Assembly (NCBI GenBank): GCA_947589005.1
Contig: CANPZO010000007.1
Location: 1-64,000, forward strand
Length of the DNA: 64,000 nucleotides
Origin: an uncultured Clostridia bacterium
Lineage (GTDB): Bacteria; Bacillota; Clostridia; UMGS1883
Direction: 5' to 3'
The notes beneath the pieces are model-generated. The model was not told where the DNA came from. It saw only the letters and a program-made list of their open reading frames with translations, and searched no databases. This document shows positions 1-64,000 of the stretch, piece by piece (within the stretch, counting starts at the first letter, position 1; the number at the start of each line of letters is the position of its first letter). Position numbers and translations under genes: made by a program.

Positions 1-221
1 ACTTCCGATAACTTTCCTTATGGGAAATTAGCGGCAAAGCGTTATAACAGTGGTCGAGAAAATGTAATTGCGAGCGTTTTTCGGAGGCGCGGCGGCGCGC
101 CGGACGGAGCTTGCCGGCGGCTTCTCCTCGGGAGCCATGGCCGGAGCCCCGCCAAACGAAGCACGCCCGCGAATACCCTATCGCGGCCATAAAATCAAAA
201 TATTTAAGGAGGAAATTTAAG

Positions 222-3200
222 ATGAGAATCAAAAAAATTCTGTCATTGGCCGTGGCCCTCGCCATGGTAATGGCGGTAGTGCCCATGTTCGGGCTGACAG
301 CGTCAGCGGAAGATGAAGCAACAACTTTTAAGGTTGAATTCAAGCTGAATATGGACAAAGGCTACAAGGACATTAAAATTACCGATACAAACGGTAAAAT
401 TATAACCGGCTTTTGTCTCGCTGTGTCAGATGACGGCTTTTTCCCGTTCATAAGAGAGGACGACAGCAACGCTGCACATAACGGCGGTAAAAGTATGGCC
501 GGCACACCCGGCGCAGTAACAGGCTTCGAGGGTGCGGGGGTAGAAGCCGACAAGAAAGTAAAAATGTGGTATACCAAAGGGGAAACCAAGGTAACTATTG
601 ATATAACCAACGACACCGAAGGCAATTCGTATACAGTAGCATATTCCGTTGAAGGTGCCTTGGCTCCCAATACAAAAACTCCTCTGACTGGATATAAAGT
701 TTTACGCACATATACAGAGGGAACAGCGGGTGCCATAGCCACGCCCGACAAGTGGGTAGCATACGGTGACCACGGCCCGGGGAATGATGACTTAACGCCC
801 AAAACTATCTGCAACTACCTCACCGATATGACTATCACCAACGGCGATAGCGTGGCGGAGAGCAAGACCGTCACCGTAACATATGACGGAGATATGAGCA
901 GTAAGAGCTTCACATACACGGCTCCCGTTGGCACGACGGTGGACATTCCCGCTTATGCCGTGCTTGACGGCACCGCCGAGAACGCTGTTATCAAGAGCTG
1001 GAAGTACACCTCGAGCACTGAGGAGATAAAAGAAGATAAGACTATTGATATTAAAATGGAGAAAATTGACGCCATGGCGTCATATGCTTTCAATGCCACA
1101 GATAAAGCGAAAACTGTTGTGGAGGGCTATGGCGATGCCGAACTTAAGAACGAGACATATCTCGATTTCAGCGACAATGGCTATGTAACCTACAATGGCA
1201 ACGGAACAGACTTTAAAGGCACCGGCGTCGGATATGTAGACCTTCCAGCTTCAATTGTGCAGGCTCTTAACGGTAATTACACAATATCAATGTGGGTAAA
1301 ACAGGATGGCGGAACAAGTAGTACCACCGCATTTTGGGATATGTGTCAAGATGATACAGGGAGTAACAATAATAATCGCATTTTTATGCAAAGAACATAT
1401 GACGGTAAGCTTAACATACGTTACCGTCCTATAGACGCAGGCCCAAATACAAATATTAATGGTATTAATCAAACCGATGGGAAATGGGCGTTGATTACTG
1501 CCTCGTTTGACTTAACAGATACAAAACGGCTCACAACATACGTAAACGGAACCGCATACAAAAACGACCAAGAATGGACAACCAAAAATGCACCTTCCGT
1601 AGTATATGATTTAAATAAAGAAAAACAGGTATTCCACCTTGGCCGCAATCAGTGGGCGAGGGATAGTAGCGATAGTACAAAAACTGCGAATCCCTCCCTT
1701 AACGGCAGCATAGCCGACGTGCGCATTTACAACAGCGCCCTCACCGCGGAGGAAGTCGCCGCGCTTATGGGTGTAAAAAGAACAGCCACCATCAAGTATG
1801 TTAGCGGGGATACAGAGATAGCGCCCTCGACGACGGTGGAGACCTTCTCCGACAAGGTCGCTTTCGATATTCCCCAGCAGTTTACTTACAACGACACGAT
1901 TTATGTTCCGGCAGAGAATAAAGAAAGTGACGAGAAGTCTTACGCCGAGGAGATAAAGGTTCAATACAAAAAGGCCGACGTTGCGGTTGCTGAAGGTTCA
2001 AAAGAAATCACCTTGACGTCCGAGACTATTATCGATGGCAATGTTCCCGCCGCTCAGACCGTGGAAATAACAACAGCCGAAGAAAGCATAAAGTATATCG
2101 GCAAGATCGACTGGGAGTCTGTTAAGGGAGAGCTTAAATACACCGACGGACAGCCCAAAACGGTTATCGCTCCCGTAAAGTCTGACAACGTTCAAGACGG
2201 AACCGTAAAGGCGAAAATCAATGTTACCGTTTTGCCCTGCACGGACGACAGCTTGGCAAAAGAACCCATTGAATCCAGTGCGACCGACACCGGACACGCT
2301 TTCAGTCCTGTGGCGGGTAAGGCTACTTTTGAATTTGATGTTACGTTTAGCCGGTTGGATGGTATGTCTGCTAATGCTGGCGACCATGGCGTATTTTTCG
2401 GTGAAAGGGTATTTACTCTCCCTGCGTTTACATCTCAGACTCCTGCATTTACTGGCGCCGGTAATGCAATTGGCATACAGGGAACCGCAAAAGGAAAGTT
2501 TATATTCAAAAAAGGCAATGGTAGCGGAGGAGCAGATTCTGCAACTGACAGGGCTTTTAGCGTAAATCTCAATGAAAAGTACAGAATTCTCGTAAATGCT
2601 GATACAGAAAATGATAATTACACTGCTATCATTTATGACAGCGATGGTCAAATCGTTAAGGAAGAAAATGAGGCACTTGCTTTCCGTAAAACTGTTGACA
2701 AGCTCGACACCCTTGTTACATCAACCAACGCTCACACCGACAGCAGCTTTGTTGTCGAAAACTTCCGTGTTTCATGGACGGACGACGAAAAATACGCCGT
2801 TGTAAAGGCGGACTATAAGGCCGAAGGTGTGGATGGTCTCAACAAGTCTCTCGCAAAGGTAGTTAAGAACGGTGAAACTGCCACGTTTGAGGCCCTTGCT
2901 TACAAAGGTGACGCCAAGACAAATCCGTCAATAACCGGCAACTATATTTGGAAAGCGCAAGAATGGCAAGAGTCAGTTGGCGAAGATAAGGATATCACGA
3001 TAGACCTTGTCAAGAATGATAACGCCAACGCGGGTGATCTCAAAAAGGGTGGCATATATTCTTGGGACGGCAAGGTGTACAGTAAACCATCCAACAAAGA
3101 AACACCACTTGACGTTAAAGATACCGGCGCAAAGACTTATCGCATAGTCAGTGACAACCTTATCCCCAACGGCACCTTTACTGATGGAACTTTGGGATAT

Positions 3201-4400
3201 TATTATTACAGTGATGGACTTCAGCCGTTAGGTGCAGAATTCACTGTTGATAACAATGCTATTAGTCCTACTAAGAACGAAGGCCAAGAGTCAAAGTATT
3301 CGATCCTTACCGGCTGGGATGTTGAGAAGGGAAAGACATATCTTTTCACAATGGATGTCAATGCTGATTTCCGTTCCGGAGTAAAAGCATGCTATCATCA
3401 ATATGGAACATATGAGACAAGCTTTCCAAAGACAGGCGTTCTTTCTAATACTTTCGGCCCGGAAATAATTAAAGATGGCACATATCATTCTGTACAGACA
3501 ATCTGTGAAAGCGACAGCAAGATTTTTGAGATTTCGCTGTATTGGCTGGACGAAAGAGTCAATGCGAGCGGCGGTGAAAATGCAGCACAGGTGTATTATA
3601 AGAACTTCGGTCTTTACGAGGTTGAGGAAATTCCCGCTCCCGAAGCGCCCACTCCTGAGCTTGGCTGGAACGGCGAAAACTTCACCATCAACTTCACCGG
3701 CGAGGCCGGACAGACCATAAAGGTTTATCATGAGAATGACAATGGCGACGGTACAATGATAGAAGTAAAGGATGGTTCCAAAGAACTCACCGAAGGCAAT
3801 ACCACTGTCGCGGTAGTGCCCGGAAACACCAACCGCATTTACACCGCCACCGTTACCGCCGATGTTGAAGGTGCTGAGGGCGTGAGCATAGAAAGCTTGC
3901 AGTCCGAAAAGGCAAGCGTTTACAGCCTGGTTGTGGACGCGCTTGTCGCGGAGGGCGAGGGCAGCGTTGACTCGAATAAGCTGGAAGCCGTAAACAAGGT
4001 TATCAGCTCGGGCGGCGTATACTTCGAGGGAGATACGCTCGCCGAAGGAACCGAGCTTAAGGAAAAAACGGCGGATATCATGACGGTAACCGCAGAAAAT
4101 GAAGTTACCATAAATGCCGCTTTGATAGCCCTTAACGTAGGCTTTGTTTACAATGACGGCAATCTGTATGTCGGCACCGGTAAGAATGCCGCGGGTGCAG
4201 CTGACGGTACTTACAGCAAGCTGACGATTGGCGACGGAACCGTTACTCTTGGCGGCAAAATTGAAAACGGCAAAGTCCAGTCCAATGAGACGGTTACCCT
4301 GTCGCTTGACGCGGTAAACATTGAATTCGTAGAAACACTCGTCGAGGAACTTGAGGCCAACGGCGTTGACGCCGAAATGGGTCTCACCCCCGAGCTGTAA
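222..4400 (+). CDS. Secreted LamG/concanavalin-like domain protein, probably cell surface
   Basis: Start moved from ORF 111 to ATG 222 (MRIKKILSLAVALAMVMAVVPMFGLTASA signal peptide) preceded by aaggagg; LamG-like segment YTISMWVKQDGG...NGSIADVRIYNSALTAEEV. Confidence 0.8.
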   Translation: MRIKKILSLAVALAMVMAVVPMFGLTASAEDEATTFKVEFKLNMDKGYKDIKITDTNGKIITGFCLAVSDDGFFPFIREDDSNAAHNGGKSMAGTPGAVTGFEGAGVEADKKVKMWYTKGETKVTIDITNDTEGNSYTVAYSVEGALAPNTKTPLTGYKVLRTYTEGTAGAIATPDKWVAYGDHGPGNDDLTPKTICNYLTDMTITNGDSVAESKTVTVTYDGDMSSKSFTYTAPVGTTVDIPAYAVLDGTAENAVIKSWKYTSSTEEIKEDKTIDIKMEKIDAMASYAFNATDKAKTVVEGYGDAELKNETYLDFSDNGYVTYNGNGTDFKGTGVGYVDLPASIVQALNGNYTISMWVKQDGGTSSTTAFWDMCQDDTGSNNNNRIFMQRTYDGKLNIRYRPIDAGPNTNINGINQTDGKWALITASFDLTDTKRLTTYVNGTAYKNDQEWTTKNAPSVVYDLNKEKQVFHLGRNQWARDSSDSTKTANPSLNGSIADVRIYNSALTAEEVAALMGVKRTATIKYVSGDTEIAPSTTVETFSDKVAFDIPQQFTYNDTIYVPAENKESDEKSYAEEIKVQYKKADVAVAEGSKEITLTSETIIDGNVPAAQTVEITTAEESIKYIGKIDWESVKGELKYTDGQPKTVIAPVKSDNVQDGTVKAKINVTVLPCTDDSLAKEPIESSATDTGHAFSPVAGKATFEFDVTFSRLDGMSANAGDHGVFFGERVFTLPAFTSQTPAFTGAGNAIGIQGTAKGKFIFKKGNGSGGADSATDRAFSVNLNEKYRILVNADTENDNYTAIIYDSDGQIVKEENEALAFRKTVDKLDTLVTSTNAHTDSSFVVENFRVSWTDDEKYAVVKADYKAEGVDGLNKSLAKVVKNGETATFEALAYKGDAKTNPSITGNYIWKAQEWQESVGEDKDITIDLVKNDNANAGDLKKGGIYSWDGKVYSKPSNKETPLDVKDTGAKTYRIVSDNLIPNGTFTDGTLGYYYYSDGLQPLGAEFTVDNNAISPTKNEGQESKYSILTGWDVEKGKTYLFTMDVNADFRSGVKACYHQYGTYETSFPKTGVLSNTFGPEIIKDGTYHSVQTICESDSKIFEISLYWLDERVNASGGENAAQVYYKNFGLYEVEEIPAPEAPTPELGWNGENFTINFTGEAGQTIKVYHENDNGDGTMIEVKDGSKELTEGNTTVAVVPGNTNRIYTATVTADVEGAEGVSIESLQSEKASVYSLVVDALVAEGEGSVDSNKLEAVNKVISSGGVYFEGDTLAEGTELKEKTADIMTVTAENEVTINAALIALNVGFVYNDGNLYVGTGKNAAGAADGTYSKLTIGDGTVTLGGKIENGKVQSNETVTLSLDAVNIEFVETLVEELEANGVDAEMGLTPEL

Positions 4401-4418
4401 TTAAGGAGGCTGAACGAT

Positions 4419-4589
4419 ATGAAAAAGGAATTTAAAGCCCCTGTTGTGGAAACCAAGGCGTTTAACAGCCCCGAGGATATAATGTTAGGCATTATGCTTA
4501 CAAGCTCCGGGCAGGGCAACGACAATGCAATAACAGTAACCGATGAGGCCATAAACGAGGGTTTCAAAATCTGGAAGGGTTTAAAGTAA
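4419..4589 (+). CDS. 56-aa peptide MKKEFKAPVVETKAFNSPEDIMLGIMLTSSGQGNDNAITVTDEAINEGFKIWKGLK, function unknown
   Basis: Not in ORF track; taaggaggc RBS 10 nt upstream of ATG, directly after the LamG gene and before a terminator. Confidence 0.7.
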   Translation: MKKEFKAPVVETKAFNSPEDIMLGIMLTSSGQGNDNAITVTDEAINEGFKIWKGLK

Positions 4590-4602
4590 CTCAATAACGC
4601 GA

Positions 4603-4633
4603 AGGGCTCACCCGTTTGGGTGAGCCCTTTTTC
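4603..4633 (+). terminator. Rho-independent terminator
   Basis: gggctcaccc-gttt-gggtgagccc followed by ttttt. Confidence 0.85.
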
Positions 4634-5230
4634 GGCGGCTTGAGGGCAAGCCGCCCTACGTCGTCGCGGGGGCGAGGCGGGGGAGGTGAGCGGAATAATT
4701 GGCGGGTATATATACTTAGTCGTATATTTGTTGCCGTATATATGTGTAAGCGGGAGCGCAATGCGCTCCCCTACGGGTGGAGCGGGCTCGGCATCGCGTG
4801 TTCCGATTTTAAAAATCGGAACGACGGCTCGCCTCGCCGCTCCTCCTTTTCCCAGCAAACAACTTTGTTGTTTGCTGGGGCCCCATGGGAAAAGGCGGGG
4901 AGGAAACGGAATAATCGGCAAGTGTATTTATGTAATCGTATATTTGTTGCCGTATATATGTGTAAGCGGGAGTGCAATGCGCTCCCCTACGTCGTCGCGG
5001 GCTCGGCATCGCGTGTTCCGATTTGAAAAATCGGAACGACGGCTCGCTTCGCCGCTCCTCCTTCTCCCCGCAAACAGCTTTGTTGTTTGCGGGGGCCCCG
5101 GGGAAAGGCGGGGGGAGGGTGAGAGGAATTATCGGTAAGTATATTTATGTAATCGTATATTTGTTACCGTATATATGTGTAAGCGGGAGCGCAATGCGCT
5201 CCCCTACGGGTGGAGCGGGCGAGGCGGGGA
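4634..5230. repeat. Tandem ~217-bp repeat region with REP-like hairpins
   Basis: Segment gtaatcgtatatttgttgccgtatatatgtgtaagcgggagcgcaatgcgctcccctacg recurs with hairpins at 4752, 4968 and 5185 (spacing 216-217). Confidence 0.85.
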
Positions 5231-5304
5231 ACCACGGGGAAAGACGGGGGGAAAGGCGGGGAGGAAAAAGTTGCCGAGGGAAGCAAAAAAATTTCAAAAA
5301 ATAC

Positions 5305-5333
5305 TTGACAAGCGGGAGAGAATGTGGTAAACT
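5305..5333 (+). promoter_or_regulatory. sigma-A-type promoter of rpmG-secE-nusG
   Basis: TTGACA-17 nt-TAAACT. Confidence 0.75.
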
Positions 5334-5441
5334 ATCATTACCTCGATGAGAAGGCTTTTTTATTGTGCGGCAAAGAGCCCTCCAAGAGGGAATTTAGGTG
5401 AAGGCCACCGGCCTTGTGCATAAATGAAAGGAATGAACGGC

Positions 5442-5591
5442 ATGAGAGTTAAAGTAACATTGGCGTGCACCGAGTGCAAGCAGCGGAACTACGACACTAT
5501 GAAGGAAAAGAAGAATACTCCCGACAGACTTGAAATGTCAAAGTACTGCCGCTTCTGCCGCAAGCACACCGTACACAGAGAAACTAAGTAA
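5442..5591 (+). CDS. rpmG: 50S ribosomal protein L33
   Basis: [49 protein letters not shown]; not in ORF track (short). Confidence 0.95.
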
Positions 5592-5603
5592 AGGGTGAGT
5601 GAA

Positions 5604-5822
5604 ATGGCAGAAGGAGTAAAAAAAGAGGGGATAATTGCCCGCGCCCGCAAGGGTATCAAAGCCACTAAGTCCGAACTTAAAAAGGTAGTTTGGCCCACAA
5701 AGACCCAGCTCGTCAACAATACGGGCATAGTTATTGCCGCAATCGTTATTTTTGGTATCATTCTTACGGTTTTGGACCTTGGATTTTCACAGCTTATGGC
5801 GCTTATCCTGCCTAAGGTCTGA
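5604..5822 (+). CDS. secE: Preprotein translocase subunit SecE
   Basis: Single C-terminal TM, ELKKVVWPTKTQ motif; upstream of nusG. Confidence 0.93.
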   Translation: MAEGVKKEGIIARARKGIKATKSELKKVVWPTKTQLVNNTGIVIAAIVIFGIILTVLDLGFSQLMALILPKV

Positions 5823-5855
5823 GTTGAAGGGAGGTCAGGGCAATAGCCCGCTGCG

Positions 5856-6392
5856 ATGATAAGAACAAGCGACGAACTTCGATGGTATGTTGCCCACACC
5901 TACGCCGAGTATGAGATGAAGGTCAAGGACAGCATTGAGAAAACCGTTGACAACCGTAATATCCGCAATCTTATCGCCGAGGTGCGCGTCCCCACGGAGG
6001 ATGTTGTGGAGGAAAAGGAGGACGGCCAGAAAAAGGTCGTCCAGAGAAAAATTTATCCCGGCTACGTCTTTGTAAAGATGATAATGACCAACGAAACTTG
6101 GTACATCGTCCGCAATACCCGCGGCTGTACCGGCTTTGTGGGACCGGGAAGCGAGCCTGTGCCGCTGAGCGAAAAGGAAGTCGAGCGCATGGGCGTGGAG
6201 GTGCCGACAGTCGAGGTGGACTACGCCGTGGGCGATACGGTCCGCATCAACGAGGGCTCCATGGAGGGCTTCATGGGCGAGGTTGTGGATATAAATACCG
6301 AGCGCAGGACAGTCAGCGTCATGGTGACCATGTTCGGCGGACGCGAAATGCAGGTGGATTTCGATTTCCGCCAGGTAGAGCCCCTGGAGTAG
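5856..6392 (+). CDS. nusG: Transcription termination/antitermination protein NusG
   Basis: WYVAHTYAEYE..., YPGYVFVKM, KOW region. Confidence 0.95.
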   Translation: MIRTSDELRWYVAHTYAEYEMKVKDSIEKTVDNRNIRNLIAEVRVPTEDVVEEKEDGQKKVVQRKIYPGYVFVKMIMTNETWYIVRNTRGCTGFVGPGSEPVPLSEKEVERMGVEVPTVEVDYAVGDTVRINEGSMEGFMGEVVDINTERRTVSVMVTMFGGREMQVDFDFRQVEPLE

Positions 6393-6510
6393 TCCCGGGA
6401 CAGTTAAGTTTTGAGTGGGAGGACGGCGCAGGAGCGCCGCTTTGGTCCGCTATAGCAGCCCCGCACGGCGCTGCTTAATACCACATTTTTTCATAGGAGG
6501 TGCACTAATA

Positions 6511-6936
6511 ATGGCACAGAAAGTTACAGGCTACATTAAGCTGCAGATACCCGCAGGCAAGGCCACTCCGGCGCCGCCGGTAGGTCCCGCCCTGGGTCAG
6601 CACGGTGTTAATATCGTGCAGTTTACCAAGGAATTCAATGAGAGAACGGCTAAGGACGCAGGTCTTATTATCCCTGTTATAATTACCGTTTACGCCGACA
6701 GATCCTTCACCTTTGTGACAAAGACGCCCCCCGCGGCCGTCCTTATCAAAAAGGCGTGCAAAATCGAAAGCGGCAGCGGCGTGCCCAACAAGACCAAGGT
6801 CGCCGCTATCAAAAAGGCCGACCTTCAGGCCATAGCCGAGCAGAAAATGCCCGACCTTAACGCCGCCAGCCTCGAGGCTGCCATGAGCATGATCGCGGGT
6901 ACCGCGAGAAGCATGGGCGTAACTGTTGAAGACTAA
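6511..6936 (+). CDS. rplK: 50S ribosomal protein L11
   Basis: [35 protein letters not shown]; aggagg RBS; ORF-track start is upstream of the true ATG. Confidence 0.97.
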
Positions 6937-7002
6937 CGCGCTTTGCGCACAAATAAGTGGGAGGGAGAAATCCCGTTGACCACCAAGGAGGTTAATTAAG
7001 CA

Positions 7003-7695
7003 ATGAAACACGGTAAGAAATATAATGCCGGCGCCAAGCTCATTGAGGCCGGTAAGCAGTATGACCCTGCCGAGGCTCTGGAGCTGGTCGTTAAGACCGC
7101 CAGCGCGAAGTTCGACGAGACTATCGAGGCCCATATAAAGCTGGGCGTTGATTCCCGCCACGCCGATCAGCAGGTCCGCGGCGCCGTTGTACTTCCCAAC
7201 GGAACAGGCAAAAAGGTGCGCGTGCTCGTATTCGCCAAGGGCGACAATGTTGACAAGGCCCTCGCCGCCGGCGCCGACTATGTGGGCGCCGAGGAGTATG
7301 TCGCCAAAATACAGAATGAGAACTGGTTCGATTTTGACGTGGTAATAGCCACTCCCGATATGATGGGCGTAGTTGGCCGTATAGCCCGTATCCTTGGTCC
7401 TAAGGGCCTCATGCCCAACCCCAAGGCCGGTACCGTAAGCCCCGATGTGGCCCGTGCCGTCAACGAGGTTAAGGCAGGTAAAATCGAGTACCGTCTCGAC
7501 AAGACCAACATCATTCACTGCCCCATCGGTAAGGCGTCTTTCGGCGCGGAAAAGCTGGGTGAAAATCTGAACACCCTTATGTCCGCCATAGTCAAGGCTA
7601 AGCCCGTCGCCGCCAAGGGCACCTATCTCAAGAGCGTTGCTATCGCAAGCACAATGGGCCCGGGCATAAGAGTGAACGGCGCCAGATTTATGTAA
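7003..7695 (+). CDS. rplA: 50S ribosomal protein L1
   Basis: [35 protein letters not shown]. Confidence 0.97.
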
Positions 7696-7723
7696 GTTTT
7701 CAGGAATTTTTTTCAAAAAGCTC

Positions 7724-7752
7724 TTGACAAAACAAAGCTTTTGCGGTATAAT
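7724..7752 (+). promoter_or_regulatory. sigma-A promoter of rplJL
   Basis: TTGACA-17 nt-TATAAT. Confidence 0.88.
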
Positions 7753-7769
7753 TGCTACCGTAAAAAATA

Positions 7770-7890
7770 TCTTTTCCACAGACAGCGGGCGACAGTAAGT
7801 CCCGCCGAGGAAGATTTTCAAAAGAAGGATTTTCTTAGGGAGTCTTTGCGTCTGTGGCAAAGACTCCATTTTAATTTCATGTGAGGTGAA
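7770..7890 (+). ncRNA. Ribosomal protein L10 leader (approximate bounds)
   Basis: Structured 5' UTR before rplJ with complementary ggagtctttgc...gcaaagactcc segment; family assigned by position. Confidence 0.6.
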
Positions 7891-7896
7891 ACGTGT

Positions 7897-8523
7897 ATGC
7901 CAAGTCAGAAGGTTCTCGATGAGAAGAAGCAAATCGTTGCCGGCCTTACAGAACAGCTCAAAAACGCGGTTTCCGGCGTGTTTGTAGACTACTGCGGCCT
8001 CACCGTTGAGCAGGATACGCAGCTCAGAAACAAGCTCCGCGCGGCAGGCGTTGAATATAAGGTAGTGAAAAACACCCTTACACGTCTGGCTGTCGACGCG
8101 GTTGGCTTTAACGAGCTGGATCCCGTCCTTAACGGCCCCACGGCTATTGCCGTCAGCATGACCGACGAGGTGGCTCCCGCCAAGGTCATAGCCGATTTCG
8201 CAAAGGACAATGAAAAGCTTGAAATCAAGAGCGGTTTCCTTGATGGACGTGTAATGAGCATTGACGAGGTCAAGACTCTTGCCGCCACACCTAACCGCGA
8301 GACTCTTATCGCAAAAATCATGGGCAGCCTGAACGCTCCCACCAGCAAGCTGGTCCGCACATTGCAGGCCCTTGTGGACAACGGAGTGGAGCCCGCCGAT
8401 ATCAAGAAGGCGGCCCCCGCCGCAGACGCCCCCGCCGAAGCTGCCCCCGCCGCAGCCGCCGAGGCTCCCGCTGAGGCTCCCGCGGCCGAAGCTCCCGCCG
8501 CTGAGGCCCCTGCCGCCGAGTGA
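7897..8523 (+). CDS. rplJ: 50S ribosomal protein L10
   Basis: MPSQKVLDEKKQIVAGLTEQLKNAVSGVFVDYCGLTVEQ; AP-rich C-terminal tail. Confidence 0.96.
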   Translation: MPSQKVLDEKKQIVAGLTEQLKNAVSGVFVDYCGLTVEQDTQLRNKLRAAGVEYKVVKNTLTRLAVDAVGFNELDPVLNGPTAIAVSMTDEVAPAKVIADFAKDNEKLEIKSGFLDGRVMSIDEVKTLAATPNRETLIAKIMGSLNAPTSKLVRTLQALVDNGVEPADIKKAAPAADAPAEAAPAAAAEAPAEAPAAEAPAAEAPAAE

Positions 8524-8574
8524 GCCGGCATTATCAAAGGAAATAATATTTAATAATATTGGAGGTTGTTTATA

Positions 8575-8943
8575 ATGACAATTCAGGAAATTATCGATGC
8601 CATAAAAGAGCTTAAGCTGCTTGAGGTTGCCGAGCTCGTTAAGGCTATGGAAGAGGAGTTCGGCGTAAGCGCCGCCGCTCCCGTTGCCGTTGCCGGCGCT
8701 GTTGCCGGAGGCGCTCCCGCCGAGGAGGAGAAGACCGAGTTCAATCTGGTTCTGGCTGAGGCCGGCGCCGAGAAGATCAAGGTTATAAAGGTTGTTCGTG
8801 AGATAACCGGTCTCGGACTTAAGGAAGCTAAGGCTGCCGTTGACGGCGCTCCCACCACACTTAAGGAAGCCATCAGCAAGGACGACGCCGAGAAGTACAA
8901 GGCCCAGCTTGAAGAGGTTGGCGCTAAGGTAGAGCTTAAGTAA
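8575..8943 (+). CDS. rplL: 50S ribosomal protein L7/L12
   Basis: [37 protein letters not shown]...[15 protein letters not shown]-type sequence. Confidence 0.97.
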
Positions 8944-9033
8944 GCTGACTTAAAAATGGAACGCAGAGGGGCCTTTCGGCCCCTTTAGCATAGGTAAAAT
9001 TCTTGGGCGGCGTTTTGAAGCGAGGTGCGGAAA

Positions 9034-10035
9034 ATGACTTACGAGGAGTTTGTAAAGGAAATAAAGGCGGGGCTTCCGTCGTCATTATATCTGCTGACAG
9101 GGCCGGAGGACTTTTTGAAGGAAAAGTGCATCGAACAGGCCAAAAGCAGGCTGGTGACGCCGGGCTTTGAGGACTTTAACTTTCAGAGCTTCAATCAGGT
9201 TCCGGATTTTTCCGCGTGCGCCGATTTTGTGAACGGTATGCCGATGATGAGCGAACGCAAGCTGCTGGTGCTCAGAAAGTGCGGGTTTTTTGACGCGAAG
9301 CTCAAGGGCAAGGCCGACTGGGAGGGGTTGTTCTCAAATCTGCCCGAGACGGTCTGCGTCTTGCTTTGGGAGCCGGATCCGGAAAAAAAGAAAGCCTCAA
9401 CCGGCCTGCGGAAGGTATGCGAACAGGCCGGCACCGTGGTGGATTTTCAGTACCAGACAGCGTCAAAGCTGGCGCCGTGGATAGCGAAGGCGGCCTCGGC
9501 CGGAGGTAAGCTTATCGACCGCGGCTGCGCCGAATATCTCATCGCCAGCCTCGGACGCAGCATGAGCGTGCTGAAAACCGAGCTGGAAAAGGTGACGGCC
9601 TATGCCGCCGGAGAGCAGATAACCAGGGCGGACATCGACGCGGTGATAATCCTGCCCACGGAGGACAGGGCCTTCAAGCTTATCGACTCCATTATGGATG
9701 GGCGAAGGGACCTTAGCTATATGTATCTGGGCGAGCTGCGGCAGAACAGGACGGAACCGGTACAGTTTTTGTCGCTGTTTGCCGGTCAACTGCTGACGAT
9801 TTATCGGGCCAAGCTGCTGTTGGGAGAAGGAATACAGAGGAGCGCGGCGGCCAAAAGGCTGGGCGTGGCTCCGTTTGTGGCCGATAAATGCGTGGCTAAG
9901 GCCGCCCGCGCCTCGGAGGAGGGTCTGGAGGGATTGATTTCCCTTTGCAGGGACGCTGACCGGGATATAAAGCAGGGCAAAATAGAGCCTTGGACCGCGC
10001 TGGAGCTGATAGTGGCCCGGGCAAAAGTGATGTAA
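9034..10035 (+). CDS. holA: DNA polymerase III delta subunit
   Basis: MTYEEFVKEIKAGLPSSLYLLTGPEDFLKEKCIEQ; HolA-like throughout. Confidence 0.88.
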   Translation: MTYEEFVKEIKAGLPSSLYLLTGPEDFLKEKCIEQAKSRLVTPGFEDFNFQSFNQVPDFSACADFVNGMPMMSERKLLVLRKCGFFDAKLKGKADWEGLFSNLPETVCVLLWEPDPEKKKASTGLRKVCEQAGTVVDFQYQTASKLAPWIAKAASAGGKLIDRGCAEYLIASLGRSMSVLKTELEKVTAYAAGEQITRADIDAVIILPTEDRAFKLIDSIMDGRRDLSYMYLGELRQNRTEPVQFLSLFAGQLLTIYRAKLLLGEGIQRSAAAKRLGVAPFVADKCVAKAARASEEGLEGLISLCRDADRDIKQGKIEPWTALELIVARAKVM

Positions 10036-10302
10036 ACGCCGAAGCAAAATGCTTCGGCGTTTGAGCTTGTCGAAAAACAAAAATGTAGCCTTGAAACTGT
10101 AGGGGCGGTCATTGGCCGTCCGCCATCAAACGTTTATGTTGACAATGATAAATGATATTACAATCAAATATATTCACAAAATCGTATATTTGTCACCGTA
10201 AATCTGTGTAAGCGGGAGCGCAATGCGCTCCCCTACAAAATCCGGCAAAGAAATCGACTTTATCGACAGTCTGAAACGCTGAAGCATTTTGCTTCGGCGT
10301 TT
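10034..10302. repeat. IR-bounded intergenic element containing two REP-like hairpins
   Basis: Left arm aaacgccgaagcaaaatgcttcggcgtttgagcttgtcgaaaaa matches reverse complement of right arm aaacgccgaagcaaaatgcttcagcgtttcagactgtcgataaa. Confidence 0.75.
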
Positions 10303-10373
10303 TCTTTTTTTTGCATTTGATTTGTCATCAGTTTTGGGGGACGAAAAAGGTGTGAAAAAAATTTAAAAATATA

Positions 10374-10402
10374 TTGACATTGGAATTTTGGGGTGGTAAT
10401 AT
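10374..10402 (+). promoter_or_regulatory. sigma-A-type promoter upstream of phage module
   Basis: TTGACA-17 nt-TAATAT. Confidence 0.7.
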
Positions 10403-10454
10403 ATAGCTACACAGGCGAACAAATGTTTGCGTTTTGAAGCGGGGAGGTAGACAA

Positions 10455-10748
10455 ATGACAAAAAGAAAAAGGCCGGGGGTGAAGTTCTGCATCGTGTGCG
10501 GCAGAAAAATACCCGAGTGCAGCAACCGGCACAAAATATGCAGCGAACGCTGCGCGAAAAAGAGAAAAAATCTCGCCAGAAACGGGATGGCGGCGCCTTA
10601 TGAGTACGCAACGGAGCCTCCTATCACATATTACTCTCTGGGCGAAATCCAGAGAAGGGCCAGAGCCATGGGGTTGAGCTACGGCCAGTATATGAGCAGG
10701 ATATACAACGGAGGAATGAGCTTTGAAGGGATACAAAAGGCTAATTGA
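10455..10748 (+). CDS. Small phage protein with a zinc-finger-like Cys motif
   Basis: CIVCGRKIPECSNRHKICSERCAKKRK; overlaps terminase start. Confidence 0.55.
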   Translation: MTKRKRPGVKFCIVCGRKIPECSNRHKICSERCAKKRKNLARNGMAAPYEYATEPPITYYSLGEIQRRARAMGLSYGQYMSRIYNGGMSFEGIQKAN

Positions 10749-12288
10749 CGAATACTTCGAGAGGTGCATGGGAGAGGAGCGAGAGGGAAAAAACGGCGAA
10801 AATATAAGAGTGAACTCCAAGCCGCCCACCCTTACGGGACTGGCGCTGGCGTTAGGCTTCAACAGCAAGGCCGAGCTGATGAAATTCGGCAGGAGCAAAA
10901 GAGGAAAGGAGTTAGTCGAGAACGCCAGACTGAAAATAGAAAATTACAACGAGGAAAAGCTGTTCGAAAAGGACTTTGCCAGAAGCGCCATTTTCAATCT
11001 CACCAACGCAAGAGAGGATCAGGCGGCGGAAGAGGAAAGGGAGACGGGCATGAAAATACCGGCGGAGCTGGTAGGCTCGGCCTTTGTGGATCTTTACAGG
11101 GACATCGCCGCGGAAGGGCACGGAGAGTACGTGCTTAAGGGCGGCCGTGGCAGCACGAAATCTTCTTTTGTGGCGCTGGTCATCATTGAAAGGCTCATGA
11201 GACGGGAGGACGAGCACGCCGCCGCCATGCGTCAGGTGGGGGCCACCCTCCGGGACAGCGTTTACGCGAGGCTGTGCTGGGCCATCAACGTACTGGGGCT
11301 GGAAAACGAGTTCGAGTGCAGACTTATGCCGCCGGAGATAATCAGGAAAAGCACAAAACAGAAAATATATTTCAGGGGCGCGGACGACCCCTCAAAGCTC
11401 AAGTCGCTGACGCCGTCCTTCGGACACATAGGTATGCTGTGGCTGGAGGAGCTGGACCAGTTCGGCGGAGAGGCCCAGGTCAGGAGCATCGAGCAGAGCC
11501 TGCTACGGGGCGGGGAGGGGCTGGTGTTTAAAACCTTTAATCCTCCGCTTTCGAGAAACAACTGGGCCAACAGGTACGCCGCCATGCCGAAAAAGAACCG
11601 CATGGTGCATCACAGCACCTATCTGGACGTGCCGGCCCAATGGCTGGGAAGCCGCTTCATAGAGGAGGCGGAGTTCCTGAAGGAGACAAATCCGACGGCC
11701 TATGCTCACGAGTATCTGGGCGAGTGCGTGGACTGCGGCGGGCTGGTGTTTGAAAATCTCACCGTCAGGGATATAAGCGATGAGGAGATAAGCGGCTTTG
11801 AACGTATTTACAACGGCATAGACTGGGGCTGGTACCCGGACCCCTTCAGATTTTGCCGCTGCGCCTATATCGCCGGAGAAAGGCGGCTGTTCATATTTGA
11901 CGAAATAAGCGGCAACAAGCTGTCGAACGGGGATATCGCGGAAAGGCTAAGGGAAAAGGGCATAGGCGGCGGGGACAGGATAACCGCGGACAGCGCGGGC
12001 GAGGGCCCCAAGAGCATCGAGGACTTAAAGTCGGCGGGCTTTATGATAAGGGGAGCGGTTAAGGGCCCGGGGAGCGTGGAGTATTCCATGAAGTGGCTTT
12101 GCGGGCTGAGAGAGATAGTGGTGGACGGACGGCGCTGTCCCAACGCCGCCAGGGAATTTGCGGAGTACGAATTTGAACGGGACAGGGACGGTCAGGTCAT
12201 GGGCGGTTATCCCGACCGTGACAACCACAGCATCGACGCGGTGCGCTACGCCATGGAGGAGGTTTGGCGGAAAAGAGGGATAAAGTAG
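10723..12288 (+). CDS. Phage terminase: gp3-type small subunit-like N-terminus fused to PBSX-type large subunit
   Basis: N-term PPTLTGLALALGFNSKAELMKF...ARLKIENYNEEKLF...AIFNLTN; Walker A LKGGRGSTKSS; Walker B MLWLEELDQF; nuclease-like IDWGWYPDP and NHSIDAVRYA. Confidence 0.85.
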   Translation: MKGYKRLIDEYFERCMGEEREGKNGENIRVNSKPPTLTGLALALGFNSKAELMKFGRSKRGKELVENARLKIENYNEEKLFEKDFARSAIFNLTNAREDQAAEEERETGMKIPAELVGSAFVDLYRDIAAEGHGEYVLKGGRGSTKSSFVALVIIERLMRREDEHAAAMRQVGATLRDSVYARLCWAINVLGLENEFECRLMPPEIIRKSTKQKIYFRGADDPSKLKSLTPSFGHIGMLWLEELDQFGGEAQVRSIEQSLLRGGEGLVFKTFNPPLSRNNWANRYAAMPKKNRMVHHSTYLDVPAQWLGSRFIEEAEFLKETNPTAYAHEYLGECVDCGGLVFENLTVRDISDEEISGFERIYNGIDWGWYPDPFRFCRCAYIAGERRLFIFDEISGNKLSNGDIAERLREKGIGGGDRITADSAGEGPKSIEDLKSAGFMIRGAVKGPGSVEYSMKWLCGLREIVVDGRRCPNAAREFAEYEFERDRDGQVMGGYPDRDNHSIDAVRYAMEEVWRKRGIK

Positions 12289-12356
12289 GGCGAGGAGTTA
12301 CGGCCGCAAGGCCGATATGTAAAAAAAGACGGGAAAAATAAACGAGGAGGGAACTT

Positions 12357-13631
12357 ATGTTTTGGAAAAAACGTGAGGAAAACGTACCCGCGGGAAGGGT
12401 GAGCACCGGAGCCATGGACGAGGCCCGGCGGAGATGGAGGTCAATGTATCTCAGCACGAAGGGGCTCCGTCTGCCGGCGGCGGTGGCCGGAGAACTGGCC
12501 CGGCTCACCACTGCGGAAATGAAGGTGAGCATTGGGGGCAGAGACGGAAAATTCCTGGAAAAAACGCTGAACCCCCTGATGGGCAGGCTGCGGCGGGAGC
12601 TGGAATACGGTCTGGCCGAGGGCAGTCTTGTGTTTAAGCCTTATTACGACGGGCGGGAGCTGAGGATTGACGTTGTTAAGGGAGACTGCTTCCGCCCGAC
12701 GGCCTGGGACAGCGGCGGCGCCGTGACGGGGGCGGTGTTCGTACAGGAGATAAAAAAGGAGGACGGCTACTATGTGAGAGAGGAAAGGCACAGTCTGGGA
12801 GACGGGGCCTACCGCATAGAAAACGCCGCCTTCAAGTGCCGTATCCCCGGAGAGGCGGGCAGGAGCATCCCGCTCCACGAGGTGGAGGAGTGGAAGGACA
12901 TGGCGGAGAGCCTTGTCATAGAAAATGTAAACAGGCCGCTTTTCGGATTTTTCCGCACGCCGTCGGCTAACACGACGGACCCCGGGTCGCCCTTGGGAGT
13001 ATCGGTTTTTGCCGGAGCGGAGGAGCTGATGGAGGACGCGGACAGGCTGTACAAAAACCTGCTGTGGGAGTTCGAGAGCGGCAAGCGGCGGCTGTACGTG
13101 GACGTTACGGCCTTTGAGCGCGACCCGAAGGGACGGCCCAAGCTGCCCGACACGGAGCTGTTCAGGACCATAGACGTTAATGACAGCGGCTTTTTCAGCG
13201 AGTGGTCGCCGGAGCTGCGGAACGGGGCCATTCAGTCGGGACTTAATACGGTGCTCCAGAGGGTGGAGTTCAACTGCGGGCTGGCTTACGGTACGGTGTC
13301 TCAGCCCTCCTATGTGGAAAAGACGGCGGAGGAGATAAGGTCGTCAAAGCAGCGGAGCTACTGCTTTGTGAAGGACCTTCAGCGGGAGCTGGAAAAGGCC
13401 CTCAGAGAGCTTATAGACGCTTTGAGCGTGTGGGCGGAGCTGTACGGACTGGTGGAAAATGGCGAGTATGAGTGCGGCTTCGAGTTCGACGACAGCATTG
13501 TGGCAGACCGCCGAACGGAGTACGAGGAGAGGGTGCGGCTCACGGAACTGGGCGTGCTCAGACCCTGGGAGCTCCGCGCCTGGTATCTGGGCGAGACCGA
13601 GACTATGGCGAGGGAGGCCCTCGGCGAGTGA
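12357..13631 (+). CDS. Phage portal protein (SPP1 gp6-like)
   Basis: Position after terminase; SPP1-portal-like layout (YLSTKGLRLPAAVAGELARLTTAEMKVSIGG). Confidence 0.75.
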   Translation: MFWKKREENVPAGRVSTGAMDEARRRWRSMYLSTKGLRLPAAVAGELARLTTAEMKVSIGGRDGKFLEKTLNPLMGRLRRELEYGLAEGSLVFKPYYDGRELRIDVVKGDCFRPTAWDSGGAVTGAVFVQEIKKEDGYYVREERHSLGDGAYRIENAAFKCRIPGEAGRSIPLHEVEEWKDMAESLVIENVNRPLFGFFRTPSANTTDPGSPLGVSVFAGAEELMEDADRLYKNLLWEFESGKRRLYVDVTAFERDPKGRPKLPDTELFRTIDVNDSGFFSEWSPELRNGAIQSGLNTVLQRVEFNCGLAYGTVSQPSYVEKTAEEIRSSKQRSYCFVKDLQRELEKALRELIDALSVWAELYGLVENGEYECGFEFDDSIVADRRTEYEERVRLTELGVLRPWELRAWYLGETETMAREALGE

Positions 13632-13951
13632 AAAAGATAAGGATATTCAGCTATGACAGGGCGGCGGGGGCATACAGCTTCGCCGACTACAACTGCACGG
13701 TCGTTCTTCATGACGGACAGGAGCCGGAAAGCGGTGGGACTTACCGCAAAAACGGAGGCAGCGTCAGGATAATGACAAGTAAGGACGTTGCCGTGAGGCC
13801 GGGAGACTGGCTTTCTCTGGACACGGGACGCGACAGGCCGGATAAGGACAGGGACAGGCTGGTCACCGAGGTAAGGGACAACAGAAGGGGCGGACTGCCC
13901 CATTGGAGGCTGATATTAGATGGCAGGGCCGGAGTTAGAGTTAACTCTTAA
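13628..13951 (+). CDS. Putative phage minor capsid / head-completion protein
   Basis: GTG start overlapping portal stop (gtga); in frame with ORF 13472..13951; position upstream of a Minor_capsid_2-like gene. Confidence 0.5.
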   Translation: MKKIRIFSYDRAAGAYSFADYNCTVVLHDGQEPESGGTYRKNGGSVRIMTSKDVAVRPGDWLSLDTGRDRPDKDRDRLVTEVRDNRRGGLPHWRLILDGRAGVRVNS

Positions 13952-14282
13952 TCCCACGGAGAACATACTGCGGAAGAGGGGACTGGACAAGGGCGGCGCG
14001 GTGCAAAGGGCGGTGGATAAAGCGGTCATCGACCTATGCGAGCCATATGTCCCCTTTGACACAGGAGCTTTGAAGGAAAGCCCAAAAACCTGTTCCTCGC
14101 CGGGAAAGGTGGTCTACGGTATGCCCTATGCCCGAAAGCAATACTACGAAAACAAGGGCGACGGCGGCCTGAGAGGAGCGAGGTGGTTCGAGCGCATGAA
14201 GGCGGACCATATGGGCGACATAGTCGAAATAGCCGAGGAAACGATGAAAAAAAGCGGCGGGCAAAAGGGCGCGGCGAACTGA
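13920..14282 (+). CDS. Phage minor capsid protein (Minor_capsid_2-like)
   Basis: YVPFDTGALKES...YGMPYARKQYYENKGDGGLRGARWFERMKADH. Confidence 0.65.
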   Translation: MAGPELELTLNPTENILRKRGLDKGGAVQRAVDKAVIDLCEPYVPFDTGALKESPKTCSSPGKVVYGMPYARKQYYENKGDGGLRGARWFERMKADHMGDIVEIAEETMKKSGGQKGAAN

Positions 14283-14297
14283 AAAAGGGAGGAAAAT

Positions 14298-14618
14298 ATG
14301 AAATTTACGTTTGAAAATTTTTCGAGAGAGGTGGACAACATGGACGTGGCCGTGGTAAAGCGTTATGAGAGCTGCCTTGAGGACTTTTATAAAAGGGTGG
14401 CGGGCATAGATATGAAAAAGAAGGCCAGCGGCATATACGGCGACATATGCGCTGCCGGCGAGGCCATGATGGACGGCTTTTTCGGCGAGGGCGCGGCACG
14501 GGAAATGTTCGGCGAGAGCCAGAGCGTCAGAAAGGTCATGGAGGCGGTCTGCGGGCTCAACGGCTATATGAACGACGTGAGCGGGGTCGTTGACGGCATG
14601 AGGAGATTGGGAGCGTGA
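14298..14618 (+). CDS. Phage protein, possible tail assembly chaperone
   Basis: Small helical ORF overlapping the next ORF by gtga. Confidence 0.4.
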   Translation: MKFTFENFSREVDNMDVAVVKRYESCLEDFYKRVAGIDMKKKASGIYGDICAAGEAMMDGFFGEGAAREMFGESQSVRKVMEAVCGLNGYMNDVSGVVDGMRRLGA

Positions 14619-15157
14619 GCATCCTGACCCGCGGACTGCCGGAGTTTGTGGTCTGCCGGGGAGAGAGATATGAGATAGAAACAGACTTCCGGGTCTGGAT
14701 AGATTTTTACGAGCGGGCCCGGGAGCGGGATATACCGGGGATGCTTAAGGTGTACCGCCGTCTGCCGCCCTCGCTGAGCGAGGCGCTGGAGCTGGCGGCG
14801 GAGTTCGGCCGGGGAGGAGCCCTGCCCTACGGAAGCGGACATAGGGGCGGCCGCGCCCTGCTGGATTACGAGGCCGACGCGGGACTCATATACGCGGCCT
14901 TTATGGGTGAGTACGGCATCGACCTCTGTGAGGCAAGGCTCCACTGGTACAAGTTCTGCGCTCTGCTGGCAGGTCTTGGGGAGGGTCGGGCCCTTTCCAG
15001 GGTGATGGCCATCAGGGGCATGGACCCGTCGGCCCAGACCGACAGCGGACGCAGAAGCGAGCTGCGGAGGCTCCAGAGGATATACGCCTGTCCGGACAGG
15101 CGCAGCCTTGAGGAGCGGGACGCGGACGCGGCGGCGGTCCTCGGTAAGTTTTATTGA
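14615..15157 (+). CDS. Bacteriophage Gp15-like protein (possible tail assembly chaperone)
   Basis: Gp15-like features: ETDFRVWIDFYERA, LLDYEADAGLIYAAFMGEYGIDL, LHWYKFCALLAGL. Confidence 0.6.
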   Translation: MSILTRGLPEFVVCRGERYEIETDFRVWIDFYERARERDIPGMLKVYRRLPPSLSEALELAAEFGRGGALPYGSGHRGGRALLDYEADAGLIYAAFMGEYGIDLCEARLHWYKFCALLAGLGEGRALSRVMAIRGMDPSAQTDSGRRSELRRLQRIYACPDRRSLEERDADAAAVLGKFY

Positions 15158-15206
15158 CGTATGGCAGGGAGGGTGGGATAAAAATATTTTGGAAGGAGGG
15201 AAAATA

Positions 15207-15596
15207 ATGGACAGAAAATTTTTGGAGGAAAAGGGCCTCGACGAGGAGGCCATCGACGAGATAATCGCCGAGCATGAGAAGCTAATGGACGAGCTTCGGG
15301 TTGAAATGGAGGCCAAAATCTCCGAAAAGGAGGAAGAGATGGAGGAGCTCCGCAGGGACTTCGACATCGACAGAGAGCTGACCGGACTGGGAGCCAGAAA
15401 CCATAAGGCGGTAAAGGCCCTGCTCGACAAGGAGGCTCTCAGAACGGGCGACCCCGAGGAGCTCGTAAAACAGCTGGAAAAGATACGCCGTGAAAACGGA
15501 TATCTTTTTGCCGGCTCGAATACCCCCGTGGCCACCGGCCCTACCGCGCCCAGAACCGAAAAGAGCTTCGGGTTTAAGTTTACGGGGGTAAGATGA
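15207..15596 (+). CDS. Phage scaffold protein (GP20-like)
   Basis: Helical charged N-term, LTGLGARNHKAVKALLD motif; immediately before capsid gene; ATG 15207 after ggagggaaaata. Confidence 0.75.
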   Translation: MDRKFLEEKGLDEEAIDEIIAEHEKLMDELRVEMEAKISEKEEEMEELRRDFDIDRELTGLGARNHKAVKALLDKEALRTGDPEELVKQLEKIRRENGYLFAGSNTPVATGPTAPRTEKSFGFKFTGVR

Positions 15597-15676
15597 GGGA
15601 CGGCCGACGTCCCCAAATCGGCGGCGGGCCTTAAGCGACCCACGGCCGGCCATGAAAAACGAAAGGAGTAAAAATT

Positions 15677-16561
15677 ATGGCAGCACTTAACTATGCGACC
15701 GAATACGCGGGCAGTCTTGCCCAGGCGTATCCCTATGTGCTCAACTTCGGCGCTCTCTACAATACGGAGAACGATCAGCGTTACCGCTGGGTAAACGCTA
15801 AAACCATCGAGATACCCAGCATTACCACCACCGGCAGGGTGGACGGCGACAGGGACACCATCGCGACGGCAAAGCGCAACTATGACAACGCCTGGGAAAT
15901 GAAGACCCTTACTCACCACCGCAAGTGGAGCACTCTCGTACATCCCATGGACATAGACGAGACAAATATGACCGCGTCTATCAGCAACATAACTCAGGTG
16001 TACAACGAGGAGCACAAGTTCCCCGAAATGGACGCCTATACCGTATCGGAGATATACAAGCTCTGGACAACGGACGGCAATACCGCCGACACCACCGTGC
16101 TCAAGGCGACAAACGTGCTTTCGGTATTTGACAAAATGATGGAGGCCATGGACGAGGCCAGAGTCCCCGCCAAGGGAAGGATACTTTACGTGACCCCCGC
16201 GGTAAAGACCCTGATCAAAAACGCGAACCAGCTTTCTCACGTCATTAACAACGGCGACGCCAAGGTGGACCGCAGCGTGGCGGACCTGGACAGCGTGGAG
16301 ATAGTGGCCGTGCCCAAGAACCTGATGAAAACCTCCTACGACTTCACGGAGGGTTGGAAGGTCGGCGGAGATGCCAAGCAGATAAATATGCTGCTCATCC
16401 ATCCCAGCGCGGTCATAACTCCCGAAAAGTACACCTTTGCCCGTCTGGACGAGCCCAGCGCCGGAAGCGAGGGCAAGTACATATACTTTGAGGAAAGCTA
16501 TGACGGGGTGTTCATCCTCAACAAGAGAATGGGCGGAGTGGCCTTTAACACGGAGGCTTGA
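15677..16561 (+). CDS. Phage major capsid protein
   Basis: Follows scaffold; HK97-fold-like features (WVNAKTIEIPSITTTG, ILYVTPAVKTLIKN). Confidence 0.8.
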   Translation: MAALNYATEYAGSLAQAYPYVLNFGALYNTENDQRYRWVNAKTIEIPSITTTGRVDGDRDTIATAKRNYDNAWEMKTLTHHRKWSTLVHPMDIDETNMTASISNITQVYNEEHKFPEMDAYTVSEIYKLWTTDGNTADTTVLKATNVLSVFDKMMEAMDEARVPAKGRILYVTPAVKTLIKNANQLSHVINNGDAKVDRSVADLDSVEIVAVPKNLMKTSYDFTEGWKVGGDAKQINMLLIHPSAVITPEKYTFARLDEPSAGSEGKYIYFEESYDGVFILNKRMGGVAFNTEA

Positions 16562-16564
16562 GCC

Positions 16565-16921
16565 ATGAGCTACGAGGAGTATCTGGAAAGATACACCGGA
16601 GCGGAGCCTGTGCCGGAGCGGGAATTCGGCTTTTACTGCGAAAAGGCGGGCAGGCTCATAGACAGCTTCACCTTCGGGCGCGGGTCGGAGTCGGAGCTGG
16701 AGGAGGTGGCTTACGCCCAAGCGGAGCTGATACAGTATCTCTATGAAAACAGCGGAAGGAGAGGCGTGGTCAGCGAGAGCAACGACGGCCTGAGCGTAAC
16801 CTATGCCGACGGCGGCTCCGAGGTCTCGGACGCCAGAGACATTGTGAAGCAGTGGCTCGGCGGTACCGGCCTTATGTACGCCGGAGTGGAGATGGGAGAG
16901 AGCTGCGATGGCGGTTATTGA
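16565..16921 (+). CDS. Head-tail connector / DNA packaging protein
   Basis: Size, position, helical gp6-like sequence. Confidence 0.5.
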   Translation: MSYEEYLERYTGAEPVPEREFGFYCEKAGRLIDSFTFGRGSESELEEVAYAQAELIQYLYENSGRRGVVSESNDGLSVTYADGGSEVSDARDIVKQWLGGTGLMYAGVEMGESCDGGY

Positions 16922-17324
16922 CAGTGTGAGGCGGTTTTTCGCGGAGTGCCCGCTGCTTGAGGACGGCTGTATAAACGTGAATTATCTGGGAGCAAAAAAA
17001 GCGGATTACAGCATAGAGAGCGTTCCGTCGGAGCCTGTGGTGCGCCGGTACGTGGACGGGGGCGAGCTGAGACAGTACGTCTTTGTTTTCGCCTCCCGTG
17101 AATACTACGACGAGGACATGGAGGACAATTCCCACACCGCCGGTTTTTATGAGGAGCTGGCGGCATGGATAGAGGACAGCGGCAAAAATGGGAGGCTGCC
17201 TGTGCTGACCGGCGGAAAGGCCCTTGCCATGGAGGTCATGTCCGGCGGCTATGTCCTGTCGGAAAAGGCCGGAACCGCCAGATACCAGATGCAGCTTAGG
17301 CTGATATACAAAAAGGAGGAGTAA
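16908..17324 (+). CDS. Phage minor capsid 3-like / tail terminator
   Basis: Position between connector and tail tube; ends GTARYQMQLRLIYKKEE. Confidence 0.5.
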   Translation: MAVIDSVRRFFAECPLLEDGCINVNYLGAKKADYSIESVPSEPVVRRYVDGGELRQYVFVFASREYYDEDMEDNSHTAGFYEELAAWIEDSGKNGRLPVLTGGKALAMEVMSGGYVLSEKAGTARYQMQLRLIYKKEE

Positions 17325-17326
17325 AT

Positions 17327-17788
17327 ATGGCACTGGTAAAACGCTGTGAGAAGCTGGCGTTCATGAATGTGGACGGAACTTATCACAGAATGACTAATTT
17401 TACGGAGATAGCCGTGGAGAAAAACCCCAGGGAATACTCCCGGCAGTACGTGGACGAGGAGTTTGAACGCTCCAGCATTGTGGGCTACAGCACGGCGGTA
17501 AGCTACAGCTTCGACTACGACAACGAGAACAAGGTCCACAACCTCATAAAGAAGATAACGGACAAGGAACTGCTTGCGGACGAGGCCGTCGTGGAGATAG
17601 TTATGGTGGATATCGATAATACCGAGGGCAAAAATCAGGCGGTGAGCCGCCGTTGGAGCGTTATACCCGAGACCGAGGGCAACAGTACCGACGCCTACAC
17701 CTACAGCGGAAGCTTCCGCGCCAACGGCCCTGCCGCGGATGTCAAGGCGGTATCCGCCGACGGCTGGAAAACCATAACGGTTGAGTAA
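17327..17788 (+). CDS. Phage major tail tube protein
   Basis: Tail-tube-like size, position, repeated beta segments. Confidence 0.65.
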   Translation: MALVKRCEKLAFMNVDGTYHRMTNFTEIAVEKNPREYSRQYVDEEFERSSIVGYSTAVSYSFDYDNENKVHNLIKKITDKELLADEAVVEIVMVDIDNTEGKNQAVSRRWSVIPETEGNSTDAYTYSGSFRANGPAADVKAVSADGWKTITVE

Positions 17789-17817
17789 GCGGGACGCCCG
17801 TAAGCGGAGGTGAGGCT

Positions 17818-19524
17818 ATGGCGGGAGACGGAAGTATCGTCATAAATACCGAGCTCGACACCGGAGGTCTGGAAAAAGGGCTGGACAGGCTCAAGGAGCT
17901 GGTCAAAAGCCGGTCCGCCGACGCCGGTGACAGTCTCGGCGGAATATTCGACGGCCTTGAGTCGGCGCTTAAGGGTATCTCGGTGACCGAGGGGATAGGA
18001 AAGCTCATCGACAGCGCGAAGGACGCGCTGGTGGGCGGCGCGGCGGAGCTCAGCTCCGCCGCCGGCCTGACCGCGAGGGACGCGGCAGAGGGCCTCGGCG
18101 CGGGTGATGATAATTTCAGAAAAGGCGGGAGCGGCCTTGCGGCGGCCGCCGCCGAGGGTCTTTCATCGGGGGAAAACGCTCTTGACGCCGCCGGAAGCTC
18201 GGCGGCGGAGAGCGCGGCCTCGGCCATGAATGTGCCCGGAAATTTCCTTTCCGTGGGGCTGAACCTCATAAACGCCCTGAGAAACGGTTTGGCCTCCGGC
18301 GCCGCCGCCCTCTATGCCAAGGCGTCGGAAATCGCCGGAAGGGTCACGGCTCTGGTAAAGGGCGTGTTCAAGATACATTCTCCCTCGGCGGTGTTCAGAG
18401 ATGACATCGGTAAGATGCTGATGCTGGGCCTGCGGGACGGTATCTTGAACAATTCCGAGGCGGTGCTGGCGGCAACGGAGGCTCTGGCGGAGGATATGCT
18501 TGAGTCGGAAAAGAGGTATCTGGCGGAGAAGAAACGGATAGACGAGCTCAACGACCAGGAGGACGAGGCCCGCCGGGTCCGCGAGTACGAAGAAAGGCTC
18601 AGCCTGGCCAAGACTCGGGAGGAAAAGGACGAGCTTATAGAGGAAGAAAGGCTCCGGCTCAGAAAGCGGGCCGACGCCAAGTATCTCGAGCAGCTCAAGT
18701 CCGCCGCTGAAAAGGAAAGGGAAATAATTGACGGGCTCAAGGAGGACATTACGGCGGCTTACAAGGACATAGCCGAGTATATAGAGAACAGTCTGGAGCC
18801 CATAGAGGAGGACCGCAGAGACCTTGAGGACAAGCTGAAAAAGTACGCCGGAAGCAGCGGCGGTCTGTACACAACGGTGATAGAGCGCAAGGACCGTGAC
18901 GACCTGGTCTATTACGGTTTGGCGGACCAGCAGAGGGCCATAGACATTCTGAACAAATACTCCTCGGCGCTCGGCGCCGCCTCGGAACGGATAAAGTCGG
19001 CCTTCGGCCCGGAAACGGCAAGGAGCTTTATGTCCGCCCTGACGGAGATGGACGTGGAGGAGGGCGCGATTTTTGCCGAAACCTTGGCGGCGGCGTCGGA
19101 CGCGGACTTTGAAAAGTACATTAAAGACTGGGGAAAGAAGAACACCCTTGCGGAGGAGATATCCCGTCAGCTTTACGGCGAAGCCTTCACCGACGCGGTG
19201 GACGACTGCACCGAGTATATGCGCAGTGAGCTGGAAAAATTGGGGCTTGAGGTGCCGGAGGGCTTTTTCGCCAGCGGCAGCCTCAGCGCAAAGGAGTTCG
19301 GCAGAGGCTTTTCCGAGGGGATAAATCAGGTCCTTGAGGAGGCGGGAGAGCTGATAAGGAGCTTCGGCGGCTTTTCGACAGCGGCGGCGGCCGGCGGGAC
19401 GCCGGTGGTGAACAACAACTATTACAGCACCTATTCCGTAAACGGAACAAGGAGCACCGCCGCGGAAAGCATCTTTGCCATGGAAGCCGCCGCCGTAATG
19501 AACAGATACAGGGGGCTGAACTGA
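17818..19524 (+). CDS. Short phage tail tape measure protein
   Basis: KGVFKIHSPSAVFRDDIGKMLMLGLRDGI typical of tape measure; long helical segment; precedes Dit. Confidence 0.75.
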   Translation: MAGDGSIVINTELDTGGLEKGLDRLKELVKSRSADAGDSLGGIFDGLESALKGISVTEGIGKLIDSAKDALVGGAAELSSAAGLTARDAAEGLGAGDDNFRKGGSGLAAAAAEGLSSGENALDAAGSSAAESAASAMNVPGNFLSVGLNLINALRNGLASGAAALYAKASEIAGRVTALVKGVFKIHSPSAVFRDDIGKMLMLGLRDGILNNSEAVLAATEALAEDMLESEKRYLAEKKRIDELNDQEDEARRVREYEERLSLAKTREEKDELIEEERLRLRKRADAKYLEQLKSAAEKEREIIDGLKEDITAAYKDIAEYIENSLEPIEEDRRDLEDKLKKYAGSSGGLYTTVIERKDRDDLVYYGLADQQRAIDILNKYSSALGAASERIKSAFGPETARSFMSALTEMDVEEGAIFAETLAAASDADFEKYIKDWGKKNTLAEEISRQLYGEAFTDAVDDCTEYMRSELEKLGLEVPEGFFASGSLSAKEFGRGFSEGINQVLEEAGELIRSFGGFSTAAAAGGTPVVNNNYYSTYSVNGTRSTAAESIFAMEAAAVMNRYRGLN

Positions 19525-20375
19525 TGGAGATAATTTTTAGAAACGCTCTGGGTGCCATAGAAATGGACGGCGGCTCCGGAACGGCGCCCTTTAAAATACT
19601 TGGCGCGGAGGGGCTGGGTTACCTGACACAAAGCGTCAAGACGACGGCCTATCCCTTCATGGCCGGACAGAGGACCCTTTCGCGCAGCCCGGGGGCGAGG
19701 CTCGTCACTCTGTCCGCCGAGGCCGCCGAGGGCGGCGCGAACTACGAAGGCACCGTGGCGGCCATCGCCCACGAAAGCGGACGGCTGGAAATAATACACG
19801 GTGAAAAAAGGGTGTACGCCGACTGCTATGTAAGCGCCCTGAACGTCACCCGGGCCAAGGGCGGAGAGTACGAAAAGTATGTGTTCCAGTTCACTTGCGA
19901 CTATCCGTATTTCCGTGACATGAACGCCGGCGCGGTGAGCCTGTTCCGGAGAAATAAGCTGGTAAAGGGGAGCTTTGTGCTGCCGAAGGTGTTTTCCGAA
20001 AGGGTCACCGGCGGAACGGTGACGGTCAAAGGCGACAGGGAGGTCTATCCTACGGTTTATGTCCGGGGACTGTCTTACGAAACGGAGTTCCCTCTTGAGC
20101 TGGAGAACACCGCCACAGGCGCAAGGCTTAAGCTGACGCTGCCGGCGGGGGAATACGAGCTGATAACCTTTGACCTGCGCAACGGAAGGATAAGCTGCGG
20201 CGAAAAGGATTTGAGCAAATATCTGGACGAGAACAGCTTCATGAGTGATTTTTACCTCTTGAAGGGCGAAAATCGCATCGAGGTCAGAGCCATGGACCTT
20301 TCGGTGAACACCTCGGCCTCGGTGAGCTGTGAAAGCGAGTATTACAGCGCGTGGGAGGACAGAGATGTGCGGTGA
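19524..20375 (+). CDS. Phage distal tail protein (Dit-like)
   Basis: Follows tape measure; Dit-like beta-rich sequence. Confidence 0.65.
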   Translation: MEIIFRNALGAIEMDGGSGTAPFKILGAEGLGYLTQSVKTTAYPFMAGQRTLSRSPGARLVTLSAEAAEGGANYEGTVAAIAHESGRLEIIHGEKRVYADCYVSALNVTRAKGGEYEKYVFQFTCDYPYFRDMNAGAVSLFRRNKLVKGSFVLPKVFSERVTGGTVTVKGDREVYPTVYVRGLSYETEFPLELENTATGARLKLTLPAGEYELITFDLRNGRISCGEKDLSKYLDENSFMSDFYLLKGENRIEVRAMDLSVNTSASVSCESEYYSAWEDRDVR

Positions 20376-21309
20376 ACTGATTTTTTACGACTATGAGTTC
20401 AATCCTTTGGGAAGGGTGGCGCGGGCGGCGGACATCTATCACAAGGAGATATACAACGGCATCGGCACATTTGAGGCGGAAATCGACCGTTCGGAGCCAA
20501 TGGCGGCGGAGCTTTTGAGAAGAGATTACACCGTTGTAATATGGGACGGCCTACAGGCGGTGATAACCTCCGTCCAGGCGGAGGAGGGCGAGGAGACGGT
20601 GAGGATATACGGACGCACTCCCAACTGGATCCTCGGCAAACGGGCCTGTCCCAACTTCGGCCAACGTAACGGAACGCCTCACGCGCTGGCCCACGCTTTG
20701 GTGAGCGAGGTCTGGGGCGACAGCATCGCCGACGGTCCGGGCGGAGATATCGGGGGCGAGGAGACCACCTTCTGGCGGAACGTGTACAATCCCTTAAGCG
20801 AGGTGGTAGCGGACTGCCTTGACCGTGCCGGAGCGGGACACCGGGTGGTGTTCGACACAAATGATAAGCAGTGGAGGTTCGAGACCTACGAGGGGAGGCT
20901 CCTGCCGCTGATGTTTTCGTCGGACAGGCGCAACGCTGCCGATATGAGCTGCAGCCACAGCGTGCTGGACCATTTCAACGGCGGCTTTTATACCACCGAC
21001 GAGGAGAAGGGCACGTGGACGGAGATACCCTCGGACAAGGAGGGCATATACCGCTGGACCGCCCGCCTGACAAGCACCGGCGAAAGTTCGGCCAAAAACG
21101 AGCTTGAGAAGAAGAAAATAGAAAATAAAATCGACTTCAGCACTCTTGATATTCTGCGGGGCAGGGATTACGAGCTGGGTGACCGCGTCCGCGCGGCCAT
21201 GGACCTTGGCGGAAAGCGGATAGTGAACGAAATGAGGATAACGGCGGTGGAAAGGTGGGCGTCGTACAATGACAGCGGCGAAAGGCCGCTGTTGGAGGGA
21301 ATGGAGTGA
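20365..21309 (+). CDS. Phage tail protein (ReqiPepy6 Gp37-like / tail hub)
   Basis: FYDYEFNPLGRVARAADIYHKEIYNGIGTFEAEID; ATG 20365 overlaps Dit stop. Confidence 0.7.
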   Translation: MCGELIFYDYEFNPLGRVARAADIYHKEIYNGIGTFEAEIDRSEPMAAELLRRDYTVVIWDGLQAVITSVQAEEGEETVRIYGRTPNWILGKRACPNFGQRNGTPHALAHALVSEVWGDSIADGPGGDIGGEETTFWRNVYNPLSEVVADCLDRAGAGHRVVFDTNDKQWRFETYEGRLLPLMFSSDRRNAADMSCSHSVLDHFNGGFYTTDEEKGTWTEIPSDKEGIYRWTARLTSTGESSAKNELEKKKIENKIDFSTLDILRGRDYELGDRVRAAMDLGGKRIVNEMRITAVERWASYNDSGERPLLEGME

Positions 21310-21444
21310 GAAACGCGCGGCGCAAGCGATATGCGCCGCGGCTCTTTAAGGGCTGTTCTCCACTCTATGACGCGGGGGTACAAGTCCCGCCGGAGCACCG
21401 AAGGGCGGGACTTAGGCCCCTATTGAATTTGCAGAGGTGAAAAA

Positions 21445-22314
21445 GTGAAATATTACTTTGGCGATAATCGGGAATACGGCGCCGCCGACATAAAAAAAGC
21501 CTTTGGCGTGTTCGCGGCGCAGGGAGGCATAGACTTGGGACTAAGCGACGGAAAGCAGCACAGTCCCTCGGATTTGAACCGCATCATAGCCGCGGCGGTG
21601 AGCAAGGGCGTCGTCACCGAAAGCAACAGCTGTCTCAGGCTTGACGAAAAGGACGGCGGCTACTATATCCTGCCGGGCAAGGGAGTGTTTTCCGACGGCG
21701 GCATGGCGGAGGTAGAGGAGGAGACGAGGGTCGATATAAGCGGAGGGCATTATCTGTACATAGCCTACAGTGAAATGCTGGACGAGGTGTATTTCCTTGT
21801 GACGTCGGACCCCCGCACCGACAGCGTCAGCGAGCTCCTGATACCCATAGCCTACGTGGACGAAAGCGGAAAGCCTCGGGATATGCGGGAATTTGCCAGA
21901 GGCAAGCTGCCGGCCCTGCCCTCGGCCACCTGGAACGTGATGCGCGAGGTGGAGCTGGTGGTGGACGCATCGACCGTAACTCACGGGGAGATAAATTCCG
22001 ACCGCTATATCGAGGCGAGGCATCCCATCGACGGCGACATAAACTTTATGATGGTGGAAAGCGAAATATTCATGTCCACCATGAACATAGGCCCTGTCGG
22101 CGCCGCCTATCACACGGTGGCGGGCGGCGGCACCGGATTGCACATCCACACCCACGACTATTTTGGCGTGCATTACAGCGGCAGCTTTTACCGCGCCACC
22201 TATCTGGGCGGAGGGAGCGGCTATATAGACCTGCGGTATTATTTCCCCAAAAATCTGGCCGGTGGAAGGTTTTCGTATAAGGCGACGGTGGGGATAAAAA
22301 ATAACCCTGTGTGA
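21445..22314 (+). CDS. Putative baseplate / receptor-binding protein
   Basis: Last ORF of the tail module; no confident family. Confidence 0.45.
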   Translation: MKYYFGDNREYGAADIKKAFGVFAAQGGIDLGLSDGKQHSPSDLNRIIAAAVSKGVVTESNSCLRLDEKDGGYYILPGKGVFSDGGMAEVEEETRVDISGGHYLYIAYSEMLDEVYFLVTSDPRTDSVSELLIPIAYVDESGKPRDMREFARGKLPALPSATWNVMREVELVVDASTVTHGEINSDRYIEARHPIDGDINFMMVESEIFMSTMNIGPVGAAYHTVAGGGTGLHIHTHDYFGVHYSGSFYRATYLGGGSGYIDLRYYFPKNLAGGRFSYKATVGIKNNPV

Positions 22315-22417
22315 GAGACCGGAATATTGATCGTCCCATGTCCGCCCGCGCCGCCGGCGATTACGGCGGCGAGCTATATTAAGGGGCAGGAACCGCCAAA
22401 AAATCACGGAGGCACTG

Positions 22418-22564
22418 GGGCTGTCAAAAAAATCGCGTAGAAAAAAATCGGAACAGGCGTTGCATCGCTTGTTTCGATTTTTTTTACTTTTTCGGCGGCT
22501 TGAGGGCAAGCCGCCCTACGGAGCACTAACGCAACAAAGTAGAGGTTTCGTTTTTCGCAGCCCC
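22418..22564. repeat. IR-bounded REP-containing intergenic element (copy A)
   Basis: ggggctgtcaaaaaaatcg at left, reverse-complement-like tttttcgcagcccc at right, REP hairpin inside. Confidence 0.65.
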
Positions 22565-22597
22565 CTTTTTTGTTTTGAAAAATTTTCTGTAAAAATA

Positions 22598-22626
22598 TTG
22601 ATTTTTGCCCCGGCACGTGGTAAAAT
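22598..22626 (+). promoter_or_regulatory. sigma-A-type promoter upstream of ftsW/rodA-like gene
   Basis: TTGATT-17 nt-TAAAAT. Confidence 0.6.
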
Positions 22627-22663
22627 AGAGGGCGAAACAAAAAACGGAAAGGGAGGCGGCGGC

Positions 22664-23845
22664 ATGGAAGAGACGGAAAACACGGAGAACACGGCCGTGG
22701 AGCCGGAGCGGGCGGTAAAGCCCAAAAAGGAAAAGAAAGAAAAAAAGGGCCTGTTTTCCGACGCGGTGGACCACTCGCTGTTGATTTATGTCATACTCGC
22801 CTCGCTTTGCGGCATTGTGGCGGTGAACAGCGCCTCGGCCGGCATAGAGGGGCATTACCGCTATGTGATAGTGCAGTCGGCGGCTTTTCTGCTGGGAATG
22901 GCGGCTATGACGGCGCTGACCTTTTTTAATTACAAATATCTGGACAAGCTCAGATTTGTATTTCTGGGCGCGGCGGTGGCGCTGCTGGCGGTGGTGCTTG
23001 TGATAGGCAAAATTCGGGGCGGAACTCAGGGCTGGCTTGCCGTGGGCCCGCTGAACCTTCAGCCCGCCGAAATCGCCAAGCTCTGCTTTATAATCACCAT
23101 GTCCTGCCATCTGGCGCGGGTGCATGAAAGCGTAAATAAGCCTAAGACCCTGATTTTCCTGCTGCTGCATTTGGGAATTTACGTGGGGCTGATACTGCTT
23201 CAGCCCGACTTCGGCACGGCGATGGTTTTTGTGGTCATCTTCTGCGCGGAGCTGTTCTTCGCGGGGATAAGCCTTAAGTATGTGTTCGGCACTTTGGGGG
23301 CGGCGGCGCTGGCCTCGCCGATAATATGGTTCCTGCTAAAGCCCCATCAGAGGGGCCGCCTGCTCAGCTTTATCAACCCCGAAAGCGACCCCACCGGCAC
23401 CGGCTATCATGTGCTTCAGTCCAAGCTGGCTATGGGCAGCGGCCAAATCTGGGGCAGGGGCTATCTTAAGGGGCCTCAGACCCAGTACGGTTACCTGCCG
23501 GAAAGACAGACGGACTTTATTTTCTCCTCCATAGGCGAGGAGTTCGGTTTTGTGGGCTGCGTCATAATAGCGGCGCTGCTTTTCCTTATAATATACCGCT
23601 GCTTCAAGGACGCGGTGGACAGCCGCCACGAGCCTATGGGTATGTTTATCTGCGTGGGCGTGGGGGCGATGATGTTTTTCCACACCTTTGAAAATATCGG
23701 AATGTGCCTGGGACTTATGCCCATAACCGGCATACCTCTGCCCTTTGTGAGCTACGGCGGCAGCAGTATGCTGACCTGCTGCGCCGCCATCGGCCTTGTG
23801 CAGAGCGTCATCACGAGGCGGCGGCGGACAAAATTTGATATATAA
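22664..23845 (+). CDS. FtsW/RodA/SpoVE family protein
   Basis: GTGYHVLQSKLAMGSGQIWGRGYLKGPQTQYGYLPERQTDFIFSSIGEEFGF. Confidence 0.93.
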   Translation: MEETENTENTAVEPERAVKPKKEKKEKKGLFSDAVDHSLLIYVILASLCGIVAVNSASAGIEGHYRYVIVQSAAFLLGMAAMTALTFFNYKYLDKLRFVFLGAAVALLAVVLVIGKIRGGTQGWLAVGPLNLQPAEIAKLCFIITMSCHLARVHESVNKPKTLIFLLLHLGIYVGLILLQPDFGTAMVFVVIFCAELFFAGISLKYVFGTLGAAALASPIIWFLLKPHQRGRLLSFINPESDPTGTGYHVLQSKLAMGSGQIWGRGYLKGPQTQYGYLPERQTDFIFSSIGEEFGFVGCVIIAALLFLIIYRCFKDAVDSRHEPMGMFICVGVGAMMFFHTFENIGMCLGLMPITGIPLPFVSYGGSSMLTCCAAIGLVQSVITRRRRTKFDI

Positions 23846-23884
23846 CACTAATTTTTGATGAAAACATGACAATTGTGAGGGCCT

Positions 23885-24844
23885 TTGTCCCTTATTGAAA
23901 AACATGAGGCGGTGCGCGTTTTGGGAGTTATCTATTCAAAAATACTGTATCTGGGACTGATGATACTGGCCGGATTTATCTGTGAAAAGACCGGCTATGT
24001 GGACAGGCTCTGTGACCGCACCGGCAAGCTGATAAAAAACGTGACCCTGCCGTTGCTGGTGCTTACCAGCGTTACCGGCCAGAACGTGGGCCGGAGCGCG
24101 GCGGGGGAGGCCGCCACGGTGGTGGCCTTCGCTTTCGGCGGCATGGCTTTCCTGGCGGCGGCGGGCTTTGTCACGGCGAAGCTGTTCCGCCTGAGCAAGA
24201 CCCAGACGCCGGTACATATCTGCCTCGGCACCTTCGGCAACGTGGTGTTCCTGTGCTATCCGCTGGTGCAGGCGGTGTTCGGGGACAAGGGCATACTTTT
24301 CGCCGTGTTTTACGCCATCGCAAACGATTCCATGCTCTGGACGCTGGGCGTGGCCTCCGTCAGCGGGGAAAAAGGGCTGAAAAGCCTTAGACACCTCATA
24401 AACCCCTGTACCGTTACCTTTGCGGTCGCCTTGACCATGCTCTGCCTGGGGCTTAGGCTGCCGGGCACGCTCAACGACGCCGCCGCCGCGGTGGGCGCGG
24501 CGACCACGCCCCTCTCAATGATGTTTATCGGGGCGACGCTGGCGGGCATCAGCTTTGCGGGGGCGCTGAAAAAGCCCCAGATATACGTGCTGAGCGTAGT
24601 TAAGATGATAATAGTTCCGGTGCTGGCAATGCTGGTGATAAGGGCCCTGTCCCTTCCCCTCAGCGAGGCGGCGGCAGGAGCCCTGGTGTTCCAGCTTGCG
24701 ATGCCCTGTCAGACCATATTCGCGGTGATAGCCTCGGAATATAAGCTGGACACCGCCTACGCCGCGGAGATTATATTCATGACCACAGTTTTTTCGGCGG
24801 TCAGCCTTCCGCTGGTATACCGGCTTATGGAGGTGATACTCTGA
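23885..24844 (+). CDS. AEC family (auxin efflux carrier) transporter
   Basis: Multi-TM; LGTFGNVVFLCYPLVQAVFG, MPCQTIFAVIASEYKLD; start uncertain. Confidence 0.8.
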   Translation: MSLIEKHEAVRVLGVIYSKILYLGLMILAGFICEKTGYVDRLCDRTGKLIKNVTLPLLVLTSVTGQNVGRSAAGEAATVVAFAFGGMAFLAAAGFVTAKLFRLSKTQTPVHICLGTFGNVVFLCYPLVQAVFGDKGILFAVFYAIANDSMLWTLGVASVSGEKGLKSLRHLINPCTVTFAVALTMLCLGLRLPGTLNDAAAAVGAATTPLSMMFIGATLAGISFAGALKKPQIYVLSVVKMIIVPVLAMLVIRALSLPLSEAAAGALVFQLAMPCQTIFAVIASEYKLDTAYAAEIIFMTTVFSAVSLPLVYRLMEVIL

Positions 24845-25458
24845 TGAGGTACAATGTTGAAAATCAAAGGCTTTGGTCCGGTATGCGGCGGGCGGCGGAA
24901 TATTTTGACACCGATATGGGCGGATTGAACAAATACCTCTGCCTGGCCGACGGAACTTTGGAAATGATGGAGGAGTACGGCATCGTCCCCGAGGGCGAGC
25001 TGCTCCTAAGGATAGTGCGCTTTTTGGGCATGACCAGCGGAGAAATAATTTTTGACCGTGAGCCGGAGGCCGGACTGGAGACGCCCCGGCATATCCCCGT
25101 CTTTGGCGGTGAGGGCAGGGCGGAGCTGCTGGGCCGGGTGATGGTGGATCTGCCTCCGGACGACGACAGGGAGTACGTAGGACTTACCGTCAGGGACAGT
25201 TCAATGAGCCGTGCCGGTATAATGGAGGGCGATCTTGCGGTCATACGCCGTCAGGCGGTGGCCGAGGACGGGGACATTGTGGCGGCGGAGGTGGACGGGA
25301 TCACGGTAGTGAGACGCTTCCGTCGAAGGGGCCTGCTGTCCTGGCTTGAGGCCGAGGGCTATGTGGGCGGCGAGTCCGATGTCAGCGGCATGACCTCGTC
25401 CGGCCCGAGGGTCGCCATATGGGGCAAGGTCGTTTCGTCCATAAGGAGCTATGAATAG
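24844..25458 (+). CDS. S24/LexA-like regulator, probably not self-cleaving
   Basis: LTVRDSSMSRAGIMEGDLAVIRRQAVAEDGDIVAAEVDGITVVRRF; lysine position appears to be Arg. Confidence 0.65.
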   Translation: MRYNVENQRLWSGMRRAAEYFDTDMGGLNKYLCLADGTLEMMEEYGIVPEGELLLRIVRFLGMTSGEIIFDREPEAGLETPRHIPVFGGEGRAELLGRVMVDLPPDDDREYVGLTVRDSSMSRAGIMEGDLAVIRRQAVAEDGDIVAAEVDGITVVRRFRRRGLLSWLEAEGYVGGESDVSGMTSSGPRVAIWGKVVSSIRSYE

Positions 25459-25568
25459 GCAATGAGAAGTAGAACACCGCTCGGTTTAAGGCCGCGCGGC
25501 GCCGCATCAAATATAGTAATTTACGCCTCTCCCGCTGAATATAATTATCTGTGTGGGGAGGTGTTTTT

Positions 25569-25823
25569 GTGTCCGATTACGGCAATCTTATTTTGGAAAA
25601 TCGGGAAAAACTCTGTGTTTCGGCGGTCAGCGACGTGGAAAGCTTTGACGAACGCAAGATAGTCCTGCGGGTGGGCGAGAGCCGCCTTACGGTCCTTGGC
25701 AGCGGCCTTCGGCTCAGTCAGGTGAGCGTGGAGGACGGCGAGGCCACGCTTGAGGGCTTCATCGACAGCTGCGTCTATTCGGCGGCGGGCAAGGGCTCCG
25801 TCTGGGGACGGCTGGTGAAATGA
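25569..25823 (+). CDS. yabP: Sporulation protein YabP
   Basis: LILENREKLCVSAVSDVESFDERKIVL...LTVLGSGLRLSQVSVEDGEATLEG; GTG start after ggggagg. Confidence 0.9.
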   Translation: MSDYGNLILENREKLCVSAVSDVESFDERKIVLRVGESRLTVLGSGLRLSQVSVEDGEATLEGFIDSCVYSAAGKGSVWGRLVK

Positions 25824-26305
25824 CGGTTTCCAGCCTTGAGCAGCTGAGCGCCCTTCTCTACGGCGTGTTGGCCGGCGTAATCTGCGGGGCCGCGGCCTCG
25901 GCGGTGAACGGCTTTAGGGAGGAGCTGAAGTTCCCCACGGCGGTCTCCATGGCGCTGGATCTGCTTTTCTGGGTATTTGCCGGCGCTTTGATGGTGTGGT
26001 TCAGCCTGCGCTTCGGCGACGGAGGGATAAGGGGATATCAGATACTGGCGGCGGTATGCGGCTTCTGCCTGCACGGTCTGTGTCTGTCACGCCTGACGGA
26101 AAAGGGGGCGCGGATGCTGGCCCGGCTGTGCAGGCTGCTCCTGTCTCCGGCGGCCTTCCTGATGAGGGGAGCGAGGCTTTATATTGAAAAAATATATAAA
26201 AAAATCACCTTTGCGCTCAAGAGAGTAAAAAACGGCATAGGCCGTTCGACACAAGCCGACAGAGTCCGAAAAAAAATTCAAAAAAATTACAAAAAAATGC
26301 TATAA
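25820..26305 (+). CDS. yabQ: Spore cortex protein YabQ
   Basis: Multi-TM, adjacent to yabP, overlapping atga. Confidence 0.85.
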   Translation: MTVSSLEQLSALLYGVLAGVICGAAASAVNGFREELKFPTAVSMALDLLFWVFAGALMVWFSLRFGDGGIRGYQILAAVCGFCLHGLCLSRLTEKGARMLARLCRLLLSPAAFLMRGARLYIEKIYKKITFALKRVKNGIGRSTQADRVRKKIQKNYKKML

Positions 26306-26310
26306 AATAC

Positions 26311-26339
26311 TTTACAAAACAAAAAATTTGTTATATACT
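26311..26339 (+). promoter_or_regulatory. sigma-A-type promoter of divIC-like gene
   Basis: TTTACA-17 nt-TATACT. Confidence 0.6.
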
Positions 26340-26373
26340 ATAATATGTGCTGTGGTACTTGGAGGGATGCCTG

Positions 26374-26670
26374 ATGAAGTTGTTTGGCAGAGAAATACCT
26401 CGCGGAAAGGGTCCGCGTCTTGTGGTGATGGGAGTTGCCGGCGTTATATTGGCGGCTTTCGTTGTGATGGTTTTTTCTACCGTTATAGGCATCTGGGAGG
26501 TACACAGGGATATAAGTGATTGCAATGAGGCTATCGCGCAGAAGGAGAGCGAGCTCAATCAACTTGAACAGAAGAAGGCATATTACGAAAGCGACGAGTT
26601 TTTTGAGGACGCCGCCCGCAGCAGCGGATATGTAGGCGAGGATGAAACGGTTTTCGTGGTGGTTGACTGA
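26374..26670 (+). CDS. divIC: Septum formation initiator, FtsB/DivIC family
   Basis: One TM, coiled coil ESELNQLEQKKAYYESDEFFEDAAR; yabPQ-divIC-yabR context. Confidence 0.85.
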   Translation: MKLFGREIPRGKGPRLVVMGVAGVILAAFVVMVFSTVIGIWEVHRDISDCNEAIAQKESELNQLEQKKAYYESDEFFEDAARSSGYVGEDETVFVVVD

Positions 26671-26709
26671 GCCGGCGGATTACATTTTTGAAAGGAGTCT
26701 CATACCTTT

Positions 26710-27120
26710 ATGGCTCTTGAAGTTGGAAGCATTGTGGAAGGTAAGGTATCGGGCATAACGGGATTTGGGGCCTTTGTGGACCTCCCGGAAAAGAAAACGG
26801 GTCTTGTACATATATCTGAGGTGGCCCGGGATTACGTCAAGGACATACATGAACATCTCACCGTGGGACAGACCGTAAGGGTCAAAATACTGACCATGGA
26901 GCCCAACGGGAAGATAAGTCTGTCCATAAAAAAGGCGGTGCCCCCAAAGCCCAAGCAGCCGGCGGTATTTTCGGGCCGGCCCGCGGAGGTGAGCTTTTCT
27001 TCCGGAGGCGGCGAAATGTCCTTTGAGGACAAGATGGCCAAGTTCAAGCAGACCAGCGACGAGCGTATGCTGGACATAAAGCGCAATGTGGAGTCCAAGC
27101 GCGGCAGCAGAAGAAAGTGA
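26710..27120 (+). CDS. yabR: S1 RNA-binding domain protein, YabR-like
   Basis: VGSIVEGKVSGITGFGAFVDLPEKKTGLVHISEVA. Confidence 0.88.
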   Translation: MALEVGSIVEGKVSGITGFGAFVDLPEKKTGLVHISEVARDYVKDIHEHLTVGQTVRVKILTMEPNGKISLSIKKAVPPKPKQPAVFSGRPAEVSFSSGGGEMSFEDKMAKFKQTSDERMLDIKRNVESKRGSRRK

Positions 27121-27180
27121 GATATAAAGCAGGAGCCCGAATGGCCGCAAGACCGTTTGGGGCTCCTGATTTTATTTAAA

Positions 27181-27471
27181 TGGGATATCAAAAAAATTGT
27201 GAAGAACGGCGTCGTCGCAAGCCTCGCTTCGCTTGCGGCGACTTTTTTGATTTTTTCGGCGGCTTGAGGGCAAGCCGCCCTACGGAGCACTAACGTAACA
27301 AAGTGGTGTAGGGCGGGCTGCCTTCAGCCCGCCGCTTATAATGACGGACAAAAAACTCGCAAAAGGTCGGTAGTGAGCCAAAGCCGCAGCGAGGTAAGCC
27401 ATGTTTCGAGTTTTAATCGAAACACGCGATACCGAGTTTGTGACGACGCAGATCTGCGCGATTTTTTGCTT
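27181..27471. repeat. IR-bounded REP-containing intergenic element (copy B)
   Basis: Left caaaaaaattgtgaagaacggcgtcgtcgcaagc vs reverse-complemented right caaaaaatcgcgcagatctgcgtcgtcacaaac; REP pair inside. Confidence 0.75.
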
Positions 27472-27517
27472 AATCGGTATATTCCATGAATTTCCGGCGC
27501 ATAATACCCAAGAGGTG

Positions 27518-29134
27518 ATGCGCGTGAAATTCAGGGACTTATTTTTATACAGCCCGGAAAGGGACGAAGGGGTCTTTATTTTGGACGAGCCCAGCTACCC
27601 GCCCACGGACTATGACCCCCAAATGAACGAGGGCGGGCCGGAGCTGACCGGCAGCTACAAAAAGGACAAGGCCGCCTTTGACCGCGAAATGGAAAAGGAC
27701 CTGAACGGCGACCTTAAGATAAGGGAGTTCACCACGAGGGTGGCGGGCAGGGACGTAAAATGCGCCGCCTACTTTTTCGACGGACTGGTGGACAAAAGCG
27801 GAGTGAACGACTTCATTCTAAGGCCGCTTATGCTCGGCAGCCGCGCCACGGAGATACGGTCGTATTCGGACATAATGAACGTGCTTTTGGTACAGAGCGA
27901 GGTCAAGGAGACCAATACGATAGGGACGCTGGCCTTCGATATAAATTTCGGCAGTGTAATTCTCCTTATCGAGGGCTACGGCAAGGCGATTTCCGTTGAC
28001 GCGAAGGGCTGGGAGCACAGGGGCATCGAAAGCCCCGAGGTGGAAAAGGTCATTCGCGGCCCAAACGACGCCTTCAGCGAGCAGATAAGGGAAAGCACCG
28101 CCCTCATCCGCCATCTGGTGCGTAACAAAAGCCTCATCAGCAGGGAGTTTTCGGTTGGCACCATAAGCCAGACGCCGGTCTCTCTCATGTATATAAAAAA
28201 TGTGGCCGGAGAGCAGCTTGTCCGTGAGGTGGAGCGGAGGATAAAATCCATTGAGGTGGACTATCTCTTTTCCTCGGCGGAGCTGGAACAGTATCTGGAG
28301 GAAAGCTCCCTCATAACCCTGCCTCAGTTCATGGCCACCGAGCGCCCCGACCGGGCGGCCAGGGCTCTGCTGCTGGGAAGGGTGGTGGTGCTGGTGGACG
28401 GGTCGCCCTTCGCCATCGTAATGCCCACCACGGTCTTTGAGCTTAATGAGTCCGCCGAGGACCACTACCTGCGCACCCCTTACGTAAACATGATAAGGGG
28501 GATAAGGTTCATGGCCTTTCTCTGCTCGCTGCTGCTGCCGGGCATATATGTGGCGGTGGTGAATTTCCACGGCGAGATACTGCCCACGGATATGCTCATA
28601 TCCATAGTCGCCGCCCGGGACAAGGTGCCCTTCCCCACGATAGTGGAGATAATAATAATGGAGCTGTCACTGGAGATAATCCGCGAGGCCGGCGCCAGAG
28701 TGCCCACGCCCTCGGGCACCACGCTGAGCATCGTGGGTGCCCTTATTTTGGGCCAGGCGGCGGTCAGCGCGGGCATAGTCAGCCCCATACTGATAATCAT
28801 AGTTTCGATAGCGGCCATAGGCTCCTTCGCCACGCCCAACTATTATCTGGGCATATCGGCGAGAATATTGAGGTTTATTTATATATTCCTCGGCGCGGTG
28901 GGAGGCTTCCTCGGCATAACCGCCGGAGCCTTCGTCAACGCCGTCCTCTGGACCTGCACCTACAGCGTCGGCGTGCCCATGTTTGTGCCCGTGGCGCCCA
29001 TAACCAAGGGCGGCGTGCCCAAGACCCTTGTCTATCCCAGAATATGGAAGCAGGACTATCGAGACGATTACGTCAATCCCCGCCGCCGCCGGAAGCAGCA
29101 AAGCGCCAGAGGCTGGAAAAAGGATGAAAACTGA
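27518..29134 (+). CDS. Spore germination protein GerKA/GerA family
   Basis: GerA core (IREFTTRVAGRDVKCAAYFFDGLVDK; VPTPSGTTLSIVGALILGQAAVSAGIVSPILIIIVS); start moved to ATG 27518 (agaggtg RBS); upstream ORF lies in repeat. Confidence 0.9.
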   Translation: MRVKFRDLFLYSPERDEGVFILDEPSYPPTDYDPQMNEGGPELTGSYKKDKAAFDREMEKDLNGDLKIREFTTRVAGRDVKCAAYFFDGLVDKSGVNDFILRPLMLGSRATEIRSYSDIMNVLLVQSEVKETNTIGTLAFDINFGSVILLIEGYGKAISVDAKGWEHRGIESPEVEKVIRGPNDAFSEQIRESTALIRHLVRNKSLISREFSVGTISQTPVSLMYIKNVAGEQLVREVERRIKSIEVDYLFSSAELEQYLEESSLITLPQFMATERPDRAARALLLGRVVVLVDGSPFAIVMPTTVFELNESAEDHYLRTPYVNMIRGIRFMAFLCSLLLPGIYVAVVNFHGEILPTDMLISIVAARDKVPFPTIVEIIIMELSLEIIREAGARVPTPSGTTLSIVGALILGQAAVSAGIVSPILIIIVSIAAIGSFATPNYYLGISARILRFIYIFLGAVGGFLGITAGAFVNAVLWTCTYSVGVPMFVPVAPITKGGVPKTLVYPRIWKQDYRDDYVNPRRRRKQQSARGWKKDEN

Positions 29135-29157
29135 TTTTTTTAAGGAGGCGAGGCCCT

Positions 29158-30258
29158 GTGAACGGCGGTAAGAAGATAGGCCCGGCATCCACGGCCATAC
29201 TTTTCCTGAATTTGGCCATGGCAAAGTATCTGATGGTGCTGCCGCACTTTATGGTCAGCGAGGTGGGCAACAGCGCGTGGATAGTGATTTTTTTGAAGGG
29301 CCTTGCGGCGATAGGGCTGTTCCTGTTGATAGCCGCCCTGTATAAGCCCTATGTGGGCATGGGCTTGGGGGAGCTTACCCGCCGGGCGCTGACGTCTCCT
29401 TTGGGCGGGGCGCTGAACTTTATAATAGTCTGCGTTATGCTGGTAAGGGGCGGTATGCTGTTCCGTATACTGACCGAGGCTTTGCAGACCCTCGAGACCG
29501 ACACCGTTACCATCGAATATGTGGGGCTGTTTGTGCTGATACCGGTGCTGATTTGCGCGCTTAAGGGCTTTAACGCCAATGTGAACGCCAGCATACTCAT
29601 ACTGCCCTTCACCGTGCTTTCCGTGGTGATTATATCGGTGGCGCTGGCGCCGCACTACGAGGTGGGCAATCTGATGCCCATTTTCGGCGAGGGCGAGGGC
29701 AAGATACTCGAGACGGCCTTTCTCCGCTTCGGCGGCACCTTTGAGCTTATGTACCTGATGACCCTGTCACGGAGCATGGGAGATTACAAGACCTTCAAGC
29801 GGGGCGGTCTCATAGGCGTGGGGGCCATATCGCTTTTCTCCTTTATCTTTACCCTGATATACTGTCTGTCGGTGCCTTATCCCGTGTCAAAGAACTTTTT
29901 CTTCCCCCTGTATCAGCTCACAAGAATGATAAAGGCCGGCTCCTTTTTGCAGAGAATGGAGCCCACGGTCATCTTCGTGTGGACGGGAGTAATAATCTGC
30001 GGACTGTCCACCCTCGTAATCGCCGCGGCGGAGCTGCTGAAAAACACGTCCGGCACAAAGGGCGGAGGGGGCTTTGTGCCCCTGCTGGTAATGATAATTT
30101 TCCTCGTCGGAGTGCTGCCCCGCTCCGAGCTGGACACCTACGGGATATACAAGGTCGTCGTGAACATCAGCCACTACTTCTATATCGGCGTGATTTTGGC
30201 GGTGCTGCTCACCGCCCGTCTGCGGAAGGTGGAAAGGGGGCTCGCTTATGAGGCGTAA
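29158..30258 (+). CDS. Spore germination permease GerKB-like
   Basis: Multi-TM endospore germination permease between GerA and GerC genes; GTG start. Confidence 0.88.
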   Translation: MNGGKKIGPASTAILFLNLAMAKYLMVLPHFMVSEVGNSAWIVIFLKGLAAIGLFLLIAALYKPYVGMGLGELTRRALTSPLGGALNFIIVCVMLVRGGMLFRILTEALQTLETDTVTIEYVGLFVLIPVLICALKGFNANVNASILILPFTVLSVVIISVALAPHYEVGNLMPIFGEGEGKILETAFLRFGGTFELMYLMTLSRSMGDYKTFKRGGLIGVGAISLFSFIFTLIYCLSVPYPVSKNFFFPLYQLTRMIKAGSFLQRMEPTVIFVWTGVIICGLSTLVIAAAELLKNTSGTKGGGGFVPLLVMIIFLVGVLPRSELDTYGIYKVVVNISHYFYIGVILAVLLTARLRKVERGLAYEA

Positions 30259-31474
30259 GCTGCTGGCGGCGCTGCTGGCGGCGTCGGTGCTTTTGAGCGG
30301 CTGCAATATGAGCACCGAGGTCAACGACAAGGCGTACGTCATAGCGGTGGGAGTGGACAAGGGCTCCAACGGTCTGCTCAAGGTCACCTTCATGTTTGCT
30401 TATCCCAGCGGAGGAGGAGATGAGGCCGGGGGAGAAAAGGTGGACGAAAAGGACATCGTCACCGTTGAGGCCCCAAGCATTTACAGCGGCATGAGACTGC
30501 TGGACACCTTCAAAAGCAAGCGCATCGACACCAACCACACCAAGCTGGTGGCCTTTTCTCAGGAACTGGCCGAGGACAGGGGAGTGTTCTCCCAACTGAC
30601 CGACCTGGTGAACACAAGGGGCTTCAGGCCCAGCATTTATGTCTGCGTCACTCAGGAATCTCCCTCCAAGCTTTTCAACAGCATGGAGCCAAAGCAGGAC
30701 GTGTTTATCGAAAAGTTCATCGAGCACCTGTTTTCCAAGGTGGCCTACAACGCCACCAGCCGCGCCTACCTCTACAACAACTATTTCAGCGCGGTGGTGG
30801 AGGACGGCAGCTATATAATGCCGCTTGTGGGCGTCACCGACAAGGAGAAGGTCAAGGAGGCCGCGGAGGATTATCCCTATAAGAAGCCCGACGATTTTGC
30901 CCTTAATTACACCGCCGACGAGGTGCCGCTCCACGGAGACGGCTCGGCCGCCCTCTGCGGCTACGGAGTTTTTGTGGACAACAAGATGGTTGGCACCCTC
31001 GGCATGATGGAGGGCACCATAGTGAAAATTCTGGAAAAAAATAAAAATGTGGGCCAGTTCTGTGTCCTTTATCCCGACCGCGACAGTTATGCCAACGTAA
31101 ATTTGCAGCTCACCAACGCCCCTATCGTTACTGTTAAGACCGGCGACGCGCCGGAAATCGACATCCGCATCCAGCTCTGGGGCGAATTTACGGGCATAGG
31201 ACGGACCTTCCGAAACTCCGAGGACTACGAAAGCTTTGTCGGCTACATGAGCTCGGCCTTTGAAAGAAAGACGGAGGAGCTTTTGGAGCGCACCCGCGCG
31301 GAGTTCGGTGCCGATATTCTCGGATTTGGCGACAAGGCCAAGGCTAACTTCCTCCGCTATCGGGAGTGGAAGGACTATAACTGGAAGGAAAAATATAAGG
31401 ACGCGCGGTTCAGCGTCCATGTTGAGATAGATATGAACGACTACGGAGAGCTGCGCTTTTCGCAGAGAAAGTAG
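30248..31474 (+). CDS. Ger(x)C family germinant receptor lipoprotein
   Basis: Lipobox LLSGCNMSTEVNDKAYVIAVGVDKG. Confidence 0.9.
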   Translation: MRRKLLAALLAASVLLSGCNMSTEVNDKAYVIAVGVDKGSNGLLKVTFMFAYPSGGGDEAGGEKVDEKDIVTVEAPSIYSGMRLLDTFKSKRIDTNHTKLVAFSQELAEDRGVFSQLTDLVNTRGFRPSIYVCVTQESPSKLFNSMEPKQDVFIEKFIEHLFSKVAYNATSRAYLYNNYFSAVVEDGSYIMPLVGVTDKEKVKEAAEDYPYKKPDDFALNYTADEVPLHGDGSAALCGYGVFVDNKMVGTLGMMEGTIVKILEKNKNVGQFCVLYPDRDSYANVNLQLTNAPIVTVKTGDAPEIDIRIQLWGEFTGIGRTFRNSEDYESFVGYMSSAFERKTEELLERTRAEFGADILGFGDKAKANFLRYREWKDYNWKEKYKDARFSVHVEIDMNDYGELRFSQRK

Positions 31475-31502
31475 CGCGGCGTCATGAAAGGGGGCGGCGG
31501 CC

Positions 31503-31685
31503 ATAAATCTGCTGGAATACGTTACGGTCATAATTTACGCTCTTGCGGCGGTGCGGAGCTTCTCCTTCGGGGTGTACAATCTCCGTCACGGGCGGAGCGG
31601 AGCCTTCGCCCTGACATTGCTGCTGCTGGCGGCCAGCGCCGTGCTGATGTGGCGGTACGTCATGATAAGCCTGCTGGGGAATTAG
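31503..31685 (+). CDS. Small two-TM protein, candidate germinant-receptor D-like subunit
   Basis: INLLEYVTVIIYALAAVRSFSFGVYNLRHGRSGAFALTLLLLAASAVLMWRYVMISLLGN; RBS aaaggggg; ATA (or CTG) start required. Confidence 0.5.
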   Translation: MNLLEYVTVIIYALAAVRSFSFGVYNLRHGRSGAFALTLLLLAASAVLMWRYVMISLLGN

Positions 31686-31709
31686 CGTATATATATAACA
31701 AAAAATGTT

Positions 31710-31735
31710 CACCTCTCATATTATAATGAGAGGTG
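31710..31735 (+). promoter_or_regulatory. Perfect hairpin covering the RBS of the LysM gene
   Basis: cacctctcat-attata-atgagaggtg; 3' arm contains gagaggtg RBS, ATG at 31741. Confidence 0.65.
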
Positions 31736-31740
31736 ATTTT

Positions 31741-32370
31741 ATGAGCAAATGCAACAACTGCCCCGCCGGGCAGACGCCCTACATTATAAGAAAGGGCGAC
31801 ACAATTTGGGCCCTGTCCCAGACCTACGCCACCACGGTTCAGGATATACTTAATGTCAATCCCGGCCTTGACCCCGAAAACTTACAGATAGGACAGAGAA
31901 TATGCCTGCCCTTTGTACCCGTGAACTATCCCGCCTGTCCCACGGGCAACTATTATGTGGTGGGCAAGGGCCAGACGTTCCTTAAGATAGCCGCCTATTT
32001 CGGAGTGAGCTATGATTTGCTCTACAAAAATAACATGGGCATCGACCCCGACGTTCTCTTTGAGGGGCAGGTTCTCTGCATACCCGTGGCCCCCTCGCCG
32101 GTGAGGATTCGCATCAGGGACGGCGTGCTGACCGTTACCCACAAAAACGGAGCCGTTACCAGCTGCGCGGTCAAAGGCAGCTTTACCGGCAGCGCCTGCG
32201 TCATCAACAAGCAGCTGGACATCGGCACGAGCGGCGCGCGCATACTTGACCTTTCAGACGGCGGCGCCATTTCCGGAGAGGCCAGCAGGTACGGCGGCAT
32301 AGTCGTGGGCAATGAGGATATGGATAAGCTGTTCAATCTGGTGCCCGTAGGTACGGAGGTCACCGGGTAA
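31741..32370 (+). CDS. LysM-domain protein, two LysM repeats, no signal peptide
   Basis: YIIRKGDTIWALSQTYATTVQDILNVNPGLDPENLQIGQRICLP; YYVVGKGQTFLKIAAYFGVSYDLL. Confidence 0.88.
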   Translation: MSKCNNCPAGQTPYIIRKGDTIWALSQTYATTVQDILNVNPGLDPENLQIGQRICLPFVPVNYPACPTGNYYVVGKGQTFLKIAAYFGVSYDLLYKNNMGIDPDVLFEGQVLCIPVAPSPVRIRIRDGVLTVTHKNGAVTSCAVKGSFTGSACVINKQLDIGTSGARILDLSDGGAISGEASRYGGIVVGNEDMDKLFNLVPVGTEVTG

Positions 32371-32388
32371 CAGGGGACGCCGCTCCCG

Positions 32389-33744
32389 TCAGCGGCGCGT
32401 GACCCAGACCTTCCCGCCGGAGACGCCGTGTATCTCGCCGCCCAGGGCGGCTATTTCCGCGAGTGACCGGGCCGACGCCTCCGATATTATTTCGCCGGGG
32501 ATGAGCTGGGCCGTTCCCGGCGGATAGACAACCGCCTCACGGGCGCATATGCGTCCGGCGGCCTCGGACAGCGGCGCCTCCTCCGCCGGTGACATGAAGG
32601 CATCCCGTGGGGTCATCGCGGCCTCGCTTTCGGCAGGGACGAGTATCGCGGCCCTCCTTTCCGGCAGGGCGGCGTCCACCGCCGCAACTGCCTTTTTCAG
32701 CTTGACAAGTTCGTCGCGCCGGTGGAAGGGGCCGGCTATGCACACCACTCCGCCGCCGTAACTGCACTCCACGGAGATGCCGTGCTCCAGCCGCAGCATT
32801 TCCGCCCCCATGAAGGGGTCACCCCTCAAGGGCAGCACGAGGCGGCAGGGGTCCTTGTATTTTACGTGCCTGCCGGGAACGTCCGACTGCTCGGGGAAAA
32901 TTTCGGCAATGCCACGGACGGCTTCGGTCCAAAGCGCCTCTCCCTTTTCCTCCATCATTGCCCGCGCCCAGTCCAGCGAGGCCATGAGTATGTAGCTGGG
33001 GGAGGAGGTCTGGTGGAGGCGGAGCGTGTAGTCCAACCTCGGGAAGCTGCCGTTTATGTGCAGATAGGCCGACTGGGTCAGGGCGGGCAGGGTCTTGTGG
33101 GCGCTGACCACCGTTATGTCCGCCCCCAGTCTCACCGCCGGCGGCGGCAGCAGGGGCGACAGGCCGTAGTGGGCCCCGTGGGCCCCGTCGATGAGCAGAG
33201 GCACGCCGTGGCCGTGGGCGATTTCGGCTATTTTTTCCACGTCGGAGGACAGGCCGAAGTAGTTGGGCGATGTTATGTAAACCGCCGCCGCGTCGGGGTT
33301 TTCGTCGAGGGCGCGGCGCACGTCCTCCGGATCGACGCCGCCCCACATCGCGCCGCCCTCCAAGGGCTCGGGCCTTACCCAGACGGGCACGGCCCCGCTT
33401 TGGAGCAGGGCGGAGATAAAGCTGCGGTGGCAGAAGCGGTCGCAGACTATCTTCTGTCCCTCTCTCACGGCCGCCGTTACCATGGCCAGTATGCCCCCCG
33501 AGGAGCCGTTCACCAGGAAGCGTGTTTCACCCGCGCCGAAGAACTCCGCCGCCGCTTTCTGCGCCTGAGCTATGGGGCCGCTGGGGAGGAAGAGGTTGTC
33601 GCTTTCGGGAAGCTCGGTTGTGTCGATTTTAGTCAAATCTCCGAGGCCGGACAGGGCCCGCCCGTCCAGGTGGCCGGGCATATGAAAGCCGAGCCGGTTT
33701 TTCGCGCCAAGCTCCATAAGAGCGTTATAAAGGGGAGCGTACAT
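32389..33744 (-). CDS. Orn/Lys/Arg decarboxylase-family PLP enzyme (YaaO-like)
   Basis: FHMPGHLDGR; LIDGAHGAHYG; VVSAHKTLPALTQSAYLH (PLP Lys). Confidence 0.92.
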   Translation of the reverse strand: MYAPLYNALMELGAKNRLGFHMPGHLDGRALSGLGDLTKIDTTELPESDNLFLPSGPIAQAQKAAAEFFGAGETRFLVNGSSGGILAMVTAAVREGQKIVCDRFCHRSFISALLQSGAVPVWVRPEPLEGGAMWGGVDPEDVRRALDENPDAAAVYITSPNYFGLSSDVEKIAEIAHGHGVPLLIDGAHGAHYGLSPLLPPPAVRLGADITVVSAHKTLPALTQSAYLHINGSFPRLDYTLRLHQTSSPSYILMASLDWARAMMEEKGEALWTEAVRGIAEIFPEQSDVPGRHVKYKDPCRLVLPLRGDPFMGAEMLRLEHGISVECSYGGGVVCIAGPFHRRDELVKLKKAVAAVDAALPERRAAILVPAESEAAMTPRDAFMSPAEEAPLSEAAGRICAREAVVYPPGTAQLIPGEIISEASARSLAEIAALGGEIHGVSGGKVWVTRR

Positions 33745-33772
33745 ATTTTTTCCTCCAAATTAAAAAATGTTA

Positions 33773-33801
33773 TTGACATTTTCTGAAATAAGGGTTAAAA
33801 T
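33773..33801 (+). promoter_or_regulatory. sigma-A-type promoter for 55-aa ORF
   Basis: TTGACA-17 nt-TAAAAT. Confidence 0.7.
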
Positions 33802-33849
33802 ATAAGTGTAAGGTACAAAATAGAAATATAAATTATTGGAGGTGTCATC

Positions 33850-34017
33850 ATGAAAAAGAAGAACAACGGCGCCGAGAGACTGGCGCAGCGTATGAATGAC
33901 CGTGCTTACGCCGAGGCGTATGACGTCCCGGAGGAGCAGGTATTGCTTGACGAGGACTACATTCAGGATGACGAGGATTTTGACAGGAACAAGGACGATG
34001 AAATAAAGGGGCGGTAG
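33850..34017 (+). CDS. 55-aa acidic protein of unknown function
   Basis: MKKKNNGAERLAQRMNDRAYAEAYDVPEEQVLLDEDYIQDDEDFDRNKDDEIKGR; ggaggtgtc RBS; not in ORF track. Confidence 0.7.
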   Translation: MKKKNNGAERLAQRMNDRAYAEAYDVPEEQVLLDEDYIQDDEDFDRNKDDEIKGR

Positions 34018-34093
34018 AGCGCCCGCAAAAATGCCGCGTCCGTTGGAGGGGGCGGAACCTTTTTCGGGCGCTTATGAAAAGCGATGAATTGAT

Positions 34094-34124
34094 TAAAATC
34101 CCGGGTACGCGCCCGGGATTTTAT
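34094..34124. terminator. Terminator hairpin
   Basis: taaaatcccggg-tacgcg-cccgggatttta. Confidence 0.7.
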
Positions 34125-34164
34125 GTTTTTTATCGGACTTTAAGCCCGTGGCCGAGGACGCACC

Positions 34165-35250
34165 TCATTCTCCGCCCATCCTGCGCGCCCACTCGGGGCC
34201 GCCGGCGTCGCAGCCCCGCTGAGAATAGGCGCTTAGCTCGCCGTACTTGCCGAGCACACGTATCACGCTGTCGAAGAAGCGGCGGTTTATGCTGTAATAT
34301 ACGGCCTTGCCGCGGCTGCGGGTCTTGAGCATATTTGCCTTTATCATCAGGGAAAGGTGATAGTAGGCGTTGGTGCCGGAGAACTTGAGCTCCTGCTCCA
34401 CGTCCTTGATGGACACCTCGCCTCGGGTCAGTATCAGATTGAGGATATCTATACGGTTCTTTTCGGCGATGGCCGTGCCGAACACGTCGAGCCGCGGCAC
34501 TTCGGTCCGGCCGCGCAGGGACGCGAGCTGGTCGGCGTAGTCCTGACCCAGCAGCAAAAGCGCGTCGCCGCCGCCGATGTCCGAGGCGCGTATGCAGTTT
34601 TTGGCGTATACGCAGAATGAAACGTAGATTTTTTCCCGACGGGACAAATCAAAGGGCCAGCCGGAGAGACTCATGTCACGGTTGAACGGCTCGGGCTCAA
34701 AGGAGCTTTTCAACTCCTCGGGCGTTTTGAGCGTATAGTAAGCGGGGTCCAGCCGAGCCTTGGCGTTTAATTCGCCAATCAGCGTGTCCAGCACCTTTTG
34801 AGGGTCTATAAGCAGGGAGTAAAGGGCGGACCTGAGCCGGTGGTCGCAGCCCGAGGCGCGGATGGCGGCGTTGATTTTTTTCATGCCGTCCGTGGTGGTC
34901 GGAGCGTCCTGCGGGCAGTTCAGCCAAAAATCCGTCGCCGCGCGGGCCATTGTGTCCACGCCGGCAAAAGCGTCTTCCGGCCGGAACTCCTCCAGCACTT
35001 CCGGCCCGCTTTTAAAGAGGGAGCCGGTGATAAGGCTTTTGCCGTCGTCGTTCAGGCGGAAAAAGGGCAGCAGCTCCTCCGGCACGGGGGCGACCGCCTC
35101 CCACAGACGCTCCATGAACTCCGTGTCCTCACGGGCCTTTTCGGGATTGGTAAAATTGGCCAGACAGTGCTCCTTGTTGAAATAAAGCACAAAAAGGAAA
35201 AACAAATCGTACCTCCGCCCCGGAGCGTTTATGAACTCTATCCTTGCCAA
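34165..35250 (-). CDS. ArsR-like winged-helix transcriptional regulator
   Basis: NRIDILNLILTRGEVSIKDVEQELKFSGTNAYYHLSLMIKANMLKTRSRGKAVYYSINRRFFD. Confidence 0.7.
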   Translation of the reverse strand: MARIEFINAPGRRYDLFFLFVLYFNKEHCLANFTNPEKAREDTEFMERLWEAVAPVPEELLPFFRLNDDGKSLITGSLFKSGPEVLEEFRPEDAFAGVDTMARAATDFWLNCPQDAPTTTDGMKKINAAIRASGCDHRLRSALYSLLIDPQKVLDTLIGELNAKARLDPAYYTLKTPEELKSSFEPEPFNRDMSLSGWPFDLSRREKIYVSFCVYAKNCIRASDIGGGDALLLLGQDYADQLASLRGRTEVPRLDVFGTAIAEKNRIDILNLILTRGEVSIKDVEQELKFSGTNAYYHLSLMIKANMLKTRSRGKAVYYSINRRFFDSVIRVLGKYGELSAYSQRGCDAGGPEWARRMGGE

Positions 35251-35262
35251 CGCAAAGCCCCC

Positions 35263-36702
35263 TTACTTTATTTTTGAGAGAAGCAGCTCTTTTATTTTTT
35301 TGTCTTTTTCGCAGAAATTTTTGGCCTTGGGCGACAGCAGGGTCACGCCGTTTTCAAGGGGAATGAGCTTAAGTCCCAGACTTGAAACGGGCGTGTCCGC
35401 GTCTTTGCCCAGCAGCGCCTTCGCCGCCGCGGAGGGGAGGTACAGCTCGCCGTCCCTTTCGAATGGAGCCGGTAAGGTTTGTAGCCCGCCCGCGCAGCAG
35501 TAATAGCTTTCACAGCCCGCCTTGACCGCCCATTTGCCCCACATATGGCGGCGGAGCGAAGCCTCGTTGGCGGGGGTGCCGCCCACGTAACGGGCCGCCT
35601 CGCACATGGCCAGCAGAAAGGCTCCCACGCCGAAGTTGACGGTGCAGTCGTAAGGCGTGGCCTGAGTTGCGTTAGAGCCTATGGGCTGGACGTGGCCCAC
35701 CTTGCCGTCGGGGTGAAGGGCAATACCGGACAGGTAGCTCAAGGCCCTTTCCGCCGCGGGGAGATAGGTCGCCTCGTCGAGAAGGCCGTAGTTTATGCCC
35801 CAGAACAGGCCGTAGGTCAAAAATCCGGTGCCGCTGGTCTCGTAGCCCTGGGGATTTTCCTCGCTGAGGGGATAGTCCGCCAGCATGGACTGGGTCCAAA
35901 AGCCGTTGCCCTCGGGGTCGGTTTTTTGACAGGCGATTATGGCCGGGGCCATTTCCATATATGTGCGCTTAAAGTAGCCGTAGTGCTCGTAGTCTTCGGG
36001 CATTTCGGCCAGTACCTTCGCCAGTCCCGCAAATACCCAGCCGTTCCCCCTGGCCCAGAAATTCTTGAACCCGTTTATCTCGCTGCCGACATAGCTGCCG
36101 TCCCGGTAGAACAGATGGCTGAATTCTCCGCCCACCGGCTCGGGCATACCGTCCTCGCCGTCGTACATCAGTTCCTTGGCAAATTTGAAAAAGCGGTACA
36201 GGGCGTCCAGATATTTTTTATCTCCGAAGGTGCGGTAAAGCTTAATATATACCGGCATAACCATGTACAAGGCGTCCGCCCACCACCAGTAGCCGTTTTC
36301 GCCCGTGGAAAGCTGATAGTCGCAGACGTATTTGGCCCTTTCGATTTTTTCGGGGCGGGGGTCAAGGGCGTACAGGTCCAGATAAGTCTGGAAGCAGGTC
36401 TGCCAGTCTCCGAAAAGTACGGCCTTGGAATTCGGATCCTGACTGTATTTGAAGGTCCACTCCTCCGGCGGGGCCTGGGTGGGATGGCCCCACCAGCCGT
36501 TATTTTCGGCCCAAGCCTCGGAATACCTCCGGTAAGCCTCGTCCTCAAGCGTAAAATACGCCTCCATGTTTCCGGTGTGATAGGCCGCCGTATCCCAGAA
36601 GGGCACGGGAACCCCGTTGGTCTCCTGAGCCGGGCCCACGTTCCTTTGCCAGCAGCCGTTGGCGCGGCGTATATTTTCAACGATTTCGTCATATTTCAGC
36701 AT
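35263..36702 (-). CDS. Glycoside hydrolase family 88/105-like (unsaturated uronyl hydrolase)
   Basis: GH88/105-like: WWWADALYMVMPVYIKLYRTFGDKKYLD, FWARGNGWVFAGLAKVL; start from internal M (MLKYDEIVENIRR). Confidence 0.8.
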   Translation of the reverse strand: MLKYDEIVENIRRANGCWQRNVGPAQETNGVPVPFWDTAAYHTGNMEAYFTLEDEAYRRYSEAWAENNGWWGHPTQAPPEEWTFKYSQDPNSKAVLFGDWQTCFQTYLDLYALDPRPEKIERAKYVCDYQLSTGENGYWWWADALYMVMPVYIKLYRTFGDKKYLDALYRFFKFAKELMYDGEDGMPEPVGGEFSHLFYRDGSYVGSEINGFKNFWARGNGWVFAGLAKVLAEMPEDYEHYGYFKRTYMEMAPAIIACQKTDPEGNGFWTQSMLADYPLSEENPQGYETSGTGFLTYGLFWGINYGLLDEATYLPAAERALSYLSGIALHPDGKVGHVQPIGSNATQATPYDCTVNFGVGAFLLAMCEAARYVGGTPANEASLRRHMWGKWAVKAGCESYYCCAGGLQTLPAPFERDGELYLPSAAAKALLGKDADTPVSSLGLKLIPLENGVTLLSPKAKNFCEKDKKIKELLLSKIK

Positions 36703-36794
36703 CAAATCGCTCCCTTCCCACAATATTCTAAATTTATTATATCAATATCACTCAACGATTGTCAAGACGTAAGGAAAAATAATTTGCGAGACTG

Positions 36795-36823
36795 TTGATT
36801 TTTACGGCAAAATGTGTTAAAAT
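36795..36823 (+). promoter_or_regulatory. sigma-A-type promoter
   Basis: TTGATT-17 nt-TAAAAT. Confidence 0.6.
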
Positions 36824-36855
36824 ACAATAAGAAATTGTGGAAAAGGGGCAATATT

Positions 36856-36960
36856 ATGGAGCGGAAGGAATTGCGCGCCCTGCGCCAGGGGCGTTAGCGT
36901 GGTCAACATCGACAGCGGCTGCGGCGCGGGCTATCCGGCTAACATGATAAACCGTATATG
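36856..36960 (+). pseudogene. larB: Apparent larB remnant (start plus C-terminal tail, internal deletion)
   Basis: MERKELRALRQGR*, then another frame GVSVVNIDSGCGAGYPANMINRI*, resembling the C-term of LarB/PurE-like proteins; larC downstream. Confidence 0.5.
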
Positions 36961-37692
36961 ACAATGAAAAGATATTATATTTTAGACGACATCAGGGGCC
37001 TTGCCGTAATAAGCATGGTCCTTTATCACCTGACATGGGACATTGTCTATCTGGCGGGGGTAAAACTGAGCTGGTATGAGGCGCTCCCCGGACGGCTTTG
37101 GCAGCGGAGCATCTGCCTTACCTTTATCCTGCTTTCGGGCTTTTGCTGGTCCCTGGGACGGCGCCATGGATTAAGGGGGCTGACGGTGTTTCTGGGCGGC
37201 CTGGCGGTTACGGCTGCGACCGCCTCGTTTATGCCGGAAAACGTGATAGTTTTCGGCATACTGACCCTGCTGGGCAGCTGTATGCTGCTTATGATACCGC
37301 TTGAAAAGCTTGCGCGCCGGGTGCCGGCGCCGGCGGGACTTGTGGTGAGCGCGGCGCTTTTCGCCCTTTTGAGCGAGGCCGAAAACGGAACGGCGGCGTT
37401 CGGGCTTGTCAGGCTGCCCGCCGCGCTGTACAGGGACTGGTTCACGGCCTACCTGGGCTTCCCGCAGGAGGGGTTTTTCAGTGCGGATTATTACCCGCTT
37501 ATCCCGTGGATTTTCCTTTTCACGGCGGGTTATTTTCTGTATAGAATATTTGAGCGGCACGGCTGGCTGCGCCCGCTGGAGCGTCGGGGACTCCCTCCGC
37601 TGGAATGGACGGGCCGCCATGCCTTTGAGATATATCTGATACACCAACCTGTTTTAGCTCTATTTTTTTACATTGGAGGTTATTTAAAATGA
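36958..37692 (+). CDS. DUF1624 / heparan-alpha-glucosaminide N-acetyltransferase-like membrane protein
   Basis: RYYILDDIRGLAVISMVLYHLTWDIVYL; multi-TM; C-term GRHAFEIYLIHQPVLALFFYIGG. Confidence 0.85.
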   Translation: MTMKRYYILDDIRGLAVISMVLYHLTWDIVYLAGVKLSWYEALPGRLWQRSICLTFILLSGFCWSLGRRHGLRGLTVFLGGLAVTAATASFMPENVIVFGILTLLGSCMLLMIPLEKLARRVPAPAGLVVSAALFALLSEAENGTAAFGLVRLPAALYRDWFTAYLGFPQEGFFSADYYPLIPWIFLFTAGYFLYRIFERHGWLRPLERRGLPPLEWTGRHAFEIYLIHQPVLALFFYIGGYLK

Positions 37693-38906
37693 AAAAGCTT
37701 TACCTTGACTGCGGCATGGGCGCGGCGGGAGATATGCTCACCGCCGCTCTGCTTGAGCTCCACCCTGACCCCGACGGCTTTGTGGAGCGGTTGAACGGCA
37801 TCGGCATATCCGGGGTGGAGATCAGGCGTAATACCCTCACCCGCTGCGGAATTCGCGGCGCCGGTATGAGCGTCCTTGTGAACGGCGTGGAGGAGGACGA
37901 AATTCATGAGCACGGCCATGACCATGAGCATGACCACGAGCATGAGCACGAGCATCATCATCACCACCGTCACACCGGTATGGACGAAATAAACAAAATA
38001 ATAGACGGTTTAAAGGTCTCGGATAAGGTGAAGTCCGACATAAGGGCGGTCTACGGCCTTATCGCCGCCGCCGAGAGCGAGGCCCACGGTCGCCCCGTGG
38101 AGGAGATACACTTCCACGAGGTGGGTTCCATGGACGCGATCGCCGACATCGCCGCCGTGAGTATGCTCATTGAGGAGCTGGCCCCTGATCGGGTCGAGGC
38201 TTCGCCGGTTCATGTGGGCAGCGGCATGGTTCGGTGCGCCCACGGGATTTTGCCCGTGCCCGCGCCGGCCACGGCTCACATACTTCGGGGCGTGCCGACC
38301 TATGGCGGCGAGGTCAGGGGAGAGCTTTGCACCCCAACCGGAGCGGCACTGCTCAGGCATTTTGCCGACGGGTTTGCCGCCTCGTCAGCCATAAGCGCGG
38401 AGAAAATCGGCTACGGCTTCGGCAAGCGGCAGTTTTTCGCCTCCGACGGCACGGAAATTTTATCCGCAGTCAGGGCAATGCTTGGTGAGGACGGCGCTCG
38501 GGACGAGGTGGTTATCCTGTCCTGCAACATAGACGATATGACCGGCGAGGAGCTCGGCTTTGCCGCCGAGCGGCTCATGGCCGCGGGAGCCAGGGACGTT
38601 TTTACCGCGCCGGTTTATATGAAAAAGGGCCGCCCCGGTGTGCTGCTGACCGTCATTTGCGACAGCGGGACAAAGGATGTCCTTGTCCGGCAGATATTCA
38701 GGCACACCGCCACCGTGGGCATCCGCGAGCAGACCGCCCGCCGTTATATCCTTGACCGCACGGTGGAGGTGCGCCGCACGCCCGACGGCGACGTCAGGGT
38801 GAAGAAGTCAACCGGCTACGGAGTGAGGCGTGAAAAGCCCGAGTTCGAGGACCTGAAGCGAATTGCCCTCGAAAAGGATAAATCAATTGGTGAAATAGAC
38901 GTGTAA
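37689..38906 (+). CDS. larC: Nickel pincer cofactor biosynthesis protein LarC (single ORF)
   Basis: LYLDCGMGAAGDMLTAALLEL; His-rich segment; FHEVGSMDAIADI; CNIDDMTGEELGF. Confidence 0.92.
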   Translation: MKKLYLDCGMGAAGDMLTAALLELHPDPDGFVERLNGIGISGVEIRRNTLTRCGIRGAGMSVLVNGVEEDEIHEHGHDHEHDHEHEHEHHHHHRHTGMDEINKIIDGLKVSDKVKSDIRAVYGLIAAAESEAHGRPVEEIHFHEVGSMDAIADIAAVSMLIEELAPDRVEASPVHVGSGMVRCAHGILPVPAPATAHILRGVPTYGGEVRGELCTPTGAALLRHFADGFAASSAISAEKIGYGFGKRQFFASDGTEILSAVRAMLGEDGARDEVVILSCNIDDMTGEELGFAAERLMAAGARDVFTAPVYMKKGRPGVLLTVICDSGTKDVLVRQIFRHTATVGIREQTARRYILDRTVEVRRTPDGDVRVKKSTGYGVRREKPEFEDLKRIALEKDKSIGEIDV

Positions 38907-39511
38907 GGGGGCTGTAAAAAAATGGCGCAGACCGGCGTCGTCACAAGCTCGGTATCGCATATTTCGATTAAAAAATCGAAATACGGCTTACCTCGCTGTG
39001 ACTCCTTTTCCCCACAAAATCGGCTTCGCCGTTTTGCGGGGACCCCATTTTGGCAGGAAGCCTTTATTTAAGGCAAATGTGAGCGTTATATAATTGTTCG
39101 GCAAAAATAAAGTAATTAATGAAGAAAATTCGCCCTTACGAGCGAATTTTCTCATTTTATGCCCTTGAACTACGAACGAAAATCACCCTCGGCGGCGTCG
39201 GGGCAAAGCCAGTCTCCGTTCCGACATTTCCTGCGGAAAAGTCGTCGCTCGAAGGCTTGCCCCTCCTTTTTCGCAAAAGGTCACGTTCGCGTCGCCTGCT
39301 TCGGGCCTAAAACGGCCCTCGCGACGGCTTTGGCTCACTACCAACCTTTTGCGAGATGTGCTGGCAGTGCAACCCACACAAACAACGAAGTTGTTTGTGT
39401 GGAAGAGGAGGAGCAACTGAGCGAGCCAAACGTTGATTTTTGAAAAAAGTCAACGCGAGCGAAGCGATGTTTGCGACGACGACGTTCTGCACGATTTTTT
39501 TTGACAGCCCC
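38906..39511. repeat. ~606-bp IR-bounded intergenic element (copy C)
   Basis: Left ggggctgtaaaaaaatggcgcagaccggcgtcgtcacaa; reverse complement of right ggggctgtcaaaaaaaatcgtgcagaacgtcgtcgtcgcaa. Confidence 0.75.
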
Positions 39512-39551
39512 GTGCCTCCAGATTACATAGTGAGTTCTTTTACAACCCCAC

Positions 39552-40106
39552 TTATATACCTTTCACTATAACGGCCGAAATCGGCACGTCGCCGGTACGG
39601 TTATAAAACCGCGTCAGCAGCACGGTGTACCTGCTCGGGTCCAGTCCGGCCAGATATTCTAACAGAACGTCGCGCTCCTCACAGCCGTTGACGCCTCCGT
39701 AGTAAATGGACAGGGAAATCTTCCCGCCGTCTTTAAGCAGCCCCAGCCCCGCCTCGATTGCCGCGACGGTGCTGTCCGGACGGGTGAAAACGGCGTGGTC
39801 TCCGCCGGGGAGCCAGCCCAGGTTGAACACGATAAGGTCCACCGTCCCCGGACGGGCGTATTCGGCCATATTGGCGTGGCTGTCGAGAATGACCGTGCCG
39901 TTTTCAAGCCCCCGCTCCGCCAGCCTGCGCCGGGTGTTTTCCACGGCCCGGGGCTGAATGTCAAAGGCTATGACACGGCCCTCCGGCCCGACCAGCCCGC
40001 ATAAGGCGGCGGTATCGTGACCGTTGCCGGCGGTGGCGTCTATGCACAGGCCGCCCGCCGGCACGGACTCACGGAAGAGCTTTTCATTGAGAGAAAGAGT
40101 GTTCAT
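39552..40106 (-). CDS. mnmM: Class I SAM tRNA methyltransferase MnmM/YtqB-like
   Basis: CIDATAGNGHDTAALCGLVG...VFNLGWLPGGDHAVFT. Confidence 0.85.
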   Translation of the reverse strand: MNTLSLNEKLFRESVPAGGLCIDATAGNGHDTAALCGLVGPEGRVIAFDIQPRAVENTRRRLAERGLENGTVILDSHANMAEYARPGTVDLIVFNLGWLPGGDHAVFTRPDSTVAAIEAGLGLLKDGGKISLSIYYGGVNGCEERDVLLEYLAGLDPSRYTVLLTRFYNRTGDVPISAVIVKGI

Positions 40107-41774
40107 TTACTTCGCGGCCTTTTCAAGCCTGTTAATAGCACTGATGAGGGCGTAAACGGAGGAGGTCATGATGTCGGTGTTCCTGCCCGCGCCCCAGGAG
40201 GAGGTCTTGCCGTCGCTTATCTCTATGTAGGAGATGGCCCGGCTCTTGCTGCCCTTTTCAAGAGCGTGCTCCTTGTAGGTGGAAACGGAAAATCCGGGGT
40301 GGAACCTGTCGCACAGGGCGTTGCACACCGCGTCCAGACGGCCGTTGCCGTGACCGGCAAGCACAAGGGTCTCGCCGTTCATCTCAATCGTCACCTCGGC
40401 CTCGATGCCGTTGCGCTGAACATAATGGCACTCCAAAAGCTTCATGGGCTCGGACACGTTGATAAAGTCGTCCATGAAAATGTTAAGCACCTCTTCGGGA
40501 GACAGCTCCTTGTGCAGATGGTCGGAAACGGACTTGACCGCGTAGCCGAACACCTCTCTCATCTTCGGGGGCAAATCGTAGCCGAACTGCTTTTCCATCA
40601 AATAGCCTATGCCGCCCTTTCCGCTCTGACTGTTGATGCGTATAACGTCGCTTTCGTACTCGCGTCCCACGTCGTGGGGGTCGATGGGCAGATAGGGTAC
40701 CGACCAGGTGTCCAGATGCTTTTCCTCCCGCCAGTTCATGCCCTTTGCAATGGCGTCCTGATGGGAGCCGCTGAAGGCAGCGAACACCAGCCGGCCGGCG
40801 TAAGGTGTCCGTTCGCCGACGGTCATACCGGTAAGGCGCTCGTAGGCGGCGACTATGAAGGGCAGATTTTCCAGATTGAGCCCTGGGTCTACCCCGTGGC
40901 TGAACATATTCAGGGCCAGGGTAACTATGTCCACGTTGCCGGTGCGCTCGCCGTTGCCGAAGAGGGTGCCCTCGATGCGGTCGCCGCCGGCCAACAGGCC
41001 CAGCTCGCTGTCCGCAACGCCGCAGCCCCGGTCATTGTGGGGGTGCAGGGACAGCACTATGCTGTCGCGGCGGTTCATATGGTCGCTCATGTACTCTATC
41101 TGACTGGCGTAAACGTGGGGGAGAGACATCTCCACGGTGACGGGCAGATTGATGATTACCTTGCGGTCGGGGGTAGGCTCCCACACGTCGATAACGGCGT
41201 TGCAGACCTCGAGGGCGTACTCGGGCTCGGTGCCGGTGAAGCTTTCGGGGGAGTACTCAAAGCGGAAATCCCCCTCCATTTCGGCGGCTATATCCTTCAG
41301 CAGCTTGGCGCCGGAAACGGCGATTTCGGTTATCTCGTCCTTGCTGCGCTTGAATACCTGCTCCCGCTGAGCCACGCTGGTGGAGTTGTAAAGGTGGACG
41401 ATGACAGGGGTCTTGCAGCCCTTAAGGGACTCGAAGGTCTTTCTGATGATGTGCTCTCTCGACTGGGTCAGCACCTGAATGGTCACGTCCTCGGGAATGA
41501 GGTTTTTCTCGATAAGCGTGCGGACAAATTCGTACTCCGTTTCGCTGGCGGCGGGGAAGCCCACCTCGATTTCCTTAAAGCCCACCTCGACCAGAAGCTG
41601 GAAAAACTCCAGCTTTTCCTCAAGGCTCATGGGCACAACAAGGGCCTGGTTGCCGTCGCGCAAGTCCACGCTGCACCATATGGGCGCGTGGTCGATGTAC
41701 TCCTTTTTCGCCCATTTCAATTCGTTGACAGGAGGCATAAAGTAGCCCCTTTGATACTTCCGGTAATTTTTCAT
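40107..41774 (-). CDS. leuA: 2-isopropylmalate synthase
   Basis: WCSVDLRDGNQALVVPM; SLHPHNDRGCGVADSELGLLAGGDRIEGTLFGNGERTGNVD; start revised to MKNYRKYQRGYF. Confidence 0.95.
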   Translation of the reverse strand: MKNYRKYQRGYFMPPVNELKWAKKEYIDHAPIWCSVDLRDGNQALVVPMSLEEKLEFFQLLVEVGFKEIEVGFPAASETEYEFVRTLIEKNLIPEDVTIQVLTQSREHIIRKTFESLKGCKTPVIVHLYNSTSVAQREQVFKRSKDEITEIAVSGAKLLKDIAAEMEGDFRFEYSPESFTGTEPEYALEVCNAVIDVWEPTPDRKVIINLPVTVEMSLPHVYASQIEYMSDHMNRRDSIVLSLHPHNDRGCGVADSELGLLAGGDRIEGTLFGNGERTGNVDIVTLALNMFSHGVDPGLNLENLPFIVAAYERLTGMTVGERTPYAGRLVFAAFSGSHQDAIAKGMNWREEKHLDTWSVPYLPIDPHDVGREYESDVIRINSQSGKGGIGYLMEKQFGYDLPPKMREVFGYAVKSVSDHLHKELSPEEVLNIFMDDFINVSEPMKLLECHYVQRNGIEAEVTIEMNGETLVLAGHGNGRLDAVCNALCDRFHPGFSVSTYKEHALEKGSKSRAISYIEISDGKTSSWGAGRNTDIMTSSVYALISAINRLEKAAK

Positions 41775-41805
41775 AACCGTCGCTCCTTTCAAAAATGATT
41801 TCACA

Positions 41806-42070
41806 AATAAAGGCTCCGTCTCAACATAGAGACGAAGCCGACTGCTCCGCGGTACCACTCTATTTCGCCCAAAGGCGCGCTTTACGGATACTTACATATC
41901 CTGCCGCTGTAACGGTCGGCCTCCGTCTTGACCTATGACCCGGCGAGCCGGGGTTAAGCAAGCGACTCCAAGGCGAGTTCGGACCTTTTCCGCCGCCGGC
42001 TCACACCGCCCGCCGGCTCTCTGAAGGCTTCCCTGGTCTTACTACTCCTTTTCACAGTCTTTGATTTATT
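41806..42070 (-). ncRNA. T-box leader of leuA, leucine (CTC) specifier
   Basis: On - strand: agagtggtaccgcgg T-box, downstream hairpin, gaaCTCgcc specifier (CTC at 41975-41977). Confidence 0.88.
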
Positions 42071-42157
42071 TGTGATACCATTATAACACGGAAATTAAAA
42101 AATGCAAGAGTTTTTTTGAAAATTTTCAAATTTTTCAAAAAAATTTTTAAAAAACAC

Positions 42158-42186
42158 TTGACAAATGAAAAAAGCTGTGCTATACT
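42158..42186 (+). promoter_or_regulatory. sigma-A promoter of ctsR operon
   Basis: TTGACA-17 nt-TATACT. Confidence 0.85.
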
Positions 42187-42195
42187 CATATCGAA

Positions 42196-42212
42196 AGGTC
42201 AAAGAAAGTCAA
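42196..42212 (+). promoter_or_regulatory. CtsR operator
   Basis: GGTCAAA-GAA-AGTCAAA matches the CtsR direct heptad repeat. Confidence 0.88.
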
Positions 42213-42260
42213 AGTCAAAATCAAACCTTTTGTAAATTACGGGAAAGGACTGGTAGGAAA

Positions 42261-42710
42261 ATGAAGAGCAGTATGTCGGATATGATCGAGCAGATGCTTA
42301 TCGAGCTCTTGGCCGAGGGTGACGGCATAGCTCAGATACAGCGCAACATTCTGGCCGATCAGCTGAATTGTGTACCCAGCCAGATAAACTACGTTATCCA
42401 TACCCGTTTCACGCCTGAGAGGGGCTATATGATAGAGAGCAGGCGGGGCGGCGGCGGAAGCGTAAAAATCTCCCGCGTTACACCCAGCGGCAGCTACCTG
42501 ATGCACGTGCTCAACTCCGTGGGCGGCAGCCTGGATTATGACACGGCAAGGATTTTCACCCAAAATCTCCTGGACTATGAATTTATCTCACCCCGGGAGG
42601 CAAAACTTATTTTGGGCGCCCTCAGAGACAGCGCCCTCCCCGTGCAGAGCACGGTCAAAAATACGCTGAGGGCCAGCATATTTAAGAATATGCTGCTGGC
42701 GCTGCAATAA
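42261..42710 (+). CDS. ctsR: Transcriptional repressor CtsR
   Basis: MSDMIEQMLIELLAEGDGIAQIQRNILADQLNCVPSQINYVIHTRFTPERGYMIESRRGGGG. Confidence 0.95.
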   Translation: MKSSMSDMIEQMLIELLAEGDGIAQIQRNILADQLNCVPSQINYVIHTRFTPERGYMIESRRGGGGSVKISRVTPSGSYLMHVLNSVGGSLDYDTARIFTQNLLDYEFISPREAKLILGALRDSALPVQSTVKNTLRASIFKNMLLALQ

Positions 42711-42735
42711 ATTATATTATATGGAGGTAATAACT

Positions 42736-43215
42736 ATGAAATGCCAAAAATGCAATAAAAACGAAGCCAATGTTCAGTACAGGGAGTCCATCAACGGTCA
42801 GACCCGCGAAATCTGCCTTTGCAGCCAGTGCGCTAAGGAGAGCGGCCTGCTTAACCACACTTCCGAAATGTTCCGCAATATGGAACGTGAAATGATGAGC
42901 GCCTTCACCTTCCCCTTCGGCGGGAGCATAGGCGCGTCCCTTTTCGGCGGCACGCCCCTCAGCCTGTCACTTTTGGGCGGCGAAAGCCCCTTCGCTCCCG
43001 CGCCGGAGCTGGGCGGCTTCTTTGAAAACGACCCCGTCGAGGGCATGGAGACCGTGGAGCCCGAGAAAAAGACGGACAAAAAGCCGGCCAAAGCCGAAAA
43101 GAAGCCCGATACCGTTGACGAGCTCAAGGCCCAGCTTCTGGACGCCATCGGCGACGAACGCTACGAGGAGGCCGCCAAGCTCCGTGACAGGATAAAAAAG
43201 CTTAAAGGAGAGTGA
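42736..43215 (+). CDS. mcsA: McsA-like UvrB/UvrC-motif protein
   Basis: CQKCNKNEANVQY...CLCSQCAKE zinc motifs; C-term UVR ERYEEAAKLRDRIKKL. Confidence 0.9.
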   Translation: MKCQKCNKNEANVQYRESINGQTREICLCSQCAKESGLLNHTSEMFRNMEREMMSAFTFPFGGSIGASLFGGTPLSLSLLGGESPFAPAPELGGFFENDPVEGMETVEPEKKTDKKPAKAEKKPDTVDELKAQLLDAIGDERYEEAAKLRDRIKKLKGE

Positions 43216-43221
43216 TTTCCC

Positions 43222-45663
43222 ATGATGGAGAACGGATATAACTTTACCGAAAAGGCCCAGACCGCCATTTCTCTCGCCCAGTCCGAGGCGGAGAAGATGG
43301 GGGCGGGCTACGTGGGCACCGAGCATTTGCTCTGCGGCCTTATAATGGAGGGCAGCGGCCTTACTCAGCAGTTCTTCCGCAAGTGGGGCGTTACCCTCGA
43401 GGCGGTGGAGCACCGCATCGAGCAGTACGGCTCCACCTATTACAGCCAGAACCGCTTCGCCGGCTTTACGCCCAGAACCAAGCAGTGCTTGCAGCTCAGC
43501 GCGGACATAGCCTACAGCTTCCGCTCAAGGCTCATCGGAACCGAGCACATACTCCTTGCCCTCGCCAAAAACAGCGACTGCTCGGCCAACCGCATACTCC
43601 GTTCGCTGGGCGTCAACGCCGAAAAGATGGGCCAGATGGAGGAGGATATCGCCCGGGCCTACCGCAGCGTCCGTGGTCAGGAGGGCGGCGAAAAGAGCAA
43701 GACCCCCACGCTGGATAAATTCGGACGGGATTTGACCGCCATGGCCCGTGAAAGCAAGTTCGACCCCGTAATCGGCCGTGAGCAGGAGATAGCCCGTGTG
43801 ACCCAGATACTTTCCCGCCGCACCAAGAACAACCCCGTCCTTCTGGGCGAGCCCGGCGTGGGCAAAACCGCCGTCGTGGAGGGTCTCGCCCAGGAGATAG
43901 CCGCGGGCAACGTACCGGAGCTGCTCCGTGACAAGAGGATAGTTTCTCTTGACATGGGCGGTCTTTTGGCCGGCAGCAAGTACCGCGGCGAGTTTGAGGA
44001 GCGCCTTGAAAAGGCCATGGAAGAGGTCGTCAAGAGCGGAAACGTCATTCTCTTCATCGACGAGCTCCACACCATCATCGGCGCGGGAGCCGCCGAGGGC
44101 GCCGTGGACGCCGCCAATATACTTAAGCCTAATCTGGCCCGCGGCGAAATGCAGATAATCGGCGCAACCACCCTTAACGAATACCGTAAATACATCGAAA
44201 AGGACGCGGCCCTCGAGCGCCGTTTCCAGCCCGTGACCGTGGGCGAGCCCTCCCAGGAGGACACCGAGAGTATTCTCCGGGGCATCCGCGAGAAGTACGA
44301 GGCCCATCACGGCGTAAAGATAACCGACGAGGCGATTTCCGCCGCCGTAAAGCTCAGCGGCCGCTATATCACCGACCGCTTTATGCCCGACAAGGCCATC
44401 GACCTCATCGACGAGGCTTGCAGCCGCGCAAGGCTGGGCTCTCTCACCATGCCCGAGGAGCTTAAGGAGCTGGAGTCGAGAGTTTCCGCCGCCGCCGCCG
44501 AAAAGGATATAGCCATAAACAATCAGGAGTTTGAGCGGGCCGCCGCCCTCCGTGACGCGGAGCGGGCGCTACGGGCCGAGCTTGAGGACAAAAAGGACGA
44601 CTGGAAGCAGTCGAGCGACGGCAAGACCCTCTCTATAGGCCGGGCCGAGATAGAGGACATAATTTCTCAGTGGACCGGTATCCCCGTCAAAAAACTGGCG
44701 GAGGAGGAGAGCGAGCGTCTGCGCAACTTGGAGGAAGTTCTCCACAAGCGCGTGGTCGGTCAGGACGAGGCTGTCGTGGCCGTGTCCAAGGCCGTGCGCC
44801 GCGGCCGCGTGGGTCTCAAGGACCCCAAGCGTCCCATCGGCTCCTTCATTTTCCTCGGACCCACCGGCGTGGGCAAGACCGAGCTGTGCAAGGCTCTGGC
44901 CGAGGCTCTGTTCGGTGACGAAAACGCCATGATACGTGTAGATATGAGCGAATACATGGAGAAGCACTCCGTGTCCAAGCTCATCGGTTCGCCTCCGGGC
45001 TATGTGGGCTTCGAGGAGGGCGGCCAGCTCACCGAGCAGATACGCCGCAAGCCCTACAGCGTTGTGCTCTTTGACGAGATAGAAAAGGCGCACCCCGATG
45101 TGTTCAACATGATGCTTCAGATTTTGGACGACGGCCGCCTGACCGACAGCCAGGGCCGGAGGGTGGACTTCAAGAATACCGTCATCATCATGACCAGCAA
45201 CCTTGGCGGCCGCAATATCACCGAGCCAAAGAGCCTTGGCTTCAACACCGGCGAAAGTCGGGCCGACGTGGATAAGGATATAAAGAAGAGCGTCATGGAC
45301 GAGCTTAAAAAGGCTTTCCGTCCGGAGTTTTTGAACCGTGTGGACGACATAATCGTGTTCAACCGCCTCACCGACGGGGACATCAAGAAGATAGCCTCCA
45401 TTATGCTGGAAAGCTTTAACAAGCGGCTTGCCTCCAACGGCATCACCTGCACCTTTGAGGACAGTGCTCTGGAGCTTTTGGCCAAGGAGGGCTTCGATCC
45501 CGTATACGGCGCGCGGCCTCTGCGCAGGGCTATTCAGAGCCGGGTGGAGGACGTGTTCGCCGAGGAAATGCTGGACGGCAAGGTTAAGCCCGGCGACCGT
45601 GTGACGGTTTCCGCCGAGGACGGGCAGATAAAGATTAAGGCGGCCGAGCCGGTAACGGCGTAA
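43222..45663 (+). CDS. clpC: ATP-dependent Clp protease ATP-binding subunit ClpC
   Basis: Clp_N repeats, two AAA+ modules ([30 protein letters not shown]). Confidence 0.96.
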
Positions 45664-45860
45664 GGGGAGACTGTAAAAAAATAGCGCCATGTAATCTGGA
45701 TACATGAGGGCTGTCCAAAAAAATCGCATAAACCGACGTCGTCGCAAGCCTCGCTTAGCTTGCGGCGACTTTTTTAAATTTTTTCGGCGGGCTGAAGGCA
45801 GCCCGCCCTACGCTACTTTGTTAAGGTAGTGTAAGGCGGCTTGCCCTCAAGCCGCCGAAA
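45663..45860. repeat. Nested REP-containing intergenic element (copy D)
   Basis: Two successive left-arm motifs (gactgtaaaaaaatagcgcc; ggctgtccaaaaaaatcgc) then an inverted REP pair. Confidence 0.7.
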
Positions 45861-45891
45861 AATTAATTCAAAAATTTTCCCCTTATACCCC

Positions 45892-45920
45892 TTGACAAAG
45901 CTTGACTTTTGTGATAAATT
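45892..45920 (+). promoter_or_regulatory. sigma-A-type promoter upstream of rpoB
   Basis: TTGACA-17 nt-TAAATT. Confidence 0.65.
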
Positions 45921-46147
45921 AATATACTGCCCTATACTGAGGCATTATGCCCAAAAGGGCAAAAAATACAGGCGCAACAGTTGATATATTTTGTGTTTTC
46001 TCCACATTCTATGGGGAAACGCGGCATGTGGGAACAATTCTATCCCCGGTGCCGTTCGGGTACATTCTATGCTCGGGCGGCAGGTAGCTTGACCGTTGCT
46101 CGTCACAAACAGGCAATGAAATTATTGAATTTGATGAGGTGATTTTA

Positions 46148-49924
<3,777 letters not shown>

Positions 49925-49941
49925 AGGGAGGAATTGAAATT

Positions 49942-53856
<3,915 letters not shown>

Positions 53857-53923
53857 ACCTTGTTCGCCCCGGCTGACTGTAAAAGCGGACGGGATCGAAA
53901 TGAGGAAAATCGTAAATTAATGA

Positions 53924-53956
53924 GAAATCCGCCCTCAAGGGGGCGGATTTCCTTCG
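53924..53956 (+). terminator. Terminator after rpoC
   Basis: gaaatccgccc-tcaag-ggggcggatttcc hairpin. Confidence 0.7.
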
Positions 53957-53999
53957 TTTATTATCCTTTGGTCAATTATCCCGCGGGGCGGCTTGACCG

Positions 54000-54632
54000 C
54001 TATTTAGTTTTTAGCGTGCCGCATATCGCGCAGGCCGGACAGATTTCGCATTTGGGCCTTCTCGCGTCGCAGACGTCCCGGCCGAACAATACCAGCCTGT
54101 GGCAGAAGTCCGACTGCTTTTCCCGGGAAATAAGGGGCGAAACGTCAAATTCCACCTTTGTGGGGTCGGTCTCCTTTGTGAGGCCGACTCTTTTTAATAT
54201 CCGCTTGGCGTGGGTGTCTATGACCATGCCTCCCTTGTGGAACACGTCGCCCAAAATCAGATTGGCGGTCTTGCGGCCAACTCCCGGGAGGCTCAAAAGG
54301 TCCTCCATGGTGTCGGGCACCCGACCGCCGTAGACGTCAATGAGCCTCCGGCAGCAGCCGATGATGTTCTTCGCCTTATTGTGGTAAAAGCCCGTGGACT
54401 TTATGTCCTGCTCAAGCTCGCTCAGCTCCGCTCCCGCAAAGGCGTAAACATCGGGATATTTTTTGAAAAGCGTTTTTGTGACTATATTCACCCGCGCGTC
54501 CGTACACTGGGCCGCCAGCTGTACCGAGATGAGCAGCTGCAAAGGATTTTCACACTCCAGCGAGCAGACCGCGTCGGGATAGGCCGTCTCCATTATTTCG
54601 ACAAATTTATCGGCAAGTTCCTGTCTTTCCAT
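54000..54632 (-). CDS. nth: Endonuclease III
   Basis: LPGVGRKTANLILGDVFHKGGMVIDTHAKRI; Fe-S Cys cluster CDARRPKCEICPAC. Confidence 0.95.
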   Translation of the reverse strand: MERQELADKFVEIMETAYPDAVCSLECENPLQLLISVQLAAQCTDARVNIVTKTLFKKYPDVYAFAGAELSELEQDIKSTGFYHNKAKNIIGCCRRLIDVYGGRVPDTMEDLLSLPGVGRKTANLILGDVFHKGGMVIDTHAKRILKRVGLTKETDPTKVEFDVSPLISREKQSDFCHRLVLFGRDVCDARRPKCEICPACAICGTLKTK

Positions 54633-54734
54633 ATAATTCCCCTCGGTTCGTCATTTTATATCTTCTTTCATGATTATAAGTCAAAATTCCTTTCGTGTCA
54701 AGACAAAAAAATTCAAAAAATTCACACAAAATAC

Positions 54735-54763
54735 TTGTAAATATGATAAAAAAATATTATAAT
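54735..54763 (+). promoter_or_regulatory. sigma-A-type promoter of glyA
   Basis: TTGTAA-17 nt-TATAAT. Confidence 0.6.
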
Positions 54764-54804
54764 AAGACTGAATGTGTTTCCAAATTTTATTCGGAGGTAA
54801 GACT

Positions 54805-56043
54805 ATGTATAACATTGACAAGGTAAAAGCCTTTGATCCCGAGGTGGCCGCGGCCATAGAAGCCGAGGTTAACCGCCAACGCTCCAAGATCGAGCTTATC
54901 GCCAGTGAAAACTTTGTCAGCGAGGCCGTTATGGAGGCCATAGGCACCCCCCTTACAAATAAGTACGCCGAGGGTTATCCCGGCAAACGCTACTACGGAG
55001 GCTGCGAGTTTGTTGACGTGGTGGAAAATCTGGCCATTGAAAGAGCCAAGGAGCTTTTCGGGGCCGAGGCGGCCAATGTTCAGCCCCACAGCGGCGCTCA
55101 GGCGAATATGGCGGTGTTCTTTGCCTGCCTTGAGCCGGGCGACACGGTGCTGTCCATGAGCCTTGCCCACGGTGGACACCTTTCCCACGGCAGCCCGGTG
55201 AATATGAGCGGAAAATACTTCAATATAGTTCCCTACGGCGTTACCGAGGACACCCAGACCATCGACTATGACGAGATACGCCGCCTCGCGCTGGAGTGCA
55301 GGCCCAAGCTTATTTTGGCGGGGGCTTCCGCTTATCCGAGAGAGATAGATTTTGCCCGCTTCGCGGACATAGCCAAGGAAGTGGGCGCGTACTTCCTTGT
55401 TGACATGGCGCATATAGCCGGCCTTGTGGCCGCGGGCCTTCACCCCAATCCCGTGCCCTTTGCCGACTTTGTCACCACCACCACCCACAAGACCCTTCGG
55501 GGGCCGAGGGGCGGACTTATCCTCTGCAAGGAGGAGCACCTCAAGATGATAAACAAGGCCATATTCCCCGGCATACAGGGCGGCCCCCTCATGCACACCA
55601 TCGCCGCCAAGGCCGTGTGCCTGAAAGAGGCTCTGTCTCCCGAATTCAGGGAATATCAGCTTCAAATAAAGAAAAACGCCGCGGCTCTGGCCGGCGCTCT
55701 CACGGAAAGGGGCTTCAGCCTGGTAAGCGGCGGCACCGACAACCACCTCATGCTCGTTGACCTGCGCGACAAGGGCGTTACCGGCAAGGACGCCGAACGT
55801 CTCCTTGACGAGGTGGGCATTACTGTGAACAAAAACGCCATACCCTTCGACCCCCAGAGCCCCTTCATCACCAGCGGCATACGTATCGGCACTCCCGCCG
55901 TTACCACTCGGGGCATGAAGGAGGAGGACATGGCCGAGATAGCCGAGCTTATACGCCTCACTCTCACCGAGCTTGAGGGCAGACGCGGCGAGATAGTCGG
56001 CCGCGTGGCGGCTCTGTGCCAAAAGTATCCCCTTTACCGGTGA
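54805..56043 (+). CDS. glyA: Serine hydroxymethyltransferase
   Basis: [21 protein letters not shown] motif. Confidence 0.97.
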
Positions 56044-57323
56044 TGGACGCCGTGAATTCACCGCTGGCGGACAGACTCCGCCCGCGCTCGCTTGACGAGG
56101 TCGTGGGACAGAGGCACCTTCTCGGCGAGGGGAAGGTGCTCCGCCGTGTTATCGAGAGCGGCAACATACCCAATATGATTTTTTACGGTCCCAGCGGCAC
56201 CGGCAAGACTACCGTGGCCAACATCGCCGCTGAAAAAGCCGGCAAGCGCCTTTTCCGGCTTAACGCCACCACCGCCTCGGTCGCGGACGTGCGGCGGGTG
56301 CTGGCTGAGGCCGGCGGCATAATGGGGGCCGGCGGAGTGGTTCTTTATCTGGACGAGATACAGAACTTCAACAAAAAGCAGCAGCAGTCCCTGCTGGAGT
56401 TCATCGAGGACGGACGGGTCACCCTCATTGCCTCGACCACCGAAAACCCGTATTTTTACGTATATAACGCCATTCTCTCCCGGTCTACCGTCTTTGAGTT
56501 TTTGCCTGTGGAGGATGAGGAGATAGAAAAGGCCCTGCTTCGGGGCGTGGAAGCACTCCGCGCCGGATACGGCCTGACCGTGGCGCCCGAGGCGGTGGAG
56601 CACATAGCGGCCTGTTCCTGCGGAGACGTGCGCAAGGCCCTGACCTCGCTTGAGGTGGCGGTCATGTCCGCCGCGCCCTCGGCCGACGGAAGCATAACCG
56701 TGAGCTTGGCGGAGGCCGAGGCGGTTACGGCCAAAAAAGCCTTTCGCCATGACCGTGACGGGGACAGCCATTACGACGTGCTGAGTGCTTTTCAGAAGTC
56801 CATACGGGGCAGCGACCCCAATGCCGCCCTCCACTATATGGCAAGGCTTGTGGAGGCGGGGGACCTGCAATCCATCTGCCGCCGCCTGCTGGTGATCGCC
56901 GCCGAGGATATCGGCCTTGCCCATCCTCAGGCTATCGTCGTGACCAAGGCTTGCGTGGACAGCGCCTTTCAGCTGGGCCTGCCCGAGGCGCAGATACCCT
57001 TGGCCGAGGCGGTTATATTCCTGGCCGTTTCGCCAAAGAGCAACAGCGCCGTCACTGCCATAGGCGCGGCGCTTGACGACCTTCGCGGCGGCGCCGCCGG
57101 AGAGGTGCCGCTCCACCTTAAGGACACCCACTACGCCGGGGCCGAAAAGCTTGGCCGCGGCGGATATAAGTACCCTCACGACTATCCCGGCAGCTACGTC
57201 GAGCAGCAATATTTGCCGGACAGGATAAAGGACAGGGAATATTATTCCCCGGGAAATAATAAAATGGAACAAGCCGCCGAGGCTTATTGGAAAACAATTA
57301 AGAATAAAGGAGATGGGCGATGA
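56043..57323 (+). CDS. rarA: Replication-associated recombination protein RarA/MgsA
   Basis: LADRLRPRSLDEVVGQRHLLGEGKVLRR; GPSGTGKTTVANIAA. Confidence 0.95.
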   Translation: MDAVNSPLADRLRPRSLDEVVGQRHLLGEGKVLRRVIESGNIPNMIFYGPSGTGKTTVANIAAEKAGKRLFRLNATTASVADVRRVLAEAGGIMGAGGVVLYLDEIQNFNKKQQQSLLEFIEDGRVTLIASTTENPYFYVYNAILSRSTVFEFLPVEDEEIEKALLRGVEALRAGYGLTVAPEAVEHIAACSCGDVRKALTSLEVAVMSAAPSADGSITVSLAEAEAVTAKKAFRHDRDGDSHYDVLSAFQKSIRGSDPNAALHYMARLVEAGDLQSICRRLLVIAAEDIGLAHPQAIVVTKACVDSAFQLGLPEAQIPLAEAVIFLAVSPKSNSAVTAIGAALDDLRGGAAGEVPLHLKDTHYAGAEKLGRGGYKYPHDYPGSYVEQQYLPDRIKDREYYSPGNNKMEQAAEAYWKTIKNKGDGR

Positions 57324-59494
57324 TGCTCCCTGTAGTGATTGCAATCTTTTTTGTGATTGCCGTATTGTTCGGCGTTTGCCTGTTTGTGTTTATCAGGAGC
57401 TATAAGAGCTACAGCAGTGAGGACGACGAGCTTTACGATGATATTCCCGAGGAGAAGCCGCGGGGCAAAAGACCCGCGTCCGAAGCCTCGGAAAAGGTAA
57501 AGGCGAAGGGGACCGGCCCGGAGACCAAATCAAAGGCCGGGGCAAAGTCCGCCACTAAGACCGGAGCCGCGCCCGAGCCCAAGACCGTGGCAAAGCCCGC
57601 TACGAAGGCGGAGGCCAAGCCCGTGCCGAAGGCCGAGACCAAGCCTGAACCGAAGGCGGAGACAAAGCCGGACAGCAACGGCTTCAGCAAACCCGCCGGA
57701 GACGAGCTCGGCGGCTTTGACACGAGGGTCGCCACCAAGGACGAGATGCGTATGCTTCGGAGCGCCGCCGCCGAAAAGTCGGCCGCCGGCGACTCCGCCG
57801 GACATACGGCTGCGGCGGACTCCGGCGCCAAGACCTCCGTGCCCGCGGCCAAGACCGCTTCCGCGCCGGCGAAAATCACGGCGGCGGGGCCCTCGGCTGA
57901 GACAACCGCCAAAAAGACGGACGGGGCGGGGGAGAAGAACTCCAAGCTTGTGCCCATAGTTACGGCGGTGGCGGCTTCGGTGGCCATAATCTGCATAGCG
58001 GCGCTGGCCTTTGTGCTGATAAGCTCGCGGACGCCGAGTGACGACGAGGGCGACGACAGGCCCGAGACAATAGCCCTCTCCTATGAGGATGTGGAGGACG
58101 TCCGTGAGGACGAGTACAAAATCACCAGTCCCGCCACGCTGACGGCGGTGTTTGCCGCAGACAGCAAGATAACGGACGTCAAGGTTGAGGAAGGCGATTT
58201 CGTAAAGAAGGGCGACGCGATATATGAGCTTGACGGCACGAGCTGTCAGGAAATGATAGACCTCCTTGAGGAAAGGCTCGAATCCATAGATCTGAGCGGG
58301 GCCGCGAGGAACGTCAACGTTTCCGCGGGCGCCTCCGGCGTTGTTACGGATGTGAGGGTTTCGGTGGGCTCCACGGTCACCTCGGGTATGGTGATTGCCG
58401 AGATAACCGGCTCGGCTCGCCACTCCCTGTCCGTAACGGTCGGCTCGCCTCTGTCCGTGGGCGACGATATAAACGTCACCTCCGGCGGAGTGACCGCTCA
58501 TGGCACCGTAACGACGGTAAGACCCGTGTCTCCCGCCCCCTCTGACGAGGAGGACGGGGACGGCGGCGAGGACGGAGACGAAACCGGCGACGGCGGCGAA
58601 AGCGGCGATGACGCGGACGGCGGCGAGGACGATGAGGAGACCGCGTGGGCCGCGGTAATAAGCTTTTCCTCCGCCGGCAATGTGGGCGCGACGGGTACCG
58701 TCACGGTTGACGGAAAGAGCTATACCGGTCAGGTGACCAGGGGACGCGGCAGCGTTTCCAATGTCACCGCCACCGCCTCCGGCACCGTTGCCGACCTTGA
58801 CATTCGCCCCGGGGACACCGTTGACGCGGGCGACACCGTTGCCGAAATAGAGACTCCCGCCTCCGCCCAGTATGCGGATAACGAGTTTGAGGCCAAGGAA
58901 ACCCAGATACAGCTTGACGAATACAGACAAAAGCTTGAAAACTACACCGTAAAGGCCGTGGCCGACGGCTATGTTCAGGAGCTCTTCCATAAGAAAGGCG
59001 AGACGGTGGCCAGGGACATGAAGGCCGTCACCATCGTTCCCCAGGACAGCCTTGCCCTTGAGGTAAAGCTGGACGCCGAGACCGCGGAGAACATGACCCT
59101 GCCCGCGCCGGTGAGCTTCAAGGTTAAAAAGACCTCCGATTTCCCCGAGGATGTTTGGGAAAATCTCAGCCCCGACGACAAGTTCAATTACACCATAGAC
59201 TCTCTCGCTCCCGCCGATGACGACAGCGGCGTCTATGTGGGCTACGTGGCCCTTACCGACGACGACCAGAGTCTGTTCCGCAGCGGCATGACCGTGGACG
59301 CCTCGGTGGTAGTTTATTACCGGTACAACGCTCTCGTAATTCCCGAAAATCTTGTCAAAAAGGGTAAGGTCAAGGTAATGGACGAAAACGGCGAAATAAA
59401 GGAGGTCGCGGTCGAAACCGGAGTCAGGAACAAGACCGGCGGCATAGAGATAAGAGACGGTATAGAGCGCACTTACAGACTGGTGACCGACTGA
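57320..59494 (+). CDS. HlyD/RND-adaptor-like membrane protein with low-complexity linkers
   Basis: Two TM segments; biotinyl/lipoyl-like ITDVKVEEGDFVKKGDAIYELDG; C-term adaptor-like IPENLVKKGKVKVMDENGEIKEVAVETG. Confidence 0.75.
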   Translation: MMLPVVIAIFFVIAVLFGVCLFVFIRSYKSYSSEDDELYDDIPEEKPRGKRPASEASEKVKAKGTGPETKSKAGAKSATKTGAAPEPKTVAKPATKAEAKPVPKAETKPEPKAETKPDSNGFSKPAGDELGGFDTRVATKDEMRMLRSAAAEKSAAGDSAGHTAAADSGAKTSVPAAKTASAPAKITAAGPSAETTAKKTDGAGEKNSKLVPIVTAVAASVAIICIAALAFVLISSRTPSDDEGDDRPETIALSYEDVEDVREDEYKITSPATLTAVFAADSKITDVKVEEGDFVKKGDAIYELDGTSCQEMIDLLEERLESIDLSGAARNVNVSAGASGVVTDVRVSVGSTVTSGMVIAEITGSARHSLSVTVGSPLSVGDDINVTSGGVTAHGTVTTVRPVSPAPSDEEDGDGGEDGDETGDGGESGDDADGGEDDEETAWAAVISFSSAGNVGATGTVTVDGKSYTGQVTRGRGSVSNVTATASGTVADLDIRPGDTVDAGDTVAEIETPASAQYADNEFEAKETQIQLDEYRQKLENYTVKAVADGYVQELFHKKGETVARDMKAVTIVPQDSLALEVKLDAETAENMTLPAPVSFKVKKTSDFPEDVWENLSPDDKFNYTIDSLAPADDDSGVYVGYVALTDDDQSLFRSGMTVDASVVVYYRYNALVIPENLVKKGKVKVMDENGEIKEVAVETGVRNKTGGIEIRDGIERTYRLVTD

Positions 59495-59514
59495 GCAGAA
59501 GAGGGGTGAGTGAG

Positions 59515-60012
59515 ATGCCTTCCGCAAGGCGGGATAAACATAATTATTATCTGGACATAGCGGAGTCCGTCATCGAGCGCGGCACCTGCCTGCGCAGGAA
59601 CTACGGCTCCATAATAGTGAACAACGACGAGATAATCTCCACCGGCTACACGGGCGCCCCGAGGGGCCGCCAAAACTGCATTGATTTGGGGTTTTGCCGC
59701 AGAGAAATGCTGAATATACCCAGAGGTCAGCGATATGAGCTGTGCCGCAGCGTCCACAGCGAGGCCAACGCCATTATCAGCGCCCCCCGCAGGGACATGA
59801 TAGGCGCCACCCTTTATCTGGTGGGCCGCGACTGCAAGACCGGCGAGCTGGTGCCCGACGCGTCAAGCTGCGCAATGTGCAAGCGCATGATAATCAATGC
59901 GGGCATCGCCAAGGTAGTGGTACGCAACACCCGTGACAGCTATACGGAAATAGACGTCCGGCGGGACTGGATAGACAACGACGACAGCCTCGGCGACATG
60001 ATGGGATATTGA
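59515..60012 (+). CDS. dCMP deaminase-family protein (ComEB-like)
   Basis: CHSEANAII-like CRSVHSEANAIIS and CAMCKRMIINAGI zinc motifs. Confidence 0.9.
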   Translation: MPSARRDKHNYYLDIAESVIERGTCLRRNYGSIIVNNDEIISTGYTGAPRGRQNCIDLGFCRREMLNIPRGQRYELCRSVHSEANAIISAPRRDMIGATLYLVGRDCKTGELVPDASSCAMCKRMIINAGIAKVVVRNTRDSYTEIDVRRDWIDNDDSLGDMMGY

Positions 60013-60075
60013 GACGGGGGAGACCGGCTCCGCCTTATCCCCGGGGCTCCATAAAAGCCGCTATAAAATAGGTTT

Positions 60076-60104
60076 AAAATCCCGAGCCTCGGCTCGGGAT
60101 TTTC
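60076..60104 (+). terminator. Terminator hairpin
   Basis: aaaatcccgagcc-t-cggctcgggatttt. Confidence 0.8.
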
Positions 60105-60212
60105 GCGAAAAACGGCGGAAAATATGCGGACATGACGGGCGGGGCCGCCCGGCGGCCCTATGGGGCGGCGCCTCAAATTATTAAAAAATTGTAACAATCT
60201 TTAAAAAACCTC

Positions 60213-60241
60213 TTGACAACCTTGGACAAAATGTATAGAAT
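60213..60241 (+). promoter_or_regulatory. sigma-A-type promoter of SLH gene
   Basis: TTGACA-17 nt-TAGAAT. Confidence 0.65.
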
Positions 60242-60301
60242 ATAAATGTGTTAGTTTGCGTTACAAGACTATCATACAATTTTTTTAAGGAGAGATAAGC
60301 A

Positions 60302-63300
60302 ATGAGGAGATTTAAACCGATACTTTCCCTTGTTCTTGCCCTCGCCATGGTTTTCTCGTGCTTTACGGCCTTTGCGGCCGACGGGGACGGCGACGATGAA
60401 GAACAGGAGTTAACTACAAGGTTTTCCGACGTGGATCCCAACTCCACCTTGGGCAAGGCCGTAACCGATTTGGCCATGTTCGGCATAATCACCGGCTATC
60501 CCGATGGGACCTTTGGCCCCGAGGGTAATATCACCCGCGCGGAGTTCGCCACCATCTGCGTTCGTCTTGCAAAGCTTGACGACGCTCTCGCCGCGGACGC
60601 GGTAACCGGTTTCCCCGATGTGGATGCCGACGAAAACTATAAATGGGCCCGACCCTATATACTTATGGCTAAAAATCAGGGCGTAATCAACGGCTACAGC
60701 GACGGCACTTTCCAGGCCGGCAAGACCGTCAACTATGCCGAGGCCGTAAAGATGCTCATGTGCCTTCGCGGATGGGGCCCCGCCTGCGAGGCCGAGACCA
60801 AGGCCAACCCCAACGCCCAGTGGTACGACAGCTATATCAGGAACGCCAATCAGCAGGGCCTTACCAAAAACGCCCTCGGCGGCCAGAGCAATCCCACCCA
60901 GCCCGTAAACAGGGGTACGGTTGCCATCCTTGCCTATAATTCTTACGATGTAAAGGGCCTGGTGGAGACGGTTGACCCCGACACCGGTGAGCTGGCATGG
61001 AGACAGGACAACGGCGGCGGCAAGGGCAGCGACGACAACGAAATAAAGAGCTCCATCGTCAGGGGCGTCGTAACGGGCACATACCTCTCCCGCATCTCAA
61101 GCTCCGACAATGATCTGAGCAGCAATGAGATAATGGTCGGCAGCGACGTTTACACCTTGAGCGGCAGCGTCTCCAAGAAAATCGACCTGTACGACATACT
61201 CGGCAAGACCGTAAGCATGAAGTACGACGAGTCTGACGACTATGTGACCAGCCTTGAGATAACCAGCGGGAAGTCTACCGACATTTATTCCGGCTATGTC
61301 GGCAACAAGGAGAAGTTCATCATAGGCGTGGAGAACGGCAGGATACTTTACGCTACCGACCCCGAGACCTATAAGGAGTCCTCCGTGACAATGCCCGACG
61401 ATGTTGTTTACAACGGCAAGTATATAGAAGATTTCGACGTTGACGACCTTATGGACCCCGACAGCCCCTACTTCCTTAAGACCGGCGTTATTCAAATCTT
61501 CGACGACAGCAGCAAGTATGAGTTTGCCAAGATAACCAACTACGATACTTATGTCGTAAAGGGCACCAGCTCCAGCCGCGGCAAGGACAGCATCAACTTT
61601 ATGTACAGGACCGGCGACGAGTATAAGATGGAATTCCCCACCGCGAATTCCGCCGACTACTTCATATTCCGCAGGGGCAGCACCGAAATTGACTCCCGCA
61701 GCGACCTCAAGCAGTTCGACGTGCTCAACATCGTCCGTTCGCCCGAGGATGCCGACGGCCCCGACATAATGATAATCGACGTTTCCAGAAACAGCGTAAC
61801 AAAGCAGAAGGTCACCTCTGTCAGCTACAACGACAATACCATGTTCGAGATGGGCGACCGGTACTATCAGTATAATTACGACTATCAGAATATACCCGAG
61901 GATACCAACGACGAGGTGCCCGGGCTTTCCCGCGGTACCGACGGCGTAAACCTCTATCTCGATAAAATCGGCCTTATAGCCGCCGTTTCCGTATCCAGCA
62001 CCTCCGATTCCACCGGCTCCTACTCCTACGGATATCTGCTGAGCGTGCGTCAGAACGACGACAAGAGCGACTATGACCTGGAGTTCTATATGCTTGATAT
62101 GTCCGGCTCTACCGTTAAGGAGGCTGAGCTTGGCACCGGCAACTCCATACAGATAGACGGCAAGAGATACAACACCGATGACGACGATATACTCGATATC
62201 CTCGAGGAGTCCGCCAGCGACGTAAACGACTCCTACCGGAGCATGGGCGGCGATATCGAAAACGACATTTATCAGCAGCCCGTAAGGTATAAGCTGAACG
62301 CGAGCAAGCTCGTCACCGCCATAGATACCATCAACAAATCCAATGTGGGCGGCGACCTTGAGCTTTCCGCACCCATGAACGACGGCAGCACCGACGACGA
62401 CGGCCGCCGCACCTACAACAGGTCCAGCGGCTTCACATACTACGATTCCGAGGGTGACAAGGCGTACTTCCAGGTGGCCAGCGACACGAAGATACTGTTC
62501 GTTCCCGACAACAGGGCCGACTACGACAGCTACACCAAGATGACCTACAGCAGCTTCACCAGCGGCAACAAGTATTATGTTGAGGGCTTCAACATAGGCT
62601 CCACAAGGGCCAACCGGGCCGACCTTGTGCTTGTTTACAAGACCAACGACAACCTGGTATTCAACCACACCACCCCCTTCCTTATCGTAAGCGATTACGG
62701 TCTGGACGAGGACGACGAGGAGTATATCACCGGTTACAAGGGCTCCTACAGCGGCGGCGTTTCCACCACGGCCAACACCACCGTTCACGTTAACTACAGC
62801 AAGCTTCCCGACGAGGCCAAGGACGCCTATAACAACCTGGGACGCGGCGATATCGTCCGTTACCTGGCGGGCTCCGACGGCAGAGTCATTGACCTTGAGC
62901 TGTGGCTCGACGCCTCCGACCCCGTTCAGGAGCAGAGCGTAAGCGACATCAGCGAGGCTATCGAGAACCGTATCCTCGCCATCAGGAGCAATTCCGCCGA
63001 GCCCGTAAACGGCGACGCCTATAACGCGGCCTTCCGTCTGGCCTACGGCACCGTCCTTCGCATCGAGGACGATATCAAGACCGTGACGGTTACTCCCACC
63101 CTTGATGTTGACTTCGAGGATAACGGCCTTGAAATGGCCGAGGGCGGCACCGGCGTTGTGGCCCATATGTACAACAGCAACACCAAGGTGTTCATTTACA
63201 ACGACAGCAAGAAGGGCGCCGAGTATGTAAGCGGCATAGAGGCGTTCGACGAGATATCCTCTTATGAGGATGCCGAGTCCGGAGCAAGCGTGGTAGTTAC

Positions 63301-63364
63301 CTTCACAACAGGCGACACCACCTCAAGCGCAAGTCCCTTCAGAATGATTTATATCGTTCGGTAA
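60302..63364 (+). CDS. S-layer homology (SLH) domain secreted protein
   Basis: Signal peptide; SLH motifs FGIITGYPDGTFGPEGNITRAEFATICVRL, NQGVINGYSDGTFQAGKTVNYAEAVKMLM. Confidence 0.92.
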   Translation: MRRFKPILSLVLALAMVFSCFTAFAADGDGDDEEQELTTRFSDVDPNSTLGKAVTDLAMFGIITGYPDGTFGPEGNITRAEFATICVRLAKLDDALAADAVTGFPDVDADENYKWARPYILMAKNQGVINGYSDGTFQAGKTVNYAEAVKMLMCLRGWGPACEAETKANPNAQWYDSYIRNANQQGLTKNALGGQSNPTQPVNRGTVAILAYNSYDVKGLVETVDPDTGELAWRQDNGGGKGSDDNEIKSSIVRGVVTGTYLSRISSSDNDLSSNEIMVGSDVYTLSGSVSKKIDLYDILGKTVSMKYDESDDYVTSLEITSGKSTDIYSGYVGNKEKFIIGVENGRILYATDPETYKESSVTMPDDVVYNGKYIEDFDVDDLMDPDSPYFLKTGVIQIFDDSSKYEFAKITNYDTYVVKGTSSSRGKDSINFMYRTGDEYKMEFPTANSADYFIFRRGSTEIDSRSDLKQFDVLNIVRSPEDADGPDIMIIDVSRNSVTKQKVTSVSYNDNTMFEMGDRYYQYNYDYQNIPEDTNDEVPGLSRGTDGVNLYLDKIGLIAAVSVSSTSDSTGSYSYGYLLSVRQNDDKSDYDLEFYMLDMSGSTVKEAELGTGNSIQIDGKRYNTDDDDILDILEESASDVNDSYRSMGGDIENDIYQQPVRYKLNASKLVTAIDTINKSNVGGDLELSAPMNDGSTDDDGRRTYNRSSGFTYYDSEGDKAYFQVASDTKILFVPDNRADYDSYTKMTYSSFTSGNKYYVEGFNIGSTRANRADLVLVYKTNDNLVFNHTTPFLIVSDYGLDEDDEEYITGYKGSYSGGVSTTANTTVHVNYSKLPDEAKDAYNNLGRGDIVRYLAGSDGRVIDLELWLDASDPVQEQSVSDISEAIENRILAIRSNSAEPVNGDAYNAAFRLAYGTVLRIEDDIKTVTVTPTLDVDFEDNGLEMAEGGTGVVAHMYNSNTKVFIYNDSKKGAEYVSGIEAFDEISSYEDAESGASVVVTFTTGDTTSSASPFRMIYIVR

Positions 63365-63384
63365 CTCAACGAAAAAAGCGGTCA

Positions 63385-63416
63385 CCCGGACAGTTCGACT
63401 GACTGTCCGGGTGTAA
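63385..63416 (+). terminator. Terminator-like hairpin
   Basis: cacccggacagt-tcgact-gactgtccgggtg. Confidence 0.65.
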
Positions 63417-63441
63417 CTGTATTAAAAGGAGACAACAGTTT

Positions 63442-64000
63442 ATGGTAGAAAAGGACATCTCTCTGCTGGAGAAAAGGATGGGCTACGACTTTGCCGAGCC
63501 CAAGCTCCTGCTGACGGCCCTTACTCACAGCTCATATGCCCACCAGTTCGGGGTGGAAAGCTATGAAAGGTTAGAGTTCTTGGGCGATGCTATACTTGGC
63601 CTTATCATCGCCCAAGAGCTTTATCTGGACAAAAAGTTCCCCGAGGGCATATCCACCCGTATCCGCGCGGCTCTGGTCTGCGAGGATACTTTGGCGGAGC
63701 TGGCCGCGGAGATAGGGATAGACGAGTTCGCGCGTCTGGGCACCGGGGCGGAGAGCTGCGGCGAAAGACGGCGCAAGTCCATATTGGCGGATATGTTCGA
63801 GGCTCATCTGGCCGCCCTGTACCTCGAGACCGGCCTTGACTTCACCCGCGGCTACGTGCTGAGGGTCTATGGCGACAGGATAAAAAATATCACGGAGGGC
63901 GGTCACTTCGTGGACAACGATTATAAGAGCCGCCTTCAGGAAAAGCTCCAGAGCAAGGGCGGCAACGTGACCTACGAGGTCGTCGACGAGCGCGGCCCCG
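63442..64000 (+). CDS. rnc: Ribonuclease III (runs off window)
   Basis: MVEKDISLLEKRMGYDFAEPKLLLTALTHSSYA...ERLEFLGDAILGLIIA; absent from ORF track because no stop in window. Confidence 0.95.
   Translation, partial: MVEKDISLLEKRMGYDFAEPKLLLTALTHSSYAHQFGVESYERLEFLGDAILGLIIAQELYLDKKFPEGISTRIRAALVCEDTLAELAAEIGIDEFARLGTGAESCGERRRKSILADMFEAHLAALYLETGLDFTRGYVLRVYGDRIKNITEGGHFVDNDYKSRLQEKLQSKGGNVTYEVVDERGP

Follow-up and report, generated by a model that had tools for sequence, protein, structure and literature searches.

To our knowledge, very few gene transfer agent (GTA)-like elements are known outside Alphaproteobacteria. In PBSX of Bacillus subtilis, the tail is contractile and the lysis genes are linked. 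The authors who studied FpGTA I and II of Faecalibacterium, whose particles are about 40 nm in size and carry about 9 kb of host DNA, counted only two GTA-like elements in Gram-positive bacteria, PBSX and FpGTA (PMC12946183, Nat Commun 2026). In gut clostridia, capsid-borne host DNA is abundant, but that study located its candidate operon in Faecalibacterium alone (PMC12946183). Here, we describe a cluster of phage-type genes, operon I, in a window of 64,000 nucleotides from contig CANPZO010000007.1 of an uncultured Clostridia bacterium (GTDB lineage UMGS1883). The window genome (G000) was compared with 7 other genomes of the genus (G001 to G007), all of them metagenome assemblies. With a probability of about 0.7, operon I is part of a domesticated GTA-like particle system that is kept by this clostridial genus.

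Similar to FpGTA, the system resides in clostridial gut bacteria and has a compact head/packaging operon that lacks replication genes and is near-universal in the genus, and the genes for fibre, holin and endolysin lie in a second, unlinked operon (operon II), a parallel in layout that is drawn by description. However, FpGTA is described as podovirus-like with no visible tail and with a separate TerS without an obvious DNA-binding domain, whereas in the genus studied here a tail-tube, tape-measure, Dit and hub set is present, TerS and TerL are fused, and a LexA box accompanies the shared promoter. Similar to RcGTA and CcGTA of Alphaproteobacteria, it combines a siphovirus-like head-tail cluster, vertical descent and purifying selection with accessory genes for fibre and lysis placed elsewhere; they are likened by description, the phylum and the capsid and terminase families being different. 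RcGTA and CcGTA are controlled by GafA/CtrA, whereas the genus studied here has a LexA box together with a shared promoter, and the chromosomal position is not conserved. Like PBSX, it would be a defective, SOS-linked, host-encoded phage particle of Gram-positive bacteria; different from PBSX, it has no sheath gene and its lysis genes are unlinked. Finally, phiC2/A118-like siphophages and myophages have related TerL, portal and Gp15 proteins, and the major capsid protein of phiC2 is 66% identical to that of the window. These phages, however, encode TerS and TerL separately, place an additional large gene between portal and scaffold and follow the canonical gene order, and none of those compared contained the 16-gene unit of this genus.

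Operon I, comprising 16 intact head-tail genes and their promoter, spans positions 10374–22314 of the window (Table 1); the promoter begins at 10374, the start given in the initial annotation. The ORF listing and the Pfam and PHROGs profiles confirmed the intact, co-directional head-tail cluster described in the initial annotation, and raised its count of about 14 genes to 16. All of the genes are on the + strand and all reading frames are open. The flanking genes are holA (9025–10035) before and ftsW (ORF to 23845) after the operon. The most probable start codon of g1 is ATG 10455, and not the ORF start at 10434.

Table 1. Features of operon I in the window.
Feature	Position	Strand	Evidence or remark
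Operon I promoter: -35 TTGACA (10374–10379), conserved 17-nt spacer, -10 TAATAT (10397–10402)	10374..10402	+	motif search
LexA box CGAACAAATGTTTG, 14 nt after -10, over likely transcription start	10416..10429	+	2 sites in window genome
g1, small treble-clef/zinc-finger protein, 97 aa	10455..10748	+	weak HNH/zinc matches
g2, fused small and large terminase	10723..12288	+	GP3_package + Terminase_3 + Terminase_3C
g3, portal	12357..13631	+	phrog_533 E=9e-102
g4, DUF6751-like, probable head-closure protein, start inferred	13595..13951	+	E=3e-4
g5, minor capsid protein (Minor_capsid_2)	13920..14282	+	Pfam/PHROGs
g6, DUF6673, tail-assembly-chaperone position	14298..14618	+	Pfam/PHROGs
g7, Phage_Gp15, tail-assembly-chaperone position	14615..15157	+	E=1e-27
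g8, scaffold	15207..15596	+	PF06810 E=1e-17
g9, major capsid protein	15677..16561	+	phrog_422 E=1e-102
g10, head-tail connector	16565..16921	+	Pfam/PHROGs
g11, tail completion	16908..17324	+	phrog_3266 E=5e-44
g12, major tail protein	17327..17788	+	phrog_3099 E=3e-33; location and homology with tail-tube genes of phages
g13, short tape measure, 568 aa	17818..19524	+	PHROGs; phage comparison
g14, Dit	19524..20375	+	Pfam/PHROGs
g15, Gp37-type tail hub, likely start at 20365	20329..21309	+	PF14594 E=2e-14
g16, putative distal tail/baseplate protein	21445..22314	+	orthologs 43–64%

The identities of g1 among all clusters of the genus with a sequenced g1 end were 70–88%, and those of the g9 capsid protein within the genus were 84–92%. 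In 6 genomes, g2 is a single ORF of 505–531 amino acid residues with a TerS/gp3-like N-terminal part, whereas phages keep TerS and TerL as separate genes. It possesses the Walker A motif GGRGSTKSS and the nuclease Asp residues, and its TerL active-site motifs were invariant in the genus comparison. The gene order is also unusual. The g7 gene is displaced to upstream of the capsid genes, whereas in phages and other clusters Gp15 canonically sits before the tape measure, and the counterpart of g4 sits after the connector in canonical clusters. The tape measure of 568 amino acid residues compares with 1017–1775 in related phages. One prophage and other compact clusters have homologs of g16 behind the hub; the AlphaFold model of g16 was poor (mean pLDDT of 53).

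No integrase, replication or lysis genes were found among the genes at 10374–22314, no sheath gene for a contractile tail was found among the 16 genes with Pfam/PHROGs, and the window contig gave zero integrase matches. Nor were integrase, replication or self-transfer genes linked to operon I in the window and the flanks of five genomes, and the set of integrase, att site, replication and lysis genes of a functional temperate prophage was not found together at operon I. No tRNA lies within the window. No convincing att-like direct repeats were found around operon I; a 123-nt repeat at 22418/27182, considered as an att site, proved to be a dispersed intergenic repeat. The S24 gene at 24844–25458 is repressor-like, and other members of the genus have an S24 gene too. 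A role as dedicated repressor was rejected, given that it also lies between ftsW and yabP in G003, G004, G005 and G007, of which G004 is without the cluster.

The 16-gene unit was found, in the same unusual order, in 6 of the 7 other genomes, each representing a species of the genus. It is shared by the two deep branches of the genus, whose host protein identity is about 60%. The topology of the cluster tree was the same as that of the host tree for all 7 cluster-bearing genomes, with bootstrap values of 95–100. Moreover, the dN/dS of operon I was 0.13–0.17 versus 0.12–0.15 for host genes, with comparable dS and no internal stops, in agreement with the proposal that the element is domesticated and under selection. 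A locus restricted to one strain or frameshifted in relatives was not what we saw, and all computational checks suggested in the initial annotation spoke for domestication. The location between holA and ftsW, however, is unique to the window genome, with only the ftsW side common to G001. The neighbours of operon I are housekeeping genes everywhere, but differ between species and form at least four different neighbourhoods, and no conserved chromosomal site was found. Among the best known GTAs, such variation in position between species is uncommon. The 16-gene unit was absent from all IMG/VR contigs that came from the capsid scan. The best phages shared with operon I only the capsid at or below 70%, TerL at about 50% and the portal at about 35% identity.

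Operon II encodes a tail fibre, a holin and an SLH-amidase endolysin and is unlinked to operon I, being on contig C4 in the window genome. The initial annotation was right that integrase, replication and lysis genes are absent at the cluster, but lysis and regulation are not lacking: the lysis genes are at this unlinked locus, not unrecognised within the cluster, and a LexA box is at the start of operon I. As in gene transfer agents, the head and tail structural cluster is kept intact and fibre and lysis genes are dispersed elsewhere in the host genome. Operon II was found in every cluster-bearing genome except G001, whose assembly is fragmentary. G004, which is 91% complete and lacks operon I, yet retains a holin-lysin pair. 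In related compact clusters, the operon II fibre domain directly follows g16 (L262, L263 and L284) or holin and lysin follow the hub and g16 (L283), so that operon II represents the 3' part of this module in detached form. Its location also varies between genomes. The G000 holin is closer to those of G003 and G005 and deviates from the host tree, so that operon II was exchanged in part.

Operons I and II start with a nearly identical, unusual promoter, in which the 17-nt spacer is conserved. The separate lysis genes, looked for as proposed in the initial annotation, were located elsewhere in the genome behind this promoter. The motif precedes operon I in the window and in G002, G005, G006 and G007, and operon II in G000, G003, G005, G006 and G007. 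At up to 1 mismatch, all 11 matches in the 8 genomes were upstream of operon I or II, and the reversed control gave 0; 1 match was observed in the window versus 0.00 expected. No match was found in 1.35 Mb of related phages at up to 3 mismatches. Two 2-mismatch matches near metA in G006 and G007, considered as a third regulon member, point away from metA and were attributed to chance. The core of the operon I LexA box, AACAAATGTT, also precedes lexA in G000, G001, G002, G006 and G007 and, in G005, lies in the region separating lexA from a yneA-like gene, so that operon I is probably under SOS/LexA control. At operon II, a LexA box was found in G003 and G005 only. In G001, the contig ends 84 bp upstream of g1, and this stretch contains neither promoter nor LexA box.

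The absence of integrase, repressor and replication genes nearby is also what a recently truncated or decaying prophage, intact by chance, would leave. Given its presence in both deep branches, the host-like topology, the housekeeping-like dN/dS and the lack of stops, this alternative, raised earlier, is refuted for practical purposes. It is very unlikely that operon I is instead a mobile element, such as a satellite or an atypical prophage, which spreads in the genus and whose varied sites are insertions rather than rearrangements. The at least four neighbourhoods and the moving operon II would suit such an element. However, its flanks contain no integrase or transposase and share no att-like repeat, and neither an integrase/lysis module nor att sites surround the locus; trees are congruent and dS equals that of host genes. 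Moreover, host synteny is broken at the same breakpoints, the yabP locus of G006 having lost the ftsW-S24 block.

A tailocin had been judged improbable, and capsid and terminase are indeed both kept in operon I. An unlikely but more serious alternative is a PBSX-like bacteriocidal particle that is domesticated and SOS-induced, packs host DNA and kills competing strains instead of delivering genes, with the variable fibre C-terminus setting its targets. The fibre has a conserved N-terminus and a C-terminus that differs strongly between species, as in receptor-binding proteins selected for targets, the LexA box and dedicated lysis operon suit both roles, and the authors of the FpGTA study do not decide between these roles either (PMC12946183). 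A killer with a tail only would, however, have lost TerL, portal and capsid, and the retention of all three under purifying selection suggests that packaging matters. Other observations sit less easily with a GTA-like system: G004 lacks operon I, operon II is partly exchanged, and the particle is deduced from gene content.

The comparisons indicate that the GTA-like system is a tamed, vertically inherited element, split into two unlinked operons with one promoter type. Upon DNA damage, RecA would promote the cleavage of LexA, freeing the operon I promoter, and a shared factor that reads the conserved spacer could switch on both operons. Capsids would then assemble, and the fused terminase would package cellular DNA rather than its own genome, given that no replication or excision genes exist; the particles may thus carry bacterial DNA. 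Short siphovirus-type tails and fibres would attach, and holin and endolysin would lyse the producer, such that damaged cells probably burst and release particles. Delivery of DNA to kin via fibre-mediated binding is the least secure step.

If so, this is a second clostridial GTA-like system, with much stronger evolutionary evidence and a complete parts list including lysis genes. Its promoter/LexA signature is searchable, and induction, packaging and transfer are now directly testable. A promoter common to a structural operon and an unlinked fibre-holin-lysin operon also provides a recipe for finding further systems. We tentatively propose, at slightly below even odds, that domesticated particle systems with short tails are widespread in Clostridia and form a class that has mostly escaped recognition. 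At least one further family would carry such a system in vertical inheritance at a fixed site, and in this genus it would be a two-operon LexA-gated regulon with its own promoter type, linking DNA damage to programmed lysis and DNA export in gut bacteria. We do not propose a single origin of all short-tape-measure clusters, as the hub tree mixed short and long forms with weak support. Related compact short-tail clusters are present in other clostridial families, with tape measures of 325–459 amino acid residues.

The ORF listing of the window revealed 16 open and closely packed genes (g1–g16) between holA and ftsW, which form the head-tail unit operon I. The cluster start of 10374 proposed in the initial annotation is the -35 hexamer of a promoter, not a gene start, and g1 most likely starts with the ATG at 10455. 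The absence of an integrase, also claimed for the cluster, was borne out as no integrase match was found on the window's contig. No tRNA was found within the window.

Features of operon I, its surroundings and related loci
Feature	Location	Coordinates	Remarks
Inverted repeat, 44 nt	Window	10034-10077 / 10259-10302	Terminator-like hairpins in the holA-operon I gap
Operon I	Window, + strand	10374-22314	g1-g16
g1-g8	Window, + strand		Small zinc-finger protein, terminase, portal, DUF6751-like, minor capsid, DUF6673, Gp15, scaffold (Pfam/PHROGs)
g9-g16	Window, + strand		Major capsid, connector, tail completion, major tail protein, tape measure, Dit, hub, unassigned distal protein (Pfam/PHROGs)
Intergenic repeat, 123 nt	Window	22418-22540 / 27182-27304	80% identical; brackets ftsW-yabQ block
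S24-peptidase protein	Window	24844-25458	Located between ftsW/MemTrans and yabP; N-terminus XRE-like but degenerate
Operon II tail fibre	L206 (G000, contig C4)	5454-7562	
Operon II holin	L206	7578-8006	PF05105
Operon II endolysin	L206	7993-8652	Amidase_2 + SLH domain
Fused TerS-TerL	L261 (G194)	5834-7408	ORF on reversed locus; 524 aa; compact cluster of another family

With the capsid protein as the query against 147 related genomes, orthologs with identities of 84–92% were identified in 6 of the 7 other genomes of the genus (G001, G002, G003, G005, G006, and G007), and the identities dropped to ≤30% outside the genus. Two prophage capsid paralogs (70 and 64%) were also present inside G006 and G007. 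G004, which is 91% complete, lacked the capsid and the cluster-type TerL. The genus is represented only by metagenome assemblies; operon I is partial in G003 and operon II is partial in G002. In public records, the relatives are entered as "uncultured Clostridia," and their isolate names, "Lapin," are taken to mean rabbit gut. The gene order was identical across all recovered parts of the unit. Neither the 85,462 species genomes scanned nor an IMG/VR scan returned a further close copy. The best phages were ≤70% identical to the unit in capsid, ~50% in TerL and ~35% in portal; among named phages, Clostridioides phiC2 reached 66% in capsid and Blautia phage Montmirail ~50% in TerL.

Different from phages, whose small and large terminase subunits are separate (163–168 and 418–420 aa), the subunits of the genus unit are fused (505–531 aa), and each of the ATPase and nuclease motifs is invariant. 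The tape measure retains both conserved ends but has only 568 aa, compared with 1017–1775 aa in phage homologs, which predicts a much shorter tail. Moreover, the unit lacks the large gene that separates portal from scaffold in phages, and g4–g7 precede the scaffold gene, whereas their equivalents follow the capsid gene in phages and related clusters.

The concatenated cluster tree and the tree of concatenated host proteins (nusG, ribosomal proteins, holA, ftsW, yabP/Q, divIC, and others) shared one topology, ((G000,G001),(G002,(G006,G007)),(G003,G005)), with bootstrap values of 95–100. None of the cluster genes contained an internal stop, in agreement with the intact reading frames noted initially. 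The selection suggested there was also upheld: for the three closest pairs, cluster genes had Nei-Gojobori dN/dS values of 0.17, 0.13, and 0.13, compared with host-gene values of 0.15, 0.12, and 0.14. The two gene sets were comparable in dS, although dS of G000/G001 was near saturation. Together, the matching trees, dN/dS and dS pattern indicate a host-owned system rather than a recent prophage. The flanks were housekeeping genes in every genome, yet they differed: ftsW/MemTrans/S24/yabP in G000 and G001, hisB-like and phosphoglycerate-mutase-like genes in G006 (the upstream side being common to G007), coaD/rsmD in G002, and coaX/comF in G005. As the ftsW-S24-yabP block also occurs without the cluster in G003, G004, G005, and G007, the unit was relocated, by rearrangement or otherwise, while its descent was vertical. 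In other species, repeats similar to the 123-nt repeat of the window occur close to the clusters, whose relocation they may drive. The S24 gene evolves fast and is found across the genus, including the cluster-less G004.

Lysis genes, reported absent initially, are indeed absent at the cluster, but a holin family search within the genus, with prophage copies set aside, identified a holin and an endolysin in an unlinked operon II, which in the window's genome (G000) is located downstream of genes for malic enzyme and transaldolase. Orthologs were found in G003, G005, G006, and G007; G002 has the fibre gene with its promoter and G004 a holin-lysin pair. At the N-terminus, conservation of the fibre follows the host tree; the C-terminus is strongly divergent. 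Other clostridial families have compact clusters in which the fibre N-terminal domain directly follows g16 (L262, E=4e-12; L263, E=3e-9; likewise L284), and in L283 hub and g16 are followed by a holin and lysin of operon II type. Thus, operon II is best interpreted as an end of the operon I virion module that became detached. In G003 and G005 (L207/L208), the fibres were identical over their N-terminal 130 aa and the upstream DNA compared was the same, whereas other genes were ~90% identical, suggesting recent exchange of this segment.

Both operons are preceded by a promoter, TTKACA-17 nt-TATNAT, with a conserved spacer, KGDAHWTTTNGGRTG. It was found 5′ of g1 in G000, G002, G005, G006, and G007 and 5′ of the operon II fibre gene in G000, G002, G003, G005, G006, and G007; upstream of g1 in G001, no motif was found in the 84 bp before the sequence ends. 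A search of eight genomes with ≤2 mismatches yielded 13 matches, of which the 11 with ≤1 mismatch were exactly the promoters of operons I and II. The reversed control gave no matches, the window contained 1 match vs. 0.00 expected, and the motif was absent from 1.35 Mb of phage-like loci. A dedicated factor might read the spacer common to both operons. Directly downstream of the operon I promoter is CGAACAWATGTTYG, which has two or three exact matches per genome. Other matches were found in G005, in the interval that separates lexA from a yneA-like LysM gene, and in G006 and G007, at a putative DNA-repair radical-SAM gene. At lexA itself, the site is CAAACAAATGTTCA in G000, G001, G002, G006, and G007; it is CGAACAAATGTTCT in G005 and, in two copies, in G004. 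Given such sites at lexA and SOS-type genes, the operon I site is the LexA box, through which operon I should be SOS-repressed.

The GTA features that can be tested from sequence were all found in this system: vertical inheritance, purifying selection, no genes for self-propagation, fibre and lysis genes at a separate locus, and, as predicted from the LexA box, SOS-type control. FpGTA I and II of Faecalibacterium, described in a 2026 study of packaged DNA from human faeces, have particles shown to hold ~9 kb of host DNA (PMC12946183). Their two-operon layout is the same as that of the genus system. The latter is best called GTA-like, with putative packaging of random host DNA and putative delivery of that DNA; the main rival explanation is that its particles kill, as those of PBSX would.

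A class-wide hub search and the loci of its matches showed that the clusters of many relatives are just as compact and have tape measures of 325–459 aa; those of recognisable prophages were 986–1540 aa. The compact clusters (L257-L264, L270, L272, L275, L276, L278, and L280-L284) are from other clostridial families and IMG/VR contigs and share the hub/Dit/Gp15 families of the genus unit. They may constitute a large GTA-like class. A single origin of all short-tail clusters is not claimed, as the hub tree does not group them. In one other family, two species of one genus have the cluster at a single fixed chromosomal site, with PBP/thioredoxin/YigZ on one side and Etf on the other, and it also adjoins YigZ in a second genus (L258, L259, and L257 from G077, G197, and G043, respectively), which points to a second vertically inherited case. 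The identities among these clusters were 77 and 67% for TerL and 83 and 74% for capsid, and that of the adjacent PBP was 66%. An XRE-S24 repressor gene is divergently oriented upstream of the clusters of L257, L259, and L263.
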